DNA of 64,000 nucleotides from assembly GCA_025454795.1 (NCBI GenBank), contig JALONT010000032.1:1-64000 (forward strand), given 5' to 3'. Below, piece after piece: positions 1 through 64,000 of this stretch (the stretch's first letter is position 1; each line of letters starts with the position of its first letter). Position numbers and translations under genes: made by a program. This DNA is from Bacteroidales bacterium. GTDB lineage: Bacteria; Bacteroidota; Bacteroidia; Bacteroidales; VadinHA17. The notes beneath the pieces are model-generated. The model searched no databases. It was not told where the DNA came from and saw only the letters and a list, made by a program, of their open reading frames with translations.

Positions 1-1
1 A

Positions 2-1771
2 AGTGTGGGCAATGCGACAAGTGTAGCCTCTCAGACAGGAACAGGATCGACGTTTGTAATGAATACATCGCCAACGCTTATTACTCCGAATTTGGGAACA
101 CCCACTGCACTTGTAGGAACTAACATTACTGGTACAGCACCTGGTTTAACTGCTGGAAATGTTTCAGGAGTCGTGGCTTTAAATAACGGCGGAACAGGTC
201 AGACAACTCAACAGACAGCAATAAACGCTCTTGCCGGGGGAGTAATCTCAGGACGTTTTCTCCGCGGTGATGGTACAAATATTACATTATCGACTATACA
301 ATCCGGTGATGTTCCGATTCTAAATCAGAATACGACGGGTACTGCAACAAACGTGACCGGTGTGGTAGCTATAGTCAATGGAGGAACTGGTTCATCGACT
401 CAAAATTTTGTGGACTTAACTACTAACCAGACTGTTGGAGGTGCAAAAACATGGTCTGCGCTTGGTACATTTAATCTTGGGTTAAGTTCTTCAGGGGCAC
501 CGGTTAATATAAATGCAGGTTCAAATTTCGCCACAAATATCAATACAGGAGGTTCAACAGGAGCTTTGACTCTTGGTAATGCTTCAAATTCAATAGCGGT
601 TGCAGGTATAATTTCAGGTGGAAATCCGTTGGTTTTTGAGGGTGCTTCCCCCAATGCATTTGAAACAACATTTGCAATTACTGACCCTACTGCTGACAGA
701 ACAATAACCTTCCCCAACGCATCAGGTACTGTTGCTTTAGAAAATGCAGGAGCAAACTGGGTGGTATCAGGAAATGCAGGAACTAATCCTTCCACTAATT
801 TTCTTGGAACAACTGACAATAACGACTTGGTTTTCAAAGCTAACAACTTAGAGGTTGCAAGACTTGAAACAACAGGTTATCTGAAAATGGGAGACGCAAA
901 TTCCGGAACCATAAGAGCATCCAGAGAATTGGTGTTCAGAGAAGATGGGGATGTCTATGGTACATCACTTCTCAGACTCAGGAACAGAAACGGTGAAAAC
1001 GGAGCAATTTTTGAAACGATACCACTTCTTGGAGCAAACTTAGTTGACTTTATTTTTAAAACTTCGGATGGAGGTTCCGGAACAGTCCAAAGAAATTTAA
1101 GGTTTGAAACACGATCCGGAGATATTTCCAGAACAGGATCTCCTTCTTTCCACCTTGCTGGGGAAAACCCTGATCTCCCCACTTTATCATTAGGAGATAA
1201 CTATTCTGCATTCAGTAAACCGCTCTATATAGGTTTGATGACTTTAGGCTCACATCCTATTGGTGATCCATATCCTTCTCCCACTGCATTACTACAACTG
1301 GCTCCAGGAACTGCAGCAGCAGGTACCGCCCCACTTAAATTCACTTCCGGTACATTATTATCTACAACCGAAGCAGGAGCTATTGAGTTTAATAATAACA
1401 GCTATTATGCTACAATTACTACAGGTGAGGGTACTTCAACCGCACGAGGAACTTTAGAAGTTTTTATGCCTACAAATAATTTAGCAAATGCTGACCAAAC
1501 AATTACACCCAATGGTTCTCAAATTTTTACAATGAGTCCAACAGCTAATAGAACTATTACTTTTAGTGGAGCTGGTGCAAATGTTGGCTCCAGAGTATAC
1601 ATCTATATTATACAAACAACGACAACCTCAAGAACAATAACTTTTGCTGGCATTTGCTTAAAAGCAGGGACTTTAGCTACCGGAACAACTAGTGGTACTA
1701 CTTTCGTTGTCTCTTTTGTTTTTAATGGAACATCTTGGACCGAGGTATCACGAACAGCTGCTCTGCAATAA
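2..1771 (+). CDS. Tail-fibre-like repeat protein, 5' end outside window
   Basis: The frame is open from the first bases of the window, so the true start lies upstream. The GTG at position 5 is probably internal. The protein is rich in Gly, Thr, Ser and Asn, with motifs such as TSPTLITPNLGTP, NNGGTGQTT and two copies resembling NRTITFPNASGTVAL. These motifs are typical of phage tail-fibre-like and large Bacteroidota surface proteins, in which short beta-rich repeats form a fibrous stalk. The C-terminus (about the last 90 residues) is a non-repetitive beta-rich tail ending SRTAALQ, with no recognisable T9SS sorting domain. Without the N-terminus, a signal peptide cannot be checked. No phage structural genes follow, so a cell-surface role is more likely than a prophage one. 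Function unknown. Confidence 0.75.
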   Translation, partial: SVGNATSVASQTGTGSTFVMNTSPTLITPNLGTPTALVGTNITGTAPGLTAGNVSGVVALNNGGTGQTTQQTAINALAGGVISGRFLRGDGTNITLSTIQSGDVPILNQNTTGTATNVTGVVAIVNGGTGSSTQNFVDLTTNQTVGGAKTWSALGTFNLGLSSSGAPVNINAGSNFATNINTGGSTGALTLGNASNSIAVAGIISGGNPLVFEGASPNAFETTFAITDPTADRTITFPNASGTVALENAGANWVVSGNAGTNPSTNFLGTTDNNDLVFKANNLEVARLETTGYLKMGDANSGTIRASRELVFREDGDVYGTSLLRLRNRNGENGAIFETIPLLGANLVDFIFKTSDGGSGTVQRNLRFETRSGDISRTGSPSFHLAGENPDLPTLSLGDNYSAFSKPLYIGLMTLGSHPIGDPYPSPTALLQLAPGTAAAGTAPLKFTSGTLLSTTEAGAIEFNNNSYYATITTGEGTSTARGTLEVFMPTNNLANADQTITPNGSQIFTMSPTANRTITFSGAGANVGSRVYIYIIQTTTTSRTITFAGICLKAGTLATGTTSGTTFVVSFVFNGTSWTEVSRTAALQ

Positions 1772-1854
1772 AACAAAATTAAATGAATATTGCACATTTG
1801 TTGTTAATAAGAAAAATCATCTGAAGAATAAACAAATAAAATGCTCATAATATT

Positions 1855-2568
1855 ATGAAAAAGATACAAGTTGTTCCTTTAGTCTTATTGTCTCTGACCC
1901 TCCAGGCTCAGCAAACGCCAACAACTACATCTGCCACTAAACCTGGTACAACACAAACAACCATGGTCAGACTTACATCAAAGAGCGATACCTTGCAGTA
2001 CTCTCTCGGCGCTTTTATCGGCCAATGGATGGCGAAAAACGGATTTGCTGTAACGAACCAGGTCCTTTTTAAGAGAGGAATGGATGATGTGCTGCAGAAT
2101 AAAAAGCTTGCAGTTACAGATACTACAATTGCACCTATTATTGCAGCATACCAGCTTTCTACCCAGAATGCGAGAAGCAGGCAGATGGAAGAACAGTTAT
2201 TTGCTTCATTGAAAGGAAAACCTGGAGTGGGCGTCCTTCCTAATGGTGTTCATTATATTGTTATTAAAACAGGTACCGGAATACGTCCGACTGCCCAGGA
2301 TAGTATTGTTATTAACGCTATTGGCGTGTTCCCCGACGGGGCGGTTTTTGAAGACACATTTCAAAAGAAAAAAACGATTACTACGCTGACGGGAAACCTT
2401 ATTCCGGGGCTGAATGAAACAGTACAGCTGATGCCAGAGGGATCAGCCTGGAGAATTTTTATTCCTTCTGTCCTGGCTTATGGATCTGCAGGGTTGGCCA
2501 ACGTTATTCCGCCAAATATGGCGCTTATATTTGATATTACTCTGATGGAAGTTAAAGCGAAGAAATAA
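1855..2568 (+). CDS. Secreted FKBP-type peptidyl-prolyl cis-trans isomerase
   Basis: The product is 237 residues. Residues 1-20 look like a signal peptide ending at QAQQ. A Thr/Gln-rich linker follows, then a helical FKBP N-terminal dimerisation-type segment (about 45-125, LQYSLGAFIGQWMA). The FKBP_C domain spans about 135-235 and includes GAVFEDTF, LIPGLNETVQLMPEG and VLAYGSAG...IPPN, the usual FKBP core. It would catalyse proline isomerisation and assist folding of exported proteins in the periplasm. The active-site tyrosine and phenylalanine positions are only partly recognisable, so catalytic strength is uncertain. The gene sits 90 bp upstream of the giant adhesin gene, and a folding role for surface proteins is a reasonable inference. 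Confidence 0.88.
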   Translation: MKKIQVVPLVLLSLTLQAQQTPTTTSATKPGTTQTTMVRLTSKSDTLQYSLGAFIGQWMAKNGFAVTNQVLFKRGMDDVLQNKKLAVTDTTIAPIIAAYQLSTQNARSRQMEEQLFASLKGKPGVGVLPNGVHYIVIKTGTGIRPTAQDSIVINAIGVFPDGAVFEDTFQKKKTITTLTGNLIPGLNETVQLMPEGSAWRIFIPSVLAYGSAGLANVIPPNMALIFDITLMEVKAKK

Positions 2569-2575
2569 GATAAAA

Positions 2576-2646
2576 GACCGCACGACCGCACGACTACAAG
2601 TTGAGGAACGAAGTGACGAAATCCCGCTCTGCGGGAACTGCACGAC
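2576..2646 (-). repeat. Modular intergenic repeat, copy 1
   Basis: Read on the minus strand this is a core containing the hairpin CCCGC-aga-GCGGG followed by TTTCGTCACTTCGTTCCTC, then an octamer array of the form GTCNTGCR. The same arrangement occurs near 31.8 kb and 63.1 kb. It fills the gap between the FKBP gene and the adhesin gene, and its edge lies about 13 bp from the proposed TTG start of the adhesin. Confidence 0.8.
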
Positions 2647-2658
2647 AAAGAAAGAAAT

Positions 2659-5600
2659 TTGACAGGTAAAACAAAACATATTATCCACAACAATTTCATA
2701 AGCACCGCCTTACTGTGTTGGGCATTGTTACTATTGCCTGGGAAAAATGCTTCTGCCCAGGTAATCACCAATGAAAGTGCTGCTATTTATTTGACTCCCG
2801 GAATTGTAGTCGGTTCAAAAGATCTGATAAACAATGGAGTAGGAGACCTGGGTAATAATGGAACTATTAACCTGTCACGTGACTTTACAAGTGTTGCAAA
2901 CACCTGGGGAGATGGTCTTTACAGGATTGGCGGAAACTGGACTAATAACTGCATCAGTTTTGTACCCGGATCAAGCACGGTTGTCTTTAATGGTGCAGCC
3001 AATCAGTCCATTATACGTTCCGGAGGAGAAACTTTTCATAGCCTTTCGATTTCAAATACAGGTATTGCTCCAACCAACAGAGTAAATATTTCAAATGATG
3101 TCACTGTGGCCGGGACTCTTTCAATGTCGACCGGAAACGTAAATGCATCGACTTTCACTTTCTACCTTTCCAATCAGGCTGCAGCCTCACTCAATTACAC
3201 TTCAGTAACAGGAAGCCGGATTTTTGGGAAATTTGAAAGAGGTATAAATCAGAATAGCACATACCTTTTCCCGCTGGGAACAATCAGGTATTATAATCCG
3301 GCAAACCTGAAAATAAATAGTATAATATCAGCAGGTTCAGTTCTGTCTCATTTCGACACTTTACCTGCCCCGGGGAATGCAGGCCTGCCAATTCCCGATC
3401 CACCTGTGGAAATTGCCGAAACATACCCGGATGCTTTCTGGAGTCTGACACCAAAAAATACATTTTCCAGTAATGATTTTAATATAAACCTGAATGCTAC
3501 CGGATTTATTGATACAATCTGGAGTACAACAAGGGTGGTTAAACGTACTTCCGGAGGACCGTGGACAGTCGACGGCACACACCAGATTGTTGACACTATC
3601 AGGAATGTTGTTTACAGGAATAATCTTACCGGAAATCTTGCTCCGACAGGAACTGAATTTGCTCTTGGCCGCGCCCATCCATTAATCACCCGTCATCCGA
3701 GAGACACAATTGTATGCGAGCACGCTAATCCTGTATTTTCGGTCATTGCCACTGGAGCTGGCCGATTGACATACCGCTGGTATAAAAATGGTGTTATCAT
3801 CACAAACGGACCAGGGTACACCGGTAACCGGTCGGCCACTCTTACTGTGAACGATGTTGATCTGTCTGACGCCGGAACATATTATTGCATTGTATCCGAC
3901 AGGTACAGGAATAAGACCACAAGTCTGTCGGCAACACTGATTGTCAATAAGATACCTGTAGCGACGGTATCGGTTGCCATGCAACCGCATGAATGTTCGA
4001 ATATTGCATTTGACAATATTGTTCTGGGAGAAAGCTATATTGTTCCCGGAACAACTTATATCTGGACTCGCAATGATGACCCGGATATAGTAACTTTAAT
4101 ACCTCTTTCCGGAACAGTACCGAATATTGGTGATGTACTTGGAGGCTCTTTCACAAATACAGGTCTTGCACCGATTACTATTACATTCAATATCATACCA
4201 ATTGGACCAGCTCCTACATTTTGCGTCGGACTTCCGATCCAGTCCACTGTAGTTGTTAACCCAACCCCCAGGGTTTTCCCGGTTAACACAAAGCCTGAGA
4301 TGTGTTTCGCCGGAACTACCAATATCACTCTGACAACACCGTCAACAATGACCCAGGGTGCAATAACCTTTGACTATACTGTTTTTCTTACAGGTACCCC
4401 GGGGCAATTGACAGGGGACATTGCTCCTAAGGTAAATCTTGTACCTGGTCATAAAATTGTTTATCAATATTGGAATTATTCAGATACAATGAGATCTGTT
4501 TACTATACAATTACTCCCAGAAACAATAGTCTGCCGGGTTGTGTATATGACAGTATCAGGGTCCCTGAAGTCAAGGTCCATCCCAGACCAATGCAGTCGG
4601 TGTCTGTTACAACACCGTTCACCTGCGAAGGTGGTTCTGCAGGTGTAATTACTACAATATTATCCAGAAATTCAAAACCTGACCAGATCCGCTGGATAAG
4701 AACATTTCAACCGGATACCACATATACAACGTATGCTAATTCAGATAATCTTAATGTTCATTTTGCGGGCTTTAATTATAGGGTTACAGTAACTGATGCC
4801 TTTGGATGTTCCAACACCAGCAGCACTGTGCCAGTCAATGGTGCAGAATTTAATACAACATTTATCCAGAAAGAATATCCTGATAGTTTATTCGGAACCT
4901 ATTGCCGCGGAGATGCCAACGGTGAGATTTCGGTATTTGAGGAGACATCAACCACAGCAATTCCTCCTTATCTATTCTGGATTGTCAGGAATGGTCTGGA
5001 TACTGTTGCTATTGATACGCTTCATGGAATTGGGGAGGGATTCAAAAAAGTAATAACTTCACTTGAATCAGGACGTTATCAGCTCTTCATAAAGGATGCA
5101 AACGGATGTTATAATGGGGATTATCCTGCAGTTGATATCATTGATCCTGATCCTATAACTGTAGAATTCGAAAAATTTGAATACCAGGGAGGGTATAATA
5201 TATCCTGCAGAAATTACAGCGACGGAACAGTATACATTAAAACAATTACGGGGGGCAACGGAGGCTACATTTATAAGTGGACTAAAGATGGTGGTACCAT
5301 TTCAGGTCCTGATAATCTCAGCACTCTGACAGGCATTTCAGCCGGCAAATATTATCTGCTGACAACAGACGCACATAATTGTACAAAGCTGGACAGTGTA
5401 ACCCTTACTCAACCTGAAGGTATCTCCCTGTCCTCGCTCGTACCTTCGTTATATGACGGCGGCTTTAATATATCATGTGCCGGATTTAATGACGGTTCGA
5501 TAAAGTTGACATTAGCAGGAGGCTCGGGGAATTATAACTACTTATGGTCCAATGGCGCAACAACAAAAGATATTATAGATCTCGTTGCCGGTACTTATAC

Positions 5601-7173
5601 TGCAACAGTAACTGACCAGGCTAATAATGCTTGTCTCCTGATGCCGCAACCCACATTCACTTTAGTTGAGCCTGATACACTTAAAATATCAGCTGTATTG
5701 TCACTGTCTGTTGATGGGACCAATAATATTAACTGTTATAACGGAACAGGTTCAGTTGATATTACAATAACAGGAGGGAGTCCGGATTATACCTATATAT
5801 GGAGCACCAACAACGGTTCAGGTCTGGTGCCCGGGCTGGAAGACCAAAGTGCACTTACAGCAGGGACTTATCACCTTCTGGTGATGGATGCCAATGACTG
5901 TCAGGAAGAAATCGATATAACGCTTACGGAGCCTCCGGCGCTTGGAACGCTTCTGGTTCCAACACATATTACCTGTGCGTCACCGCTGTACAACGATGGA
6001 TCTGTTGAACTGACAGTATCAGGAGGAATAGCTCCATATAGCTATTCCTGGTCTAACTTTGCATCCTCAGAAGACATCACCGGACTCATCCAGGGATATT
6101 ACAAAGTTACAGTCACCGATGTAAATGGATGCCAGCACATAGATTCAATAAGAGTCAATCTTCCTCCTCCTGTGGAGTACATTTCGGTACCTTCCGGTTA
6201 CAATGGCTATAACGTAAGCTGTAACGGATTATCAAACGGATCCATTGATATTATTCCAACAAGCGGCAAAGCACCATATATTTTCAACTGGCAGAAAATT
6301 GGGGATCCCTTTACTGCTGCAACTGAGGATATTTCAGGGCTTGGTGCAGGACTATATTCATTGCTGATAACAGATGATAACCTTTGCATAGCTACCGATA
6401 CAATAGAAATCACTGAACCCGGGGAACTTGATATAAACTTTGTTCTATCTCACAGTACGGCAGGTGAATATGAAATTAATTGTGCCGGGACAAATACCGG
6501 TTCAATAGATGTCGTACCTGTAAATCATGTTGGAAGCGTAAGCTACATCTGGTCAGATGGGACATCTACACAGAATCGTCAGAATCTTTTTGCCGGGGAT
6601 TACAGTTTGATAATTAAGGATTCAAATAACTGTCTTGCCGACTCAACCGTCACACTTAGGGAACCAGATTCACTGAAGCTTGAATTAAGTGTCTCACCGC
6701 CCTGGTGTTCTGACAAGCCTGATGGCTCGATCAGCCTGACAGTATCAGGAGGAGTGATAGGAACAGACTATACGTACAAGTGGTCAGATAATTCAACAAA
6801 CAGAGATATAACTGATATTGTCGGTGGTATGTACAGGGTAACTGTAACTGATCTCAATGGATGTTCTATAAAAGATTCTGTACTTGTTGAACCTCAGCAG
6901 GAAACATGTCTTATAATACCAAATGCTATTTCTCCAAACGGTGATGACATTAATGATGTTTGGAATATTGGGCTGAAAGAGTTATACCCCAATATTGAAA
7001 TTAAGATCTTTAACAGGTGGGGCAAATTGATCTGGAGATCTGAAAAGGGATATCCACAGCCATGGGATGGAAGAAGCAACGGGAAGGCTCTTCCGATAGA
7101 CTCTTACCATTATATAATAGATTATAATAACAACAGAAAGCCTCTTATTGGAAATGTAACCATTGTGAGATAA
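2659..7173 (+). CDS. SprB-like giant surface adhesin with type IX secretion C-terminal domain
   Basis: The product is 1504 residues. The start is a TTG preceded by a purine-rich AAAGAAAG. It gives a signal peptide with hydrophobic core STALLCWALLLLPG and cleavage near SAQ. An Ig-like domain lies near residues 340-430 (YRWYKNG ... DAGTYYCIVSD). About eight SprB-type repeats of roughly 85 residues follow, recognisable by NISC..., DGS, Y.Y.WSNG, AG.Y...VTD.NGC. The last 85 residues are a gliding-motility CHU_C domain (IPNAISPNGDDINDVW ... IFNRWGKLIW). CHU_C is a type B sorting signal of the type IX secretion system. SprB itself is the mobile adhesin of Flavobacterium gliding. The PorP/SprF gene 19 bp downstream fits the SprB/SprF pairing. 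Gliding itself is not shown, and the protein could equally be a static adhesin. Confidence 0.92.
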   Translation: MTGKTKHIIHNNFISTALLCWALLLLPGKNASAQVITNESAAIYLTPGIVVGSKDLINNGVGDLGNNGTINLSRDFTSVANTWGDGLYRIGGNWTNNCISFVPGSSTVVFNGAANQSIIRSGGETFHSLSISNTGIAPTNRVNISNDVTVAGTLSMSTGNVNASTFTFYLSNQAAASLNYTSVTGSRIFGKFERGINQNSTYLFPLGTIRYYNPANLKINSIISAGSVLSHFDTLPAPGNAGLPIPDPPVEIAETYPDAFWSLTPKNTFSSNDFNINLNATGFIDTIWSTTRVVKRTSGGPWTVDGTHQIVDTIRNVVYRNNLTGNLAPTGTEFALGRAHPLITRHPRDTIVCEHANPVFSVIATGAGRLTYRWYKNGVIITNGPGYTGNRSATLTVNDVDLSDAGTYYCIVSDRYRNKTTSLSATLIVNKIPVATVSVAMQPHECSNIAFDNIVLGESYIVPGTTYIWTRNDDPDIVTLIPLSGTVPNIGDVLGGSFTNTGLAPITITFNIIPIGPAPTFCVGLPIQSTVVVNPTPRVFPVNTKPEMCFAGTTNITLTTPSTMTQGAITFDYTVFLTGTPGQLTGDIAPKVNLVPGHKIVYQYWNYSDTMRSVYYTITPRNNSLPGCVYDSIRVPEVKVHPRPMQSVSVTTPFTCEGGSAGVITTILSRNSKPDQIRWIRTFQPDTTYTTYANSDNLNVHFAGFNYRVTVTDAFGCSNTSSTVPVNGAEFNTTFIQKEYPDSLFGTYCRGDANGEISVFEETSTTAIPPYLFWIVRNGLDTVAIDTLHGIGEGFKKVITSLESGRYQLFIKDANGCYNGDYPAVDIIDPDPITVEFEKFEYQGGYNISCRNYSDGTVYIKTITGGNGGYIYKWTKDGGTISGPDNLSTLTGISAGKYYLLTTDAHNCTKLDSVTLTQPEGISLSSLVPSLYDGGFNISCAGFNDGSIKLTLAGGSGNYNYLWSNGATTKDIIDLVAGTYTATVTDQANNACLLMPQPTFTLVEPDTLKISAVLSLSVDGTNNINCYNGTGSVDITITGGSPDYTYIWSTNNGSGLVPGLEDQSALTAGTYHLLVMDANDCQEEIDITLTEPPALGTLLVPTHITCASPLYNDGSVELTVSGGIAPYSYSWSNFASSEDITGLIQGYYKVTVTDVNGCQHIDSIRVNLPPPVEYISVPSGYNGYNVSCNGLSNGSIDIIPTSGKAPYIFNWQKIGDPFTAATEDISGLGAGLYSLLITDDNLCIATDTIEITEPGELDINFVLSHSTAGEYEINCAGTNTGSIDVVPVNHVGSVSYIWSDGTSTQNRQNLFAGDYSLIIKDSNNCLADSTVTLREPDSLKLELSVSPPWCSDKPDGSISLTVSGGVIGTDYTYKWSDNSTNRDITDIVGGMYRVTVTDLNGCSIKDSVLVEPQQETCLIIPNAISPNGDDINDVWNIGLKELYPNIEIKIFNRWGKLIWRSEKGYPQPWDGRSNGKALPIDSYHYIIDYNNNRKPLIGNVTIVR

Positions 7174-7192
7174 GAAATTTTTTTAATCGGGA

Positions 7193-8170
7193 GTGAAAAG
7201 GATTTTACATATACTGATGTTTTCAATTGCCGGGAGCCTTGCTTCCGGTCAGCAGTTGCCTATATACAGTCAGTATCTTTATAATAAATTTCTTATTAAT
7301 CCTGCTGTGGCAGGAAGCGACGGATATACCAGTTATAACCTGACTGCCAGGGAACAATGGATTGGATATTATGGTGCCCCGCGAACTTTTTCGTTCAGTG
7401 CCCAGACAAGGATACTAAAAAGGAGCTATATCCTGAAAAACACGAGTGTCAGGAGACAGGTTTACAGGCCAAAGACTGATGGGAAAGTGGGCCTTGGCGG
7501 ATACATTTACAGTGACAAGAACGGGCTCGTACAAAGGACTGGATTCCAGTTTTCATATTCATACCATATGTGGCTGAGAAATTCAACACAACTCTCAATG
7601 GGGCTTGCACTTACAGGATATCATTATAAGCTGGATGAGAAAGAAATTAATTTTGAGGATCCGGAAGAACCATGGCTGAACAATGATCTCCGGCGCGGGA
7701 TGTTTATTCCGGATGCTTCGTTCGGAATCTACCTTCTTAATGCCAGATACAGTGTTGGTTTTTCTGCTGATCAGCTTTTCGAAGCCTCTGCAAGGATAGG
7801 GGATAATACTTTTAAAAATTTCAAAGTTGACAGACACTATTACATTTTCGGTTCGTACATGTTTGAGTTAAACTCTCTTATTGACCTGGAGCCGTCATTC
7901 CTGTTTGTAATGTCGGAGCAGCTTAAACCACAAGCAGATATCGGACTCACTTATATTTATAATAAGGGATTCTGGGCTGGTCTTGCATACAGGACTAGCG
8001 GCGCTGTTATCGCAAATCTCGGTGTCAAATACCAGAATATGTTCATCGGGTATGCTTTTGATTTTACTCTTCAGGAGATCCAGCGTATAACTTATGGGAC
8101 TCATGAAATCACGTTAGCGTTTAAATTTGGTGACAGCGCCAGGAGATACCGTTGGCTGGACAGGTACTAA
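7193..8170 (+). CDS. PorP/SprF family type IX secretion membrane protein
   Basis: The product is 325 residues with a GTG start, 19 bp after the adhesin, almost certainly in the same operon. Residues 1-19 form a signal peptide ending ASGQQ. The next stretch, LPIYSQYLYNKFLINPAVAG, is the family signature. Alternating beta strands follow to the C-terminus, as expected for an outer-membrane barrel. SprF is required for secretion of SprB in Flavobacterium, and PorP-like proteins are partners of CHU_C (type B) cargo. The gene order therefore predicts that this protein tethers or exports the 1504-residue adhesin upstream. Confidence 0.94.
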   Translation: MKRILHILMFSIAGSLASGQQLPIYSQYLYNKFLINPAVAGSDGYTSYNLTAREQWIGYYGAPRTFSFSAQTRILKRSYILKNTSVRRQVYRPKTDGKVGLGGYIYSDKNGLVQRTGFQFSYSYHMWLRNSTQLSMGLALTGYHYKLDEKEINFEDPEEPWLNNDLRRGMFIPDASFGIYLLNARYSVGFSADQLFEASARIGDNTFKNFKVDRHYYIFGSYMFELNSLIDLEPSFLFVMSEQLKPQADIGLTYIYNKGFWAGLAYRTSGAVIANLGVKYQNMFIGYAFDFTLQEIQRITYGTHEITLAFKFGDSARRYRWLDRY

Positions 8171-8213
8171 ATGGCGCAATGGTGTAATGGCACAACGGCT
8201 CAGTGGCAGAATT

Positions 8214-8267
8214 AAATCCCCTCCCTGGAGAGCCTGTCCCGCGTCAACGGGAGGTTTGGGGTGGGTT
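8214..8267. repeat. Intergenic palindromic repeat overlapping a gene end
   Basis: This is a pyrimidine-rich then purine-rich stretch containing GAGAGCCTGTCCCGC. That 15-mer occurs in reverse complement at 24770-24784. The repeat also supplies the last eight codons of the minus-strand methyltransferase ending at 8244. Confidence 0.7.
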
Positions 8268-9167
8268 ATTAGAAGAGGTTTGTTTTCCAAGAAGGTAGAT
8301 AATAGAACTCGATTTTTTATCATTAAACAGGGTAATAAGATAGAACCAGAATCCTTTGATCATTCCTGTAATAAAATATAGTTTAGTTCCTTTGTATTTT
8401 TCACTCAGCATAGAAATATAAAATACATCCAGAGGCAGGCTTCGGATACCTTTAATCTCAAATCCGGTCTTTTCTGAAAAAATTCTAAAAGTTGCTGGTG
8501 TGAAATGCCATAAATGTCTTGGTACATCATACGCTGCCCAGTAATCCCTGTAATGCATGGCATCAAAGGACATGCAGTTCGGGAGTGCAGCAATGCAGGT
8601 GCCCCCCGGTTTTAAAAGACGTTTAATTTCTGCAGCATAACCGAAAGGATCCTGGAAATGCTCAAGAACATGCCACATTGTTATACAATCAAAACTTCCT
8701 GAAGGTAAAGATGATATCACGGTGGGAGAGATTACATCAAGTCCTCTCTGTGAAACCGAATATTCACGTGCTTTATCATTTATCTCAATTCCCTGAACCA
8801 TCCATTTTCTCTTTTTCATTACTGAGATAAAATGCCCCGTTCCGCTTCCAATGTCCAGAAGATGTCCTCTGTTTAATCCGGTGATTTTAAAGACAATCTC
8901 TCTTTTCTTCTTAAGCATTATTCTCCTTGAGAGCCTGTACAATCCAACGGAAAATCCTTTAACAGAATCGTTGTGTGAAATGTAATCATCCGATTCATAG
9001 TACCGGTTTATATTGTTTTCATCAGGATGGTCCTGTGTGAAAACAAATCCGCAGATCGCACACTTAAGTAGTTCAAATCCCTCTTTGCTCAGGAAATGAT
9101 CTGTTACCGGAAGATACTTACCTATATTTCCGGAATTGCAGAGAGGGCATTGTGAATAGTGCACCAT
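8244..9167 (-). CDS. Class I SAM-dependent methyltransferase with zinc-ribbon N-terminus
   Basis: The product is 307 residues. The N-terminus has two CxxC pairs (CPLCNSG and CAICGF), a small zinc ribbon often seen on sugar or nucleotide-sugar methyltransferases. The Rossmann methyltransferase core follows, with motif I LLDIGSGTGHF at about residue 105 and the acidic and HVLEHFQDP segments typical of Methyltransf_11/23. It lies 12 bp after yfhO on the same strand, at the edge of the glycan region, so glycan or lipid methylation is likely. The final eight residues (NNPPQTSR) are encoded by a dispersed repeat, which suggests that the original C-terminus was replaced when the element inserted. 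Confidence 0.88.
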   Translation of the reverse strand: MVHYSQCPLCNSGNIGKYLPVTDHFLSKEGFELLKCAICGFVFTQDHPDENNINRYYESDDYISHNDSVKGFSVGLYRLSRRIMLKKKREIVFKITGLNRGHLLDIGSGTGHFISVMKKRKWMVQGIEINDKAREYSVSQRGLDVISPTVISSLPSGSFDCITMWHVLEHFQDPFGYAAEIKRLLKPGGTCIAALPNCMSFDAMHYRDYWAAYDVPRHLWHFTPATFRIFSEKTGFEIKGIRSLPLDVFYISMLSEKYKGTKLYFITGMIKGFWFYLITLFNDKKSSSIIYLLGKQTSSNNPPQTSR

Positions 9168-9178
9168 AACAACAGAAC

Positions 9179-11632
9179 TTATTTTTTCTTCAGTCTTAAT
9201 ATAAAATAACCGGCAAGAAGAAGTATCAGAATGACTGAGCTCGCAAGAGACACTTTGTTCCCGGTTATATAGGAAGCAGGCTCAAAAACAAATTTAATTT
9301 CATGACTTCCGGCGGGGGCGATCATTGCTCTGAGTACATAATTCGCTCTGAAATATCCTGTTTCTTTCCCGTCGACAAGGCATTTCCATCCTGCCGGATA
9401 ATATATTTCGGAAAAAATTGCAAGCTTTTCCGATGCAGCTGAATACTTGTAAACAAGTTCATTTGGCTGGTACGAAACCAGTTCAATTTTATCACCGGCA
9501 GCAACCGGATATGATAAACCCGGAACCTGGTCTTTAAAGATTATGTCTATCACTGCCTCTCTGGAAGGATCAATTCTGTTCAAAGTTGTTATTTCCATAT
9601 TTGCATTTTCGGCAAATACAGGTTTTTCAACGAACCAGGCATTCCCCATAGCTTTCTGATTAATAAGTGGAGGAGCATCGGGATTATAAATCACATACCT
9701 GGTATTGAGCATATTAATGGCAGGTGTATTATTGAATACAACCTGTAAATCTTCGATAGACTTTGCAGTTTCTGCACTGCCCGCAATCAGGCTGAGATCC
9801 CGGATTATTGAAGAATCAACAAGTTCCTGGTATCGCCTCAGTTTTGCCCCATGGTATCCTCCGATAGATTTATGAAAATAGGAGGTAGGTGTGTTATCAT
9901 TAAAGACTGAAGCAGTCAGATTGAGTACCCTGTTATATGACTTGTCTTTAAGGATACTGGCATCAGCAATAGTTGGCGAAAGCGACTTCTGGATTGTGGA
10001 AGGCTTTTCAAATCTGTCAGCGCCAAGGTATCGCCTGTCAACTGACCACAGGTCGACAAGAATAAGAAGACCTAAGATAAGGATTGCGTACTCCTTCCGT
10101 AATTTCTCATATACAAATCCGAAAATAACTGCCGATGCAGAAATAATGAAAATAAGAGAACGGAAACTGTCGTTCCTGAGCAGTTCTTTTCTGTCCGCTA
10201 TCAGGGCACTTTTAAGCCAGTCCGGATAATTATAGGTTAATTCAGACTGACTGATGAAAGAGCCCGCGATTCCGGGGATCAGGATTACCAGTAATAATAT
10301 TCCAACGGCAACAGCAGCGGCGATTCTAAGTCCCTTAAGCAACTCTTTTCTATTTGTGTCAGAACTAAAAACCTCTTTTAAAGCAAGAATGCCAAGCAAG
10401 GGAATACAGAATTGGGCTATCACTAATATCATTGTGACTGCCCGGAACTTATTATACCCTGGAAAAAAGTCGATGAACAGGTTAGTCAATGGCATGAAAT
10501 TATTTCCCCATGCCAGCATTATTGACAAAAGAGTAGCAATTAGTAACCACCATTTATCACGACTCTTTACCACAATCATGCCCAGTATGAATAGGAAGAG
10601 CACTATTGCACCAACGTAATGCGGACCATCGGTCCCTGGTTGGGCTCCCCAGTATTTCATGAATTGATTAGCATATGAACCTGCATTGTTTTGCCGTAAA
10701 ACCCTGACTGTTTCTGAATCACGGTCGAATGGTTTGCTGGAACCTCCCTTGAAATCAGGGATTAACAGGTTAAGTGTCTCGCCGATACCGTAGCTCCAAT
10801 GGGTAATATAGCTTCTGTCAAGTCCTGCTGATGAATTCTTATTATCTGTTACCAGGTCCGATTTTCCCCTTATTGAATATTTTCCATATTCCCAGGTGGA
10901 ATAAAGAAAACCGAAATTTATACCAACTGCCAGCACGAAAGGAACAATCAGGATAGCGGAGTTTTTAAGAAATTTCGGGATAGTTTTTTCTTTAATAGAA
11001 TATATAAATTCTATAATGACAAATACCAGAAGGCAGATCAAAGCATAATAAGTAATCTGCGGGTGATTCGAAAGCAGCTCCAGGGTCAGGAAAAGTGTCG
11101 CAAACAGAGCTCCTTTCAGTGCATTCTTCCTGTATGCAAAATAAATACCCGCGATCACAGGTGCCATGTATGCAAGAGCTATTGCCTGGGTATTGTGCCC
11201 TGCAGCGAGTATCTGAAACAGAAATGACGACAATCCGTATGCAACTGATCCGACTATGGAAAGCCAGGGGTTTACACCAAACATCAGGAGGAGAACATAG
11301 AATCCTGCCATCGACAGGAATAATACTGAAACCGGCATTTTAAATACCCTGAGTATATGATCCAGATGTTTAAACAGGTTTCCCGGATATTTGGTCGATA
11401 TAAGGTAGGCTGGCATTCCGCTGAACATTGAATTTGTCCAGAGAGGTTCTTTTCCCGTTTTCTCACGGTAATCCATTATCTCCTTGGAACTGATTCTTGA
11501 AACCATCGAATCATTGGCTTTCAATGTCCTGCCTTCCAGCACCGGGTAAAAATAAACAAAGGCAATTACCGTAAACAGCATAATTGCAATCAGATGAGGA
11601 AAGAATTTTCTAATATGGTTCTTAAGTTCCAT
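9179..11632 (-). CDS. YfhO family multi-spanning membrane protein
   Basis: The product is 817 residues with about twelve hydrophobic segments and a C-terminal soluble region ending in a last membrane helix and KKK. The N-terminal pattern, a membrane helix followed by ND and then LWTNSMFSGMPAYLIST, is characteristic of the YfhO family. Bacillus subtilis YfhO is needed for glycosylation of lipoteichoic acid and has a GT-C-like topology. In a Gram-negative glycan cluster the analogous role would be lipid-linked sugar transfer on the outer face of the inner membrane. That substrate assignment is inference. Confidence 0.9.
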   Translation of the reverse strand: MELKNHIRKFFPHLIAIMLFTVIAFVYFYPVLEGRTLKANDSMVSRISSKEIMDYREKTGKEPLWTNSMFSGMPAYLISTKYPGNLFKHLDHILRVFKMPVSVLFLSMAGFYVLLLMFGVNPWLSIVGSVAYGLSSFLFQILAAGHNTQAIALAYMAPVIAGIYFAYRKNALKGALFATLFLTLELLSNHPQITYYALICLLVFVIIEFIYSIKEKTIPKFLKNSAILIVPFVLAVGINFGFLYSTWEYGKYSIRGKSDLVTDNKNSSAGLDRSYITHWSYGIGETLNLLIPDFKGGSSKPFDRDSETVRVLRQNNAGSYANQFMKYWGAQPGTDGPHYVGAIVLFLFILGMIVVKSRDKWWLLIATLLSIMLAWGNNFMPLTNLFIDFFPGYNKFRAVTMILVIAQFCIPLLGILALKEVFSSDTNRKELLKGLRIAAAVAVGILLLVILIPGIAGSFISQSELTYNYPDWLKSALIADRKELLRNDSFRSLIFIISASAVIFGFVYEKLRKEYAILILGLLILVDLWSVDRRYLGADRFEKPSTIQKSLSPTIADASILKDKSYNRVLNLTASVFNDNTPTSYFHKSIGGYHGAKLRRYQELVDSSIIRDLSLIAGSAETAKSIEDLQVVFNNTPAINMLNTRYVIYNPDAPPLINQKAMGNAWFVEKPVFAENANMEITTLNRIDPSREAVIDIIFKDQVPGLSYPVAAGDKIELVSYQPNELVYKYSAASEKLAIFSEIYYPAGWKCLVDGKETGYFRANYVLRAMIAPAGSHEIKFVFEPASYITGNKVSLASSVILILLLAGYFILRLKKK

Positions 11633-11720
11633 GGCAAAGAATTATAGAATTATTCGTAAGAAAGCAAAAATACCCAAATGTCAGAAAGTATAATCCGGAA
11701 TTATTTTTTTGTAGCTAATC

Positions 11721-11800
11721 AGTCCGAAGTCCGAAGTCCGGAGTCCGGAGTCCGAAGATTTTTACTTCCGACTTCCGTCTTCCGACTTCCGACTTCTGAC
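11721..11800. repeat. Paired heptamer arrays forming an imperfect hairpin
   Basis: Five units of AGTCCGA/AGTCCGG (11721-11757) are followed, after a short T-rich spacer, by five units of CTTCCGA (11765-11800). The two arrays are about 6/7 complementary, so the RNA or single-stranded DNA would fold into a long stem with a mismatch every seven bases. The arrays lie between the flippase and yfhO, both on the minus strand. Confidence 0.85.
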
Positions 11801-11843
11801 CCAAACACATTCAGCGCTGATTAATAACATTTTTCTTAATTTT

Positions 11844-13361
11844 TTATAAAACATCTTCAATATTTTTCAACGATGCCAGATTTTCACGGAACCTCTTGAC
11901 ATTGGACCATTTGATAAAAAATCCTCTTATAGATTGAATTTCAACTGGTTCATAAAATTTAAAAAGATAAAGGATAAACGGGAAACTGACCAGGCATAAG
12001 GTTTTAATTAATAATCTTGGTAAAAGAACCATATCACTCAGCAGTAATCCGGAAAATGATAATATAATTCCCAAAACCAGGATCATTAAGATCCTCTTGT
12101 TCTCATAGGGGACAAAATAAGCTTTCTGAGCCGTATAATGCATTGCCATCCAGTAGAAAAGCTGAGAGAGAAGTGTTGCAAAGGCTGCTCCCATGGCATT
12201 CCATAAAGGAATAAACCATAGATTAAGTAAAAGATTCAGTACAGCAGACAGTGCTACAATAAGACTTATCTTACTGGTCTTTTTTGTGACTATCAGTCCG
12301 TAGATTGAAACTTCCTTCATATTGATGAAAAACGTTGAAAGGGATAATACAGGAACCAGAAGGAAAGCACTCCATAATTCACTGTTTCTTGAAATCAACA
12401 TTATCACTTCCTGAGAGAAGAGTGAAACACCGATGATTGCAAACATCACAACAAATGACGTATATGACATTGCCTTTGAATAAAACCTTTTATTATCTGT
12501 GTAGTCCACCCTGCGGATCATTTGAGGGAATATTGCCAGTTTGATAGTATCAACAAAAACCAGTTTAAGGGAACTGGAAATCTTGAAAGCCAGCGTATAG
12601 ATTGAAACGTACTTAAGTAATGAAAGTGAATTCAGTGAATATCTGTCTATTACGTTTAATAAGACTGCTGAGAAACTTACAATTATAAGAGGTAATCCGT
12701 AAATGATCATTGATTTCCATGTCTCCAGGTCAAACTGTACTTTACAATTTTTAATTGTGTAAGGAGCAAGGAGGATGATGAAAAGAAGATTACCAATTAC
12801 CTGAGCCAGGTAAATACCTTCAATCCCCATCTGTCTTACTACTATAAAATATATAGTCAGAAGTAGTACAACTATCAGTTTTATTAAACTTGATATAGTG
12901 AATAAAGCTGATTTTGCCTGTAACCTGAACAGTGTCGCAATAATATTATTGATTGACTGGAGTGCTGAGGAGATTATGATCAGACTTAGTGTAAGACTCC
13001 AGTCTGTCTGCCCGAAGATTAGTGTTGAAAGCTGACCCGAGAACGGGATAAGGAGAAGACAAAAAATCAAGCTTAAGATAACCTGGGAAACAAGTGACAT
13101 GAAGAATATTCCCTTCTGGTTACTTGTATGGTCCTTTGACCAGTACCATCTGGTTAAAGATTGAGGTAAAGAACTGCCTATTATAGAGATCAGGACAAGC
13201 CCTGAGATATCAATAATACCTATTATTCCAAAGTCATTAACTGAAAAAAACCGCGGATCAGTATATAACGGGATTAATACAAAACCAACAATTTTGACTG
13301 CAATATTTCCAAATCCAAAAATCAAAGTATCCTTAATGGATGCTTTTATTGATTTTAACAT
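11844..13361 (-). CDS. Polysaccharide flippase (Wzx/MATE-like)
   Basis: The product is 505 residues with about 14 predicted membrane helices spread over the whole length. The N-terminus begins KDTLIFGFGNIAVKIVGFVLIPLYT, as in oligosaccharide flippases of the MOP superfamily, and the motif SLPQSLTRWYW in helix 2 is also typical. It would move a lipid-linked oligosaccharide across the inner membrane. It is divergent from the methyltransferase genes at 13.5 kb. A TACTTTTG box lies about 28 bp upstream of the start. Confidence 0.92.
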   Translation of the reverse strand: MLKSIKASIKDTLIFGFGNIAVKIVGFVLIPLYTDPRFFSVNDFGIIGIIDISGLVLISIIGSSLPQSLTRWYWSKDHTSNQKGIFFMSLVSQVILSLIFCLLLIPFSGQLSTLIFGQTDWSLTLSLIIISSALQSINNIIATLFRLQAKSALFTISSLIKLIVVLLLTIYFIVVRQMGIEGIYLAQVIGNLLFIILLAPYTIKNCKVQFDLETWKSMIIYGLPLIIVSFSAVLLNVIDRYSLNSLSLLKYVSIYTLAFKISSSLKLVFVDTIKLAIFPQMIRRVDYTDNKRFYSKAMSYTSFVVMFAIIGVSLFSQEVIMLISRNSELWSAFLLVPVLSLSTFFINMKEVSIYGLIVTKKTSKISLIVALSAVLNLLLNLWFIPLWNAMGAAFATLLSQLFYWMAMHYTAQKAYFVPYENKRILMILVLGIILSFSGLLLSDMVLLPRLLIKTLCLVSFPFILYLFKFYEPVEIQSIRGFFIKWSNVKRFRENLASLKNIEDVL

Positions 13362-13388
13362 GATTTAAATATAAAACATACCGGACTT

Positions 13389-13396
13389 CAAAAGTA
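13389..13396 (-). promoter_or_regulatory. Candidate -7 box of flippase promoter
   Basis: Minus-strand TACTTTTG matches the Bacteroidota -7 consensus TAnnTTTG and lies 28 bp from the flippase ATG. No clear -33 element is visible. Confidence 0.45.
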
Positions 13397-13502
13397 AGTG
13401 AAACAAATGAAAAAAGTCTCCGGCATGGGGAAAAGGAATCAATAAATCTGATAAATTACGTAAACCGATTGAACTTTATAAGAGTGAATAATCCAAATAT
13501 GT

Positions 13503-13510
13503 TATTTTTG
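13503..13510 (+). promoter_or_regulatory. Candidate -7 box for the methyltransferase pair
   Basis: TATTTTTG matches TAnnTTTG and lies 45 bp before the ATG at 13555. It is the only consensus match in the divergent gap on this strand. Confidence 0.4.
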
Positions 13511-13554
13511 CAGCAGGATAGGAGCTTTTAATCAGAGTAATCCGGACATTCATT

Positions 13555-14265
13555 ATGTTTATCAAATTCGGTAATTTCAGAAATGCTGAATACAAAGGAA
13601 TTCAGGAACTTGCAGCATACAATCTCCATTCAGATGTTTTCAGGAAACTTGAACCATTTTTAAAAAAGGGATTTCAGGTACTTGATTTTGGTTGCGGACA
13701 GGGAGCTTTTTCTCAGCGCCTTACTGATGCTGGCATGATTGTAGACGTTTGTGATCTGAATATTGAGCAGGTCAGGGCCGACGTTAATCGGAAATATAAG
13801 CTTGACCTGAACACACAGGATATTCCCTCATCAATTCCTCAAAAATATGATGTGATAGTTGCAATGGAAATCATAGAGCATCTTCAAAACCCATGGAAAT
13901 ATTTATCCGATTGCATTTCGTTGCTCAAAGAAGGAGGGATAATTGTACTTACTACACCAAATATTTCAAATTTTATATCAAGGTTAAGGTTTTTTATGAG
14001 AGGATCGCTTCTTGCATTTGAAAAAGCAGACCTGGCTCATGGACATATTACTCCATTGTCGTTTATTCAGCTGGAGAATATGTTTGACTTTTATAAGCTT
14101 GAAATACTGATAAAAAGTTACGTAGGTCCGGTGCCTTTATTCCATTTCTATGGGTTATCCCGTTTCACCATATTAAGAAATACCATCCTTCCCTTATTGG
14201 TTCCATTAATGTCGGGTCCTAAAAGAGGGAGAGCCCTTGTATATATTCTAAAAAAGAAGCGGTAA
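13555..14265 (+). CDS. Class I SAM-dependent methyltransferase
   Basis: The product is 236 residues. Motif I is VLDFGCGQGAFSQRL near residue 43, followed by an acidic residue closing strand 2 (VDVCDLN), then VIVAMEIIEHLQNPWKYL, the usual post-motif II of UbiG/Coq3-like enzymes. The C-terminal third is hydrophobic and basic (PLLVPLMSGPKRGRALVYILKKKR), perhaps membrane-peripheral. It is followed by a second methyltransferase after one base, so the two are co-translated. The target is probably a glycan or its lipid carrier, judged by context only. Confidence 0.88.
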   Translation: MFIKFGNFRNAEYKGIQELAAYNLHSDVFRKLEPFLKKGFQVLDFGCGQGAFSQRLTDAGMIVDVCDLNIEQVRADVNRKYKLDLNTQDIPSSIPQKYDVIVAMEIIEHLQNPWKYLSDCISLLKEGGIIVLTTPNISNFISRLRFFMRGSLLAFEKADLAHGHITPLSFIQLENMFDFYKLEILIKSYVGPVPLFHFYGLSRFTILRNTILPLLVPLMSGPKRGRALVYILKKKR

Positions 14266-14266
14266 G

Positions 14267-15052
14267 ATGGATTTCAGGAAATTTTATGACGAACAAAGAG
14301 AATATACCGCCTTCAGAAACGATCCTGAAAAGCGCGAAGAGTATATTATTAAAGTTAACTGGAAAGCTGAACAGATACTAAAGGTCATTCGTGGTGACCT
14401 TGAATTTAATAATATACTCGAGATAGGGTGTGCAATGGGGATTCTACTGAATATTATAAGCGACAAACTTTCAATCAGGAAGAGGATTGGACTGGATATT
14501 TCTGAAGAAAATATAAAAGTTGCAAAAGAGCTTTACCCTGAAAGTACTTTTTACCAGGGGACCCTTGAAAAATTTGCTGAGAAAATTCCAAATATCTTTC
14601 CATTTAAAAAATTTGATGTCGTTCTGCTTTCAGACATTGTTGAGCATATACCTTGCGATAAAGAATTTATGGAGATGGTGAGAAATATCACTTCATATGT
14701 ATTAATCAACCTGCCTCTTGAAAAATGTTACAAGAACAAGCATCGGCAATATGGCGAGAATGATCATTCAGGCCACCTGCGCTGTTATGACAGTAAGATG
14801 GCTGAGAATCTGGTAAGCAGTGCAGGTTTTGAAATCGTCAGGAGCTCCATTTCTAATGCATTAACCGATAAAATATATTTTGACATTTATCAGAAAGACA
14901 GAAGAAAACGGGTAAACAAAAAGCCTTTGCACCTGAGATTATTCTGGACGATATTTTATTTTACGGAAGATAAAATAAAACTGTTCAACAAAGGAATCTA
15001 TGAAAAAATATATGGGGCCAACTATTTTGCACTTTTAAAAAGCAAAATTTAA
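14267..15052 (+). CDS. Class I SAM-dependent methyltransferase
   Basis: The product is 261 residues. The SAM-binding motif ILEIGCAMGILLNII is near residue 47, followed by RIGLDIS and VVLLSDIVEHIPCD. It starts two bases after the stop of the preceding methyltransferase. It converges on a glycosyltransferase gene across a 38-bp gap with no obvious terminator. The two adjacent methyltransferases differ in sequence and are not recent duplicates. Confidence 0.87.
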   Translation: MDFRKFYDEQREYTAFRNDPEKREEYIIKVNWKAEQILKVIRGDLEFNNILEIGCAMGILLNIISDKLSIRKRIGLDISEENIKVAKELYPESTFYQGTLEKFAEKIPNIFPFKKFDVVLLSDIVEHIPCDKEFMEMVRNITSYVLINLPLEKCYKNKHRQYGENDHSGHLRCYDSKMAENLVSSAGFEIVRSSISNALTDKIYFDIYQKDRRKRVNKKPLHLRLFWTIFYFTEDKIKLFNKGIYEKIYGANYFALLKSKI

Positions 15053-15090
15053 AACCCGGTTCTAATGTGCAAATTAATAAATCAGGATAA

Positions 15091-16230
15091 TTACCTGCGT
15101 GCCCTGACAGACTCAAATACATCATTGTAAATCTTTGAGATAGAGTTCCTAAAAGCATTGTATCCATAGGTGTCAGAAGTGTATTTTCTTATTGCGATCC
15201 TGTCATAAGTTTCCAGTTTCACTGACATTTGTTCAATGGCATCCACAAGTTCATCTACATTTTCCGGAGAAACCAGTAATCCGGAGGAAGGAGTTACGAT
15301 CTCCTGAGGACCTCCGCATTTTGTTGCAATAACAGGAAGTCCGACAGACATGGCTTCGATCACAACCATTCCAAAAGTCTCGTCCCGGCTTGCGAGAACA
15401 AAAATGTCGAGGTTTGAAAAATAATCAGGGACCTTTTCCGGTTGGATTTCACCATAAAATTTGCATTTCTCATCAACCTGATACTCTTTGGCCATTCGTT
15501 TATAGCTGTCGAGCAAAGATCCTGTACCGCCAATATGAATTATAAAGTTTATAATGGAAAGCTTTGACGCTGCCTTTATCAGGAGATCAAGACCTTTTCT
15601 GTAGTTACTCAATCCTCCAAGGAGACCTAAATTTATGTTTTCATCTCTTTTTCTTTCAGCCAGGGGAAACCTTTCAATATCCACAACATTTGGGACGACA
15701 CTTATGGAATTCGTACTGAAATTTTGAATATCTGTCTTTAATGCATTACTGACGGCAATTATCAGGGAGCAATTATTAAGAGCATACTTTACACAAATTT
15801 TATGTATAGGGCTACGGAAATATTTTCTTATCCAGGTGTGTTCGGTAATTACATTTGGTATCCGTTTAATCTTATAAATTATGGTTCCCAGGAATCCTGC
15901 GGGATATGACAGATGTGAATGAATAATGTCGATCTTTTTCTTGTTCAGGATATGATCTGAAATAAATTTGTATGTTACAAACAGATATTTTACCTGATTT
16001 ATCACCGGAAATGATCTGGGAACTGTAACTGAATATTCAGTTAGGTTCCCGGTTATATTCTTAGAAAAAGAGAAATTGGTGAATGGAGCTAAACGGTTAT
16101 TGTCGACAGTGAAATAAACAACTGTTACATCATGTATTTCACTTAATGCTTTTGCCTGATCTTTAATAAAGGTCCCCCTCCACTTGTTCTTTTCGTCAGG
16201 GTAGGAGTGTGTAAGTATCAGAATATCCAT
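15091..16230 (-). CDS. Glycosyltransferase family 4 (GT-B)
   Basis: The product is 379 residues. The N-terminal glyco_trans_4-like domain begins MDILILTHSYPDEKNKWRGTF, and the nucleotide-sugar-binding half contains FVLASRDETFGMVVIEAMSVGLPVIATKCGG, the canonical E-x7-E motif. It overlaps the PIG-L deacetylase gene by 13 bp, so the three genes 18046-15091 form one translationally coupled block. The donor and acceptor sugars cannot be told from sequence. Confidence 0.92.
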   Translation of the reverse strand: MDILILTHSYPDEKNKWRGTFIKDQAKALSEIHDVTVVYFTVDNNRLAPFTNFSFSKNITGNLTEYSVTVPRSFPVINQVKYLFVTYKFISDHILNKKKIDIIHSHLSYPAGFLGTIIYKIKRIPNVITEHTWIRKYFRSPIHKICVKYALNNCSLIIAVSNALKTDIQNFSTNSISVVPNVVDIERFPLAERKRDENINLGLLGGLSNYRKGLDLLIKAASKLSIINFIIHIGGTGSLLDSYKRMAKEYQVDEKCKFYGEIQPEKVPDYFSNLDIFVLASRDETFGMVVIEAMSVGLPVIATKCGGPQEIVTPSSGLLVSPENVDELVDAIEQMSVKLETYDRIAIRKYTSDTYGYNAFRNSISKIYNDVFESVRARR

Positions 16231-16853
16231 CTTAAGACTTCAAATGCTTCTGCGTATTTTACACCGATCTGCGTTCCCCGCGTAAGTGCCAGACTCCTTA
16301 TAAACTGCTCTGATGCATAATCTTTTGAACTTTGTGATTTATAACATTCGAGAGCTTTTATTTTTTTCTCTATATGCTTTTCAGAAAGCTTAATAAATGA
16401 CTGCGTCGAAAAATTGAGATTGTTCCATGGCATCTCATAAGCAAGAATTGAGGTCTTTTTAAAAGCTCTCAGTCCTTCCATCGAAATTGTACTGTGGTCC
16501 TGATGCAGATCATGCAGACTTGGCATTAAGACAAGGTCAGGTTTTATTTCCTGGTTAAGCGTAACCAGATCTTCCAGGATGCTTTGCCGGTGAGTCGCAA
16601 AATGCCTGACCTGATACCTGTAAAGTAAAAGATGCTCAGGTTTTATTTCCAGGACCTTAGTTGCTGCCTTTACTTCTGTCTCAAGAATATTTTTTGGATT
16701 AGGGGGTGGCACAGACTCCTCTGCAAGTGAAAAGGCCGCATAATATATTTCGGTCCCCGATTCGGCGAATTTGGCAATGCTCCCTCCGCATCCAAACTCA
16801 CCGTCATCGGTGTGCGGAGCAAGGATAAGAATTTTCGCAAATTGTAAGTTCAT
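16218..16853 (-). CDS. PIG-L (LmbE-like) family deacetylase
   Basis: The product is 211 residues. The zinc-binding motif APHTDDGEFGCGG (His14, Asp16, Asp17) and a downstream HDLHQDHS (near residue 112) are the PIG-L/LmbE hallmark. Members remove acetyl groups from N-acetyl sugars in GlcNAc-PI, mycothiol, bacillithiol and glycan pathways. Placed between two GT4 genes with overlaps of 4 bp and 13 bp, it most likely deacetylates an N-acetylhexosamine in the surface glycan. A bacillithiol-type BshB role is an alternative, but no bshA or bshC is nearby. Confidence 0.9.
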   Translation of the reverse strand: MNLQFAKILILAPHTDDGEFGCGGSIAKFAESGTEIYYAAFSLAEESVPPPNPKNILETEVKAATKVLEIKPEHLLLYRYQVRHFATHRQSILEDLVTLNQEIKPDLVLMPSLHDLHQDHSTISMEGLRAFKKTSILAYEMPWNNLNFSTQSFIKLSEKHIEKKIKALECYKSQSSKDYASEQFIRSLALTRGTQIGVKYAEAFEVLRWIF

Positions 16854-18046
16854 AGGTTGAATTGTTGGTAATATTCAATAAATGGTCCGGATGTCTTTTC
16901 CCATGAATAACCTGAAGCTATCTTCCTCGCATTTGCAGCAAACTCTGCCATAAGGGAAGGAGTGGAGTGTAAAAGTTTAATCTTTTCAGCAAGATCATGA
17001 GGATCATTGTCATGGATGCTGAGCCCGATACTTTTTCCTTCAACAAATTGCTTCATCAACTTTGCCTCACCGACAATCACAGGCTTATTCATAAGAATAT
17101 ACTGATATATTTTTGTGGCAATTGTACTGTTTACTTCCACTGAGATAGCCGGTGGGATATGGATGCAGATATCGCTTGCAGCAATATAATGAGGGATCCT
17201 GGTTAAAGGAATCCACCCAAGGTATTCTGTCAGATCAGTAACTCCCAGTTTTTCAATATAGTTTAGCGGGTCATAATATTTAGCTGTGAACTCACCTGCA
17301 TAGACGAATTTCAGGTTTGGGATGGAATCTCTCAGGAGCGGCAGTGATTCTATAATAGTATTAATGCCCCTCAGAATATCAATATGCCCTGCATAAAAGA
17401 TCACAAAATTATTACGGTATTCTTCTATGATCTTTTCATCTTTATTAAGTGGATCGAAAACTGAAGTTGTAGGCGTATTAGGCAGCACAACCATTTTCTT
17501 TGGATTTAATCCCACTTTTGAAATATAAATCTCTTTAAGTGGTTCCTCCACTGTTACGACCAGGTCTGCCTGAGACAGATTCTTCCTTTCATATACGGCC
17601 CAGTTACTGAGGAATTTGACTATTTTGCCGATGAATGTATTATAATGTGCTGTATTTCCAATCCAGTTGCTATAGTATTCATGCTGGTCGCAAACTACCC
17701 TGATGTTATGAGATTTTCTTAAACGGATACCTATATCGGACAGGGGAAGGTCGTGAATATGTATTACATCGATCTGCTTGCTTTTGAGTATTTTTTTTAT
17801 GGCTCTGGTCCAGAAAACCTTGTAAAAAGGCAGGATAAGATATGTTGCCATTATCTTATTCCTTAACGACCTGTTGATCTTCAGCCGTTTAACACTTATT
17901 CCTTTATGTTCTTCCTGCTCCTTTGACTGGCCATAATTCAGACACAGCAGCGTTACACTGTTCCCGGCTCCAATAAGTGAAATTGCCTCTTTTTCTACAC
18001 GGTCATCCGGCGGAAACACTTCATCAAGGATCATTAAAACATTCAT
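16850..18046 (-). CDS. Glycosyltransferase family 4 (GT-B)
   Basis: The product is 398 residues. The Rossmann start MNVLMILDEVFPPDDRVEKEA is typical of GT4. The C-terminal half has FVIFYAGHIDILRGI and an active-site region around DICIHIPPAISVEVNSTIATKIYQYILMNKPVIV, with the terminal motif less canonical than in its neighbour. It overlaps the deacetylase gene by 4 bp. It is probably part of the same surface-glycan operon. Confidence 0.88.
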   Translation of the reverse strand: MNVLMILDEVFPPDDRVEKEAISLIGAGNSVTLLCLNYGQSKEQEEHKGISVKRLKINRSLRNKIMATYLILPFYKVFWTRAIKKILKSKQIDVIHIHDLPLSDIGIRLRKSHNIRVVCDQHEYYSNWIGNTAHYNTFIGKIVKFLSNWAVYERKNLSQADLVVTVEEPLKEIYISKVGLNPKKMVVLPNTPTTSVFDPLNKDEKIIEEYRNNFVIFYAGHIDILRGINTIIESLPLLRDSIPNLKFVYAGEFTAKYYDPLNYIEKLGVTDLTEYLGWIPLTRIPHYIAASDICIHIPPAISVEVNSTIATKIYQYILMNKPVIVGEAKLMKQFVEGKSIGLSIHDNDPHDLAEKIKLLHSTPSLMAEFAANARKIASGYSWEKTSGPFIEYYQQFNL

Positions 18047-18090
18047 AAACGCTCCTGATTATTTTATTTCAAAGATAACTCTAAACGGTA

Positions 18091-19092
18091 TTATTTACAC
18101 ATGGACCATTTCATGATGGCTGCTCCATAAGTCCAGCCGCTTCCGACTGCAGCAAATAAAATATTGGCTCCGCATTTTATCTTACCCGCCCTGTGAACTT
18201 CATCCAGTATCAGCGGAATGGTTGCACCTGATGTGTTTGCGTACTTATCCATATTTGTCATTACTTTTTCAAAGGGCAAATTAATAATCCTTGCCGTCTC
18301 TTTCAGAATGCCTATACTTGGCTGATGAGGGATCATTAAATCAATATCGTCTATTGTTAATCCTGTGTCGTTTAAAACCTGAAAAATGGCTTTGGGAAGC
18401 ACCTCAGTGCCGGTATCATATACTGCTTTACCATTCATCTGAAAATATTGAAGTCTTTTTTCAAGTACTTCCGGAGTACAGGGCATCTCTGAACCGCCTG
18501 CCGGAACAGTATAATTGAATTTCCCCCTGCCATCTGTATAAAGCCGGAATGCAATAAAACCCTCGTTCACATTTGCCGATGAAAGCACTGCTGCTCCGGC
18601 TCCATCGCCAAAAAATACACAATCCCTTCTTGTCCAGTCGGTGATTCTTGAAAATGTATCAGCACCAATAACGAGAACATTATCATATACTCCGCTTGCT
18701 ATGAAAGACGAACCAACTGACATTCCATATAAAAAACCGGAACATACTGCTGAGATATCAAAGGCCACTGAATTATAAGCATGAAGCTTGTCCTGGGTAA
18801 TAGCTGCCGTTGAGGGTGCTAACCTGTCGGGTGTGGCTGTGGCTACTATTATTAAATCAATATCCTCTTTTGTAAGACCTGCATTGATAATAGCATTGTT
18901 CCCTGCATGATATGCCAGATCGCTTGTAGCCTGGTCCGGAGCTGCAATTCTTCTTTCTTTAATCCCTAATGTCTTCTGTATCCATTCATCGGATGTATCT
19001 ACAATTGTTTCAAGATATTTATTTGTATAGACCGTTTCAGGGGTATATGAGCCAGTACCAATTATTTTAACCTTCCTTACTAACTGTTTCAT
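18091..19092 (-). CDS. 3-oxoacyl-ACP synthase III (KASIII, FabH-like)
   Basis: The product is 333 residues, the usual length. The full catalytic triad is visible: Cys117 in DISAVCSGF, His256 in IPHQPSIG and Asn286 in YANTSGAT. KASIII enzymes condense acyl-CoA with malonyl-ACP or, in secondary-metabolism variants, make esters. It is placed 30 bp after an SDR gene and inside glycosyltransferase genes, not with fab genes. This suggests a dedicated acyl or ketoacyl group for a glycan decoration rather than bulk fatty acid initiation. A genuine second fabH cannot be excluded. Confidence 0.9.
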   Translation of the reverse strand: MKQLVRKVKIIGTGSYTPETVYTNKYLETIVDTSDEWIQKTLGIKERRIAAPDQATSDLAYHAGNNAIINAGLTKEDIDLIIVATATPDRLAPSTAAITQDKLHAYNSVAFDISAVCSGFLYGMSVGSSFIASGVYDNVLVIGADTFSRITDWTRRDCVFFGDGAGAAVLSSANVNEGFIAFRLYTDGRGKFNYTVPAGGSEMPCTPEVLEKRLQYFQMNGKAVYDTGTEVLPKAIFQVLNDTGLTIDDIDLMIPHQPSIGILKETARIINLPFEKVMTNMDKYANTSGATIPLILDEVHRAGKIKCGANILFAAVGSGWTYGAAIMKWSMCK

Positions 19093-19121
19093 CTGATATT
19101 ATAAATATAATTTATTATAAA

Positions 19122-19805
19122 TTAGACGAGCCCCCCGTTAATATCCACCGAGGTCCCATTGACGTAATCTGCATTAATCAGAAAGTTAACTGCATTATAT
19201 ATATTTTCAGGATCACCAAGCTTATGCATCGGGATCATACTGATAATGCCTGACAGGAATTCTTCCGGGATTTCAGAGCTCATGCCTATATTAAAATAAC
19301 CTATATTCAATGAGTTTATTGTAATCCCCTTTTTTGCATTCTCAGCTGCAATGCTTTTTGTTAAACCCCAGAGACCGGCTTTAGATGCAGCATATGCACT
19401 TGTTCCGGGGATACCTTTTTGGGGCACAACAGAAGAGAAATTTATTATACGGCCATAATTGCATTCCCGCATAAATGGTAACAAAGCATAAATTACGTTA
19501 AATGTGCCAATCAGGTTAACCTCAATAACTCTTTTCCATTTTTCCTTATCAGCTTTATGGGCAATTGCATTGTAATTGACACCTGCACAATTGATTAAAA
19601 CGATCTTGTCTCCATGTTTGACAACCTCTTCAACCCAATTCTTTACATCATCATCATTTACTATATTAACTTTCGAAAAGTTGCCTTCTTTGAAGTTCGG
19701 TGTTGTTGAATTGTAAGTTCCGTACACCTCCTGTCCATCTCTGTAAAATTTTTCAAACAGATATGAGCCAATGCCTTTAGATGCTCCGGTTATTAAAACT
19801 TTCAT
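19122..19805 (-). CDS. Short-chain dehydrogenase/reductase (FabG-like)
   Basis: The product is 227 residues. The NAD(P)-binding motif is GASKGIG (7-13), NCAG is at about 72, the catalytic serine is in NFSSV (124-125), and the YxxxK pair is Tyr138/Lys142. The C-terminal MIPMHKLGDPENIYNAVNFL is typical of 3-ketoacyl-ACP reductase-like SDRs. It is immediately upstream of the KASIII gene, so the pair could do condensation and ketoreduction on one acyl carrier. No acyl carrier protein gene is visible nearby. Confidence 0.9.
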   Translation of the reverse strand: MKVLITGASKGIGSYLFEKFYRDGQEVYGTYNSTTPNFKEGNFSKVNIVNDDDVKNWVEEVVKHGDKIVLINCAGVNYNAIAHKADKEKWKRVIEVNLIGTFNVIYALLPFMRECNYGRIINFSSVVPQKGIPGTSAYAASKAGLWGLTKSIAAENAKKGITINSLNIGYFNIGMSSEIPEEFLSGIISMIPMHKLGDPENIYNAVNFLINADYVNGTSVDINGGLV

Positions 19806-19820
19806 GATTTTACTAATAAG

Positions 19821-20654
19821 CTAGTCAAATTTAAAGTTGCTTTCGAATGACCTTTCAGTATAAATCCTGATTCCCCATTTTCTGATATAATCTCTGAAAT
19901 CATCCGTAACATTAGTTTCCTGCCCTGAATACTCCATTGTTTCAAAATTTACAACAAAATCATCAATCCTTACCTTTGGATAACTGATTTCTATTTCAGG
20001 TTTTAAATCATGATATCTTGCTATTTTCATATAATTTTCAATGATTTCTTCAGTCTTTTGGATCTTTTGAGGCAAATTCAATCCTGATATTTCCTTTATG
20101 AATTTTACGGGAGATCCCACATAGATCCCTGTTTTGAGTAGACTTTTGGTAACGGTGGAATTTGCACCAATTACACAATTTTTTTCAATATTAACCCCCA
20201 TCAAAATTACAGTTCTGTATCCTATAATTACTCCATCGCCAATTGTAACGCCGGCAAAAGACGCAGGATATCCTTCAAGAACAGACAACCAGTATCCATG
20301 GGTTATTATAGCAACATCCTGAGATAAACCGACATCATTTCCTATTATTACAGGTTCACAAATATTAATGAAATTATTATGGATCGTACAACGGTCGCCT
20401 ATTTCAAAATTTGCATCAGGATGCTGTCTGCCTCCACCTCCGATCTGTAAGCCCTGAGAATGAAAAAGATGCTTTCCGAATCTGACATTATTTCCGCGAA
20501 TCAAAACATTATTCCCCAGACGACTGAAATCACCAATACAGAATTCACCTTTTACCGAAATCGAAATATTGTTGCCAAAACTAACCTTATTCCCGATATT
20601 TATTGATTTGGCAACAATTCTGATCTTCTTTTCTTTGTTTTCAAAAATCTCCAT
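19821..20654 (-). CDS. Hexapeptide-repeat (LbH) acyltransferase
   Basis: The product is 277 residues. Residues about 15-185 are left-handed beta-helix repeats ([LIV]-G-x4), for example IGNKVSFGNNISI, IGDGVIIGYRTVILMG and IGANSTVTKSLLKTG, with a catalytic-type His in AIITHG. A C-terminal extension of about 90 residues is unlike plain acetyltransferases. It lies 15 bp upstream of the SDR gene. With KASIII and SDR downstream it may transfer the acyl unit they make to a sugar. That linkage is inference. Confidence 0.87.
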   Translation of the reverse strand: MEIFENKEKKIRIVAKSINIGNKVSFGNNISISVKGEFCIGDFSRLGNNVLIRGNNVRFGKHLFHSQGLQIGGGGRQHPDANFEIGDRCTIHNNFINICEPVIIGNDVGLSQDVAIITHGYWLSVLEGYPASFAGVTIGDGVIIGYRTVILMGVNIEKNCVIGANSTVTKSLLKTGIYVGSPVKFIKEISGLNLPQKIQKTEEIIENYMKIARYHDLKPEIEISYPKVRIDDFVVNFETMEYSGQETNVTDDFRDYIRKWGIRIYTERSFESNFKFD

Positions 20655-20909
20655 TTATATCTGTTTATAACCTTTAATAAACTCTGAAAACCTCTGCAAG
20701 TTCTTCATTTTAAGACATCTGATCTGATTTTTAATCCCTCTTCTTTGAAACAAATAAAAAAGGGAGTGGTAAATGTAAGATTATTCCAGAGAAGCTCATA
20801 ATACAATATTATTGTTTTTTCGAACACACGTATTGTCTTCTTTTTCAGTTATTTTATTCCGGTATCATAACCTGATACACTTTTAAAATCTGGCGTCATA
20901 TAAATTGTT

Positions 20910-21749
20910 TCAGGTCCGTTTTCTTTGAAGCCGGAATTTCAGACTTAATAATAATTTTCCCCAGCTCATTTTATGTATCTTCAGAATGTACGGGTCAAAG
21001 AAGGAATTTCTGACACAAAGTCCTTCAGTATGAAAATCTGAAAGATCCAGTGTTCTGAGAACCGGGAATCCACGGTAACTGTTCAGCAAATTTCTATCAG
21101 AAATAATTTCAAGACAATAAGGTTTATCAGTTATCTGTATAATTTCATTCTTATTGTTCCAAAACCTGTCTCCTCTGCCGTAACATCCTGTAATCTCGGA
21201 GGATCCTCTCTTTTCGGCAACACTGATAAAATGGTTTGAAAAACTGTAATCAATATGGACCTTGGTTCTTATCTCGGGATTTAACATCAGGATCTTTAAG
21301 AAGTTAATCGCTAAAAAATCCTGCTCATGATAATTCTCACGGATCTTCTTAATAAAATCTTTATGAACAATGTCGTCATTATCAAGCCGGGTTGTAATCA
21401 CGTATTTGTGGTCATCATCGCATAAACTTATAACATCACTGCAATATTGTTTTATAAAATCATCATATCCTTCAACCCATTTTATTTTGATCTGGTTGCT
21501 GTAAGTTTTTTCAAGGTCAATGAATTTTTGTTTTACCGGGTCATTTGTGGTAACATCAAAATAAAGCAGCCATAAAAAATCTTTACATGTCTGGTTGATG
21601 ACTGAAGGGAAACAATACTTCATGAAAAGATCAACGCGGTGTCCAAGCCATTCATCTGTAAGTACTGAATTTCCAAGTTTGTCAGTGTTCCATGTATTAC
21701 CTGAACTCCTGAGATTGAATCTTGTTATGATAAAGTGCTTGTAATTCAT
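20910..21749 (-). CDS. Putative rhamnosyltransferase-family glycosyltransferase
   Basis: The product is about 279 residues. The ATG at 21749 is preferred over a TTG six bases upstream because AAAAGG is correctly spaced from it. The N-terminus (HFIITRFNLRS...W...LTDEWLGHRVDLFMKYCFPSV) and the metal-binding block VITTRLDNDDIVHKDFI match the family annotated as putative rhamnosyl transferase (GT-A fold, DxD-type motif DNDD). It is separated from the acyltransferase gene by about 255 bp without a gene. Confidence 0.82.
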   Translation of the reverse strand: MNYKHFIITRFNLRSSGNTWNTDKLGNSVLTDEWLGHRVDLFMKYCFPSVINQTCKDFLWLLYFDVTTNDPVKQKFIDLEKTYSNQIKIKWVEGYDDFIKQYCSDVISLCDDDHKYVITTRLDNDDIVHKDFIKKIRENYHEQDFLAINFLKILMLNPEIRTKVHIDYSFSNHFISVAEKRGSSEITGCYGRGDRFWNNKNEIIQITDKPYCLEIISDRNLLNSYRGFPVLRTLDLSDFHTEGLCVRNSFFDPYILKIHKMSWGKLLLSLKFRLQRKRT

Positions 21750-21777
21750 GCACAACCTTTTAGGTCTGAATATTAAT

Positions 21778-23046
21778 TTAAGAGCTTTTCAGGATCTTGT
21801 CGAGCTGCAGGGTAAGATTTTTCCTGGAGTACTCTGTATGAGGCATCAACAATGGTTCCTGTGTCTTCATTTTTTCAGTCAGATACTTTGTAATTTCTTC
21901 CGGTTCTTTTCCGCTGAAGATGCCGGTATGCCCGCAAAGCTTCAGGTGATAAGCTGCATCACCGTCATGAGGACCAATGTAAAGAACCGGTTTCCCGGCA
22001 GCAATATATTCAAATACTTTCCCGGGAGTTATTGCATCATTGTTCCTGGTTCCGGGGATAATAAGTAAAAGCATTGATGATTCAACCATGAGCTTAATTG
22101 CTTCCTGATGAGGGACATATGAGATAAACTCAGTTTTAGTAATGCTTAAATAACTGTTTATTTCAGCCTTGATCTCTGCAGGTATTGTCCCTGCAAAACG
22201 AAGAAGAAAATCAACACCCTCCTTTTCCAAAGATGCCAGGGCTGACAGTAATCCGTCAAGCGGATATACTTCTGAAAGCGTACCAACATATGTAATTGTA
22301 AATTTAGCGGGTAAAACGGAGCTGATTCCTGCAAAGTCATTTTCATCGTACCCGTTAGGGATGATATGCATTTTTAAGGAGATACCTCCGGTCTTTGAAA
22401 TGTAAGTCTTTGCAAGGTTATTGCCAACGGTTATGATCTGATCGGCTTTGCGTAACACCTCTTTTTCGTAACAACTGTCAATAGTCTTTGAGATAAGTGT
22501 CGGATAGAAAAGGTTGTAATAGTAAATATCCGTCCAGGTATCCCTGAGGTCTGCTATCCAGGTAATCCCGGGGAAGCGTTTTTTAAGACGGAGTCCGATC
22601 AGTTGTGTGGAATGAGGAGGACTTGTTGTGATAACATATTTGATGTCTTCCCTCCGGATAATATCAGAGGCCTTTCTGACAGCATAACTGTTCCATCCTC
22701 TGCGCGGATCGGGAATAAAAAAATTCCCCCTGATAAATCTGCTGATCTTGTTCTTCAGTCCCTTGCCCGGATTATTTGCAAATCCTCCTGATGGTATTTT
22801 TGAAGGATCTTTGCTGTAAAATGAAAAGTAATTGATCGCCTTAGTCCTGATAACTTCCACTTCAGGCGGTACTTCTCTGGCAAGAGAATCATCGGTAATC
22901 GGATAAGCTGCAAATTCAGGAGTAACAGTAAGGACAACCGGCTGCCATCCGGTAGAGGGAAGGTACCTGGTGAATTTCAACCACCGCTGAACACCGGCAC
23001 CCCCGCTCGGTGGCCAGTAATAGGTAAGGATCAGTACCTTATTCAT
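21778..23046 (-). CDS. Glycosyltransferase family 4 (GT-B)
   Basis: The product is 422 residues. The N-terminus MNKVLILTYYWPPSGGAGVQRW is diagnostic of the GT4 group common in Bacteroidota. A WIADLRDTWTD motif follows, and the C-terminal donor-binding region contains ITPGKVFEYIAAGKPVLYIG. It begins on the base after the stop of glyS, so it may be transcribed with it. It probably adds a sugar in the neighbouring glycan pathway. Confidence 0.9.
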   Translation of the reverse strand: MNKVLILTYYWPPSGGAGVQRWLKFTRYLPSTGWQPVVLTVTPEFAAYPITDDSLAREVPPEVEVIRTKAINYFSFYSKDPSKIPSGGFANNPGKGLKNKISRFIRGNFFIPDPRRGWNSYAVRKASDIIRREDIKYVITTSPPHSTQLIGLRLKKRFPGITWIADLRDTWTDIYYYNLFYPTLISKTIDSCYEKEVLRKADQIITVGNNLAKTYISKTGGISLKMHIIPNGYDENDFAGISSVLPAKFTITYVGTLSEVYPLDGLLSALASLEKEGVDFLLRFAGTIPAEIKAEINSYLSITKTEFISYVPHQEAIKLMVESSMLLLIIPGTRNNDAITPGKVFEYIAAGKPVLYIGPHDGDAAYHLKLCGHTGIFSGKEPEEITKYLTEKMKTQEPLLMPHTEYSRKNLTLQLDKILKSS

Positions 23047-24597
23047 TTAAAGCATCTTTAACAAGGCAGAAATTTTTACTTTTTCAGCAATGATATCATT
23101 TAGTTTTGAGATTGCAACACGTTCCTGTTCCATTGAATCGCGGTACCTGATAGTAACCGTCTTGTCATCAATTGTCTGGTGATCAATAGTAATGCAATAA
23201 GGTGTACCAATAGCATCCTGTCTCCTGTAACGTCTTCCAATTGAATCCTTGTCGTCATACTGGCAATTGAATTCAAACTTCAGGTCGTTTATGATCTTTT
23301 CGGCAATCTCCGGCAATCCGTCTTTTTTTATAAGAGGCATGATGGCAAGCTTGACCGGGGCAAGGAATGACGGGAGCCTCATTACGACTCTCATATCAGT
23401 GGTTCCGTCCTCTTTCTTCAGTTCCTCTTCCTGGTATGCTGCAGAAATTACCTGCAGGAACATCCTGTCAACTCCGATTGAAGTTTCAATTACATAAGGG
23501 ACATATGATTCGCCTTTTTCAGGATCAAAATACTGCAGTTTCTTTCCGCTGTATTCCTGGTGCTGTTTCAGATCAAAATCAGTTCTGGAATGAATGCCTT
23601 CAACCTCCTTGAAGCCGAACGGGAATTTAAATTCGATATCTGTTGCCGCATTGGCATAATGTGCAAGCTTAGTATGGTCGTGGAAACGGTAATTGTTTTC
23701 TCCGAACCCGAGAGCCTGATGCCATTTCATCCTTATTTCTTTCCAATGCCTGAACCAGTCCAGCTCACTGCCCGGCTGAACAAAAAACTGCATCTCCATC
23801 TGTTCAAATTCCCTCATCCTGAAAATGAACTGACGTGCTACAATCTCATTCCTGAATGCCTTGCCAATCTGTGCTATTCCGAATGGTATTTTCATTCTTG
23901 CTGTTTTCTGAACATTCAGGAAGTTCACAAAGATTCCCTGTGCAGTCTCAGGTCGAAGATAAATCTTGTTGGCACCTTCCGATGTTGAACCCATTTCAGT
24001 GGAGAACATGAGATTAAATTGTCTCACTTCTGTCCAGTTGCGAGTGCCGGAAATTGGACAAACAATCTCATTATCAATTATTATCTGCCGTAATTCTGCC
24101 AGGTCGGTGGCATTCATGGCTTTTGAAAACCGTGTATCTAGTTCATCGATCTTCGCCTGGTTTGTAATTACCCGGGGATTTGTCTCCCTGAACTTCTTCT
24201 CATCAAAGGCAGACCCGAATTTCTCACGGGCTTTCTCAACCTCCTTATTTATCTTTTCTTCAAATTTTGCCAAATGTTCTTCAATAAGCACATCGGCACG
24301 ATACCTTTTTTTGGAATCTTTATTGTCGATGAGAGGATCATTGAAAGCATCAACATGCCCGGATGCTTTCCATATTGTCGGATGCATGAATATTGCCGAA
24401 TCAAGACCCACAATGTTTTCATGAAGAAGGACCATGCTGTCCCACCAGTATTTTTTAATATTGTTTTTAAGCTCAACACCATACTGGCCATAATCATAAA
24501 CTGCACTTAACCCGTCATAAATCTCACTTGAAGGAAAAACATACCCGTACTCCTTGCAGTGTGCAACCAGCTTCTTAAAAACATCTTCCTGAGCCAT
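23047..24597 (-). CDS. glyS: Glycyl-tRNA synthetase (alpha2 type)
   Basis: The product is 516 residues, the length of single-chain dimeric glycyl-tRNA synthetases. Class II motif 2 is visible as FRNEIVARQFIFRMREFEQMEMQFF, and the C-terminal anticodon-binding domain starts around LAPVKLAIMPLIKKDGLPEIAEKI. The N-terminus has the expected YGFVFP-like segment (YGYVFPSSEIYDGLSAVYDYG). It charges tRNA-Gly with glycine in the cytosol. It is the housekeeping boundary of the glycan region. Confidence 0.97.
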   Translation of the reverse strand: MAQEDVFKKLVAHCKEYGYVFPSSEIYDGLSAVYDYGQYGVELKNNIKKYWWDSMVLLHENIVGLDSAIFMHPTIWKASGHVDAFNDPLIDNKDSKKRYRADVLIEEHLAKFEEKINKEVEKAREKFGSAFDEKKFRETNPRVITNQAKIDELDTRFSKAMNATDLAELRQIIIDNEIVCPISGTRNWTEVRQFNLMFSTEMGSTSEGANKIYLRPETAQGIFVNFLNVQKTARMKIPFGIAQIGKAFRNEIVARQFIFRMREFEQMEMQFFVQPGSELDWFRHWKEIRMKWHQALGFGENNYRFHDHTKLAHYANAATDIEFKFPFGFKEVEGIHSRTDFDLKQHQEYSGKKLQYFDPEKGESYVPYVIETSIGVDRMFLQVISAAYQEEELKKEDGTTDMRVVMRLPSFLAPVKLAIMPLIKKDGLPEIAEKIINDLKFEFNCQYDDKDSIGRRYRRQDAIGTPYCITIDHQTIDDKTVTIRYRDSMEQERVAISKLNDIIAEKVKISALLKML

Positions 24598-24736
24598 AAT
24601 TACTTTTGTTTACATTAGCGGAAGGTAAAAGTAATTCAAAAAGTTTGGTTTTACAACGCGATTTACCCCCAACACCCATACGCGTATCTTTTCTATCACC
24701 CTCTTATTTTATGCCTTTTGACTCTTTTGATCACAC

Positions 24737-24878
24737 GTACTCACCCCCTTCTTTTACCTCCCGCCGAAGCGGGACAGGCTCTCTCTGCTGACGCAAAGAG
24801 GGGGAATGATCATATATACAGTACTTTAAGCCCCCTCTTTCCGCCGGCTGGCGGAGAGAGGGGGTTGGGGGTGAGTAC
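24737..24878. repeat. 142-bp nested palindromic element
   Basis: The outer arms GTACTCACCCCC (24737-24748) and GGGGGTGAGTAC (24867-24878) are perfect inverted repeats. Inside are CCCGC/GCGGG (24760-24773), AAAGAGGGGG/CCCCCTCTTT (24795-24840) and CCGCC-ggct-GGCGG (24841-24854). It occupies most of the 356-bp glyS-nadB gap (24598-24953), which has no gene. Part of it recurs at 8.2 kb. Confidence 0.85.
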
Positions 24879-24953
24879 ATGGAGGCCTGGTAGAAGGCGA
24901 TAAATCCTAATAAATCTATTAGTATCTTTACCTGTTTTTCTATTATTTGTATC

Positions 24954-26531
24954 ATGAAGAAAAGAACTGATTTTCTTGTGCTGGGTTCAGGTATTGCCGG
25001 ACTGACATTTGCTCTTAAAGCTTCAAAATTCGGGAAGGTATCTGTTATTACTAAAGCAAATCTTGAAGACACCAATACACGCTACGCCCAGGGAGGTATA
25101 GCTGCCGTATTCAGGGAGCCCGATAACTTTGAGAAGCATGTCCAGGATACTTTGATTGCAGGCGACGGGTGTTGTAATGAAGAGGTTGTAAGGATGGTTG
25201 TGCGGGAAGCTCCGGAGCGAATAAAAGATCTAATAGATCTGGGTGTCCCATTCGATAAAAAAAAAGACGGCACTTACGACCTGGCACGGGAAGGAGGCCA
25301 TTCAGAGTACAGGATCCTGCATCACAAGGACAAAACCGGAGAGGCTCTTGAAAATACATTATTGAAGCAGGTTCGGAAAACCCCCAATATCGAAATATTT
25401 GAACACCATTTTGCAATTGAAATACTTACCCAACACCATCTGGGAGATGTGGTGAAACGAGGTTATCCCGATTTAAAATGCTACGGAGCTTACATTGCTG
25501 ACCTTAAGAACCAGAAAGTCATAACATTTCTATCAAAAGTGACAGTTGTTGCTACAGGCGGAATTGGTAATGTTTACCTGACAACAACCAATCCCGAAGT
25601 TGCTACCGGCGATGGTATCGCAATGGTTTACAGGGCAAAGGGAACGATTGAGAACATGGAATTTGTCCAGTTTCATCCAACAGCACTGTATGATCCGAAT
25701 ACCCGGCCGTCATTTCTTATTACAGAGGCTTTACGCGGATATGGAGCAATTCTGAAAAATATTGCCGGTGAAAAATTTATGAACCGGTACGACAGCCGTG
25801 GATCACTGGCTCCCCGGGATATTGTTGCGCGTGCAATTGATAATGAACTGAAGATGTGGGGTGATGACCACGTTTGGCTCGACTGCACCCATCTGGATCC
25901 TGCCGGGCTTAAAGATCGCTTCCCGAATGTATATGAACATTGTCTGGCCAAAGGGATTGATATTACAAAAGATATGATTCCAGTTGTCCCCTGCGCTCAT
26001 TATTCATGCGGGGGTATTAAAGTAGATATGGATGGGCAGAGCAATATCGACAGGCTTTATGCTCTTGGTGAAGTTTCATCAACCGGATTGCATGGTGCAA
26101 ACAGGCTTGCCTCAAATTCGCTCATCGAAGCTGCAGTTTATGGGCACAGGGCAGCAATGCATGCTGGCAAACGAATCAAGGAACTTGATTTCGAGGAGAA
26201 GATCCCTCTCTGGGATTACAAAGGGACAACCCACCTTGAGGAGATGGTGCTTATAACCCAGAGTATTAAGGAAGTACAGATGATCATGAGCAATTATGTC
26301 GGTATAGTTCGTTCAAATCTTCGTCTTAAAAGAGCAATGATACGCCTTGATATTCTTTATGAGGAAACAGAGAGTCTTTATAAACGATCCCTTATTTCGC
26401 AGAAGATATGTGAATTAAGAAACCTGATTAATGTAGGATATATTATTATTAAGCTGGCACAGAACCGACATGAGAGCATCGGGCTCCATTATTCTATTGA
26501 TTATCCTAAAAGTGCGGTTACCGAATTCTGA
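24954..26531 (+). CDS. nadB: L-aspartate oxidase
   Basis: The product is 525 residues. The FAD dinucleotide-binding motif is LVLGSGIAGLTFALKAS at residues 8-24. It is followed by TNTRYAQGGIAAV, the active-site region REGGHSEYRILHHKDKTG, and the second FAD-contact region ALGEVSSTGLHGANRLASNSLIEAAVYG, all typical of NadB rather than SdhA. It oxidises aspartate to iminoaspartate, the first step of NAD synthesis, using fumarate or oxygen. No nadA or nadC is adjacent. The downstream CPBP gene starts 6 bp later. Confidence 0.96.
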   Translation: MKKRTDFLVLGSGIAGLTFALKASKFGKVSVITKANLEDTNTRYAQGGIAAVFREPDNFEKHVQDTLIAGDGCCNEEVVRMVVREAPERIKDLIDLGVPFDKKKDGTYDLAREGGHSEYRILHHKDKTGEALENTLLKQVRKTPNIEIFEHHFAIEILTQHHLGDVVKRGYPDLKCYGAYIADLKNQKVITFLSKVTVVATGGIGNVYLTTTNPEVATGDGIAMVYRAKGTIENMEFVQFHPTALYDPNTRPSFLITEALRGYGAILKNIAGEKFMNRYDSRGSLAPRDIVARAIDNELKMWGDDHVWLDCTHLDPAGLKDRFPNVYEHCLAKGIDITKDMIPVVPCAHYSCGGIKVDMDGQSNIDRLYALGEVSSTGLHGANRLASNSLIEAAVYGHRAAMHAGKRIKELDFEEKIPLWDYKGTTHLEEMVLITQSIKEVQMIMSNYVGIVRSNLRLKRAMIRLDILYEETESLYKRSLISQKICELRNLINVGYIIIKLAQNRHESIGLHYSIDYPKSAVTEF

Positions 26532-26536
26532 AATAC

Positions 26537-27490
26537 ATGAATCATCTTGAATCCTCATTTACCGGGAAGAATTCTCTCTGGAGATACTTTATAATGATAG
26601 TTACGGTCTTCACGGCTTCAAATACAATCGGAGCATTACCATTACTGATAACAATTGGGTCCAGAACTGTCTCAGATCCTGGTATGCTTGAGAAAATGTC
26701 GGCTAATCCAGCCGACCTCTCTCCTCTCGGAATCGACCCTAATCTGTCTCTCCTGATGATGCTTTTTCCGTTTCTTGTCAGTCTGGCAGTATTTGTTATT
26801 CTGATTAAACCATTGAATGGCAGAACATTGATGCAGATAGTTAACGGAACCGGCAATTTCAGGTGTAAAAGGTTTTTTATTTCTTCTCTGGTCTGGCTTA
26901 TCGTATCTGCAATCTATTTAGTTGTCAGCCTTAAAATTGATCCTTCAAATTTCTCATTGAACAATATATCCGGAACACTCATCCTTCTGGTCATTATTTC
27001 GGTTCTACTAATTCCGTTCCAGACAGCATTTGAGGAAATTATCTTCAGAGGCTACATGATGCAGGGTTTTGCCGTGCTGGCAAAAAACAGATGGATTCCG
27101 TTAGTCATGACATCCTTATTATTTGCTCTGATCCATGGACTGAATCCCGAAGTTAAGGAGTTTGGCTTTTTTACAATGATGCCCCAATATCTTCTTTTTG
27201 GTTTGATCTTTGGTATAATAACAATTCTTGATGATGGTATTGAAGCCGCAATGGGAGCCCATGCTGCAAATAATGCATTTCTGTGCATTATGATAACAAA
27301 TAAGAATTCTGCATTGCAGACACAGGCCATTTTTGAACAGCATACAATTCATCCATGGTCTGAATTTGTATCTATGCTGTTTATGGGGATTCTTGTAATA
27401 GGTATCCTGAAAATGGTTTTTAAATGGAACCGCTTTTCAGCTCTCTTTGAAAAGATAGCTCCACAGCCAGGTGATATTCAGATGCCATAG
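26537..27490 (+). CDS. CPBP family intramembrane metalloprotease
   Basis: The product is 317 residues with about eight membrane segments. All three active-site motifs of the CAAX/CPBP (Abi) family are present: Glu166-Glu167...Arg171 (EEIIFRG), His200 (FALIHG) and His242...Asn246 (HAANN). It begins 6 bp after nadB and converges with dusB, overlapping it by 13 bp. Family members cleave prenylated or other membrane-associated peptides. The substrate here is unknown. Confidence 0.92.
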   Translation: MNHLESSFTGKNSLWRYFIMIVTVFTASNTIGALPLLITIGSRTVSDPGMLEKMSANPADLSPLGIDPNLSLLMMLFPFLVSLAVFVILIKPLNGRTLMQIVNGTGNFRCKRFFISSLVWLIVSAIYLVVSLKIDPSNFSLNNISGTLILLVIISVLLIPFQTAFEEIIFRGYMMQGFAVLAKNRWIPLVMTSLLFALIHGLNPEVKEFGFFTMMPQYLLFGLIFGIITILDDGIEAAMGAHAANNAFLCIMITNKNSALQTQAIFEQHTIHPWSEFVSMLFMGILVIGILKMVFKWNRFSALFEKIAPQPGDIQMP

Positions 27491-28491
27491 ATTGAAGTAT
27501 TATCATCAGTCCTTAAATCACCCCATTTCTGCCTGATCTCTTCAATTAAAACTTTAATTTCATCTACCTCCAGGGTTGTCAGAAGCTTCAGGCGCGTCTC
27601 CTTAAAATGAGGTAACCCTTTAAAGTAGTTGGAAAGATGGCGGCGCATCTCATAAATAGCTCTTTTACCATCTTTGTATTCCAGCGATTTATCAAGATGC
27701 AACAAGGCTAAGTCGGCTTTTTCATTCACAGCCGGTTCCGGTAAAAGTTCTCCTGTTACAAGATAATGTTTTGTATCCCTGAATATCCATGGTCTGCCGA
27801 CAGAAGCGCGTCCAATCATAATACCGTCGACTCCATATCTGTCAAACATCTCTTTTGCTTTTACCGGATTGTCAATATCTCCGTTGCCAATCACAGGTAT
27901 AAACATCCTGGGATTATTCTTTACAGCGCCTATCAGGGTCCAGTCGGCGACTCCTTTATAAAACTGGGCCCTTGTCCGTCCATGAATAGTAATAGCCTTA
28001 ATACCTGTATCCTGAAGCCTCTCTGCCACATCAACAATGATCCTGCTATCCTCATCCCAGCCAAGCCTGGTCTTTACGGTCACCGGAAGCTTAACGGCTT
28101 TTACAATTGCTTCAGTCATCTCAATCATAAGAGGGATATTCCTTAACATGCCTGAACCCGCACCTCTGTGGGCAATTTTCTTTACGGGGCATCCGAAATT
28201 TATGTCGATAAGCTCAGGTTGTGCCCCCTCAGCTATAAGTGCTGCTTCAACCATGGCATCAACAAGATGACCGTATAACTGAATACCAATGGGTCTTTCA
28301 AAATCATAAATGTCAAGCTTTCTGACACTCTTTCTACCGTCCCTTATAAGTCCGTCTGATGAGATGAATTCAGTGAACATAAAATCAGCTCCGTTGATCT
28401 TACAGATCATCCGGAACGAAGGATCAGTAATTTCTTCCATTGGAGCAAGGAACAAAGGATGATCCCCCAGCGATATGTTGCCTATAGTCAA
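27478..28491 (-). CDS. dusB: tRNA-dihydrouridine synthase DusB-like
   Basis: The product is 337 residues. The N-terminus SLGDHPLFLAPMEEITDPSFR is the Dus FMN-barrel start. The catalytic cysteine is in DINFGCPVKKI, and the FMN-binding C-terminal motifs are ITIHGRTRAQFYKG and IPVIGNGDI...GIMIGRASVGRPWIF. It reduces specific uridines in tRNA. Its 3' end overlaps the convergent CPBP gene by 13 bp. Confidence 0.94.
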   Translation of the reverse strand: MTIGNISLGDHPLFLAPMEEITDPSFRMICKINGADFMFTEFISSDGLIRDGRKSVRKLDIYDFERPIGIQLYGHLVDAMVEAALIAEGAQPELIDINFGCPVKKIAHRGAGSGMLRNIPLMIEMTEAIVKAVKLPVTVKTRLGWDEDSRIIVDVAERLQDTGIKAITIHGRTRAQFYKGVADWTLIGAVKNNPRMFIPVIGNGDIDNPVKAKEMFDRYGVDGIMIGRASVGRPWIFRDTKHYLVTGELLPEPAVNEKADLALLHLDKSLEYKDGKRAIYEMRRHLSNYFKGLPHFKETRLKLLTTLEVDEIKVLIEEIRQKWGDLRTDDNTSIYGI

Positions 28492-28533
28492 GTGGATAGA
28501 TTTATAACGGGCAAAACGGATCCGTAAAAGCTT

Positions 28534-29265
28534 CTATGATAGAATTAAATTCTGGGATTCTGTTGCTCCAGTCTTGTCAAGTTCTTTTTTCCGGTAAAAA
28601 TAAACAAGTCCGTAATCTTCAGACTCTTTCTTCCTTTCCTCATCCGGGAGAGATCCGTGAGAAGCCTCAACCTCATTCCATACCTGGAGAATGATTTCAT
28701 CTGCCTCCTTTCTCATATCACCAGTCCTTTCAGTATAGTCAAGAGTCTTTTTTATAAGTGTCTTATGATAATTGTGAGCCTCGATAAATTTTTCGAATCG
28801 AACCTTAACAACAGCTATTGTGGGATTGGTTATCGGGCTGCCTCCTTTCCTGATCCTGAGTTCTTCGCCTTCTATTATCCTGTGCCCCCAGGTCATAAGT
28901 TCAATCTCATTATTGAGTGATGGCAGGGTAGACTCATTTGTGGCAAGTCCAAAATATGCTCTCGTTTCTGCAGGCAGATCACCCCGGAAGATCGCCATAT
29001 TCAGAACCCGGATAAAATGTGTGAGGTAGATCCTGGCTTTCCTGACAATGTCATTATAGTCCTTGTTTTTTTTATTCTGTGAAGCAACTGATTGCCGCTG
29101 AAGGATAATACTATGTTCAAAAAGCGGAAGAAATTTTTGTAGTCTTACCAGTGTTTTTGCTGAATAGGACATTTTATAAGGAGGGACTTCTTTCCCTTTT
29201 TCGAGCGCGACCTTCATGGCTTTCAGTCGTGCAGCATCAGTGTTAGGCAACCGGCGATAAGGCAT
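28534..29265 (-). CDS. Conserved hypothetical protein, mostly helical
   Basis: The product is 243 residues, soluble, with no signal peptide or membrane helix. It begins MPYRRLPNTDAARLKAM and is strongly charged with long helical stretches (about 60-100 and 150-190). No catalytic motif is recognised. The sequence looks like a real coding frame: no disruption, and Lys/Glu-rich composition similar to its neighbours. It sits 42 bp upstream of dusB on the same strand and may be co-transcribed. Confidence 0.72.
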   Translation of the reverse strand: MPYRRLPNTDAARLKAMKVALEKGKEVPPYKMSYSAKTLVRLQKFLPLFEHSIILQRQSVASQNKKNKDYNDIVRKARIYLTHFIRVLNMAIFRGDLPAETRAYFGLATNESTLPSLNNEIELMTWGHRIIEGEELRIRKGGSPITNPTIAVVKVRFEKFIEAHNYHKTLIKKTLDYTERTGDMRKEADEIILQVWNEVEASHGSLPDEERKKESEDYGLVYFYRKKELDKTGATESQNLILS

Positions 29266-29538
29266 TTCAACAAGCTGTGTTAATAAATTGTTAGTAACTG
29301 TTGCGAATATAATATTAATTTATTAACGACCAACACTATTCGCATAATAATCAAGCTGATTATTAAAATGTTCGAAAATGATGGAATGGTTCCGGATTGT
29401 TAATAACACTTTATTATATTATTATACGTATTTCAAAGAGTAAAAGTTGCGGTCCGGGAATAAAAAAGCATCTGCATCATTGTTACAAGCGCCACAGATG
29501 TTAACTTAGGAGTTTCTTACTAATTAAAATCCTTTGCT

Positions 29539-30924
29539 ATGTTTAAAAGCGATGTTTATAATAAAAGGAGAGAGACTCTTCACAGGAAGATGAAGACAGG
29601 CCTCGGCCTGTTCATTGGAAACAGTGAATCTCCTATGAATTATCCGTCCAATACTTATCATTTCCGGCAGGACAGCGATTTCCTCTATTTCTTTGGCATT
29701 GATCTCCCGGGGTTTACCGGGCTTATGGATTTCGATTCCGGAAAAGACTGGTTATTTGGGAATGATTTTGACATGGACGATATAGTTTGGATGGGTCCGC
29801 AACCATTGGTAAAAGAGCTTGCCCTGAAATGCGGTATTACAAATAGTGCCCCGATGGCGAATCTTGAAGTAATGATAAAGGATGCCCTTTCAAAAAAGAG
29901 GAAGATCCATTTTCTTCCACCCTACAGGGGGGAAACAAAAATAACCCTGGGCTCATTATTGAAAGAAAACCCTTGCCAGATGAAAACACTTGCCTCTTTT
30001 GACCTTATAAGGGATGTGGTTTCAATGCGATCAATAAAGGAAAAAGCTGAGATCGACGAAATTGAAAAGGCAGTTGATATTGCATATGAGATGCATACCA
30101 CTGCTATGAAAATGTGCAAACCCGGAGTCAGGGAACAGGATATTTTCGGCACTATTGAAGGTATTGCCCTTGCAAAAGGAGGCGGGACTTCATTCCCTGT
30201 AATACTCAGCATCAATGGACAAACACTGCACAATCATTCTCATGGAAATATACTGCAAAAAGGGAGAATGATGGTTACAGATGCAGGTGCAGAAACAGAC
30301 CGTCACTATGCCTCCGATATTACAAGAACAACTCCCGTAGGAGGGAAATTCAGCGGACTACAAAAAGATATATATGAGATCGTCCTGCAAGCTAATACGG
30401 AAGCCATAAAAGCAACGCGTCCAGGTGTTTCTAACCGCAATATTCACTTTTCAGCCTGTAAGGTTATTGCATCAGGGCTGAAGGATCTCGGACTGATGAC
30501 GGGAGATACCAGCGAAGCTGTTACTGCTGGTGCCCATGCACTATTCATGCCTCACGGAATCGGACATATGATGGGACTTGATGTTCATGACATGGAAGCC
30601 CTGGGTGAAAATTACATTGGATACAGCGAGGATGTAAAACGCAGCGATCAGTTCGGACATGCATTTCTCCGTTTCGCACTACCCTATATGCCGGGACATG
30701 TTTTTACAATTGAACCGGGATGCTATTTTATTCCTGAGCTCATAAACAAATGGAAAGATGAAGGGAAATTCAAAGAATTTATCAATTACGGTAAAATTGG
30801 TAAATACATGCCGATAGGAGGAATAAGGATTGAAGATAATGTTCTGATTACCGAAAAAGGTCATAAAGTGCTTGGGAAGCCAATTCCTAAAACTGTGGAA
30901 GAAATTGAAAGAATTTGTACCTGA
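29539..30924 (+). CDS. pepP: Xaa-Pro aminopeptidase (M24B)
   Basis: The product is 461 residues. An N-terminal AMP_N domain (about 1-130) is followed by the pita-bread metallopeptidase fold. Dinuclear metal ligands are visible: Asp in TDAGAETDRHYASDITRT (two), His in FMPHGIGHMMGLDVHD, and Glu in FTIEPGCYF and GIRIEDNV. It removes N-terminal residues preceding proline in the cytosol. A 273-bp gap upstream (29266-29538) holds no gene and no consensus promoter that I can support. Confidence 0.94.
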   Translation: MFKSDVYNKRRETLHRKMKTGLGLFIGNSESPMNYPSNTYHFRQDSDFLYFFGIDLPGFTGLMDFDSGKDWLFGNDFDMDDIVWMGPQPLVKELALKCGITNSAPMANLEVMIKDALSKKRKIHFLPPYRGETKITLGSLLKENPCQMKTLASFDLIRDVVSMRSIKEKAEIDEIEKAVDIAYEMHTTAMKMCKPGVREQDIFGTIEGIALAKGGGTSFPVILSINGQTLHNHSHGNILQKGRMMVTDAGAETDRHYASDITRTTPVGGKFSGLQKDIYEIVLQANTEAIKATRPGVSNRNIHFSACKVIASGLKDLGLMTGDTSEAVTAGAHALFMPHGIGHMMGLDVHDMEALGENYIGYSEDVKRSDQFGHAFLRFALPYMPGHVFTIEPGCYFIPELINKWKDEGKFKEFINYGKIGKYMPIGGIRIEDNVLITEKGHKVLGKPIPKTVEEIERICT

Positions 30925-30934
30925 TATTTTTCCT

Positions 30935-31028
30935 CGGTGACCCTCTGTGGTCCTCTGTGATCCTCTGTGTAAATTCATTTTTTGTTACACAGAGAACCAC
31001 AGAGAAGGCACAGAGTTACACAGAGGGA
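30935..31028. repeat. CTCTGTG tandem/inverted repeat between convergent genes
   Basis: Several CTCTGTG units run toward a centre and reappear in inverse as CACAGAG. The inner stem CTCTGTGTAA (30963-30972) pairs exactly with TTACACAGAG (30985-30994) over a 12-base loop containing TTTTTT. It lies between the convergent pepP and frdB genes and could act as a bidirectional terminator. Confidence 0.7.
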
Positions 31029-31032
31029 ATCC

Positions 31033-31767
31033 TTAATAGGCTTTATAATATTCTCTGTTAAGCCTTGAGATATTGGTAAGCTTGATCTGTTTCGGACATT
31101 CAGCTTCACAGGCTCCTGTATTTGAACAGTTTCCGAAACCAAGCTCATCCATTTTTTCAACCATGGCTCTCACCCTCTCCTTTGCTTCAATACGCCCCTG
31201 GGGAAGAAGAGCAAACTGAGAGATCTTTGCAGAAACAAAAAGCATTGCGGAAGCATTTTTGCATGCTGCAACACAGGCTCCGCAACCTATGCAGATTGAC
31301 GAATCAAATGCTTTATCCGATTTTTTCTTTTCTGCAAGGATGGAGTTTGCTTCCGGTGCTGCTCCTGCATTAACTGATATGAATCCACCTGCAATCTGGA
31401 TTTTATCAAAAGCGCTTCTGTCAACAATCAGATCTTTGATCACGGGGAAGGGTTTTGCTCTCCATGGCTCAATCCATATTGTATCCCCATCACTGAAATA
31501 CCTCATGGAAAGATGGCATGTCGTAACAGCCGGAACAGGTCCGTGAGGATGACCGTTTATATACATTCCGCACGAACCGCATATCCCTTCGCGGCAATCA
31601 TGATCAAAAGCAACCGGGTCTTTATCCTCCCCGACAAGATTTTTATTGAGAGCGTCAAGCATCTCCAGGAACGACATCTCGTGAGAGACATCCTCCATCT
31701 TATAAGTTGCAAAGATGCCTTTAGCTTTAGCATTCTTCTGTCGCCATATCTTTAATGTTAGCTTCAT
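31033..31767 (-). CDS. frdB: Succinate dehydrogenase/fumarate reductase iron-sulfur subunit
   Basis: The product is 244 residues. The plant-type [2Fe-2S] ligands are in [16 protein letters not shown] with a fourth Cys in TTCHLSMR. The [4Fe-4S] and [3Fe-4S] ligands are in [13 protein letters not shown] and [12 protein letters not shown]. It passes electrons between the flavoprotein and the diheme cytochrome b. It is the last gene of the C-A-B operon, separated from frdA by 227 bp of repeats, an unusually long gap in this operon. Direction (succinate oxidation or fumarate reduction) cannot be read from sequence, hence sdhB is an equal name. Confidence 0.95.
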
Positions 31768-31798
31768 ATCAATTAATAATTTGTTTGTTCATAAAATA

Positions 31799-31995
31799 GT
31801 CTTGCAGTCTTTCAGTCCTACAGTCTTGCAGTCCTGCGGTCCTGCAGTCCTGCGGTCCTGCAGTTCCCGCAGAGCGGGACTTGGCTTCGCCGAGCTCTCC
31901 GCCGGTTGGCGGATCGGTTCGTCACTTCGTTCCTCAACCTGCGATCTTTTTCCGTTGTGCCACTGCGCCACTGCGCCTCTGCGCCACTGCGCCGT
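31799..31995 (+). repeat. Modular intergenic repeat, copy 2, inside the frdCAB operon
   Basis: An octamer array of the form GTCNTGCR (31804-31863) leads into the core hairpin CCCGC-aga-GCGGG (31867-31879). A second hairpin-forming insert follows (CTCCGCC...GGCGGAT), then TCGTCACTTCGTTCCTCAAC, and a final array of CACTGCGC units (31960-31993). It fills nearly the whole gap between frdA and frdB. Confidence 0.85.
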
Positions 31996-33914
31996 TATTT
32001 ATAACTTCTCACTTTCATTTCAACCTCTTCAAACCTGAGATCTTCTTTATGGAGAATATGGGGTTTTCCTTCTCCTGCATATTCCCATGCAGCAACATAA
32101 GCAAATTCTTCATCGTTTCTGAGAGCCTCACCGTCAGGTGTCTGGTACTCCTCCCTGAAATGTGCCCCGCATGATTCCTTCCTGTTAAGAGCATCTGTAA
32201 TAAGCAGTTCGGCTAGTTCAAAATAATCAGATACCCTGCCTGCTTTTTCAAGCTCCATATTCAGTTCGCCAATAGTTCCCGGGATGTTGAGATCTTTCCA
32301 GAACTCAGTCCGAAGCTCCCTGATCAGTTCAAGAGCTTTCATTAAGCCGGCTTCGTTTCTTGTCATGCCCGCATAGTCCCACATAATCTTCCCCAGCCTT
32401 TTATGGAATGAAGCAGCAGTCTGTTTTCCTTTGACAGACAACAGTCTGGTTAGTTTTTCAACAGCAGCTTTTTCTGCTGCCTCAAATTCCGGTGTGTCAG
32501 TCGTAATCCTGGGAACTCTGATTTCATCGGCAAGATAGTTGCTGATAGTATTGGGGAGAACAAAATAACCATCACCGGCGGCCTGCATCAGAGAGCTTGC
32601 TCCAAGCCGGTTTGCACCATGGTCGGAGAAGTTGGCTTCACCTACAGCGTACAACCCGGGGATGGTAGTCATCAGTTCATAATCGACCCAGAGTCCCCCC
32701 ATGGTATAGTGCCCTGCCGGATAAATCCTCATAGGTTCTTCATATGGATCACTTCCGGTAATGGTCTTGTACATCTCAAAGAGGTTCCCGTACTTATTCT
32801 CAATAGCTTTTTTCCCCTGTTTATTGATTGCATCACGAAAATCAAGATTCACAGACAGCCCTGTTTCTCCAACTCCATATCCGGCATCGCAACGTTCTTT
32901 GGCTGCCCTGGAGGCAACATCCCTGGGAACAAGATTACCGAATGCCGGATATCTTCTCTCAAGGAAATAATCTCTCTCTTCTTCCGGTATCTCATTTGCC
33001 GGTCTCTTGTCTTTTTTAGTTTTGGGAACCCATACCCGTCCGTCGTTGCGAAGCGATTCCGACATTAAAGTAAGTTTTGACTGAAATTCATTCAACTGCG
33101 GAACACAAGTCGGATGTATCTGAACAAAACTGGGATTTGCAAAGAATGCACCTTTTTTGTGGGCTTTCCAGGCGGCCGAAGCATTTGAGTTGACGGCAAG
33201 CGTCGACAGATAATATATTGTACCATATCCACCTGTTGCAAGTACTACTGCATGAGCTCCATGACGTTCCATTTCACCTGTAATCAGGTTGCGGGTGATT
33301 ATTCCCCGTGCTTTACCGTCAATAACAATAAGGTCGAGCATCTCACGGCGAGGGTACATTTTGACATTTCCCTTTTTGATCTGCCTGTTAAGCGAAGAAT
33401 AGCAGCCAAGAAGGCATTGCTGCCCTGTCTGTCCTTTGGCGTAGAATGTTCTGGATACCTGAACACCGCCGAAAGAACGAGTATCTAGCGTCCCTCCGTA
33501 ATCGCGGGCAAAAGGAACGCCAAGTGCAGTAAAGTGATCAATTACCTGATTGCTGACTTCCGCTGCCCTGTAGACATTTGCTTCACGGGCTCGATAATCG
33601 CCGCCTTTTATCATGTCGTAAAAAAGCCGGAAGGTGCTGTCACCGTCATTCTGATAGTTTTTGGCTGCATTTATACCTCCCTGGGCGGCAACAGAATGTG
33701 CCCGACGCGGAGAATCCTGGTAACAGAAGTTTTTCACACTGTAGCCGAGCTCACCAAGAGCCGATGCAGCACCTGCTCCTGACAATCCTGTTCCTACAAC
33801 GATAATCTCAATTTTCTTTTTATTGGCAGGGTTGACAAGCTTTACAGAAGCTTTGTATCTCGTCCACTTTTGAGCGAGGGGTCCCTCAGGTATCTTTGAA
33901 ACAAGTTTTCCCAT
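31995..33914 (-). CDS. frdA: Succinate dehydrogenase/fumarate reductase flavoprotein subunit
   Basis: The product is 639 residues. The FAD motif is [23 protein letters not shown]. The covalent flavin histidine is in [15 protein letters not shown]. Active-site segments include [23 protein letters not shown] and GAMWVD-like GGLWVDYEL. It interconverts succinate and fumarate on the inner face of the cytoplasmic membrane. Order C-A-B and the long flavoprotein are typical of the Bacteroidota quinol-dependent enzyme. The 3' end abuts a repeat element. Confidence 0.96.
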
Positions 33915-33928
33915 GATCTTATGTTTTT

Positions 33929-34606
33929 CTATCTGAAAAGCCAGAGAGTTAATGAAATATATGCAAAACCTGCTGGTATTAGTATTGAATATATAAGGGC
34001 AAAAACCTTAACGACCGGTGTCCATATCCTGTGAAAAACCTTAACGACCGGTGTCCATATCCTGTGATTGAGTCCCAGAGTCTGGAAAGCTGATGAGAAG
34101 GCATGAAAAAGGTGAAGTCCAAGGAGGACAAAGCAGATGAGATAAATATAATTGTAAGCAGATATTTTAAATAGGTTATGAGCCACAGAATAGAAGTTTT
34201 CCGGATCTCCGGGGACAAGTCCCAGTTTAATGAAATAAAAATTAAAAAAGTGAAGTACCAGAAAGGTCAGAACAGAGGCACCTGTCCAGATCATAAACCT
34301 GGAGAAGAAGGAAGTCTCGGATTTGTTCCCGCCTGCATAGCCAACAGGACGTGCAAGCCAGTTCTGTATCTGCAGAAAGATACCCCATGAAATATGGATC
34401 AGTATGGCTGCAATAAGAGCAATCTCGACAATTTTAACTACCGGGAATGTTGCCATGAAATGTGCTGCCCTGTTGAAAGGTACAGGATCGCTTTTAAGGA
34501 GCATCAGGTTAATGATCAGATGGACAGGCAGGAACATAAGAAGAAACAGACCTGCAAGCGCCATCACAAATTTTTTGGAAAGGGATGAGAAGAGGATCTT
34601 ATTCAT
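33929..34606 (-). CDS. frdC: Succinate dehydrogenase/fumarate reductase cytochrome b subunit
   Basis: The product is 225 residues with five hydrophobic helices, the single-subunit diheme (B-type) anchor of the complex. Heme-ligand histidines are plausible in [23 protein letters not shown] and LHLFHAF. A perfect 33-bp tandem duplication (34001-34033 and 34034-34066) repeats the 11 residues [11 protein letters not shown] just before the last helix. Family members have this connector once, as in [19 protein letters not shown]. The insertion keeps frame and lies in the loop between helices 4 and 5, so function may survive. Confidence 0.93.
34001..34066 (-). repeat. Perfect 33-bp in-frame tandem duplication within frdC
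   Basis: Two identical consecutive 33-base units encode [11 protein letters not shown] twice. They contain no mismatch, so the event is recent, or it is a mis-assembly. Confidence 0.97.
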
Positions 34607-34758
34607 TGGATATTAAATGATTACAGGTTGGTTTATAGTTTTGTGAATGGGGAGTATAAAAATAAACTTATTAATTAATATTACCAATAAACGTATCCCA
34701 CTATATTAGGATAATAATTCATAAAAAGATATGATTAAGCTCATAATTCTTTATTGCC

Positions 34759-34766
34759 TAATTTTG
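34759..34766 (+). promoter_or_regulatory. -7 box before alpha/beta hydrolase
   Basis: TAATTTTG matches TAnnTTTG. Transcription would begin a few bases later, downstream of a TTG codon at 34754 but upstream of ATG 34781. This settles the start of the next gene. Confidence 0.55.
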
Positions 34767-34780
34767 TAAATAAAATTAAT

Positions 34781-35602
34781 ATGGAAGATTTTTTCAGGTA
34801 CGGAACAGGAATGATCCATTATTCTGATCAGGGGAGGGGAAAAGTAGTTGTGCTGCTTCATGGATATCTTGAGACTTCGGAAATATGGAGCAGTTTTGCC
34901 GGAAAACTTGCAACGAATTTCAGGGTAATAACAATTGATCTGCCCGGACACGGAAGTTCCGGTATGTTTGCAGAGGTACATACTATGGAGCTGATAGCTG
35001 ATGCTGTTTACGGACTTATTAAGAGTATTGGCATCAGCGAGATTTTCCTGACCGGACACTCTCTCGGTGGATATGTCGCACTGGCTTTTGCAGAGCTTTA
35101 CAATGAAATGTTGTCGGGTTACTGTCTGTTTCATTCACACCCGCTTCCTGATTCAGCAGAAGCTCTGAACAAGAGGGAACGTGAAATAAGGCTGGTTGAA
35201 GCCGGGAAAAAAGACCTGATGTATCCTGATAATGTTTCAAGAATGTATGCCACCACAAATCTTCAAAAATTTTCTGAAGCACTTAAACGGTCAAAGGGAA
35301 TTGCATCTTCAATACCTGGAGAGGGAATTATTGCTGTTCTCCGGGGAATGATAAAAAGACCGTCAAGGATTTCGGTGATGGAAAGTGGAATAGTCCCCTG
35401 TCTCTGGATCCTCGGTGCTATGGATAATTATATAGATTGTCTGCAGATTCAGATGAAAGTACAGCTGCCGGATAATGCAACAGTTGTCGTCCTGAACAAC
35501 TCCGGGCATCTGGGATTCATTGAGGAAGAGGATAAATCAGTCGAAGTGATCACAAAATTTATTGAAAAGTCAGATGATTTCCGGGGAAGACAAAAGAGTT
35601 AA
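34781..35602 (+). CDS. Alpha/beta hydrolase
   Basis: The product is about 273 residues from the ATG at 34781. A longer frame from TTG 34754 would start inside the promoter. The oxyanion region is VVVLLHGYLETSEIW, the nucleophile elbow is GHSLGG, an acidic residue is near ILGAMDNYID, and the catalytic His is in NNSGHLGF. It belongs to the MhpC/proline iminopeptidase-like hydrolases. The substrate is unknown. It is a single gene, divergent from frdC and convergent with the S41 protease. Confidence 0.88.
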   Translation: MEDFFRYGTGMIHYSDQGRGKVVVLLHGYLETSEIWSSFAGKLATNFRVITIDLPGHGSSGMFAEVHTMELIADAVYGLIKSIGISEIFLTGHSLGGYVALAFAELYNEMLSGYCLFHSHPLPDSAEALNKREREIRLVEAGKKDLMYPDNVSRMYATTNLQKFSEALKRSKGIASSIPGEGIIAVLRGMIKRPSRISVMESGIVPCLWILGAMDNYIDCLQIQMKVQLPDNATVVVLNNSGHLGFIEEEDKSVEVITKFIEKSDDFRGRQKS

Positions 35603-35604
35603 AG

Positions 35605-35670
35605 ACTGTTTTTACTTTTATCTTTTATCTTCTTTTCGCCGCACACCGCATACCCCGAACCGCAAACCAT
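35605..35670. repeat. Short-period repeats between convergent genes
   Basis: CTTTTAT-type heptamers (TTTTACTTTTATCTTTTATC) are followed by a CCGCA-rich run. The heptamer recurs after dxs at 63.2 kb. Confidence 0.55.
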
Positions 35671-35672
35671 CC

Positions 35673-37271
35673 CTATTTCTCCAGGAAATCTATAGCATAA
35701 AGAAGGGTGGTATCAATCTTTTCCCTGATAGGGTAAAATCCTTTATTATCAAGAATATTCCGGGCGACATATGATTTCAGCTGGGTATGAATAACCATCC
35801 CTGAAATACTTAATCCTTTCTGATCGGCTTTGATGCCGTTCTTAGAAGCATAATCAATGAACTGATAAAGCAGCCCCTGTTTATCAAGATACTTTTCAAT
35901 CTCCCCGGATTCAGTATATTTCTTAAGTGTCTCCCGGTGCATTTCAGTATATTTTAATGCAAAAGGATAAATAAAAGGACTCACCTTCATAAAATATGGT
36001 GAAATATCTGTAGTGTCGACGGGTATAAATTTATCGGGCATTATGCCACCGCCACCATAGACTGTTTTCCCTCCCGGAGTGGTGAATTTCAGGGAGTCAA
36101 CGAACCTTATGCTGTCGGAGTTCTCATATTCATGCCTGTCGAACCTGGTATTCAGGTCGTCGTAATAATCTTCAAATCCTTTTTTATAAGGTTTCTGAAT
36201 AGATCTTCCTGTTGGTGTATAATATCTTGCGATGGTAAGTCGTATTCCTGATCCATCAGTGAACTGAACAGGCTCCTGTACCAGTCCTTTACCGAATGAG
36301 CGTCTTCCAATTATCGTACCCCGGTCATTATCCTGAATTGCCCCGGCAAGAATTTCGCTGGCTGATGCACTCCATTCATCAATAAGTACTGCCAGGTCGC
36401 CGGTTTCAAATTCTCCTTTTCCCGTCGCCCTTGCTTCATTTCTGGGTTGCGTGCGTCCTTTGGTATAGACAATCAGTTCTCCTTTTTTCAGAAACTGGTT
36501 TGCAATCTGGATAGCTGCTTCCATAATGCCTCCGGAATTACCCCGAAGGTCAATAATCAACTTTGTCATTCCCTTGCTTTTAAGCTCTTCAAGCCCCTTC
36601 ATGAACTCATCAAAAGTGGTCATTGCAAAGTTATTGATCCTGATAAATCCGATATTATCATTTATCATATATGCCACGTCGATGCTGTAAATAGGGATTT
36701 TATCACGTGTAATACTGAATGGGAGCAGCTCATTATGTCCCCGGCGCAGGATTTTCACCCTGACTACTGTTCCCCGGGGGCCTTTCAGCATACCCATGAC
36801 TTTTTCGTCGCTTATTCCTTTGCCAGCCACGAGAGAATCGTTGACATACAGGATCTTATCTCCGGCGAGAAGTCCGGTCTTTTCTGCTGGTCCTCCTGGT
36901 ATAGTACTGATTACCAGGATAGTATCGGTAAGCATGTTGAATGAGATACCTATACCTTCAAAATTTCCCTGAAGCGGTTCGTTGACACGAATGAGGTCCT
37001 TTGAAGGTATGTATACCGAATGCGGATCAAGCTTTTTCAGAATAGAGGGAATAGCTGCTTCAACAAGTTCGTCTCGATTTACCGTATCAACATAATTTGA
37101 TTCTATAATGTTAAGAATTATGTTAAGCTTGTCATTTTTTGATTTTTTTCCGGGATTCTGCGGATTATCACTCTGACGCGGAAGATAAATGCCGATAAGA
37201 ATGCCAAAGATTACTGAAACCGCCAGCAATAGAGGAAGAAAGATACTTCTCCTTGAATTATTGTTGTTCAT
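35673..37271 (-). CDS. S41 family C-terminal processing peptidase
   Basis: The product is about 532 residues from the ATG at 37271 (MNNNNSRRSIFLPLL). The longer frame from 37301 is less likely. Residues about 8-30 form an uncleaved signal anchor. A PDZ domain covers about 85-170 (GIGISFNM ... GLLAGDKILYVNDS). The protease domain contains LRGNSGG and the catalytic Ser in DEWSASASEIL with the Lys in RRSFGKGLVQ. It is a periplasmic Ctp/Prc-type tail-specific protease. It overlaps the upstream deaminase gene by 14 bp. Confidence 0.93.
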   Translation of the reverse strand: MNNNNSRRSIFLPLLLAVSVIFGILIGIYLPRQSDNPQNPGKKSKNDKLNIILNIIESNYVDTVNRDELVEAAIPSILKKLDPHSVYIPSKDLIRVNEPLQGNFEGIGISFNMLTDTILVISTIPGGPAEKTGLLAGDKILYVNDSLVAGKGISDEKVMGMLKGPRGTVVRVKILRRGHNELLPFSITRDKIPIYSIDVAYMINDNIGFIRINNFAMTTFDEFMKGLEELKSKGMTKLIIDLRGNSGGIMEAAIQIANQFLKKGELIVYTKGRTQPRNEARATGKGEFETGDLAVLIDEWSASASEILAGAIQDNDRGTIIGRRSFGKGLVQEPVQFTDGSGIRLTIARYYTPTGRSIQKPYKKGFEDYYDDLNTRFDRHEYENSDSIRFVDSLKFTTPGGKTVYGGGGIMPDKFIPVDTTDISPYFMKVSPFIYPFALKYTEMHRETLKKYTESGEIEKYLDKQGLLYQFIDYASKNGIKADQKGLSISGMVIHTQLKSYVARNILDNKGFYPIREKIDTTLLYAIDFLEK

Positions 37272-37728
37272 AAATGTCTTTTTCAGGATCAATATAAACA
37301 AGCTCTACTCCGGCGCGCTTAAGAAGGTCAAGTCCATCGGTTATCCTGTACCTGTTGCAATAAACGACTCTTCTGATGCCTGACTGAATTATCAATTTTG
37401 CACATTCAATACAGGGAGAGGTGGTAACATAAAGAGTTGAATCCTCACTTGAGTTATTCGATTTTGCCACTTTCGTAATTGCATTTGCTTCTGCATGAAG
37501 AACATATGGTTTTGTGACGTTGTTTTCATCTTCGCATACATTCTCAAAACCTGCCGGAGTGCCATTGTAACCATCGGATATGATCATCTTGCCTTTAACA
37601 ATTAATGCTCCGACCTGACGCCTTATACAATATGAATTACGGGCCCAGATAAGTGCCATTTCAAGATACCGTTTGTCGAAAGCGATCTGTTTTTCGCCGT
37701 AAGGTCTTATAGAATTCTGGCAGGCCAT
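37258..37728 (-). CDS. dCMP/cytidine deaminase family protein (ComEB-like)
   Basis: The product is 156 residues. The zinc-binding motif HAEANAI with the catalytic Glu, and PCIECAKL with two Cys, define the CDA fold. The N-terminal stretch RYLEMALIWARNSYCIRRQVGALIVKGKMIISDGYNGTPAG is typical of deoxycytidylate deaminases. It would convert dCMP to dUMP for thymidylate synthesis. It is translationally coupled to the S41 protease gene. Confidence 0.93.
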   Translation of the reverse strand: MACQNSIRPYGEKQIAFDKRYLEMALIWARNSYCIRRQVGALIVKGKMIISDGYNGTPAGFENVCEDENNVTKPYVLHAEANAITKVAKSNNSSEDSTLYVTTSPCIECAKLIIQSGIRRVVYCNRYRITDGLDLLKRAGVELVYIDPEKDIYEQQ

Positions 37729-37882
37729 AACAATATATCTTCGATATTAAGCGTTTAAAGTTAATAATTTATTTGAGTGAATGGCAGGTTTTAAGTCTCT
37801 TGCTTCCAGCTTTATTGTTAAAAATAAATTGTCAGGTTAATAACATTTTTTCTTTCCGTGTGTTTTTATTTAAAGCAATAAT

Positions 37883-37890
37883 TAATTTTG
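37883..37890 (+). promoter_or_regulatory. Candidate -7 box for FISUMP gene
   Basis: TAATTTTG, 30 bp before ATG 37920, matches TAnnTTTG. No clear -33 motif was seen. Confidence 0.45.
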
Positions 37891-37919
37891 CGCCTTATTT
37901 CAATTGAGTTTTTAAAGAA

Positions 37920-38516
37920 ATGAAAATAAACAATGAAATGAAAAGATTATTATTTACACTCATATTAACAGTTCTTTTCCTGAAGATTTCGGCACAGGAC
38001 AGGTTCACAGACCTGCGTGATGGTAATAGTTACCGTACGGTTACAATTGAAGGGGTTACATGGATGGCTGAGAACCTTAAATACAAGGCTAAAGGCAGCG
38101 GAACCTATTACTTCGACAATAATCCCGATAACATTCCCGCCTACGGGATTTTATATGAATGGGAAACAGCAATGAAAGCTTGTCCTGACGGGTGGCACTT
38201 ACCTTCAGGGTCAGAATTCAGAACCCTGGCAAATCATTTTGAGATTGAGGAGAAATGGGAGAAAACAGGGTCTGGTCCTCTATACTTCGGGATCCAGCTT
38301 TCGGGAATGCAGGATTACGAAGGAATTTTCACAGAGGTGGATGAGAGCGCATATTACTGGACCTCGACAGAATATGATAATAATGAAGCGGAATTTTTCA
38401 GCTATGTGATATTAGATGACAAGCCGATTATTGATATTTCACGAAAAGAAGATATGCCCGATATCCATGGTGCTGAAAAAAACAACAGATATTCTGTGAG
38501 GTGCATGAAGAACTAG
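37920..38516 (+). CDS. FISUMP-domain secreted protein
   Basis: The product is 198 residues. A signal peptide lies within the first 26 residues. The start could also be the second Met at 37938, MKRLLFTLILTVLFL. The domain reads FTDLRDGNSYRTVTIEGVTWMAENLKY ... ACPDGWHLPSGSEF ... YWTSTEYD ... YSVRCMK, the Fibrobacter succinogenes major paralogous domain fold common in Bacteroidota surface proteins. Function unknown, probably carbohydrate or adhesion related. Its stop codon lies at the breakpoint of the truncated glycosylase remnant. Confidence 0.9.
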   Translation: MKINNEMKRLLFTLILTVLFLKISAQDRFTDLRDGNSYRTVTIEGVTWMAENLKYKAKGSGTYYFDNNPDNIPAYGILYEWETAMKACPDGWHLPSGSEFRTLANHFEIEEKWEKTGSGPLYFGIQLSGMQDYEGIFTEVDESAYYWTSTEYDNNEAEFFSYVILDDKPIIDISRKEDMPDIHGAEKNNRYSVRCMKN

Positions 38517-38517
38517 G

Positions 38518-38982
38518 GTCAGGCTGATTGAAAAATGCGGCCTGAATGTAAGCGGATTCGAAACACACGAGACATCCTCAGTATTTATTTATGAGATGAT
38601 TGAAGAATTTGGTGGGGTTGAAAAGTTTTATGCTGCCTTTTATGTAAGTTCCATATCGCCCCTCGGTTTTACATCTGTGGGGAAAAACGGGAAAGAGATC
38701 AATTACAATTATTATGACAGCAAAGAGCTTTCAGAATCCATATACGATTTCGCCATAGAAACTATCAGAAAACAGCTTGAATCCGGGATTGTAAGGGATA
38801 TCTGTTTTTGCCTGGGAACCGGTAAAAATTTCAGATTTCTTACGAAACTTAATAGGATATACAGGTATTTCGGACGGATTGAGCCACTGGAACATCCTCG
38901 TTATATAATGCAGTACAGGTCGACCAGGAAAAACACCTATATAAATAAATATATAGAAAAATTCAGCAGCATTTATTTATAA
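38518..38982 (+). pseudogene. 5'-truncated SMUG2-type (DUF4918) uracil-DNA glycosylase remnant
   Basis: The open frame continues upstream of the first Met at 38596: codons from 38518 read VRLIEKCGLNVSGFETHETSSV and join EMIEEFGGVEKFYAAFYV. This is the middle of the SMUG2/DUF4918 glycosylase family (SGxETHExSSVFxYExI ... NYNYYDSK ... CFCLGTGKN ... LEHPRYIMQY). The first 80-90 residues, holding the GINPGR-type active-site strand, are missing and replaced by the end of the FISUMP gene. The remnant is therefore unlikely to be active. The rest of the frame is intact, so the deletion is recent. Confidence 0.85.
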
Positions 38983-39039
38983 ATGCAGACCTTAATATTT
39001 ATATGCTGAGTTTCCTTATTTTTCATTTTGTTAATAGAT

Positions 39040-39057
39040 TTTCGTATATTTACGAAA
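39040..39057. promoter_or_regulatory. ArsR-type operator before arsR-like gene (site A)
   Basis: TTTCGTATATTTACGAAA is a perfect 7-bp inverted repeat with a 4-base centre. The central TATATTTA occupies the place of a -7 box. The ATG is 61 bp downstream. It shares the TTTCG-N8-CGAAA frame with sites at 54915 and 56768. Confidence 0.8.
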
Positions 39058-39117
39058 GACTCAGTTTCTAACAAGTATCTGATATCAGAATTTATTTAAA
39101 GTTAAAGTATAATTTAT

Positions 39118-39456
39118 ATGAATAATAGCCAATCCGATAAAAAATTATATACAGATAAAGATGTAAGACTTGCACGTTTTGCTAAAGCTCTGGGGCATCC
39201 GGCAAGAATTGCAATCCTGAGGCATATTGCATCCCTGGAGACCTGCTGTTTTAATGAAATATCAAAAGAATTGCCACTTGCAATATCAACAGTATCCCAA
39301 CACCTTACAAAGCTTAAAAAGGCAGGATTAATACAGGGTAGCATAGAACCGCCAAGAGTCCGATACTGTATTAATTATGAAAACTGGAAACTCCTCAGAA
39401 AGCACTTTAAGGCATTTACAAAAATGGAGATCGCCAAATACGAAAAAAATAATTAA
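39118..39456 (+). CDS. ArsR/SmtB family repressor of the octaheme unit
   Basis: The product is 112 residues. Winged-helix start: ARFAKALGHPARIAILRHI; recognition helix: AISTVSQHLTKLKKAGLI. Three cysteines (Cys43, Cys44 in ETCCF and Cys84 in RYCIN) match in place those of the arsenic-island ArsR. This implies sensing of a thiophilic ligand such as As(III), or of reactive sulfur. It is preceded by an operator-like palindrome and followed by a strong terminator-like hairpin, then by the rhodanese and cytochrome genes. It is probably autoregulated. Confidence 0.93.
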   Translation: MNNSQSDKKLYTDKDVRLARFAKALGHPARIAILRHIASLETCCFNEISKELPLAISTVSQHLTKLKKAGLIQGSIEPPRVRYCINYENWKLLRKHFKAFTKMEIAKYEKNN

Positions 39457-39459
39457 TCC

Positions 39460-39497
39460 ATCCCATGTGAATCCATAATTCAATATGGGATTTTTTT
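39460..39497 (+). terminator. Rho-independent terminator or attenuator after arsR-like gene
   Basis: ATCCCAT (39460-39466) pairs with ATGGGAT (39485-39491), and TGAAT pairs with ATTCA inside, closing a 5-base loop. Seven T follow. A mutually exclusive pairing exists: CCATGTGAA (39463-39471) with TTCACATGG (39496-39504), ending 4 bases before the next ATG. This makes an attenuator or translation switch possible. Confidence 0.7.
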
Positions 39498-39508
39498 CAC
39501 ATGGTATC

Positions 39509-39787
39509 ATGAATATTACACCGGGAGAGTCCTTTGAACTTTGTGAAAAAGGGGCAATAATTGTTGATGTTCGTGAAGACTATCTGAGTGCTTTCAAAAT
39601 GGTTAAAGTTGAAAAAGTGTTGTATCTGCCCTTCAGTCAGATTAAGGAACATTACAAAGATTTACCGCATGACAATCCATTGATTTTTGCTGATGCAGTC
39701 GGACTCAGAAGCCGTGAAGGTGTAGTGTTTATGAATTCACATGGATATGACAATGTTGCCAATATGGCCGGGGGTATTGTTGACTGA
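39509..39787 (+). CDS. Rhodanese-fold protein lacking the catalytic cysteine
   Basis: The product is 92 residues from the ATG at 39509. An ATG at 39485 lies inside the terminator hairpin and is rejected. The rhodanese fold is clear: ITPGESFELCEKGAIIVDVREDYLSAF, VLYLPFSQI and the active loop ADAVGLRSREGV. In active rhodaneses the loop is CxxGxRS. Here Asp62 takes the Cys position, while Gly65, Arg67 and Ser68 are kept. It is therefore probably not a sulfurtransferase but could be a binding or regulatory protein. It is 45 bp upstream of the octaheme cytochrome. Confidence 0.85.
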   Translation: MNITPGESFELCEKGAIIVDVREDYLSAFKMVKVEKVLYLPFSQIKEHYKDLPHDNPLIFADAVGLRSREGVVFMNSHGYDNVANMAGGIVD

Positions 39788-39832
39788 GAGCGAGAAGAAG
39801 TACAATAGAAAAGATTTTTAAAATAAATATCT

Positions 39833-42256
39833 ATGAAAAGAGGAAATCTTAGCTTATTGCTGTTGTTTGTGTTTGCCGGATTGCTCTTAGTCTACATATG
39901 GGAAATGAGATCCGGCAAAAAAGAACCACTTATTACAGATCGTGAACTAATTACCCAATCGGGAGTCTGCCCTCCATTTTTTCTTTATGATGAGGATGGC
40001 AAAGTTATTGATCCTGTTCATGAGATTAACGCTGAAAAACCTTATTCTCCGAAACAAACATGCGGAAAATGTCATGATTATGATAAAATAACGCAGGGAT
40101 TCCATTTCCAGCAGGGTAAGGATGAAACAGCCACCGGCGTTTTGGCTGAACGATATCAATGGGTATCCAATCCTGGTAATTACGGTGGAAACTGGTGCTC
40201 CCCAGCCCCGCTTTATAATTATCTGTCGAAAAAAAATAATTCTTCCGTAAAAGAAATGGACATGACTTCTTTTACATTCATTACCAACGGATGTGCTACC
40301 TGCCATCCGGGAGGAGGACCGCTTGAGTTCGACAGGGAAGGATTCAGGTATGATAAGAATATGGAAGAGATGGGATTTACAGCCGGGGGGACGAACAATT
40401 TTGACGGGGACTATTATCAGGCACACTGGAATATCTCCGGAGTCATTGAAGCTGATTGTAATCTCTGCCATCTTCCTGAATATGATTACAAAACCAGAAA
40501 TGAACACCTGGCAAAATTCAATTTCAGATGGATGGCAACTGTTGGTTCAGGATTAGCTGCCGTGGAGGGTTCAATAAAAGATACAGTTGATGTTAAGGTA
40601 AAATATAACCTGACTAAGTTTGGGGCTGACGGCAAAGTTTCAATGCACCTTGTGCGGGAACCAAGAAATGAAACCTGTCTTAATTGCCATTCAAAACCCC
40701 AATGGAAAAAGCGGGGTGCTTCATTTACCGAATACACTGATGTTCATATAGCCAAGGGAATCAAATGCGTTGATTGTCATGTTGCCGGTTCAATGGCCTC
40801 AGATCCCAGAATTAGGGGAAAAGAAGTTCATCAGTTTGGCAAGGGCGATGATCCATCAGGATGGGTAAGAAATGACCTTGATAATACAATGCGTACATGC
40901 AGGGATTGCCATCTCACTGGTTATCTGAATGCGCCCATTGCAAAGCATACATGGCTGCCTGACCTTCATCTTGATAAGCTCTCCTGCCAGGCATGCCACA
41001 TACCAGAGAGAAAAGTCAAATCAGCCTTGGTCCAGGTAAGTGATATATATAATCCGGGAACAAAAATTACCCCTCCTCCAAAATATGTCTGGACATTCTA
41101 CGACCAGAACATGAATTACTGGAACCACTACGGTGAACTGTCAATGTTTACGGCAAAAGACCAGCCATCAGATCCTTTCGTACCTGAGTATGCTAAGTAT
41201 AAAGGACAAATTTTCCCTGTAAATGCAGTCCATAGTGCATGGCCAGGCATTTATACTGCGGGAAAGAAAGGTCTCGATCAACCGAAGATGAAAGATATTT
41301 ACGGCATGTGGATGAGCCACCGGAAGGATAAATCAAAATATCCCGAACTGGCAAAAATTTCTGACAATAATTCTGACACCATTCCGGAAGTTAACACACC
41401 GGAAGAGATTGACGCCTTTATTAATTCTGTAACTTTACTAATGAATGATCTGGGGTACGATCTTACCGGTAAAAGGATTGTTTGGGTAAATGACGACAGG
41501 ATGTATCTAAATGGAAAAGATTTTAAAACTCTTGAAAAAGAAAAATGGGAATCCTCGCCTTATGCATCAGTTTACAAATACAGTCACGATGTTTTCCCGG
41601 CAAAAGCAGGGTTGGGAATCAATGGATGTACTGATTGTCATTCTTTCAGATCTGATATCTTCTTTAGGCAACTGGTAAAATATCCATTTGGTGATGATGG
41701 CAATCCGGTGATAGAGCCACAGTATAAGAAGCTGGGAATGAGCGGCTTTATGGTAGGATTATCGGCATTCAGAGAGCAGATTGTAAAATCATTTGAGTAT
41801 CCGGCAATGATTTTCCTTCTCCTGACCATTTTATTATCAGTTGCATGTTATGTAAACAAAAAGCAGAACTTTTTCCCTGTCAGCTCAAAACATCTTATTA
41901 TAATTTACGGGTTGCTTATTGCCGGGCCTGCTCTTGTCTTTCTAAAACCAGATGTGAACAGCTATGTCCTGCCGGACCGGTTGACACTTGATTCAAATCA
42001 TTTCATTATAACAATTCTTGCATTAATTGCCGGAGCTTTTACAAGAAAACTGCAGGCATTGTTCCTGTTCCTTACGGTTGTGTCTGGCTTATTGATGATG
42101 GTTAAGTTTGAACTGATTTACCAGATAGTCAGGATCGCTTATACAGTTTTTGACATATCGGTAGTTTTAAGCGTCCTGATATCAATCATCTATTTTATTA
42201 ATGATCAATTCGGGATATTGAAACAGACATTCAAAAATAACTTACTTGATTTCTAA
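39833..42256 (+). CDS. Membrane-bound octaheme c-type cytochrome
   Basis: The product is 807 residues. Residues 5-22 form an N-terminal membrane anchor. Eight CXXCH heme sites begin at Cys77, 154, 209, 282, 312, 356, 385 and 599. Residues about 655-790 contain four or five membrane helices that could exchange electrons with quinol. The DKLSCQACHIP segment recalls octaheme reductases of the tetrathionate/hydroxylamine type, but the heme spacing and the membrane tail differ, so no substrate is assigned. It follows an ArsR-type regulator and a rhodanese-fold gene, suggesting respiration with, or detoxification of, a sulfur or arsenic compound. It is unlike any family I can name with confidence. 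Confidence 0.88.
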   Translation: MKRGNLSLLLLFVFAGLLLVYIWEMRSGKKEPLITDRELITQSGVCPPFFLYDEDGKVIDPVHEINAEKPYSPKQTCGKCHDYDKITQGFHFQQGKDETATGVLAERYQWVSNPGNYGGNWCSPAPLYNYLSKKNNSSVKEMDMTSFTFITNGCATCHPGGGPLEFDREGFRYDKNMEEMGFTAGGTNNFDGDYYQAHWNISGVIEADCNLCHLPEYDYKTRNEHLAKFNFRWMATVGSGLAAVEGSIKDTVDVKVKYNLTKFGADGKVSMHLVREPRNETCLNCHSKPQWKKRGASFTEYTDVHIAKGIKCVDCHVAGSMASDPRIRGKEVHQFGKGDDPSGWVRNDLDNTMRTCRDCHLTGYLNAPIAKHTWLPDLHLDKLSCQACHIPERKVKSALVQVSDIYNPGTKITPPPKYVWTFYDQNMNYWNHYGELSMFTAKDQPSDPFVPEYAKYKGQIFPVNAVHSAWPGIYTAGKKGLDQPKMKDIYGMWMSHRKDKSKYPELAKISDNNSDTIPEVNTPEEIDAFINSVTLLMNDLGYDLTGKRIVWVNDDRMYLNGKDFKTLEKEKWESSPYASVYKYSHDVFPAKAGLGINGCTDCHSFRSDIFFRQLVKYPFGDDGNPVIEPQYKKLGMSGFMVGLSAFREQIVKSFEYPAMIFLLLTILLSVACYVNKKQNFFPVSSKHLIIIYGLLIAGPALVFLKPDVNSYVLPDRLTLDSNHFIITILALIAGAFTRKLQALFLFLTVVSGLLMMVKFELIYQIVRIAYTVFDISVVLSVLISIIYFINDQFGILKQTFKNNLLDF

Positions 42257-42273
42257 CTTTTTTTAAAAATAAT

Positions 42274-43047
42274 ATGAAACACTCACTCGGTTTTATAGGT
42301 GGCGGAAGAATTACAAAGATCCTTCTGCAAGGTTTCATAAACAAAAATGTAAAATTCGAAAAGATTGTAGTAGCGGATACCAATACGGAGGTTCTGGCAA
42401 ATCTTAAAAAACGATTTCCGGATATAGTTTCTGCTGATGCAAAAAGTGCTGCCAGTCAGGATGTTGTTTTCCTGGCCCTTCATCCGCCAATGATTATGGA
42501 TACCCTTGAACTGATAAAAAACAATGTTAAAGCGGAGGCAACAGTTATCTCACTGGCGCCCAAGATCAACATGCCAAAGCTGGCATTAAAGCTTGGACAT
42601 GTAAAGAATCTGGCAAGGTTGATCCCCAATGCCACATCATATATCAACGAAGGATTCAATCCGGTGACATTTGCAACAGGATTTGATCAGGAAAAGAAAG
42701 TAGAGATACTTTCACTGCTTAAGAATCTGGGACAAATATTTGAAGTCTCAGAAGAAAAGCTCGAAAGCTATGCCATCATGCCGGCAATGCTTCCTACATA
42801 TTTCTGGTTTCAGTGGAGAGAGATTTCAGAAATGGGAGAGAAGATAGGTCTTTCAGGAGAAGAGAGCAAACAATCAATTTATCAGACTATTGTTGCAGCT
42901 CTTCATCTTCTATACAAATCCGGACTGACTCCGGCGGAAGTAATTGATTTAATCCCCGTCAAACCGATAGGCGACCATGAGCCTCAGATAACTGAGATCT
43001 ATAATAACAAACTAATAGGATTGTTTGAGAAAATTAAACCTTCCTAG
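42274..43047 (+). CDS. ProC-like NAD(P)-binding oxidoreductase
   Basis: The product is 257 residues. The Rossmann N-terminus is [17 protein letters not shown], with [13 protein letters not shown] after strand 2 and the P5C-reductase-like hinge [20 protein letters not shown]. The C-terminal helical domain ([17 protein letters not shown] ... [26 protein letters not shown]) resembles the P5CR dimerisation domain. It lacks the TSPGGTT signature that binds the proline substrate, so a true ProC activity is doubtful. It starts 18 bp after the cytochrome, so is probably the last gene of that unit, and it overlaps enolase by 4 bp tail to tail. Confidence 0.82.
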
Positions 43048-44324
43048 GCATTCTTGAATGCTTTCTTCCCTGCAAACTTAGAAGCTTTGCCCAGTTCATT
43101 CTCAATGCGCATAAGCTGGTTGAATTTTTCAATCCTTTCGCCGCGGCAACCGCTGCCTGTTTTCAGGTGTCCTGCATTTACGGCAACCGTAAGGTCGGCG
43201 ATGAAGCTGTCAGAAGTCTCTCCGCTGCGGTGCGAAACAAAGGCATTGTAATTGTTCCTGTATGCAAGCTCAATAGTCTCAAGTGTCTCTGTTACTGTTC
43301 CAATCTGGTTAAGCTTTATAAGGATTGAGTTTGCAACACCTTTTACGATGCCTTCAGCCAGGATAGTTTTATTAGTACAGAAAATATCATCACCAACAAT
43401 TTCAATTTTATTTCCCAGAACTTTAGTAAGATTCTGCCATCCTGTCCAGTCGTTTTCGGCAAGACCGTCCTCGAGCAGTACAATGGGGTATTGTTTTACC
43501 CAGTTTTCCCAAAGTTTGACCATGTCATCACTGGAAATTAATTTACCCGTACTCTTAAAAAGCTTGTATTTACCATCTTCCCACATTTCACTTGCTGCAG
43601 GATCCAGGCAAATGCTTACATCTGACCCAGGTTTATATCCTGCTTTATTTATTGCTTCAAGGATAACTTCGACAGCTTCATCATTAGATTTTAAATCAGG
43701 AGCAAAACCGCCTTCGTCACCAACCCCAGTGCTGTACCCTTTTCCTTTTAGCACCGATTTAAGACTATGAAACACTTCAACCCCCATCCGGATAGCTTCA
43801 GTAAATGATGATGCCCCATGAGGTGCAATCATGAATTCCTGAAAGTCTACATTATTATCAGCATGTTTGCCTCCGTTTATGATATTCAAGCAGGGAACTG
43901 GAAGGAGATGTGCATTTGCACCTCCAAGATATTGGTATAATGGTATTCCGGCGCTTTCAGCTTCCGCCCGTGCATAAGCCATTGAAACAGAAAGGATGGC
44001 ATTAGCTCCAAGTTTGGATTTATTGGCAGTCCCGTCAAGTTCTATCATCAGATAGTCAAGTTCTCTCTGGTTGCTGAAATTCTTCCCAACAATCTCTATT
44101 GCAATAATCTTGTTGACATTATCAACTGCCTTTAAAACTCCTTTCCCTCCATATCGTTTTTTATCACCATCACGCAATTCACAGGCTTCACGTTCCCCTG
44201 TTGAAGCGCCGCTTGGTACCATAGCTTTTGCTTTAGTTCCATCTTCGAGCGTTACATTTGCTTCGACTGTCGGATTCCCTCTTGAATCCAGGATTTCCAA
44301 TGCTGATACATTAATGATTTTCAT
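43044..44324 (-). CDS. eno: Enolase
   Basis: The product is 426 residues, full length. It starts with [17 protein letters not shown], then has the GASTGEREA loop, [10 protein letters not shown], the metal-binding and signature region [15 protein letters not shown], and [15 protein letters not shown]...GSGCRGER at the active site. It interconverts 2-phosphoglycerate and phosphoenolpyruvate. It is the last gene of the fluoride-riboswitch operon (gap of 14 bp from the preceding gene). Enolase is a classic fluoride target, so its place here makes sense as a way to raise enzyme level under fluoride. Whether it is the only eno of the genome is unknown. Confidence 0.97.
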
Positions 44325-44338
44325 AGTTATAAGAGTTA

Positions 44339-44752
44339 TTAGTAATTTATTTTTACGGTAATTGACATTAGATCATCTATATCCTTATCAAATTCTTTAA
44401 CCAGTTCTTGCGGAAATTTACCAAATCCTTTCTGTTTCTTTGTTTTGGCGTCGCAAAGTATTTCCCAGATTTTTGTCTTCTTAACATCAACTATCCTTTG
44501 CAAACTCTGGAATCTTTTATCGGTATTATACTTTTCAGCTAAATTACAAATTTGTTTGCGAGCTTCTTCAATTACCTTAAGATTTTGATCTTTAATATCA
44601 TTGTGAATGTCATTTTTTATTTCAAAGCAACACGACTTGTATTGATCTGTCATTAAGTCTTCGATTTCAATCAATAATTGTTCAACGATCATCAAAGTTG
44701 TAGTTAAAGATCTTCTGTGATTTTCAAGTAGAATGATTTTTTCCTCTTTCAT
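44339..44752 (-). CDS. Unknown helical protein in fluoride operon
   Basis: The product is 137 residues, soluble, without signal peptide. It is nearly all helical and charged, with coiled-coil-like heptads in residues 3-70 and a Cys pair in [11 protein letters not shown]. It does not match a family I recognise. It begins 12 bp after the antiporter stop and ends 14 bp before the enolase start, so it is co-transcribed with both and, by position, under fluoride control. Possible roles are an antiporter accessory protein or an enolase partner, neither shown. Confidence 0.8.
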
Positions 44753-44764
44753 TGTAATGCGATG

Positions 44765-45976
44765 TTAATTATATTCTGTTTTTCTCCTTCTAAGAGGAAT
44801 TTCCGGAGCCTGGTCATCTAAGATTGGTTCTGTAAGCAGATGTCTGGGCAGGAAAAACTTATTAGCAATCAGGGTCGGAATTATAGCACTGGCAATTACA
44901 GTTCCAACAAGAAAAGAATATTGTTCCTGAGTTATGATGTTATTGGTGAGACCATATAGTGCTGAAATTGTTCCGAATGTTAATCCAGTTGACATTAACA
45001 GTGTATAATACCACTTTTCTTTTTTATGCTTTTTGAATCTTTTTATAACAGGATATAATCCGAATATTTTAAAAATAATCTTGGTAAAAAACAATAAGAT
45101 AAAAATAAAAGGTGCCGCAATAAGTGCTGGTAATGACATTAAAGCACCTGCCCGCATGAAATAAATCGGAGTAAGGAATCCGACAGTCATTGTTCTCAAT
45201 CTTCTGATAAAGAAGTTATCAGCTTCAACAGTTTTTGCAAGGATCATACCTATTATGTAGGCAGGCAGAACAGGTTCACTGCCTGACCAGATAGCCAGCA
45301 CTGCCATTGATATTAAGACAAAAAGAATCCATTTTGTGCGTATTGCGGCAGTCTTATAAGCAAAATGTTCTATTAAAAAATCAGTTAATAGCGGCAATGC
45401 AAAAATAAGAAGTATTGTTACCGCAATAAAGACAAGAGTTTTATAAGTGAATGGTGCAAATATCAATCCCAACCCTATAACGGTACCAAGGTCATTCACA
45501 AAACATGAACCAAGCAGGCTTTTGCCAAAAGATGTTTTATTGAGGCCATACTCAAGCATCACTGAATATACTACAGCCATTGATGTTGTTGATAATGCGA
45601 TTCCTGTTAATAAGCTTGCCTTTAAGTTCCAGTCTAATAAATAATAGGCAACTAAAGAGGCTCCGGTAAATGGAGCAAAAAATCCCACTAACCCGACAAT
45701 TGAAATCTCTTTAAACTTTGATTTTAACGAATCCGGATTTAACTCTGATCCTGCCAAGAAGGTAAGCATTATTGCTGCAACACCGGCAAGAAATTTCATC
45801 CAGTCGGCGTCCAGTGAAAGCTTTCCCAGGTTACCCGATCTAAAGGCAATGTATCCTATCAGTGCGCCAACAATGATTTCCATCAAGGCCATTGAAATCC
45901 TGACCCTGTTTGCGATGATTGTAGAAATGACTGATGCCAGGAACCAGAATGCTGCAAGAAGATAAATTTCAAACAT
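44765..45976 (-). CDS. CPA2-type cation/proton antiporter, probable fluoride exporter
   Basis: The product is 403 residues with 11-13 membrane helices. The sequence has the Na+/H+ exchanger fold of the Kef/CPA2 type: helix 5 region LVAYYLLDWNLKASLLTGIALSTTSMAVVYS and helix 6 LLGSCFVNDLGTVIGLGL (with the Asn-Asp pair). The C-terminal RCK domain found in KefB/C is missing. The gene lies directly under a fluoride riboswitch whose 3' strand can mask the AGGAGTT ribosome binding site 2 bases before TTATG. That context implies fluoride/proton antiport or ion homeostasis under fluoride stress. Transport of fluoride itself is inference. Confidence 0.9.
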   Translation of the reverse strand: MFEIYLLAAFWFLASVISTIIANRVRISMALMEIIVGALIGYIAFRSGNLGKLSLDADWMKFLAGVAAIMLTFLAGSELNPDSLKSKFKEISIVGLVGFFAPFTGASLVAYYLLDWNLKASLLTGIALSTTSMAVVYSVMLEYGLNKTSFGKSLLGSCFVNDLGTVIGLGLIFAPFTYKTLVFIAVTILLIFALPLLTDFLIEHFAYKTAAIRTKWILFVLISMAVLAIWSGSEPVLPAYIIGMILAKTVEADNFFIRRLRTMTVGFLTPIYFMRAGALMSLPALIAAPFIFILLFFTKIIFKIFGLYPVIKRFKKHKKEKWYYTLLMSTGLTFGTISALYGLTNNIITQEQYSFLVGTVIASAIIPTLIANKFFLPRHLLTEPILDDQAPEIPLRRRKTEYN

Positions 45977-45978
45977 AA

Positions 45979-45985
45979 AACTCCT
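45979..45985 (-). promoter_or_regulatory. Ribosome binding site that can pair with the riboswitch
   Basis: AGGAGTT lies 2 bases before the ATG of the antiporter (GGAG core spaced about 4-5). It is a strong Shine-Dalgarno sequence, unusual for Bacteroidota, and complementary over all 7 bases to the aptamer 3' strand. Confidence 0.8.
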
Positions 45986-46000
45986 TGTATTTTAAGATAT

Positions 46001-46054
46001 TGCAGGAGTTATCAGCATCTGTGGCGGTTAAAGGTGAACTCCATCACCCGGTGA
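46001..46054 (-). promoter_or_regulatory. Fluoride riboswitch (crcB motif)
   Basis: Read on the minus strand the RNA begins GGGUGAUGGAGUUCACC, then UUUAACCGCC, ACAGA, UGCUGAUAACUCCUGC. These match the crcB-motif consensus in order: GG-GAUGG...UUC-CC, AAC-GCC, GCUGAU-A-CUCCU-C. The hairpin GGUGA/UCACC encloses a loop whose GGAGU can form the pseudoknot with ACUCC. The 3' strand AACUCCU (46010-46004) is exactly complementary to AGGAGUU at 45985-45979, the ribosome binding site. Fluoride binding should therefore free the RBS and turn translation on. Confidence 0.92.
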
Positions 46055-46062
46055 CAAAAATA
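46055..46062 (-). promoter_or_regulatory. -7 box of the fluoride operon
   Basis: Minus-strand TATTTTTG matches TAnnTTTG and places the transcription start at about the first aptamer G. The operon thus has its own promoter separate from the MOT1 gene upstream. Confidence 0.6.
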
Positions 46063-46071
46063 ATAAATTTA

Positions 46072-47223
46072 TTATTGTTTCCCGTAATGTTTCAAAACGA
46101 ACCTGTCGGCCATGTAATATAAAATTGTCCCCACGATCAACCCGATAAAATATCCATTTGGAATTCCGTTGGCGCATATTGCAACAACAATAGCTATAAA
46201 GAACATCTTCTTATCGGTTATGATGTCTTTTACGAGTATAATCAATGCAATGCCCTCGAACAGCAGTATTACTCCAAGAAGCGGCTTTGGAAATATCTGC
46301 AACAATTCAGGTGAATTATTGCTGAACATTAATCCAAGAATAAGATAGAAGAGGCCGTAGATAAGTGTGGATCCTCCCGTACGTCCTCCAAATGTGTAAT
46401 GTCCTGCAATACCTCCGGACCCGTGACATACGGGAATTCCTCCGAACAGGGAAGCCAGAATATTCATTACAGAATAGGTGAAACCGATTTTTTTAACACT
46501 GATTTTTTTACCGGGGAACAGATCCTTAACTATCTGGTTTGTTGCAAATATTGAATTTCCAAGAGATAACGGAATTTGCGGGATTGCAAGAACGACCAGC
46601 CCTGTCATTATATCCTTGTAAGTTAAATGAGGGAAGTAAGCATGAGGAACGGCAATGCCGATTTCTGAAAAAGGGACATTTTTAAAAAAAATGACATACA
46701 CAAATCCCAGTATCAGAATAAAAACAGCCGGCGGATATTTACGGTTTCCGATCAATATTATGGCAATGATGAAAGCGATCATGACAAAAATGTAACCGAT
46801 AGTTTTATCAGCAGGGATATAATCTCTCATTGCAAGGAGACTCAGCTGTATCCCCAGTCCCAGCTGGATCCCCCTGATGACTGTTTTCGGTATTATTTTA
46901 TTGAGCCAGGTCAGGAGGCCGGTTAAGGTAATTATCAGCATGATAACGCCTATGGCAAGTCCTCCTCCCCAGATGACAGATGCCGACACCTTCTGGGTTA
47001 TGACAATCAGCGCAACAGCTTTCAGCGGCTGAACAGGCATTGGAATTCCGTAAATAAGTGATGTTATAATCTGGAGAATTCCGAAAACAATCAGGGTATT
47101 TGACATTTCCAGGTTTGTAGCCAGAAGCATGCCTATGATCAGGGGCAGATCGGTCCCTATATCACCAAATGCCCCGGAGAACTCATTCCTGTTTAATTTT
47201 ATATGGTCTGTAAGTAACTTCAT
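46072..47223 (-). CDS. MOT1-type molybdate/sulfate transporter
   Basis: The product is 383 residues with about ten to twelve membrane helices. The N-terminal NRNEFSGAFGDIGTDLPL is the signature of the MFS_MOT1 (molybdate transporter 1) branch of SulP-related permeases, repeated in modified form as MPVQPLKAVAL and ASLFGGIPVCHGSGGIAGHY. It lacks the STAS domain of classical SulP transporters. It probably imports molybdate or sulfate. It lies upstream of the fluoride operon on the same strand, but that operon has its own -7 box and aptamer in the 95-bp gap. Confidence 0.9.
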   Translation of the reverse strand: MKLLTDHIKLNRNEFSGAFGDIGTDLPLIIGMLLATNLEMSNTLIVFGILQIITSLIYGIPMPVQPLKAVALIVITQKVSASVIWGGGLAIGVIMLIITLTGLLTWLNKIIPKTVIRGIQLGLGIQLSLLAMRDYIPADKTIGYIFVMIAFIIAIILIGNRKYPPAVFILILGFVYVIFFKNVPFSEIGIAVPHAYFPHLTYKDIMTGLVVLAIPQIPLSLGNSIFATNQIVKDLFPGKKISVKKIGFTYSVMNILASLFGGIPVCHGSGGIAGHYTFGGRTGGSTLIYGLFYLILGLMFSNNSPELLQIFPKPLLGVILLFEGIALIILVKDIITDKKMFFIAIVVAICANGIPNGYFIGLIVGTILYYMADRFVLKHYGKQ

Positions 47224-47342
47224 TTCTGTTGAACCGGATTAAAAGTATAATTAAAATTCCTGACAGACAAGTGTTTTCAAATTTGAAAATGCCGGTAAAA
47301 TGGTTTTATAAGAGAAATTTATTTTTCGGTAAAGAATCACAT

Positions 47343-47350
47343 TATATTTG
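47343..47350 (+). promoter_or_regulatory. Candidate -7 box for DUF1295 pseudogene
   Basis: TATATTTG, a consensus TAnnTTTG, 32 bp before the ATG of the broken gene. Confidence 0.45.
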
Positions 47351-47381
47351 ACCTGGGTTTGAACTTTTATATAACATTTAG

Positions 47382-48207
47382 ATGCTTCAATTTTTCTCTG
47401 TAAGGGTCCTTTCGGATAAATTATCAGGAGGCGATATTCAGTTTTCAGGACTTATTCAAACATGGTTAATTGTGTTCATTGCTGTTGTTATTTTATGTTT
47501 CATTGTCAGCGAGATAACCCGTAATTACAGCCAGGTTGACAAGCTCTGGAGCCTGATGCCCATAGTTTATAGCTGGATCACGTTTGCTTCATTTCCGTCA
47601 CCAAGATTATTCATTATGGCTGCCCTTGTTACAATATGGGGATTGAGGCTGAGCTATAATTTTTCCCGTAAAGGAGGTTATAATATAATTCCATGGAAAG
47701 GAGGATTACAGGTGGGCTGTTATGCGAAATACATCTGCATTAAAGGGAAGGTTTAGATTCGAGCTTTTAACCTGTTTTTCATATCACTATATCATAATAT
47801 TGTGATATTTTTTTTTCATCACCCTTTCTGCTGGCAGCCCTCTATTCTGATAAGTCATTGACAGTTATTGACATAATTGCCTCACTCCTGATGCTTACCT
47901 TTATCATAATTGAAACCGTTGCAGATAATCAGCTATTCAGGTTCCACCAGGAAAAGAAGAATGTCTTAACGAGTGGGAAACACTATACCAGGTCGCTGAG
48001 TAAGGGTTTTATGACAGAAGGGTTATGGAAATATGTGAGACATCCTAATTTTGCACCCGAACAGGCAATCTGGATCAGCTTTTATTTTTTTGGTGTTTCC
48101 GCATCAGGGCAGTGGCTCAATTTCACACTTGCCGGACCACTGTTGCTCGTAATGCTGTTTATAAGAAGAGTGTGCCAAAATTCCTGCCCCGGATCTTTAA
48201 ATTTTAA
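47382..48207 (+). pseudogene. DUF1295 (steroid 5-alpha reductase-like) membrane protein, three lesions
   Basis: Frame 1 encodes about 110 residues of a DUF1295 protein (YSQVDKLWSLMPIVYSWITF ... LRLSYNFSRKGGYNIIPWKG). Near 47700 the frame shifts: the expected RWAVMRNTSALKGRFRFEL continues in another frame. It shifts again near the T run around 47810 and returns with SLTVIDIIASLLMLTFIIIETVADNQ ... YVRHPNFAPEQAIWISFYFFG. Near 48165 about 20 codons are missing before the terminal SVPKFLPRIFKF, which is again out of frame. Three separate defects make this a clear pseudogene rather than one sequencing error. Confidence 0.92.
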
Positions 48208-48269
48208 TCTTTTTTCTGAGAGACAGATACTAAATTGTGATATAAAAATCTAATCAAACCCTTGCAGCT

Positions 48270-48407
48270 ATGGAAAAGAAAGTCATTATTTGTTTATTAA
48301 CAGGAATCCTATTATTTTCTTCATTAAATGCACAAGTGATTGAGACAATTACTCTTCCTCCTGCACAGAAGACTGGATCAATACTACTACCGGTCAGCGC
48401 CTTTTGA
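48270..48407 (+). pseudogene. 5' stub of a nitroreductase (SagB/ThcOx-like) gene
   Basis: The open frame has 45 codons: a signal peptide (MEKKVIICLLTGILLFSSLNAQ), then VIETITLPPAQKTGSILL. That is the start of the secreted nitroreductase-family proteins of Bacteroidota, where ...LPAPQKTGG.PLMEAL is followed by the nitroreductase domain. The domain is lost and a stop follows after VSAF. It overlaps the tail of the opposing gene by 21 bp, so the break is at the edge of that gene. Confidence 0.65.
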
Positions 48408-49043
48408 TCTCGAATAAAACGACGCACCTACATTAATTATACAAGTTGCTCCGGCAATGATCCATGGAGCATAGCCGTTGTTCATCTGAGCTGCTGACAT
48501 GCATCCTATGGCACCATAATAAACTGCTACATAAGGGATAATTATCCCCGGCTTGAAAGGATTACGATACTCCAGCTTAAGTACATAATCTACGGTTACG
48601 GAAAAAATGGACCAGGCAGCATATCCCATGTTGGACCAGGTAGCAAAGTCGGTTGACCTGTTGGTGATATCCACTACAGCCAGCGCCAGTGCGGGAATCC
48701 CAAGCAATTGTGTGCCGTATCCGAACCATTTTGCTGCTTCCGGTGCATGCACACGAGTAAGGAAAAGACCAGTGCCAACAATATTTACAGTTGTTGCCAG
48801 CCAGAAATCAGGATCACGATAAAAGCTTCTCGCCGGGGTGGAAGAAGAGGAAGAAGTAAGGTTCAAATTGATGGGCAGGAAGGTACGGGTTGCATCTTCG
48901 CCATATCGGAGAAACTGGCTACCGGAAACATGCAGAGCACTTGGAGATGTTATTGGCCGGTAAATTTGATCTGCCAGAGATAGCTGGGCAACAGCCGGCA
49001 GCGACCCAAAGGCAAACAGGTAAAAAAGAGATCGGAAAAGCAT
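48387..49043 (-). CDS. Unknown exported or membrane protein
   Basis: The product is 218 residues. A signal peptide (residues 1-19, ending AVAQ) is followed by a Ser-rich segment and about four hydrophobic helices from residue 78 (DPDFWLATTVNIVGTGLFL, LLGIPALALAVVDI, YAAWSIFSVTVDYVL, IIPYVAVYYGAIGCM). No family recognised. It lies between gene remnants and may have arrived with the rearrangement. The frame is intact. Confidence 0.6.
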   Translation of the reverse strand: MLFRSLFYLFAFGSLPAVAQLSLADQIYRPITSPSALHVSGSQFLRYGEDATRTFLPINLNLTSSSSSTPARSFYRDPDFWLATTVNIVGTGLFLTRVHAPEAAKWFGYGTQLLGIPALALAVVDITNRSTDFATWSNMGYAAWSIFSVTVDYVLKLEYRNPFKPGIIIPYVAVYYGAIGCMSAAQMNNGYAPWIIAGATCIINVGASFYSRSKGADR

Positions 49044-49130
49044 AACTATTGAAATTTTATCAAAGTTAACGTAAGTTTGACATTAAAACAAACTAGTTGA
49101 ATTGACTTTGTGTTATTTATAGAAGACTCC

Positions 49131-49188
49131 GGGATTCACAGAGTTCCCACAGGATAAAAAATCTGTGTTAATCCGTGTTCTCGTGGTA
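49131..49188. repeat. Cacagag/ctgtgt intergenic repeat
   Basis: Degenerate CACAGAG...CTGTGTTAATCCGTG units, similar to those at 30.9 kb and 59.6 kb. They lie in a 169-bp gap holding no gene. Confidence 0.5.
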
Positions 49189-49212
49189 AAAAGAATTATG
49201 CCGTGTAGAAAA

Positions 49213-50079
49213 TTAAAGGTAAGAGCTGATTTTGTAATCGCCCGATCCTATCTTAAAAACAGCATAACCATCCTCCATACGCGCAAATCGTAAATCACTA
49301 GTGCCCTGTATTGATTTCCCACCTTCAGTTACAACAGATGCATCTGATGCAGGAACGTATACATCAGCAGTACAGCCAACCGGAACTGTTATATCCAGAT
49401 CGAATTTACCGTCATTCCTTTTCCCGCTGACGGATGCACTGCCATAGGGTGTCTCATTCGAATATGTAACAAATGTTACATTTCCTGCAGGCTGAGGTTT
49501 AATCTGAATATGCTTATCTCCCGGCTCCTCCGGATCGGTATTCATGCCGGCAAGAACACGGTAGAACCAGACGAGACCGCCGCCAAACATCGGATGGTTT
49601 CTGGAACCCGATCCGTCCCACTGCTCCCAGGTTGCTGTTGCTCCCTGTTCTATCCACCACCCATAGGAAGGTTCTGTTGTTTTATTCATAGCTTCAAAAG
49701 CAAGCTCATTCAATCCGTTCTCAGCAAGCACTTCAAGAAAGAACTGGGTGCCGAATATACCGGTATATACATCCGATAATGTGTTACCCAGAATTTTTGC
49801 CTTGTTTGGCATCAGCCATTTCCAGTATGACACGTTTGCCGATGCTGCTATACGAGGTTGATAATTAATCTTCAAGAGTTCTATTTCGGACTGTTTTATG
49901 GCAGTTTGTTTTTCGTTTGCCTGCAACAGATAGTTGCGCTGTAAGGCACTGTCAATCAGATTTCTCATGGCAAGTTCTCTGACCGGTTCCTGTGCATTAA
50001 TAAGGCTTGATGTTATTATTCCGAAGAATAAAAACGAAATTGTTTTCTTACTAATTCTTCTATCTGATAGTTTTATCAT
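49213..50079 (-). pseudogene. Chimeric gene: TolC-like N-terminus fused to GH78 rhamnosidase C-terminus
   Basis: The frame encodes 288 residues. Residues 1-104 are an outer-membrane efflux (TolC) start: signal peptide, then VRELAMRNLIDSALQRNYLL ... EIELLKINYQPRIAASANVSYWKW ... LSDVYT. From about residue 105 the sequence is the end of an alpha-L-rhamnosidase: GIFGTQFFLEVLAENG, SYGWWIEQGATATWEQWDG, NHPMFGGGLVWFYRVLAGM and the terminal beta-sandwich. The join is in frame and falls on the 14-bp palindrome ATATACCGGTATAT (49755-49768). The TolC barrel and the rhamnosidase catalytic barrel are both incomplete, so neither activity is expected. Confidence 0.88.
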
Positions 50080-50094
50080 TATAAGTTTGTTTTG

Positions 50095-51435
50095 TCAGTT
50101 AAGAGTGAATAAAACCTGAACAGCAAACCAATAAGAATTTGCCGGATCATTATTGTTAATCTGCTCAATATCTCCCGGTTTAAAATACCCCAGCACTCCC
50201 GTAAACTGCCATTTTTTAAACGCCTGGTAACGGATAAAGATGTCGGCTTCATCTCCCAGACGATGTTTCCCGCTCATTATTTTCATGGTTTTCAGAATAG
50301 TCACATCATCCGGGACCGGGATATAAAAACGGTTGTATTTTATATCAACCCACATCTTCTTTTTTAAGGGGAAGAGCTCAAGGACAATTTCGGGGTCGCT
50401 CAGGTTTGACCATTGCACAATATTCATCCAGCCGTAAAATTTGTCGCTTGCTCCGAAAGCCGGATCAAAAGTACGGATAACATTATCGCTTTTCTTTCCT
50501 CCTGAAGCATAAGTACAGCGAATACTAAGTACCGGAGACGAAGGAAGAGAACTGAACCTGTAGCCGGCTTTTGCAAAATAACCGTATGCATTGATCCGTT
50601 TTCCATTCTCCCTGCCAAATTCCACGGCATACAGAAAATCATAAATAAGATCCTGTTTTTCAGGACTTACAAGCCTGAGCCCTGCCCAGTTCCTGTTTAT
50701 TGACAGGGTTCTGATATAATCTGCCGAACCCTCGGTTTTCAAAGCATAAAATGGTTCTGCATTGAGCCAACCCGTCAGATGAAAATGTGAATATATTCCG
50801 CCTCCCCAAAATTCGGTTTGTGTAAATGGTACTGAGATTTTAAGCGGATCGTGAATTTTTGTCCCGCCTACGAAAACATCAATATAATTCTCTCCTTTTT
50901 TATATGATACTTTTATAGCATCCCATGTCCAGCGGCCGGTATTTCCCCAGTCTCCCGGTCCGAAAATCCTGTAATCTCCGTAAAAGATTTTCTGACGTCC
51001 GGCTTTAACAGTTATATTCTTAAAAAGGTTCTTATATTCAATATAGAGATCATATAGATCAAAATATTCTTCCTGAGGATTCATTGTGTAATACGGTGAC
51101 TCAGTTCCGGTCTTACGAATTTTAAAAAGGTGAGGGTACTTTTTTTCCTGTAATGACCAGCCGAATGCTCTTGAATCCTGCAGATGAAAAGATGCAGTCA
51201 GTTTCTTGTTATTATAAGTTATACCCGGAATTATTCTCTGCATCAGTATCTTGTCATTCAGGCTGCCTGTTTCTTCGGTACCATCATCTCCATAATTCTT
51301 TGCATTCATTCCGTTCCACAGCTCAAGCCGGTAACGGACAGAAAGATCAAATTTGAATCCGGTCTGTTCATCCTGGCAATACAGAACCTGGCTAAAAAGG
51401 GAAAATAACAATATCCGGATAACTATTTTCTTCAT
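50095..51435 (-). CDS. Alginate-export-type outer-membrane beta-barrel protein
   Basis: The product is 446 residues from the ATG at 51435 ([21 protein letters not shown], signal peptide). The body is an alternating-pattern barrel rich in Tyr, Trp and Phe, with [29 protein letters not shown]-like blocks typical of the alginate export (AlgE-like) domain, and ends in aromatic FTLN. It may form a selective anion or substrate channel. It is downstream of the cupin and permease genes of the arsenic island on the same strand, but separation from the ars function cannot be excluded. Confidence 0.82.
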   Translation of the reverse strand: [446 protein letters not shown]

Positions 51436-51465
51436 CGGTTCGGGAAGGTGATTAATCAAATATTC

Positions 51466-51777
51466 TTATTTTAATCCCTGGACAGCAAGGATCTCAAGGT
51501 CAATTTCAGCATGTATACTTCTTGAATCAGCCTGGTGCGGGACGATCACGCAGTCTCCCGCGGTAATCCCAGCAGCTTCATTATCAATGGTAATTGTTCC
51601 CTCACCCTTCAGAAAATAAAAGAGGACATCATTATCCATTTTACAGGGAGGTATGCTGTTGCCTGCCTGCAGAAAAGTTACTTGTGCTTTCAGATTTTCA
51701 GTTGTGCAGAAAACCTCTTTATTTAACGGTTTCTTTTCCATAGAAGCCAATATTTCCTGAATATTGAATTTTTTCAT
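51466..51777 (-). CDS. Small cupin-domain protein
   Basis: The product is 103 residues, with a single cupin barrel: VTFLQAGNSIPPCKMDNDVLFYFLKGEGTITIDNEAAGITAGDCVIVP. The first motif lacks the usual HxH (C-K-M-D-N-D in its place), and the second motif has His in VPHQADSR, so metal binding is doubtful. It is the last small gene of the minus-strand arsenic-island run and lies 49 bp after the half-permease. A function in binding a small molecule or protecting a thiol is possible but not shown. Confidence 0.82.
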   Translation of the reverse strand: MKKFNIQEILASMEKKPLNKEVFCTTENLKAQVTFLQAGNSIPPCKMDNDVLFYFLKGEGTITIDNEAAGITAGDCVIVPHQADSRSIHAEIDLEILAVQGLK

Positions 51778-51797
51778 AGTATTTATAACCAGATTTC

Positions 51798-51831
51798 ATT
51801 TTCAAATTTTCAAATTTTCAAATTCTTCAAG
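51798..51831. repeat. Tandem TTTTCAAA repeat (arsenic island copy 1)
   Basis: Four units of roughly TTTTCAAAT are in tandem between the cupin gene and the half-permease gene. The same unit, inverted, is found at 54.88 kb and 56.35 kb. Confidence 0.75.
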
Positions 51832-52342
51832 GTTGTTTCACATCGAAATCCTTATCCTTTAAATACCATTCCATGAGATAACCGATCAAAATAAAAACAG
51901 GTAATGTAATCAGTGTTCTAAGCAGGGAAAACTTCAGTCCCAGAAAGCCGATCTCAAATGTTATCATAGGGATTTTAATCGTGGCAAAGGCTCCCAGGTA
52001 AATGAAGATATTTCTTATTGAACATCCTTTCTTCCAAAGGATATAAGCAAAGGGGAAAGCACCGTAAAGCGGTCCTGCCTGAAGTGTGGCAAGCAGTATG
52101 ACAAGACCGGTACCTTTCCATCCCGATTCCCTGCCTATTTGTTTTTTAATTTTTTCGCGCGGCACCCACACATCAAACAAACCCACCAGTATGAACATCA
52201 GCGGCAGGAACAGTATCATCTCTTTGAAGAACATCCAGAAATTTAGTCCAATCTTCTCCCCGGTGGCAAAATCAAACAGATATGATAATCCGATCAGGAT
52301 CAGAAAACCAATGGGGGCAATATATTTCTTCAATTCTTTCAT
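51827..52342 (-). CDS. Half-size permease, C-terminal half (COG0701/ArsP-like)
   Basis: The product is 171 residues from the ATG at 52342. The ATG overlaps the TGA of the previous half (ATGA), so translation is coupled. It has five hydrophobic helices: KYIAPIGFLILIGLSYLF, EMILFLPLMFILVGLFDVW, GTGLVILLATLQAGPLYGAFPFAYIL and two more. This matches the C-terminal half of COG0701 permeases (ArsP relatives), which in several Bacteroidota are encoded as two adjacent genes. It would function only with the first half, which carries a stop codon here. Confidence 0.82.
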   Translation of the reverse strand: MKELKKYIAPIGFLILIGLSYLFDFATGEKIGLNFWMFFKEMILFLPLMFILVGLFDVWVPREKIKKQIGRESGWKGTGLVILLATLQAGPLYGAFPFAYILWKKGCSIRNIFIYLGAFATIKIPMITFEIGFLGLKFSLLRTLITLPVFILIGYLMEWYLKDKDFDVKQP

Positions 52343-52818
52343 AAGAAGGATCCCATAATTAATCCTATGAACAAGGCTACAGCAAGGCTTACCAGGTTCC
52401 TTATCACGCTTACTTTCCACCCGAAAAATTTTACTTCCACGGGAAGAGTAAGGAAGCCTGTCATCATAAGGGTTGTTATGAAAACAGCTATTACTGAATA
52501 TGCTACACCATTATCAATCAATATTCCGCAAAGAGGATATGCAATAAACCCTGGTATTAAGGCAACTGATCCCAATAGAGCCGCTGTGATCCAGCCTTTA
52601 ACCCCTTAGCCTTCTCCCATATATTTAACCAATGTTTCATTTGGGATAAGAAAGAGCACAACACTGACCAAGGCCAGCATACTAAGCAGAACAGGAAGCA
52701 ATTTTAAAAACATTGCGATTCCCTTCTTAATGCCTAACCATGTTTTCTGACGATTGAAAATCAGAGAGAATATCAGGCACAATGCAGTAAATATGCTAAG
52801 CAGTTTCACGACTTTCAA
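52339..52818 (-). pseudogene. Half-size permease, N-terminal half with in-frame stop
   Basis: From the ATG at 52818 the frame reads about 70 residues of a COG0701 half-permease, MKVVKLLSIFTALCLIFSLIF ... LVKYMGEG. It then meets TAA at 52606-52608 and continues in the same frame with GVKGWITAALLGSVALIPGFIAYPLCGILI to a TGA at 52339. The protein would be 159 residues with one internal nonsense codon. Everything else, including the coupling to the next half, is intact. A sequencing error, recent inactivation, or readthrough are all possible. Confidence 0.85.
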
Positions 52819-52830
52819 ATATAATTAACA

Positions 52831-52851
52831 AGTAACCAGTAACCAGTAACG
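52831..52851. repeat. AGTAACC heptamer array
   Basis: Three units of AGTAACC lie between the half-permease start and the thioredoxin-like gene. This is another period-7 intergenic array with a different unit sequence. Confidence 0.75.
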
Positions 52852-52861
52852 AACAACTGTT

Positions 52862-53266
52862 TTACTTAACTCCTTTCTGCTGCAATATTTTCACAAGTTC
52901 TTCTTCCGGAAAGAATCCGACATGCCGAAAAAACTCTTTTTCTGTTTTGTCAAGAAATACCTGTGTGGGTATTGCTTCAATTTTGTACTGTTTAGCAAAG
53001 GGTGCCCCTGCTTCTGTCCATACATCATAAAATACCACATTTACCTGGTTGCCGTATTTCTGTTCGATTGACTTCATTACAGGCTGCATCTGCTGACAGG
53101 ATATGCAGCGGACTGAACCAAGTTCGATAAATGTCACTTTGTAATTAATATATTTATTGTCTGGAGGTTTGTTGGCAGTAACAGGTTTTGACTGGGAGTT
53201 GCAACTAATGGCAATAAATAGCAAAGAAGTTAAGAATATTCCATAGCTTTTCTCAAGATTTACCAT
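52862..53266 (-). CDS. Thioredoxin-like lipoprotein
   Basis: The product is 134 residues. Lipobox: LLFIAISC, with the lipidated Cys at 22. Thioredoxin fold with the redox motif SVRCISCQQMQP and the cis-proline in IEAIPTQVF. It is a periplasmic membrane-anchored disulfide reductase or oxidase. It follows the AhpD-like gene by 4 bp in the minus-strand island and probably supports thiol handling for arsenical or COG0701 transport. Confidence 0.9.
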   Translation of the reverse strand: MVNLEKSYGIFLTSLLFIAISCNSQSKPVTANKPPDNKYINYKVTFIELGSVRCISCQQMQPVMKSIEQKYGNQVNVVFYDVWTEAGAPFAKQYKIEAIPTQVFLDKTEKEFFRHVGFFPEEELVKILQQKGVK

Positions 53267-53270
53267 AGAA

Positions 53271-53504
53271 TCAAATTTTAGATTTTATAATAAGATTTTC
53301 AGCATGTTCAAAGATATCTTTTATTGGACGTTGTTTTATCATTTTACCAAGTTCTATAGATTCTTTCACCTGTTCGATGGTACAACCGGATTCAATAGCT
53401 TTCCTAAAATGATAATCAAGGCACGGCCGGCAACCTCCTGCTATTGATGCTGCAATCCCTGCAAGTTCGATTGTTTTTGCATCGAGATGTTTAAATAGTT
53501 TCAT
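53271..53504 (-). CDS. AhpD-like carboxymuconolactone decarboxylase family protein
   Basis: The product is 77 residues, a single short CMD helical bundle. The redox Cys pair and proton relay are in GGCRPCLDYHF (C-x2-C-x3-H). In AhpD this motif acts as a thiol peroxidase or disulfide relay. It is between a permease (20 bp upstream) and the thioredoxin-like lipoprotein (4 bp). Such mini-AhpD proteins are common near metalloid resistance permeases. The specific reaction is unknown. Confidence 0.88.
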   Translation of the reverse strand: MKLFKHLDAKTIELAGIAASIAGGCRPCLDYHFRKAIESGCTIEQVKESIELGKMIKQRPIKDIFEHAENLIIKSKI

Positions 53505-53524
53505 ATTTAACTTTATAAAATAGT

Positions 53525-54868
53525 TTAGAATATTGATCCGTATATCAATCCAGATATTGTTGCCATTATGATTACAAGGCTTACATAAACTACTGTTTTT
53601 TGTGTTCCGATAATGCCTCTAATGACCAGCATATTAGGTAGCGATAATGATGGTCCGGCAAGCAAAAGAGCAAGTGCAGGCCCTTTACCCATACCTGAGG
53701 CAATCAATCCCTGAAGTATGGGTACCTCTGTCAGTGTGGCAAAATACATGAAAGCTCCAACGACCGATGCAAACAGGTTTGAGAAAATTGAATTGCCACC
53801 CACCAAAGCAGATATCCATTCGTTTGGTATCACTCCGGCCATAGCCTTCCCGTCATGAATGGAGCCAAGAAGAAACCCTGCCGTAACTACGCCAATAGCA
53901 AGCAAAGGAAGTATCTGTTTTGCAAAATCCCATGTAGCCAGTGTCCATCTCCGGTTTTCTTCATCATTCTTATCCAGGAGAGTTATTACAGCAAGTGCGA
54001 TTATTCCCACAAGTACTGGAACAAGCGGCCTGATTTTGTCGCTTTCAATCAACATATTTGAAAGAAAAACTGACAGGAGTGTCACTAATACTGCACCAAG
54101 CACCCATTGCCATTTGATCTTAAGGATCTTAATGAGGTTATAACCCAAAACAAGGCTGAAAAATCCTGTTATATACCATTTATAATTCCATATGTAGAAC
54201 CATGTACTGGAGGTATCTCCTTCTCCGGGTTTTCCCCAGTTGGCAAAAACAAGGATCAGAACGAGAGTGAAGAAATGCATTGATGTCTGCCACATGGGTC
54301 GTTTTTCAGGAAGAGGAGCGATATTCATTTGTTCTTCCTTTTTCACTTTTTCTTCTTTCCGGTAGATAAATGCCATTATCAAACCAATTATTACACTGAA
54401 AGTAACAGCGCCAATCGTTCTGGCGACACCCATCTCAAATCCGAGTATTCTTGCTGTCAGAATAATTGCAAGAATATTTATAGCGGGTCCTGAATATAAA
54501 AATGCTATTGCCGGGCCCAACCCGGCTCCGCGTTTGTGAATACTTGAAAACAACGGAAGAATTGTGCAGGAGCAAACGGCCAGTATTGTCCCTGAAACAG
54601 CAGCAACAGTATAGGCCACCCATTTTTTTGCCTGGGCACCGAAATATTTAATAACTGATGCCTGGCTGACAAAAACCGAAATTACTCCAGCGATAAAAAA
54701 AGCAGGTAAGAGGCAAAGGATAACGTGTTCCCGGGCATACCATTTTACAAGGTCGAGAGTTGCTGCAATAGCTGTATTAAACCTGGCGCTTTCAACAGGC
54801 AGGAAAAATGCGAATGCAAAGATTGCAGCTATCCAGCCAAGTATTTTAATTTCTTTTTTGAGTTCCAT
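53525..54868 (-). CDS. COG0701 permease (ArsP/DUF318-like)
   Basis: The product is 447 residues from the ATG at 54868 (MELKKEIKILGWIAAIF). The longer frame from 54928 begins inside the operator and is rejected. There are ten to twelve helices in two homologous halves. The first has AVCSCTILPLFSSIHKRGAGLGPAIAFLYSGPAIN, the second LATLTEVPILQGLIASGMGKGPALALLLAGPSLSLPN, both typical of COG0701. Conserved Cys in CSCT could bind thiophilic metalloids, as in ArsP, which exports trivalent organoarsenicals. An ArsR-type operator lies 47 bp upstream. Confidence 0.9.
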   Translation of the reverse strand: MELKKEIKILGWIAAIFAFAFFLPVESARFNTAIAATLDLVKWYAREHVILCLLPAFFIAGVISVFVSQASVIKYFGAQAKKWVAYTVAAVSGTILAVCSCTILPLFSSIHKRGAGLGPAIAFLYSGPAINILAIILTARILGFEMGVARTIGAVTFSVIIGLIMAFIYRKEEKVKKEEQMNIAPLPEKRPMWQTSMHFFTLVLILVFANWGKPGEGDTSSTWFYIWNYKWYITGFFSLVLGYNLIKILKIKWQWVLGAVLVTLLSVFLSNMLIESDKIRPLVPVLVGIIALAVITLLDKNDEENRRWTLATWDFAKQILPLLAIGVVTAGFLLGSIHDGKAMAGVIPNEWISALVGGNSIFSNLFASVVGAFMYFATLTEVPILQGLIASGMGKGPALALLLAGPSLSLPNMLVIRGIIGTQKTVVYVSLVIIMATISGLIYGSIF

Positions 54869-54879
54869 GTTGTTAATTT

Positions 54880-54913
54880 GAAAATTTGAAAATGAGCTAA
54901 TTTGAAAATTGTT
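54880..54913. repeat. AATTTGAAA tandem repeat (arsenic island copy 2)
   Basis: Three to four units of AATTTGAAA lie between the permease ATG and the operator. They occupy the 5' leader of the permease transcript. Confidence 0.75.
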
Positions 54914-54914
54914 A

Positions 54915-54932
54915 TTTCGTAAAAACACGAAA
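54915..54932. promoter_or_regulatory. ArsR-type operator before the COG0701 permease (site B)
   Basis: TTTCGTAAAAACACGAAA is TTTCG-N8-CGAAA, the same frame as sites A and C. It lies between arsG and the permease gene, so the permease block can be transcribed and repressed on its own. Confidence 0.75.
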
Positions 54933-54949
54933 TATTTTTATAAATTTTT

Positions 54950-55651
54950 TTAAAAGTAAACTCTGATTATATAATATATTCCGACAATAATAAAAAGCAC
55001 TGAGATGATCCGCCGGAACCATAGTTCGAAGGCCTTTATCTTATTGTATGCACCTCCGATACCGGATACTGTATAAGCAATTATCCATGCAAAAATAATA
55101 ACCGGGATACCTGTTGCAATGGCGTACACAACCGGCAGGTAAAGTCCTGATGCCTGGCTGGCAATAGTTAGAGGAACAAGCATTCCGAAGTAAAGGACAC
55201 CGCTATAGGGACAAAAAGCAAGTGCAAAAACCAGTCCCAGTAATATTGCATCGAGGTAACCCCATTTCTTTTTATTCTCCATCCTTGAAGTCAGCCCGCC
55301 GATACCTGGTAATTTTATCCTGACAATATCGAGCATGAAAAAACCGATTATAATAAGAAGAGGTCCGATAATTTTTTCGCCATAACGCTGAAAAAAACCT
55401 GAGAATTTCAGCTGGTCAGCTCCAAGCAGAATTATTAATGCAATAGCTGTATAGGTTATAGCCCTGCCCAGGGTATAAAGCAATCCGTTAATAAATACCC
55501 GGTTACGGTCTTCAATATCCCTGCTTATAAATCCGACAGCAGAAATGTTCGTTGCCAGCGGGCAGGGACTAATGGCAGTCATCAAACCCAGCAGCAATGC
55601 CGTAAGCCATGGCATTGTGCTGTTATCAAGAAGGTTTGTCAGAAATTCCAT
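54950..55651 (-). CDS. arsG: ArsG-type aromatic arsenical efflux permease
   Basis: The product is 233 residues with six helices of the DsbD/CcdA (LysE-like) fold. Paired Cys motifs are in AISPCPLATN (helix 1) and LAFCPYSGVLYFG (helix 4), as in the membrane part of CcdA. Position after arsE and arsF identifies it as ArsG. In Shewanella the ArsEFG proteins give resistance to trivalent aromatic arsenicals. Here it probably exports an arsenical with help from the two thiol proteins. It starts 4 bp after arsF. Confidence 0.88.
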   Translation of the reverse strand: MEFLTNLLDNSTMPWLTALLLGLMTAISPCPLATNISAVGFISRDIEDRNRVFINGLLYTLGRAITYTAIALIILLGADQLKFSGFFQRYGEKIIGPLLIIIGFFMLDIVRIKLPGIGGLTSRMENKKKWGYLDAILLGLVFALAFCPYSGVLYFGMLVPLTIASQASGLYLPVVYAIATGIPVIIFAWIIAYTVSGIGGAYNKIKAFELWFRRIISVLFIIVGIYYIIRVYF

Positions 55652-55655
55652 ACAG

Positions 55656-56084
55656 TTATCTGATCAGCAGACCATCAACTTTTTCGTTGATAATCTCTTT
55701 GAATTTATCAGGTTTAACCATGGCATACATGAAACCCTCATTGGTGAGATTGATTTTCTGATCACCCTTTACAAGGAGCAGAGTCTGTCCTGATACGCCA
55801 AGTCTTTCTGCCAATGGCTTACTTGATGCTTCTTCAAGATTGACCGATTGAAATGTTATTAAACCCTGTTTTATCTGGTTCGGATAAAGAGTTTCCAGGT
55901 TCTCCTTGGCGTTGGCTTCAATTGTTCTGCATGTTATACAACGCGCGGTGAAGTGAAAATAGTAGGCCTCAATTTTATCAGAGTTGTTTTCCGAAGCTTT
56001 AACTTCCTTATTCGATGGTTGTGCCGTGCAGGCAATAAAGGGAGCTATCAATAAAAGAGTTAAAATATATCTGTAAGTTTTCAT
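55656..56084 (-). CDS. arsF: ArsF family thioredoxin-like lipoprotein
   Basis: The product is 142 residues. Lipobox: LLIAPFIACTAQ. The thioredoxin-like domain has the redox pair FTARCITCRTIEANAK (C-x2-C) and ends in QTLLLVKGDQKINLTNEGFMYAM. It matches proteins annotated as ArsF of the arsEFG set. The periplasmic location agrees with a redox or shuttle role for ArsG. It is 10 bp from arsE and 4 bp from arsG. Confidence 0.85.
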   Translation of the reverse strand: MKTYRYILTLLLIAPFIACTAQPSNKEVKASENNSDKIEAYYFHFTARCITCRTIEANAKENLETLYPNQIKQGLITFQSVNLEEASSKPLAERLGVSGQTLLLVKGDQKINLTNEGFMYAMVKPDKFKEIINEKVDGLLIR

Positions 56085-56094
56085 AGTAATTGAC

Positions 56095-56334
56095 TTATTG
56101 ATTTTTAATTAGTATTTCTTTTACCTGCTTAACTGTTGGAACTTGTCCACTAAGTACAACCTTCTCATTAATAACAAGTACAGGAGTATGCATAACCCTG
56201 TATTCCATTATTTTGACAATGTCTTCAACCTTTTCGATCGTGGCTTCAATTCCTGTTTCTGCAACCGCATCTCGCGTTACTTTTTCAAGTGTTTTGCATT
56301 TTGGGCAACCCGGCCCCAAGATTTTTATTTCCAT
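56095..56334 (-). CDS. arsE: ArsE family small thioredoxin-like protein
   Basis: The product is 79 residues, TM0996/MTH895-type mini-thioredoxin: MEIKILGPGCPKCKTLEK with the CPKC pair, a cis-proline in MHTPVLVINEKVVLSG and a short C-terminal helix. Cytosolic, no signal peptide. It begins the arsE-F-G set, 60 bp after arsR. The reduced dithiol probably binds or transfers the arsenical to ArsG. That is inference from the set. Confidence 0.88.
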   Translation of the reverse strand: MEIKILGPGCPKCKTLEKVTRDAVAETGIEATIEKVEDIVKIMEYRVMHTPVLVINEKVVLSGQVPTVKQVKEILIKNQ

Positions 56335-56350
56335 GATTCCAATGAAAATT

Positions 56351-56378
56351 AGTTAATTTGAAAATTTGAAAATGGCAT
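56351..56378. repeat. AATTTGAAA tandem repeat (arsenic island copy 3)
   Basis: AATTTGAAA units repeat two to three times between arsR and arsE, nearly identical to the copy at 54.88 kb. Confidence 0.75.
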
Positions 56379-56394
56379 CAGATTAATTTTCCGA

Positions 56395-56745
56395 TTATTT
56401 ATGTATCAGATAATCTGTCGTTTCACAAGATATTTCACCTGAACTTTCATTTAAGAACTCGTTGAATATTTCTCTTGCCTTTTCCCAGTTTTTCCTGTTA
56501 ATACAATATTTAATATAGGGTGGATTAATTTCACCCTGGATCAATCCCGCATATTTAAGCTCCTTCAGGTGCTGTGAAAGAGTGGAACGGCTTACAGGGA
56601 GTTCTTCAACAAGGTCTCCGCTATAGCAGCATGAGTTCATTTTTGAGAGTTTCTGCAGGATATATATCCTCACAGGGTGGCTGAGAGCTTTTGCAACATT
56701 TGCCAGTCGCCGGACTTCCGTTGTAAACTGAGGTTTGTTTGTCAT
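56395..56745 (-). CDS. arsR: ArsR family repressor of the arsenic island
   Basis: The product is 116 residues from the ATG at 56745. The longer frame from 56775 would begin inside the operator. Winged helix: VAKALSHPVRIYILQKL; recognition helix: VSRSTLSQHLKELKYAGLI. Cysteines are at 39 and 40 (NSCCY) and 81 (KYCIN), the same layout as in the regulator at 39.1 kb, with one more at 107. Adjacent thiols of this kind bind As(III) in several ArsR types. Operator C lies 23 bp upstream and overlaps the TAACTTTG -7 box, so it is autorepressed. Confidence 0.94.
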   Translation of the reverse strand: MTNKPQFTTEVRRLANVAKALSHPVRIYILQKLSKMNSCCYSGDLVEELPVSRSTLSQHLKELKYAGLIQGEINPPYIKYCINRKNWEKAREIFNEFLNESSGEISCETTDYLIHK

Positions 56746-56767
56746 CTTGAGAAAAAATATTTTTATA

Positions 56768-56785
56768 TTTCGCAAAGTTACGAAA
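56768..56785. promoter_or_regulatory. ArsR operator between arsR and arsC (site C)
   Basis: TTTCGCAAAGTTACGAAA has the frame TTTCG-N8-CGAAA. On the minus strand its centre is TAACTTTG, a full TAnnTTTG -7 box, so repressor and polymerase compete. It sits in the divergent arsR/arsC promoter region. Confidence 0.85.
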
Positions 56786-56835
56786 TGATTTTATATATTA
56801 GCAAAATATTGGAATAAAAATATCAGATTCGTACC

Positions 56836-57261
56836 ATGAAGATATTAATACTTTGTACAGGCAATAGTTGCCGGAGCCAGATGGCGCAAGGATTTTTACA
56901 GTCATTAGATAATAAAATTGAGGTGCAATCAGCAGGCACATTCCCCGCAGGAAAGGTAAATCCAAAAGCAATTGAGGTGATGGCTGAAGCAGGAATCGAT
57001 ATAAGTAAGAACACTCCGAAATCAGTTGATGAATTTCTGAATGATCAGTGGGATTATGTAATTACAGTTTGTGACCATGCTAATGAAACTTGCCCTCTGT
57101 TTTTGGGCAAAGTGAGAAAGAGACTGCATATCGGATTCGAAGATCCTTCAAACGCTACGGGCTCCGAAGGTTTTATAATGAGCGAATTTCGCAGGATAAG
57201 AGATGATATAAAGGATACATTTTTAAAATTTTACAAATCAGAAATAAAACCAAAATTATGA
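56836..57261 (+). CDS. arsC: Arsenate reductase (LMW-PTP fold, thioredoxin-linked)
   Basis: The product is 141 residues. The P-loop is Cys7-X5-Arg13 in LCTGNSCRSQMAQG, and the two relay cysteines are Cys79 and Cys86 in VCDHANETCP, as in the pI258-type ArsC. It reduces arsenate to arsenite. It is divergent from arsR and overlaps arsM by 4 bp (ATGA), so the arsC-arsM-acr3 run is one operon. Confidence 0.96.
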   Translation: MKILILCTGNSCRSQMAQGFLQSLDNKIEVQSAGTFPAGKVNPKAIEVMAEAGIDISKNTPKSVDEFLNDQWDYVITVCDHANETCPLFLGKVRKRLHIGFEDPSNATGSEGFIMSEFRRIRDDIKDTFLKFYKSEIKPKL

Positions 57262-58094
57262 ATTCAGAAGAACTTAAAAACGTTGTTAAAGAGAAATACG
57301 GAAAGATAGCTTTAAAAATTGACCAGGATAATTCCTGCTGCGGCAGTTCATCATGCTGCGGAACAGGTGTAGACTACACAGTTTTCAGTGAGAGTTATGA
57401 AAAACTTGAAGGATATAATCCTGATGCCGATATGAATCTTGGTTGTGGAATCCCAACTGATTATGCAGGTATAAAGAAGGGTGACCATGTTCTCGACCTG
57501 GGAAGTGGTGCCGGAAATGACTGTTTTGTTTCAAGAGCACTGGTTGGAGAAACAGGCAGGGTTACGGGACTTGATATGACAGAACCCATGATTAAAAAAG
57601 CAAGTGAAAACTGCGAGAAACTAAAATATACAAATGTTGAATTTGTCCCGGGAGATATCGAAGAGATGCCTTTTGAGAATAAGATATTTGATGTGGTGAT
57701 ATCAAATTGTGTTCTCAATCTTGTCCCAGATAAATCAAAAGCATTTAAAGAGATCTTCAGAGTTTTAAAACCAGGCGGGCACTTCTGTGTCTCCGATGTA
57801 GTTATTAAAGGTACTCTGTCTGAAAAAATGCAAAAGGATGCTGAAATGTATGCAGGATGCGTGTCAGGGGCAAGTGAAATGAATGAATATCTGAAGATCA
57901 TTGAAAATTCAGGGTTCCTGAATGTGAAAGTGCATAAACAAAAAGAAATAAAACTCCCGGATTCTTTATTATCAGAATATAATAATTCAAATGAATTAAG
58001 CTCCTATCATGCAGGAGATACTGGGATTTTCAGTATCACAGTTACCGCGGAAAGATCTGTAAGCTGCAGCTGTGGCGGAGAGTGCCAACTTTAA
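57258..58094 (+). CDS. arsM: Arsenite S-adenosylmethionine methyltransferase
   Basis: The product is 278 residues. An unusual Cys-rich N-terminus (SCCGSSSCCG) precedes the core. Typical ArsM features follow: YNPDADMNLGCGIPT, motif I VLDLGSGAGNDCF, the conserved Cys in ISNCVLNLV and the As-binding Cys in MYAGCVSG. The tail is again Cys-rich (SCSCGGEC). It methylates As(III), giving volatile or exported methyl arsenicals. It is coupled to arsC by a 4-bp overlap and 12 bp from acr3. Confidence 0.95.
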   Translation: MNSEELKNVVKEKYGKIALKIDQDNSCCGSSSCCGTGVDYTVFSESYEKLEGYNPDADMNLGCGIPTDYAGIKKGDHVLDLGSGAGNDCFVSRALVGETGRVTGLDMTEPMIKKASENCEKLKYTNVEFVPGDIEEMPFENKIFDVVISNCVLNLVPDKSKAFKEIFRVLKPGGHFCVSDVVIKGTLSEKMQKDAEMYAGCVSGASEMNEYLKIIENSGFLNVKVHKQKEIKLPDSLLSEYNNSNELSSYHAGDTGIFSITVTAERSVSCSCGGECQL

Positions 58095-58106
58095 TAAACT
58101 CACTAA

Positions 58107-59147
58107 ATGGGAACAACTAAACGACTTTCATTTTTTGACCGGTATTTGACTTTATGGATATTTCTTGTAATGTTTACAGGGGTAATCATAGGCTATTTTA
58201 TGCCGGGAATTTCAGGATTCTGGAACTCATTAAGCTCAGGCACAACCAACATACCTATAGCTATTGGTCTTATCCTGATGATGTATCCTCCTCTTGCAAA
58301 AGTGAAATATGAAAAACTGCCTCTGGTTTTCAGGAACCTTAAACTTTTAGGCTTGTCACTCTCAATGAACTGGATTATTGGTCCAATAGTAATGTTTTTA
58401 CTGGCAATATTATTTCTTCATAATCATCCCGGGCTTATGGTGGGTGTTATTCTTGTTGGACTTGCCAGATGCATAGCAATGGTACTTGTATGGAATGATC
58501 TTGCAAAAGGAGATACCGAGCTGGCTGCCGGACTGGTTGCATTTAATGCGTTATTCCAGGTATTCCTGTATTCGGTATATGCTTATATTTTTATTACTCT
58601 CCTTCCTCCTTTGTTCGGCCTCAGCGGATCAATTGTAGAAGTATCCATATCCGAAATAGCAGTTACCGTTTTAATCTTTCTGGGAATTCCTTTCCTGGCC
58701 GGATTAATTACTAATACTGTATTTAGGAAGGTATCCGGAGACGAATGGTATTATGATAAATTCATTCCTAAAGTATCATGGCTGACACCCATCGCCCTGT
58801 TGTTTACAATATTTGTCATGTTCTCCCTTAAAGGGGAAAACATCATTAAACTACCAATGGATGTATTGAGAGTTGCAATCCCATACACAATATATTTTGT
58901 TTTCATGTTTTTCTCTACTTTCTTCATAGCAAAGTGGATGGGAAATGGTTACGAGAAATCAACTACAATGGCTTTTACTGCCGGATCTAACGATTTTGAG
59001 CTGGCAATAGCTGTTGCCGTGGCTGTATTCGGCATTAATTCGCAGGCTGCTTTCGCTACTGTTATAGGACCTCTGGTGGAAGTCCCGGTGCTGATACTGC
59101 TGGTAAATGTTGCGTTGTTCTTTAAGAAAAAGTACTTTCGTGAATAA
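58107..59147 (+). CDS. acr3: ACR3 family arsenite efflux transporter
   Basis: The product is 346 residues with ten helices. The As(OH)3-pathway cysteine is Cys122 in [19 protein letters not shown], and the broken-helix region near the C-terminus has [21 protein letters not shown]3 exports arsenite using the proton gradient. It is the third gene of the plus-strand ars operon, 12 bp after arsM. Confidence 0.96.
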
Positions 59148-59159
59148 ATATTAGAGATA

Positions 59160-59612
59160 GTGGATCCTGTTTCACTGAAGCTGATACTTCTTGCTGTTTT
59201 CGGAATAGCAATGGCTCACCTTGAAGGGGTAGTTGTTGTCTACCTGCGTAAAGCATTGGGAATTCTCGATATTGAGTCGAATAAGGTTTCAGTTGAGAAA
59301 TTTCCAAAACGGTTTCTGAAGATCGAAATTACCCGCGAAGTTGCAACCATTATAATGCTGGTAATAATAGCCTGTATCGTCGGAACAACCTGGTTCGAAA
59401 GGGGCATCTTTTTCCTATGGACATTCGCCTTCTGGGACCTGTTCTATTATTTGTCACTTTACATTTTAATCAAGTGGCCTCCGACATTAAAAACCATTGA
59501 TGTCCTCTTTCTCATCCCCGTTCCATGGATAGCCCCTGTTTGGTTCCCGATAGGTGTATCATCACTTACAATTTTGTCAATTGCACTGATGTACTTCTTG
59601 AAAGTGATTTAA
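59160..59612 (+). CDS. Small unknown membrane protein at end of ars operon
   Basis: The product is 150 residues with a GTG start 12 bp after acr3, so probably co-transcribed. Four hydrophobic helices: LKLILLAVFGIAMAHLEGVVVVYL, VATIIMLVIIACIVGT, GIFFLWTFAFWDLFYYLSLYIL and WIAPVWFPIGVSSLTILSIAL. A conserved-looking HLEG and WDLFYY stand out. No family recognised. A role in arsenic handling is suggested only by position. Confidence 0.75.
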   Translation: MDPVSLKLILLAVFGIAMAHLEGVVVVYLRKALGILDIESNKVSVEKFPKRFLKIEITREVATIIMLVIIACIVGTTWFERGIFFLWTFAFWDLFYYLSLYILIKWPPTLKTIDVLFLIPVPWIAPVWFPIGVSSLTILSIALMYFLKVI

Positions 59613-59631
59613 CAGAAGAAAAAATTTACCA

Positions 59632-59720
59632 TGGATTTCACGGAGTCTTCACGGAGTTGCACAGATAGACTACTCTGTGTTTTACTCTGTGTTACCATGT
59701 GCTACTCTGTGGTTAATAAG
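59632..59720. repeat. CACGGAG/CTCTGTG intergenic repeat
   Basis: TTCACGGAG units followed by repeated ACTCTGTG units in a 190-bp gap without a gene. Same motif group as 30.9 kb. Confidence 0.65.
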
Positions 59721-59802
59721 TATTTATAGATTTTTCATTTTATATTCTGAAAGGAATTACTTTTAAAATAAAATAAATGCCATGATAAATGGTATTAATT
59801 AA

Positions 59803-61128
59803 ATGAAGTATCCTTCCGGTATAAATACAATTTTCCGTTCACTTAAATACAGGAACTATCGTTTATTCTTCAGTGGCCAGAGCGTTTCACTTATAGGTAC
59901 ATGGATGCAGCGGATTGCATTGCCATGGATGGTATATCACATGACGGGTTCTGCATTCCTTCTTGGTGTTGTGAGCTTCGCCGGTCAGATACCCACCTTT
60001 CTGTTGTCCCCCTTCGCAGGTGTTATAACCGACAGGTTCAGCAGGTATAAGGTCCTTCTGATAACGCAGATAATTTCTCTTGTCCAGGCATCGATCCTCG
60101 CAATACTTGCACTTACCGGAGTTATCGAGATATGGCATATCGTATTTCTTAGCATTCTTCTGGGCTGTGTAAATACTTTTGATGTCCCCTCGCGACACTC
60201 ATTTGTAATAGAGATGGTCGAAAAAAAGGAAGACCTTGGAAATGCAATAGCCCTCAATTCCATGATGTTCAACAGCGCCAGGCTTATAGGGCCATCAATT
60301 GCCGGACTGATTCTTGCTACCGCAGGCGAAGGTATATGCTTCCTTATCAATGCCGTCAGTTACATATTTGTGATCATTTCACTTATTATGATGAGTGTCA
60401 GGCCAAGAAAGATTCCAAAAAGAGAGAGTCACATGTTTAAAGAAATTAAAGAAGGTCTTAATTATACTTTTGGATATGCACCGATAAAACATCTCATACT
60501 TCTGCTTGGAATTGTCAGTCTTATGGGATCGTCGTACCAGGTTTTGATGCCTGTCTTTGCCAAGGAGGTTCTGCATGGCGGATCGGACACATTTGGTTTT
60601 CTGATGGGAGCAGCCGGGCTCGGAGCATTACTGGGAGCTGTTTACCTGGCATCACGTGAATCACTTCTAAAGCTTGGCCGCATTATTCCTGCAGCAGCAG
60701 CTCTTTTTGGTGCCGGGCTGATAGTCATGTCTTTCCTGAAAGTGTTTCCTGTTATTCTGGTATTGATGGTCTTTGTCGGACTTGGTCTTATGCTTCAAAC
60801 TGCATCAAGCAATACGATTCTTCAGACTATTACAGATGATGATAAGCGAGGCAGGGTTATGAGCTTCTACACAATGGCCATCATGGGAACAGCGCCTTTC
60901 GGAAGCCTTTTTGCAGGTTTCCTTGCCAAATACATTGGGACACCCTGGACTATTTTTGTTGGCGGGCTGACCTGTGTTGCAGGAGCCCTTATATTCCTTA
61001 ATAAGCTTCCTGAACTTAAGAGTATTGTTCGTCCGGTTTATATAAAAATGGGAATAATTCCGGAGGTAGCTTCAGGAATTCAGACAGCCTCAGAGCCTGC
61101 AACACAATCATCAGATATGAGTATATAA
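59803..61128 (+). CDS. MFS exporter (MFS_3/EntS-like)
   Basis: The product is 441 residues with twelve helices. It starts with FRSLKYRNYRLFFSGQSVSLIGTWMQRIALPWMVY, the opening of the MFS_3 group to which enterobactin exporter EntS belongs, and has the loop 2-3 motif GVITDRFSRYKVLLIT. Substrate unknown. Separated from the ars operon by about 190 bp with repeats and on the same strand, but a link to it is not shown. Confidence 0.92.
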   Translation: MKYPSGINTIFRSLKYRNYRLFFSGQSVSLIGTWMQRIALPWMVYHMTGSAFLLGVVSFAGQIPTFLLSPFAGVITDRFSRYKVLLITQIISLVQASILAILALTGVIEIWHIVFLSILLGCVNTFDVPSRHSFVIEMVEKKEDLGNAIALNSMMFNSARLIGPSIAGLILATAGEGICFLINAVSYIFVIISLIMMSVRPRKIPKRESHMFKEIKEGLNYTFGYAPIKHLILLLGIVSLMGSSYQVLMPVFAKEVLHGGSDTFGFLMGAAGLGALLGAVYLASRESLLKLGRIIPAAAALFGAGLIVMSFLKVFPVILVLMVFVGLGLMLQTASSNTILQTITDDDKRGRVMSFYTMAIMGTAPFGSLFAGFLAKYIGTPWTIFVGGLTCVAGALIFLNKLPELKSIVRPVYIKMGIIPEVASGIQTASEPATQSSDMSI

Positions 61129-61249
61129 AAAGCGGCTGGTAAAAGCTGAGTAAATGCAACCTTTTTTATTCCTTTTAGGTCTGATTTAATGATGCACTGC
61201 TCAGTATGAACTACTTGTCTGTCCTTTTGTTAAATAAACTATTCTTATT

Positions 61250-62122
61250 ATGAAAATTCTAAAACTGTTAACTATTCTAGCTATGATAAGCCTGATTTAC
61301 GGGTGCAGCAAAGATGAAAAGGAGAACCAGACTGCTGCTGATCTTATAATAAACCATAATTGCACCAACCTTGGTTCTATCCCTGATGAATGGATCACAA
61401 AAGCTAAGAAAGATCTGCATATTGCGTACGAACACACGTCGCATGGCAGTCAGCTGACTACAGGTATGAGCGGCCTCAGCAAATGGAAAGGCAGCAAATA
61501 TGCCTGGAATGATGGCGGATCAGGCGGAGCTTTGGATCTTGATGATTATGGAATTACGGGAGGCACTGACCTTGGTAATCCGAATTTTACAGCATGGGAA
61601 ACTTCAACAAGAACCTATCTGAATAACTCTGCCAACATTGATGTAAATGTAGTTATGTGGTCCTGGTGCGGGGAAGTATCCTCTGCTTCTGAAGCCAATA
61701 TAACAACCTACCTTAATCTCATGACAGGTCTTGAGAATGATTTTCCCGATGTAAAATTTATATACATGACCGGACATCTGGATGGTACAGGATTAACAGG
61801 GAATCTGCATTTACGTAACGAGCAGATAAGAAACTTCTGCAGGACCGATAAGAAAATATTATTTGATTTTTCTGATATTGAATGTTATAATCCTGACGGG
61901 ATATATTTTGGAGATAAGAAACCAAACGATGCCTGCGAATATGACAGTGATAATAATGGCTCCCCTGACAGTAACTGGGCTACTCAATGGCAAAACAGTC
62001 ATACTCAGGGAGTAGACTGGTACGATTGTTCTTCCGCTCACAGCCAGCCTCTTAATGCAAATCAGAAAGCGTATGCAGCCTGGTGGCTCTGGGCAAGACT
62101 TGCAGGGTGGGATGGTAATTAA
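61250..62122 (+). CDS. Unknown secreted lipoprotein
   Basis: The product is 290 residues. Lipobox: MISLIYGCSK (Cys19). After a short linker a globular domain holds LHIAYEHTSHGSQLTTGM, VVMWSWCGEVSS, FIYMTGHLDGTG and a C-terminal HSQPLNANQKAYAAWWLWARLAGW. The GSQ motif, the central Trp and Asp/His-rich loops and the final His could fit an SGNH-like or other hydrolase fold, but no family is recognised. It has several Cys after the lipobox, unusual for a lipoprotein. Confidence 0.8.
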   Translation: MKILKLLTILAMISLIYGCSKDEKENQTAADLIINHNCTNLGSIPDEWITKAKKDLHIAYEHTSHGSQLTTGMSGLSKWKGSKYAWNDGGSGGALDLDDYGITGGTDLGNPNFTAWETSTRTYLNNSANIDVNVVMWSWCGEVSSASEANITTYLNLMTGLENDFPDVKFIYMTGHLDGTGLTGNLHLRNEQIRNFCRTDKKILFDFSDIECYNPDGIYFGDKKPNDACEYDSDNNGSPDSNWATQWQNSHTQGVDWYDCSSAHSQPLNANQKAYAAWWLWARLAGWDGN

Positions 62123-62164
62123 AAAGATCTCTTCAATCATTCATATTGGATTCCTGGTCGAATA

Positions 62165-62707
62165 GTGTTGAAACTAATACACCGTTTATTATATAATTTT
62201 ACATTTGCTCAGAAAATATTAAAATTGGATGTGATATTCAGGCATATTGAAAAAAAAGATAACAGATCTATTGCTGAACTTATCCGTACTGTCTTCAGGG
62301 AATTTAAAATTGACAGACCGGGTACAGTATATTTTGACCCCACGACAGATGATCTTTTTACACTTTTCAGCAAGCCAGGATCAGAATACTGGATTGCTGA
62401 AGTAAATGGTGTGATAATTGGCGGATGCGGAGTTTATCCCACTCCCGGGTTGCCGGAAAGATGTGCTGAGCTTGTAAAACTATACCTGCTCAGAGACCAC
62501 AGGAAAAAGGGGATAGGAAGGCAACTTATGGAGAAGACTTTTGAATCGGCAAGACGGCTGGGTTATAAACAGCTTTACCTTGAATCATTACCTGAACTAA
62601 GCAGGGCAATAAGTTTATATAAAAAGGCCGGATTCAGGATGATTTCCGCTCCTCTTGGCTGCTCCGGCCATTTTGGCTGTGATATATGGATGCTTAAAGA
62701 TTTATAG
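62165..62707 (+). CDS. GNAT family N-acetyltransferase
   Basis: The product is 180 residues. Acetyl-CoA-binding motif A: LRDHRKKGIGRQLME. Also visible are the C-terminal strands KQLYLESLPELSRAISLYKKAGF and the N-terminal FRHIEKKDNRSIAELIRTVF. The GTG start at 62165 adds about 20 residues before the usual GNAT start. A TTG at 62224 or GTG at 62230 fits homologs better, so the start is uncertain. Substrate unknown. Confidence 0.87.
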   Translation: MLKLIHRLLYNFTFAQKILKLDVIFRHIEKKDNRSIAELIRTVFREFKIDRPGTVYFDPTTDDLFTLFSKPGSEYWIAEVNGVIIGGCGVYPTPGLPERCAELVKLYLLRDHRKKGIGRQLMEKTFESARRLGYKQLYLESLPELSRAISLYKKAGFRMISAPLGCSGHFGCDIWMLKDL

Positions 62708-62772
62708 ATTTAATGACAATACCTTAACCCTCTGAATCATGTATTTTCATAGAATCCACCGTACCACCTGTT

Positions 62773-62943
62773 TTACTCCACCATCAGTTTTGTCAGATCG
62801 ATTTTATCATAAGGTTTCTGACCAAAAGCTGCATAATATTCAAGATGAATAGTCCCCTTTTTTTCATTAAGTTTAATTAAGGTATATCCCTGCAGATCCG
62901 TCTGTTTATAAAACCGGACATATTTTACCTCTTCAGACAAGTG
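62773..62943 (-). pseudogene. Possible 3' gene fragment downstream of tRNA-Leu
   Basis: In the frame ending at 62773, 57 codons look like real protein (EEVKYVRFYKQTDLQGYTLIKL ... LEYYAAFGQKPYDKIDLTKLMVE). The frame runs on into the tRNA gene, so the 5' part is missing. I cannot name the family. It may be the tail of a gene cut by an integration or deletion at the tRNA 3' end. Confidence 0.4.
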
Positions 62944-62982
62944 TTCGCGATTGCTCTCGCACTCGCTCTCACTCTTTTTCTG

Positions 62983-63066
62983 TACCCGGAGCCGGGATCG
63001 AACCGGCACAGCATTGCTGCCACTGGTGTTTGAGACCAGCGCGTCTACCAATTCCGCCATCCGGGC
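62983..63066 (-). tRNA. tRNA-Leu (anticodon CAA)
   Basis: 84 bases on the minus strand. Acceptor stem GCCCGGA/TCCGGGT has one G-U pair at the end, with A as discriminator. Anticodon stem CTGGT/ACCAG has the loop CTCAAAC, giving anticodon CAA. The long variable arm GGCAGCAATGCTG fits a class II tRNA. T arm GCCGG-TTCGATC-CCGGC. CCA is not encoded. Confidence 0.96.
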
Positions 63067-63071
63067 AGGAA

Positions 63072-63149
63072 TAGTCTTGCAGTCTTGCAGTCTTGCAGTT
63101 CCCGCAGAGCGGGATTTCGTCGTTTCACTCCTCAACTTGCAGTCTTGCG
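63072..63149 (+). repeat. Modular intergenic repeat, copy 3
   Basis: An octamer array TTGCAGTC leads into CCCGC-aga-GCGGG and TTTCGTCGTTTCACTCCTCAAC, then ends with TTGCAGTC units. It starts 6 bp from the tRNA-Leu 5' end. Confidence 0.85.
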
Positions 63150-63202
63150 ATAAAAGAACAGGAGTGCGAAAATAGGATTTATTTTTTACTTATTTCTTTT
63201 GT

Positions 63203-63235
63203 CTTTTATCTTTTATCTTTTATCTTTTATCTTTT
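63203..63235. repeat. CTTTTAT heptamer array at the 3' end of dxs
   Basis: Four to five units of CTTTTAT run into the dxs stop region, so that the last codons (KIKDKR) are made of the repeat. Confidence 0.85.
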
Positions 63236-64000
63236 CTTCGGATAAAAGCATTTCCCTTATCGCCTTCTCAATACCATCTGCATCAAATCCACACTCTCTG
63301 TACAGTTCCTCCTGGGTCCCCTGTTCCACAAAATAATCGGGAATTCCCATACGCTTAACTTCAGCACTATATAAATTATCGCACATGAATTCTATAACTG
63401 CACTCCCGAATCCGCCCTTCAGAATGCCATCCTCGACAGTGATGATCTTCCTGAATTTTCTGAAAACGGAATGAAGGGTTTCCTTATCGATTGGGGCTGC
63501 GAACCGCATATCCCAGTGGGTGACGGAAATGGATTCCTCTGCCAGCTTTCTTACAACTACTGCGACATCATTCCCGGGATTACCAATGCTCAGGACAGCA
63601 ATATCATTTCCCTCAACGATCAGCCTGGCCTTACCGATCTCAATTTCGCAAAAAGGCTTTTGCCAGTCAGGTGTGAGGCATCGTCCTCTTGGATACCTGA
63701 TTGAGATTGGGTTATTGTTTTTCTCAAGCTGGGCTGTGTACATCATATTTCTCAGTTCCACCGCATCCATTGGAGCACTGACGATCATATTGGGAACAGA
63801 CCGCATGAAGGCAATATCAAAAAATCCATGATGGGTCGCACCGTCACCTCCCACCAGACCTCCGCGGTCAATACAAAAAACCACATGGAGTTTCTGCAGG
63901 GCAACATCGTGGATAACCTGGTCGTAGGCTCTCTGTATAAAGGAAGAATAGATATTGCAAAAAGGTATCATCCCCTGGGTTGCAAGCCCTGCCGAAAAAG
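63213..64000 (-). CDS. dxs: 1-deoxy-D-xylulose-5-phosphate synthase, C-terminal part
   Basis: The frame is open to the window edge at 64000 (SFSAGLATQGMIPFCNIYSSFIQRAYDQVIHDVALQ), so the N-terminal half lies outside. The pyrimidine-binding transketolase domain has VVFCIDRGGLVGGDGATHHGFFDIAF, and the C-terminal domain has ITVEDGILKGGFGSAV. It makes DXP from pyruvate and glyceraldehyde 3-phosphate for isoprenoids, thiamine and pyridoxal. The C-terminus is partly encoded by a CTTTTAT repeat. Confidence 0.95.
   Translation of the reverse strand, partial: FSAGLATQGMIPFCNIYSSFIQRAYDQVIHDVALQKLHVVFCIDRGGLVGGDGATHHGFFDIAFMRSVPNMIVSAPMDAVELRNMMYTAQLEKNNNPISIRYPRGRCLTPDWQKPFCEIEIGKARLIVEGNDIAVLSIGNPGNDVAVVVRKLAEESISVTHWDMRFAAPIDKETLHSVFRKFRKIITVEDGILKGGFGSAVIEFMCDNLYSAEVKRMGIPDYFVEQGTQEELYRECGFDADGIEKAIREMLLSEEKIKDKR

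Follow-up and report, generated by a model that had tools for sequence, protein, structure and literature searches.

The question raised by this locus is what an octaheme cytochrome does in a unit headed by the gene of an ArsR-type repressor. The unit lies in what we call the window, the whole stretch of 64,000 nt that was analysed (positions 1 to 64,000 of contig JALONT010000032.1; Bacteroidales bacterium, GCA_025454795.1). A preliminary description of this DNA had proposed a quinol-linked redox module for a sulfur or arsenic species.

Composition of the four-gene unit

The unit encodes an ArsR, a rhodanese-like protein, an octaheme cytochrome and a ProC-like protein, all on the plus strand, and spans 39040..43047 with its operator; the four open reading frames lie where they had been placed:

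39040..39057 (+), palindromic operator TTTCGTATATTTACGAAA ahead of the unit (genome-wide and window motif search)
39118..39456 (+), ArsR/SmtB repressor, 112 aa (NF033788, 62.2 bits, cut-off 55)
39485..39787 (+), rhodanese-like protein, 100 aa (PF00581, 31.4 bits, cut-off 22.2)
39833..42256 (+), octaheme c-type cytochrome, predicted membrane-anchored, 807 aa, with a core like that of octaheme tetrathionate reductase (OTR) and a hydrophobic tail (motifs, hydropathy, profile searches)
42274..43047 (+), ProC-like oxidoreductase, NAD(P)-dependent, that lacks the proline signature, 257 aa (PF03807, 53.8 bits, cut-off 21.6; alignment A3)

With these scores the ArsR, rhodanese-fold and ProC-like assignments of the preliminary description hold. 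The rhodanese had been said to lack its cysteine, and the active-site position is indeed occupied by Asp in the window copy (D70), as in 12 of 13 family members including it, and by Cys in one (alignment A2), so that the window protein does not have the residue expected of an active rhodanese. It is also shorter than its relatives (100 aa against 135–156 aa), with a TGA stop where they encode Trp, and without the C-terminal tail with a CxC motif that they carry. Selenocysteine (Sec) was considered for this TGA and rejected, because a search for selA in the window's genome gave no match and the relatives have Trp. GGTT is the signature of pyrroline-5-carboxylate reductases, and the C-terminal region of the ProC-like protein differs from it; the proC model TIGR00112 gives 106.3 bits, below its cut-off of 196.75, which places the protein outside that family. 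Sought in other genomes, the four-gene order is complete in 2 of 26 relative loci and partial in others, and hence is not unique to the window.

An operator shared with the arsenic island

The same window carries an outer-membrane barrel gene and, nearby, an arsenic island:

50095..51459 (-), outer-membrane beta-barrel, Alginate_exp (PF13372, 113.4 bits)
51827..52420 (-), piece of an ArsP_1-like permease (PF03773, 44.9 bits, cut-off 32.3, covering 15-139 of 294)
52862..53266 (-), thioredoxin-like protein, cluster c7 (PF13098)
53525..54928 (-), ArsP_1-family permease, cluster c3 (the L007 homologue matches PF03773; NCBIfam SO_0444/SaoE below cut-off)
54915..54932 (-), second operator copy, where the ArsP_1-family permease gene is listed to begin
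54950..55651 (-), ArsG-family permease (NF040495, 306.3 bits, cut-off 200)
55656..56084 (-), thioredoxin-like protein, cluster c13 (representative from L007, PF13192)
56095..56334 (-), ArsE/MTH895-type thioredoxin-like protein (TIGR00412, 109.9 bits, cut-off 62)
56395..56775 (-), arsenic-island ArsR (alignment A4)
56768..56785 (+), third operator copy, where the island ArsR gene is listed to begin and ahead of the divergent ArsC-like gene
56836..57261 (+), ArsC-like protein of the low-molecular-weight phosphatase fold (TIGR02691, 130.2 bits, below the cut-off of 174.3)
57258..58094 (+), ArsM arsenite methyltransferase (NF008823, 329.7 bits, cut-off 263)
58107..59147 (+), ACR3 arsenite efflux transporter (TIGR00832, 422.1 bits, cut-off 282.8)

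The palindrome that starts at 39040 has the form TTTCGTA-N4-TACGAAA and recurs at the island ArsR, which confirms the common operator frame previously ascribed to the two regulators. With at most one mismatch it occurs at only three sites in the 3.29 Mb genome, before this unit and twice in the ars island; with up to three mismatches the window holds five matches at three places, against 0.14 expected. Similar palindromes lie upstream of ArsR in L002, L004, L005, L013 and L016, and weaker ones in L003 and L019; in loci L061-L092 the regions before ArsR showed none. An operator common to ars genes and rare elsewhere fits a predicted binding site in an ArsR-controlled ars regulon. If the permease gene 53525..54928 started at the internal Met residue 21, its operator copy would be upstream of the gene.

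Residues C43 and C84 are invariant in 12 aligned ArsRs (alignment A4). In the portion of the ArArsR study that bears on this point (Arsenicibacter rosenii, PMC11868830), that repressor has a palindromic footprint, similar by eye to the window operator, and requires C41, C80 and C82 for As(III) and C41 and C82 for methylarsenite. The window ArsR keeps C43 and C84, whereas R82 would stand at the place of C80, a correspondence obtained from a +2 offset with the sequences unaligned.

Arsenic genes near relatives of the cytochrome

Of 47 subfamily-1 loci, 26 have a gene for ACR3, an ArsC-like or ArsP-like protein or ArsM at a distance of up to 9 kb, versus 0 of 13 others (p 2.5e-4; this and the following p values are optimistic, because the loci share ancestry and in part a genome). 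In the other 21 subfamily-1 loci the stretch examined shows no such gene; some are on short contigs, which is not the case for L011, L014, L027, L070 and L075. Within the same genus, ArsG is present in 8 of 9 cytochrome carriers versus 16 of 39 other genomes (p 0.023), on the cytochrome's contig and within 13 kb of it in five of the nine, and ACR3 is not significantly enriched (7/9 versus 21/39, p 0.27). In the phylum of genome G001, 49 genomes have the cytochrome and three of these (G139, G188, G353) an ArsG above its cut-off, versus 29 of 346 others; given this lack of enrichment, the cluster c5 members there are partly DsbD-like, and c5 was therefore not counted as a core ars gene. Homologues of the beta-barrel (cluster c2) are near the cytochrome, often beside it, in 21 of 62 loci (19 once duplicates are removed), the labels of all neighbour clusters being taken from one or two scanned members each.

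A distant relative of octaheme tetrathionate reductase

The cytochrome had been described as an 807-residue protein with eight CXXCH sites and a multi-helix tail; we count eight motifs and one N-terminal hydrophobic stretch, and the C-terminal part is hydrophobic from about residue 650. Two of its features are needed here:

40706..40711 (+), codons for K292 and K293, the latter aligned with Lys in the OTR motif GGGGDxVKHGD (hhalign)
41780..42253 (+), hydrophobic C-terminal tail, about residues 650-807 (hydropathy)

The c-type part exceeds the cut-off of no named NCBIfam family, either in the window protein or in the relatives scanned, and no description of the family was found in the literature, as judged by titles and abstract openings. 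The OTR model TIGR04315 scores 29.1 bits with the window protein and between 26 bits or less and 45.4 in seven relatives, far from its cut-off of 375. Family against family, hhalign gives 99.1% and E 6.6e-19 over hemes 3-7, and a forced global alignment, compared over hemes 1-7, matches these hemes of the two proteins one to one in their order; the eight hemes thus follow the OTR order as far as it was compared. K292 is kept in 38 of 38 alignment rows and K293 in 37; the Lys of the OTR motif is a heme ligand. The link was found only through OTR's own family: a PDB sequence search with the single cytochrome returned only NrfB (E 0.03), and with the A1 profile nothing meaningful. By profile comparison, then, this is a family without an NCBIfam name and a distant homologue of OTR (TIGR04315, PDB 1sp3), with which it shares the eight hemes and probably also the Lys position and a Cys between hemes 1 and 2. 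It differs from OTR in its size (600–940 aa), mostly with a membrane tail, and in its arsenic regulon context, no tetrathionate link being seen for the family. A search of PLSDB at E 1e-30 gave no plasmid copy of the cytochrome.

The tail matched no Pfam or NCBIfam model, those for quinol or heme b included. Some relatives have in its place a cytochrome b of the formate-dehydrogenase-gamma (FdnI) type (L049 above the TIGR01583 cut-off, L028 just under it), so that support for the "quinol-linked" part of the earlier proposal is indirect.

A cysteine that alternates with selenocysteine

40196..40198 (+), codon of Cys122 (TGC), the TGA/Sec position in deltaproteobacterial relatives (alignment)

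Cys122 sits between hemes 1 and 2 and is kept in 37 of the 38 rows of alignment A7, Sec rows being counted as Cys. An in-frame TGA occurs exactly at this column in L028 and L033-L042 (11 of 30 loci fetched), at the matching site of the second subfamily in L049-L056 (8 of 30), and also in L024 and the second L025 copy. A hairpin with an AGTT loop that begins 19 or 25 nt downstream of the T in TGA ranks as the best hairpin in 19 of 21 Sec genes and in 0 of 29 Cys genes. The Leu codon is TTG in 20 of 21 Sec genes, against 172 of 1444 elsewhere in the same genes and none of the five Cys genes that encode the same QLA. It is because of the hairpin and of these locked synonymous codons that we read TGA as selenocysteine. 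In 18 loci searched with Rfam, all SECIS families stayed below their gathering scores, and since the energy z-scores of 60-nt stretches are mostly unremarkable (mononucleotide shuffles), the argument for a SECIS-like hairpin rests on position, loop and codon choice. Sec machinery was judged by selA, which is over cut-off in 20 of 22 TGA genomes and missing in G003 and G399. Relatives of the window cytochrome, as distinct from the window protein itself, thus appear to be selenoproteins, with TGA at the Cys column, the hairpin and selA. Separately, in-frame TAA/TAG codons in the L009 and L021 cytochrome genes were considered as recoding and rejected as assembly errors or decay.

Of 12 loci with OTR-family genes of the same phylum, four have a TGA between hemes 1 and 2, and one TIGR04315 accession appears among selenoproteins in the list given in PMC13188914. 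The OTR Cys (residue 64 when counted along the 1sp3 alignment) and Cys122 are placed alike between hemes 1 and 2 and are not residue-aligned. The Cys/Sec column probably names the catalytic residue, and the same switch in OTR loci suggests a mechanism shared among multiheme reductases. Cys122, its Sec form, the OTR homology and the truncation of the rhodanese were absent from the preliminary description.

Proposed function and its alternatives

Taking together the homology, the Cys/Sec equivalence, the shared operator and the gene neighbourhood, all of them read from sequence, we consider it on balance probable that the cytochrome is a membrane-anchored octaheme heme/thiol (or selenol) reductase of the arsenic response, a large and distant relative of OTR. 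In the mechanism that we envisage, trivalent arsenic would act on the ArsR bound to the palindrome shared with the ars island and switch on the unit, and the outer-membrane barrel would admit an arsenic oxyanion or thioanion to the periplasm, the presumed site of the reaction. Electrons from the membrane, presumably from the quinol pool via the tail, would pass along the hemes to a catalytic centre made of a heme and the reactive thiol of Cys122 (a selenol in a group of relatives). The Cys122 thiolate might attack either arsenic or a sulfur bound to As(V), and two electrons would free As(III), together with sulfide in the case of a thioarsenate; ACR3, ArsG, ArsP and ArsM would then deal with As(III). 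Arsenate or thioarsenate is the favoured substrate, each being a tentative candidate within this reading, with some other substrate slightly less likely and a methyl- or aryl-arsenical rather unlikely. The arsenic side of the earlier proposal is well supported by the shared operator, the ars genes near the cytochrome in many lineages and the ArsG enrichment in carriers of the same genus, and its redox part is supported by the OTR homology and the Cys/Sec site; the sequence data do not themselves choose between a sulfur and an arsenic species.

A sulfur substrate (tetrathionate, polysulfide, thiosulfate or sulfite), with the arsenic link due to As-S chemistry or to an ArsR that senses sulfane sulfur, is the alternative that survives best, and we hold it to be improbable. 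It would agree with the homology to OTR, which is named for its sulfur substrate, with the rhodanese-fold neighbour and with the TauE/SafE-like cluster c16 in L015, L019, L073, L076, L077, L078 and L092; however, the closest operator copies are confined to this unit and genuine ars genes, the ArsR is weak against the sulfite-type sensor BigR (22.8 bits, cut-off 155), and ACR3, ArsM and ArsC-like genes lie near relatives.

The cytochrome might instead, rather than act as a terminal reductase, supply quinol electrons to the thioredoxin-like proteins of ars clusters, which recur (c6 in 15, c7 in 14 and c13 in 9 of 62 loci), Cys122/Sec being then a site of thiol-disulfide exchange. We find this hard to favour, because the window cytochrome has no second Cys beside Cys122, the core is akin to a family with a catalytic member, and ArsG/DsbD-type proteins of the same clusters could already do this work.

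The Geobacter Ext system, in the part of its description drawn on here (PMC5877670), likewise clusters a rhodanese-like protein, a porin-like protein and a Sec-containing multiheme cytochrome (ExtKL), with cytochromes of 4, 5, 10 and 12 hemes, and names neither ArsR nor arsenic efflux genes in that part. That the unit is a selenite or tellurite reductase system of this kind (ExtHIJKLMNOPQS) brought under ArsR is very doubtful in spite of the similar parts (a rhodanese-like protein, a barrel in the outer membrane and a multiheme (seleno)cytochrome) and of a weak match to ExtM (19.6 bits of 800, best at residues 66-159), since the neighbours are arsenic genes, ExtH is a 49.0 kDa protein by the same partial account against 100 aa for the rhodanese here, and no Ext family exceeds its cut-off (ExtN 14.5 of 200; no ExtKL match among the matches listed).

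Returning to an arsenic reductase, the respiratory enzyme ArrAB would catalyse the same reaction should arsenate be the substrate, but ArrAB is a molybdopterin enzyme. The window's genome has one PF00384 protein (E <= 1e-20), which is PhsA-like (456.5 of 694 bits; ArrA 140.9 of 1600). We tentatively raise the possibility of a new, molybdenum-free class of arsenic reductases, membrane-bound octaheme cytochromes whose Cys/Sec-heme site would use quinol electrons on arsenate or thioarsenate, for respiration or for detoxification. Where TGA is read as a stop, annotation would split or truncate these cytochrome genes. If the proposal is correct, the family would be new both as an arsenic enzyme and as a selenoprotein family, and would offer a candidate gene for Desulfomicrobium Ben-RB, in which arsenate reduction linked to a cytochrome has been proposed. 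The arsenate reductases of which we know work with molybdopterin (Arr) or with thiols (ArsC types), and a heme/selenol enzyme in an arsenic regulon would be a third chemistry of arsenate reduction.

A four-gene unit with an accessory cytochrome

The preliminary description had proposed a compact plus-strand unit led by an ArsR-like regulator, and its four genes are present as stated, downstream of a palindrome:

39040-39057, putative operator palindrome
39118-39456 (+), ArsR/SmtB repressor
39485-39787 (+), rhodanese-fold protein
39833-42256 (+), 807-residue cytochrome with eight CXXCH sites
42274-43047 (+), ProC-like oxidoreductase

Pfam and NCBIfam assign the broad class of each protein. The ProC-like protein is below the NCBIfam proC cut-off (106 versus 197 bits), and no NCBIfam model exceeds its cut-off on the window cytochrome. 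The closest named relatives of the latter are from Bacteroidales or Bacteroidetes bins, and a contig scan yielded 26 loci encoding a relative, in Bacteroidota, Ignavibacteria, Kapabacteria, deltaproteobacteria and one Sedimentisphaerales bin. The gene order is not unique to this genome: among these 26 loci it is complete in L002 and L016, and L003, L004 and L005 have the ArsR-rhodanese-cytochrome order on contigs that end within or shortly past the cytochrome gene; L006-L010, L013 and L015 carry some of the same parts in a different order. The unit is preceded by two small genes (37920-38982), which occupy the same place before the ArsR-rhodanese genes in L003, L013 and L016, and their homologues in L007 precede another ArsR gene. 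The cytochrome gene is accessory, being carried by 9 of 48 genomes of the genus, including the source genome (3.29 Mb, completeness 99.1%), versus none of 32 genomes from elsewhere in the order, and by 2 of 395 genomes drawn from the phylum, one of which is the window's own.

Of 13 members of the rhodanese-like family, 12 have Asp where the catalytic Cys would stand. All sequences but the window copy, 12 in number, close with a CxC tail, in most cases SGSCMCQLK, which the window copy has lost. With this substitution and the loss of the tail, sulfur transfer by the window protein is improbable. The ten ProC-like sequences have a mean column identity of 71%; apart from the window, 9 of 62 loci have a gene of this family near the cytochrome gene.

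Putative operator and regulator

At no more than one mismatch, the genome contains only two further copies of the 39040 palindrome, both in the arsenic island, one at an ArsP-type permease and one at the ArsR/ArsC-like pair. At up to two mismatches it is rarer than a reversed-pattern control (12 versus 29), and therefore only the three closest sites carry meaning. Among 26 ArsR upstream regions, like palindromes precede the ArsR genes of L002, L004, L005, L013 and L016, with weaker ones in L003 and L019; none was found upstream of the nine ArsR genes of L061-L092, which limits the operator argument to Bacteroidota-type units. C43 and C84 of the window ArsR are present in every sequence of a 12-member ArsR alignment. 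By an inferred offset of +2 these match C41 and C82 of ArArsR, which PMC11868830 describes as needed for methylarsenite sensing; the same offset puts an Arg at the place of the third As(III) ligand of ArArsR. A methylarsenite-type or two-thiol sensor would fit this arrangement, unless C44 is the third ligand.

A cysteine/selenocysteine position

Cys122 of the cytochrome is conserved in alignment A1 (23 rows), with TGA at that codon in two rows, L023 and L024; the window gene itself encodes Cys. Across the phylum of the deltaproteobacterial L023 genome, the cytochrome has matches in 49 of 395 genomes; of the 51 match rows, 30 are free of stops and 21 have a single TGA. Among the 30 fetched loci L028-L057 (L028 is the same gene as L023), the TGA coincides with column 122 in 11 (L028, L033-L042), and in another 8 (L049-L056) it falls in a GKFU motif that the alignment displaces by two columns; L057, an outgroup member, has Ala at this position. 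TGA occurs both in subfamily 1, with GGx(W/Y)(C/U), and in the second subfamily, with GKFUPP, and the two therefore share a Cys/Sec switch. In L025 both forms of the cytochrome gene stand in one locus: the Cys copy spans 3118-5610, and the TGA copy starts at 10584 and has a frame break further downstream.

On sequence grounds, the TGA of these relatives is a selenocysteine codon. We compared 21 Sec genes (L024, L028, L033-L042, L049-L056 and the TGA copy of L025; neither G251 nor the second G276 copy is part of the set). In 19 of them the best hairpin is CGCC-AGTT-GGCG or CCGC-AGTTG-GCGG, in some genes with an extended stem, its loop beginning 19 or 25 nt past the T of TGA; the exceptions are L040, which contains and folds the same hairpin, and L028, a variant. 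None of 29 Cys genes has that loop in its best hairpin, and stem scores differ between Sec and Cys genes (Mann-Whitney p 3.5e-8, on related, non-independent sequences). The hairpin sits within codons for Gln-Leu-Ala: the Leu codon is TTG in 20 of 21 Sec genes versus 172 of 1444 elsewhere in the same genes, and in 0 of 5 Cys genes encoding the same peptide, while the Ala codon is GCG in all 21. selA exceeds its cut-off in 20 of 22 TGA genomes, showing that Sec is possible where TGA occurs; it does so too in 9 of 10 TGA-free genomes of the L023 phylum, and thus does not separate Cys from Sec there. All four outgroup genomes have selA over the cut-off as well. None of six Cys genomes from phyla that are different or not known does (one genome is counted twice among the six), and the window's genome gave no match.

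Kinship to octaheme tetrathionate reductase

Profile comparison of alignment A7 (38 rows) with ten octaheme tetrathionate reductase (OTR) proteins of the same phylum gave a probability of 99.1% (E 6.6e-19) over hemes 3-7, and in a forced global comparison hemes 1-7 pair in order. The N-terminal part alone matches weakly (31%, E 5e-4), and Cys122 is not aligned to the OTR Cys. We regard the OTR family as related to the window cytochrome and do not claim membership of TIGR04315 for the latter. The Lys in the OTR motif GGGGDxVKHGD, which reportedly ligates a heme in OTR, is aligned with window K293. Outside CXXCH, the c-type part has five His invariant in 38 sequences and one more present in 34, whereas bis-His coordination of every heme would take eight; one or more hemes therefore probably have a coordination site that is open or unusual.

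The OTR set matches PDB 1sp3 with 611 bits; the 1sp3 Cys between hemes 1 and 2 is residue 64 by count, and TGA stands at that site in 4 of 12 fetched OTR loci. L096, L099, L102 and L103 belong to the OTR family proper, and each has an in-frame TGA that lies, like window Cys122, between the first two hemes. They agree with a line in the accessible part of Table 1 of PMC13188914, which includes ExtKL and one TIGR04315 protein among selenoproteins; no entry describing the window cytochrome family was found in that part.

The window cytochrome ends in a hydrophobic tail of roughly four to five helices by hydropathy. In L049, the scanned member of the second subfamily, this is replaced by a formate-dehydrogenase gamma-type (FdnI-type) cytochrome b over the TIGR01583 cut-off, and the L028 tail is just under that cut-off. 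Because of these membrane tails, quinol is the presumed electron source. A tree was built from 54 of 63 rows, after removal of nine that were short, broken, duplicated or divergent. The window protein groups there with Cys forms from Bacteroidota, Ignavibacteria and Kapabacteria, in a clade whose sister consists of Cys forms from deltaproteobacteria. Two changes are required to explain the Sec label, and a long-branch effect may account for the deep grouping of the second subfamily with the outgroup.

Arsenic gene context and proposed function

In the island, ArsG, ACR3, ArsM and ArsE-type proteins exceed NCBIfam cut-offs and the ArsC-like protein is under its own. An ACR3, ArsC-like, ArsP-like or ArsM gene lies within 9 kb in 26 of 47 subfamily-1 loci (counted without the duplicates L079 and L095 and with six manually assigned loci whose cytochromes are fragmentary) versus 0 of 13 others, namely nine of the second subfamily, with divergent L091, and four of the outgroup. 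Among the 48 genus members, ten others not searched for the cytochrome being left out, ArsG is present in 8 of 9 carriers versus 16 of 39 non-carriers (p 0.023) and ACR3 in 7 of 9 versus 21 of 39 (p 0.27); cytochrome genomes of G001's phylum show no ArsG enrichment. Of 62 loci, 21 (19 once duplicates are removed) contain a homologue of the island outer-membrane barrel, often adjoining the cytochrome gene.

L049-L056 and L080-L087 form the second octaheme selenocytochrome subfamily (FUPPSFRQLA), near which core arsenic genes were not found. The window also contains a chimeric ORF (49213-50079), possibly a deletion scar, with an N-terminus like outer-membrane efflux cluster c15, which occurs near relatives' cytochromes, and an alpha-L-rhamnosidase C-terminus. 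A DUF1295-type gene, split in two ORFs at 47382-48253, is a single frame in L013, and so is broken in the window or by assembly.

A sulfur compound as substrate of the cytochrome is a serious rival to an arsenic compound. L044-L047 are tail-less 640-aa Cys forms, and their larger regions (L076-L078, L092) have FmdE-like and TauE/SafE-like genes directly upstream, a context that may hint at sulfur. At E <= 1e-20 the genome yielded a single molybdopterin oxidoreductase, which resembles PhsA and not ArrA, so that molybdenum-dependent arsenate respiration is not evident. We favour a model, in which we infer substrate, donor and direction, where the cytochrome would act as a heme/thiol (or selenol) reductase of arsenate or thioarsenate, and the As(III) product would leave via efflux genes of the same regulon.
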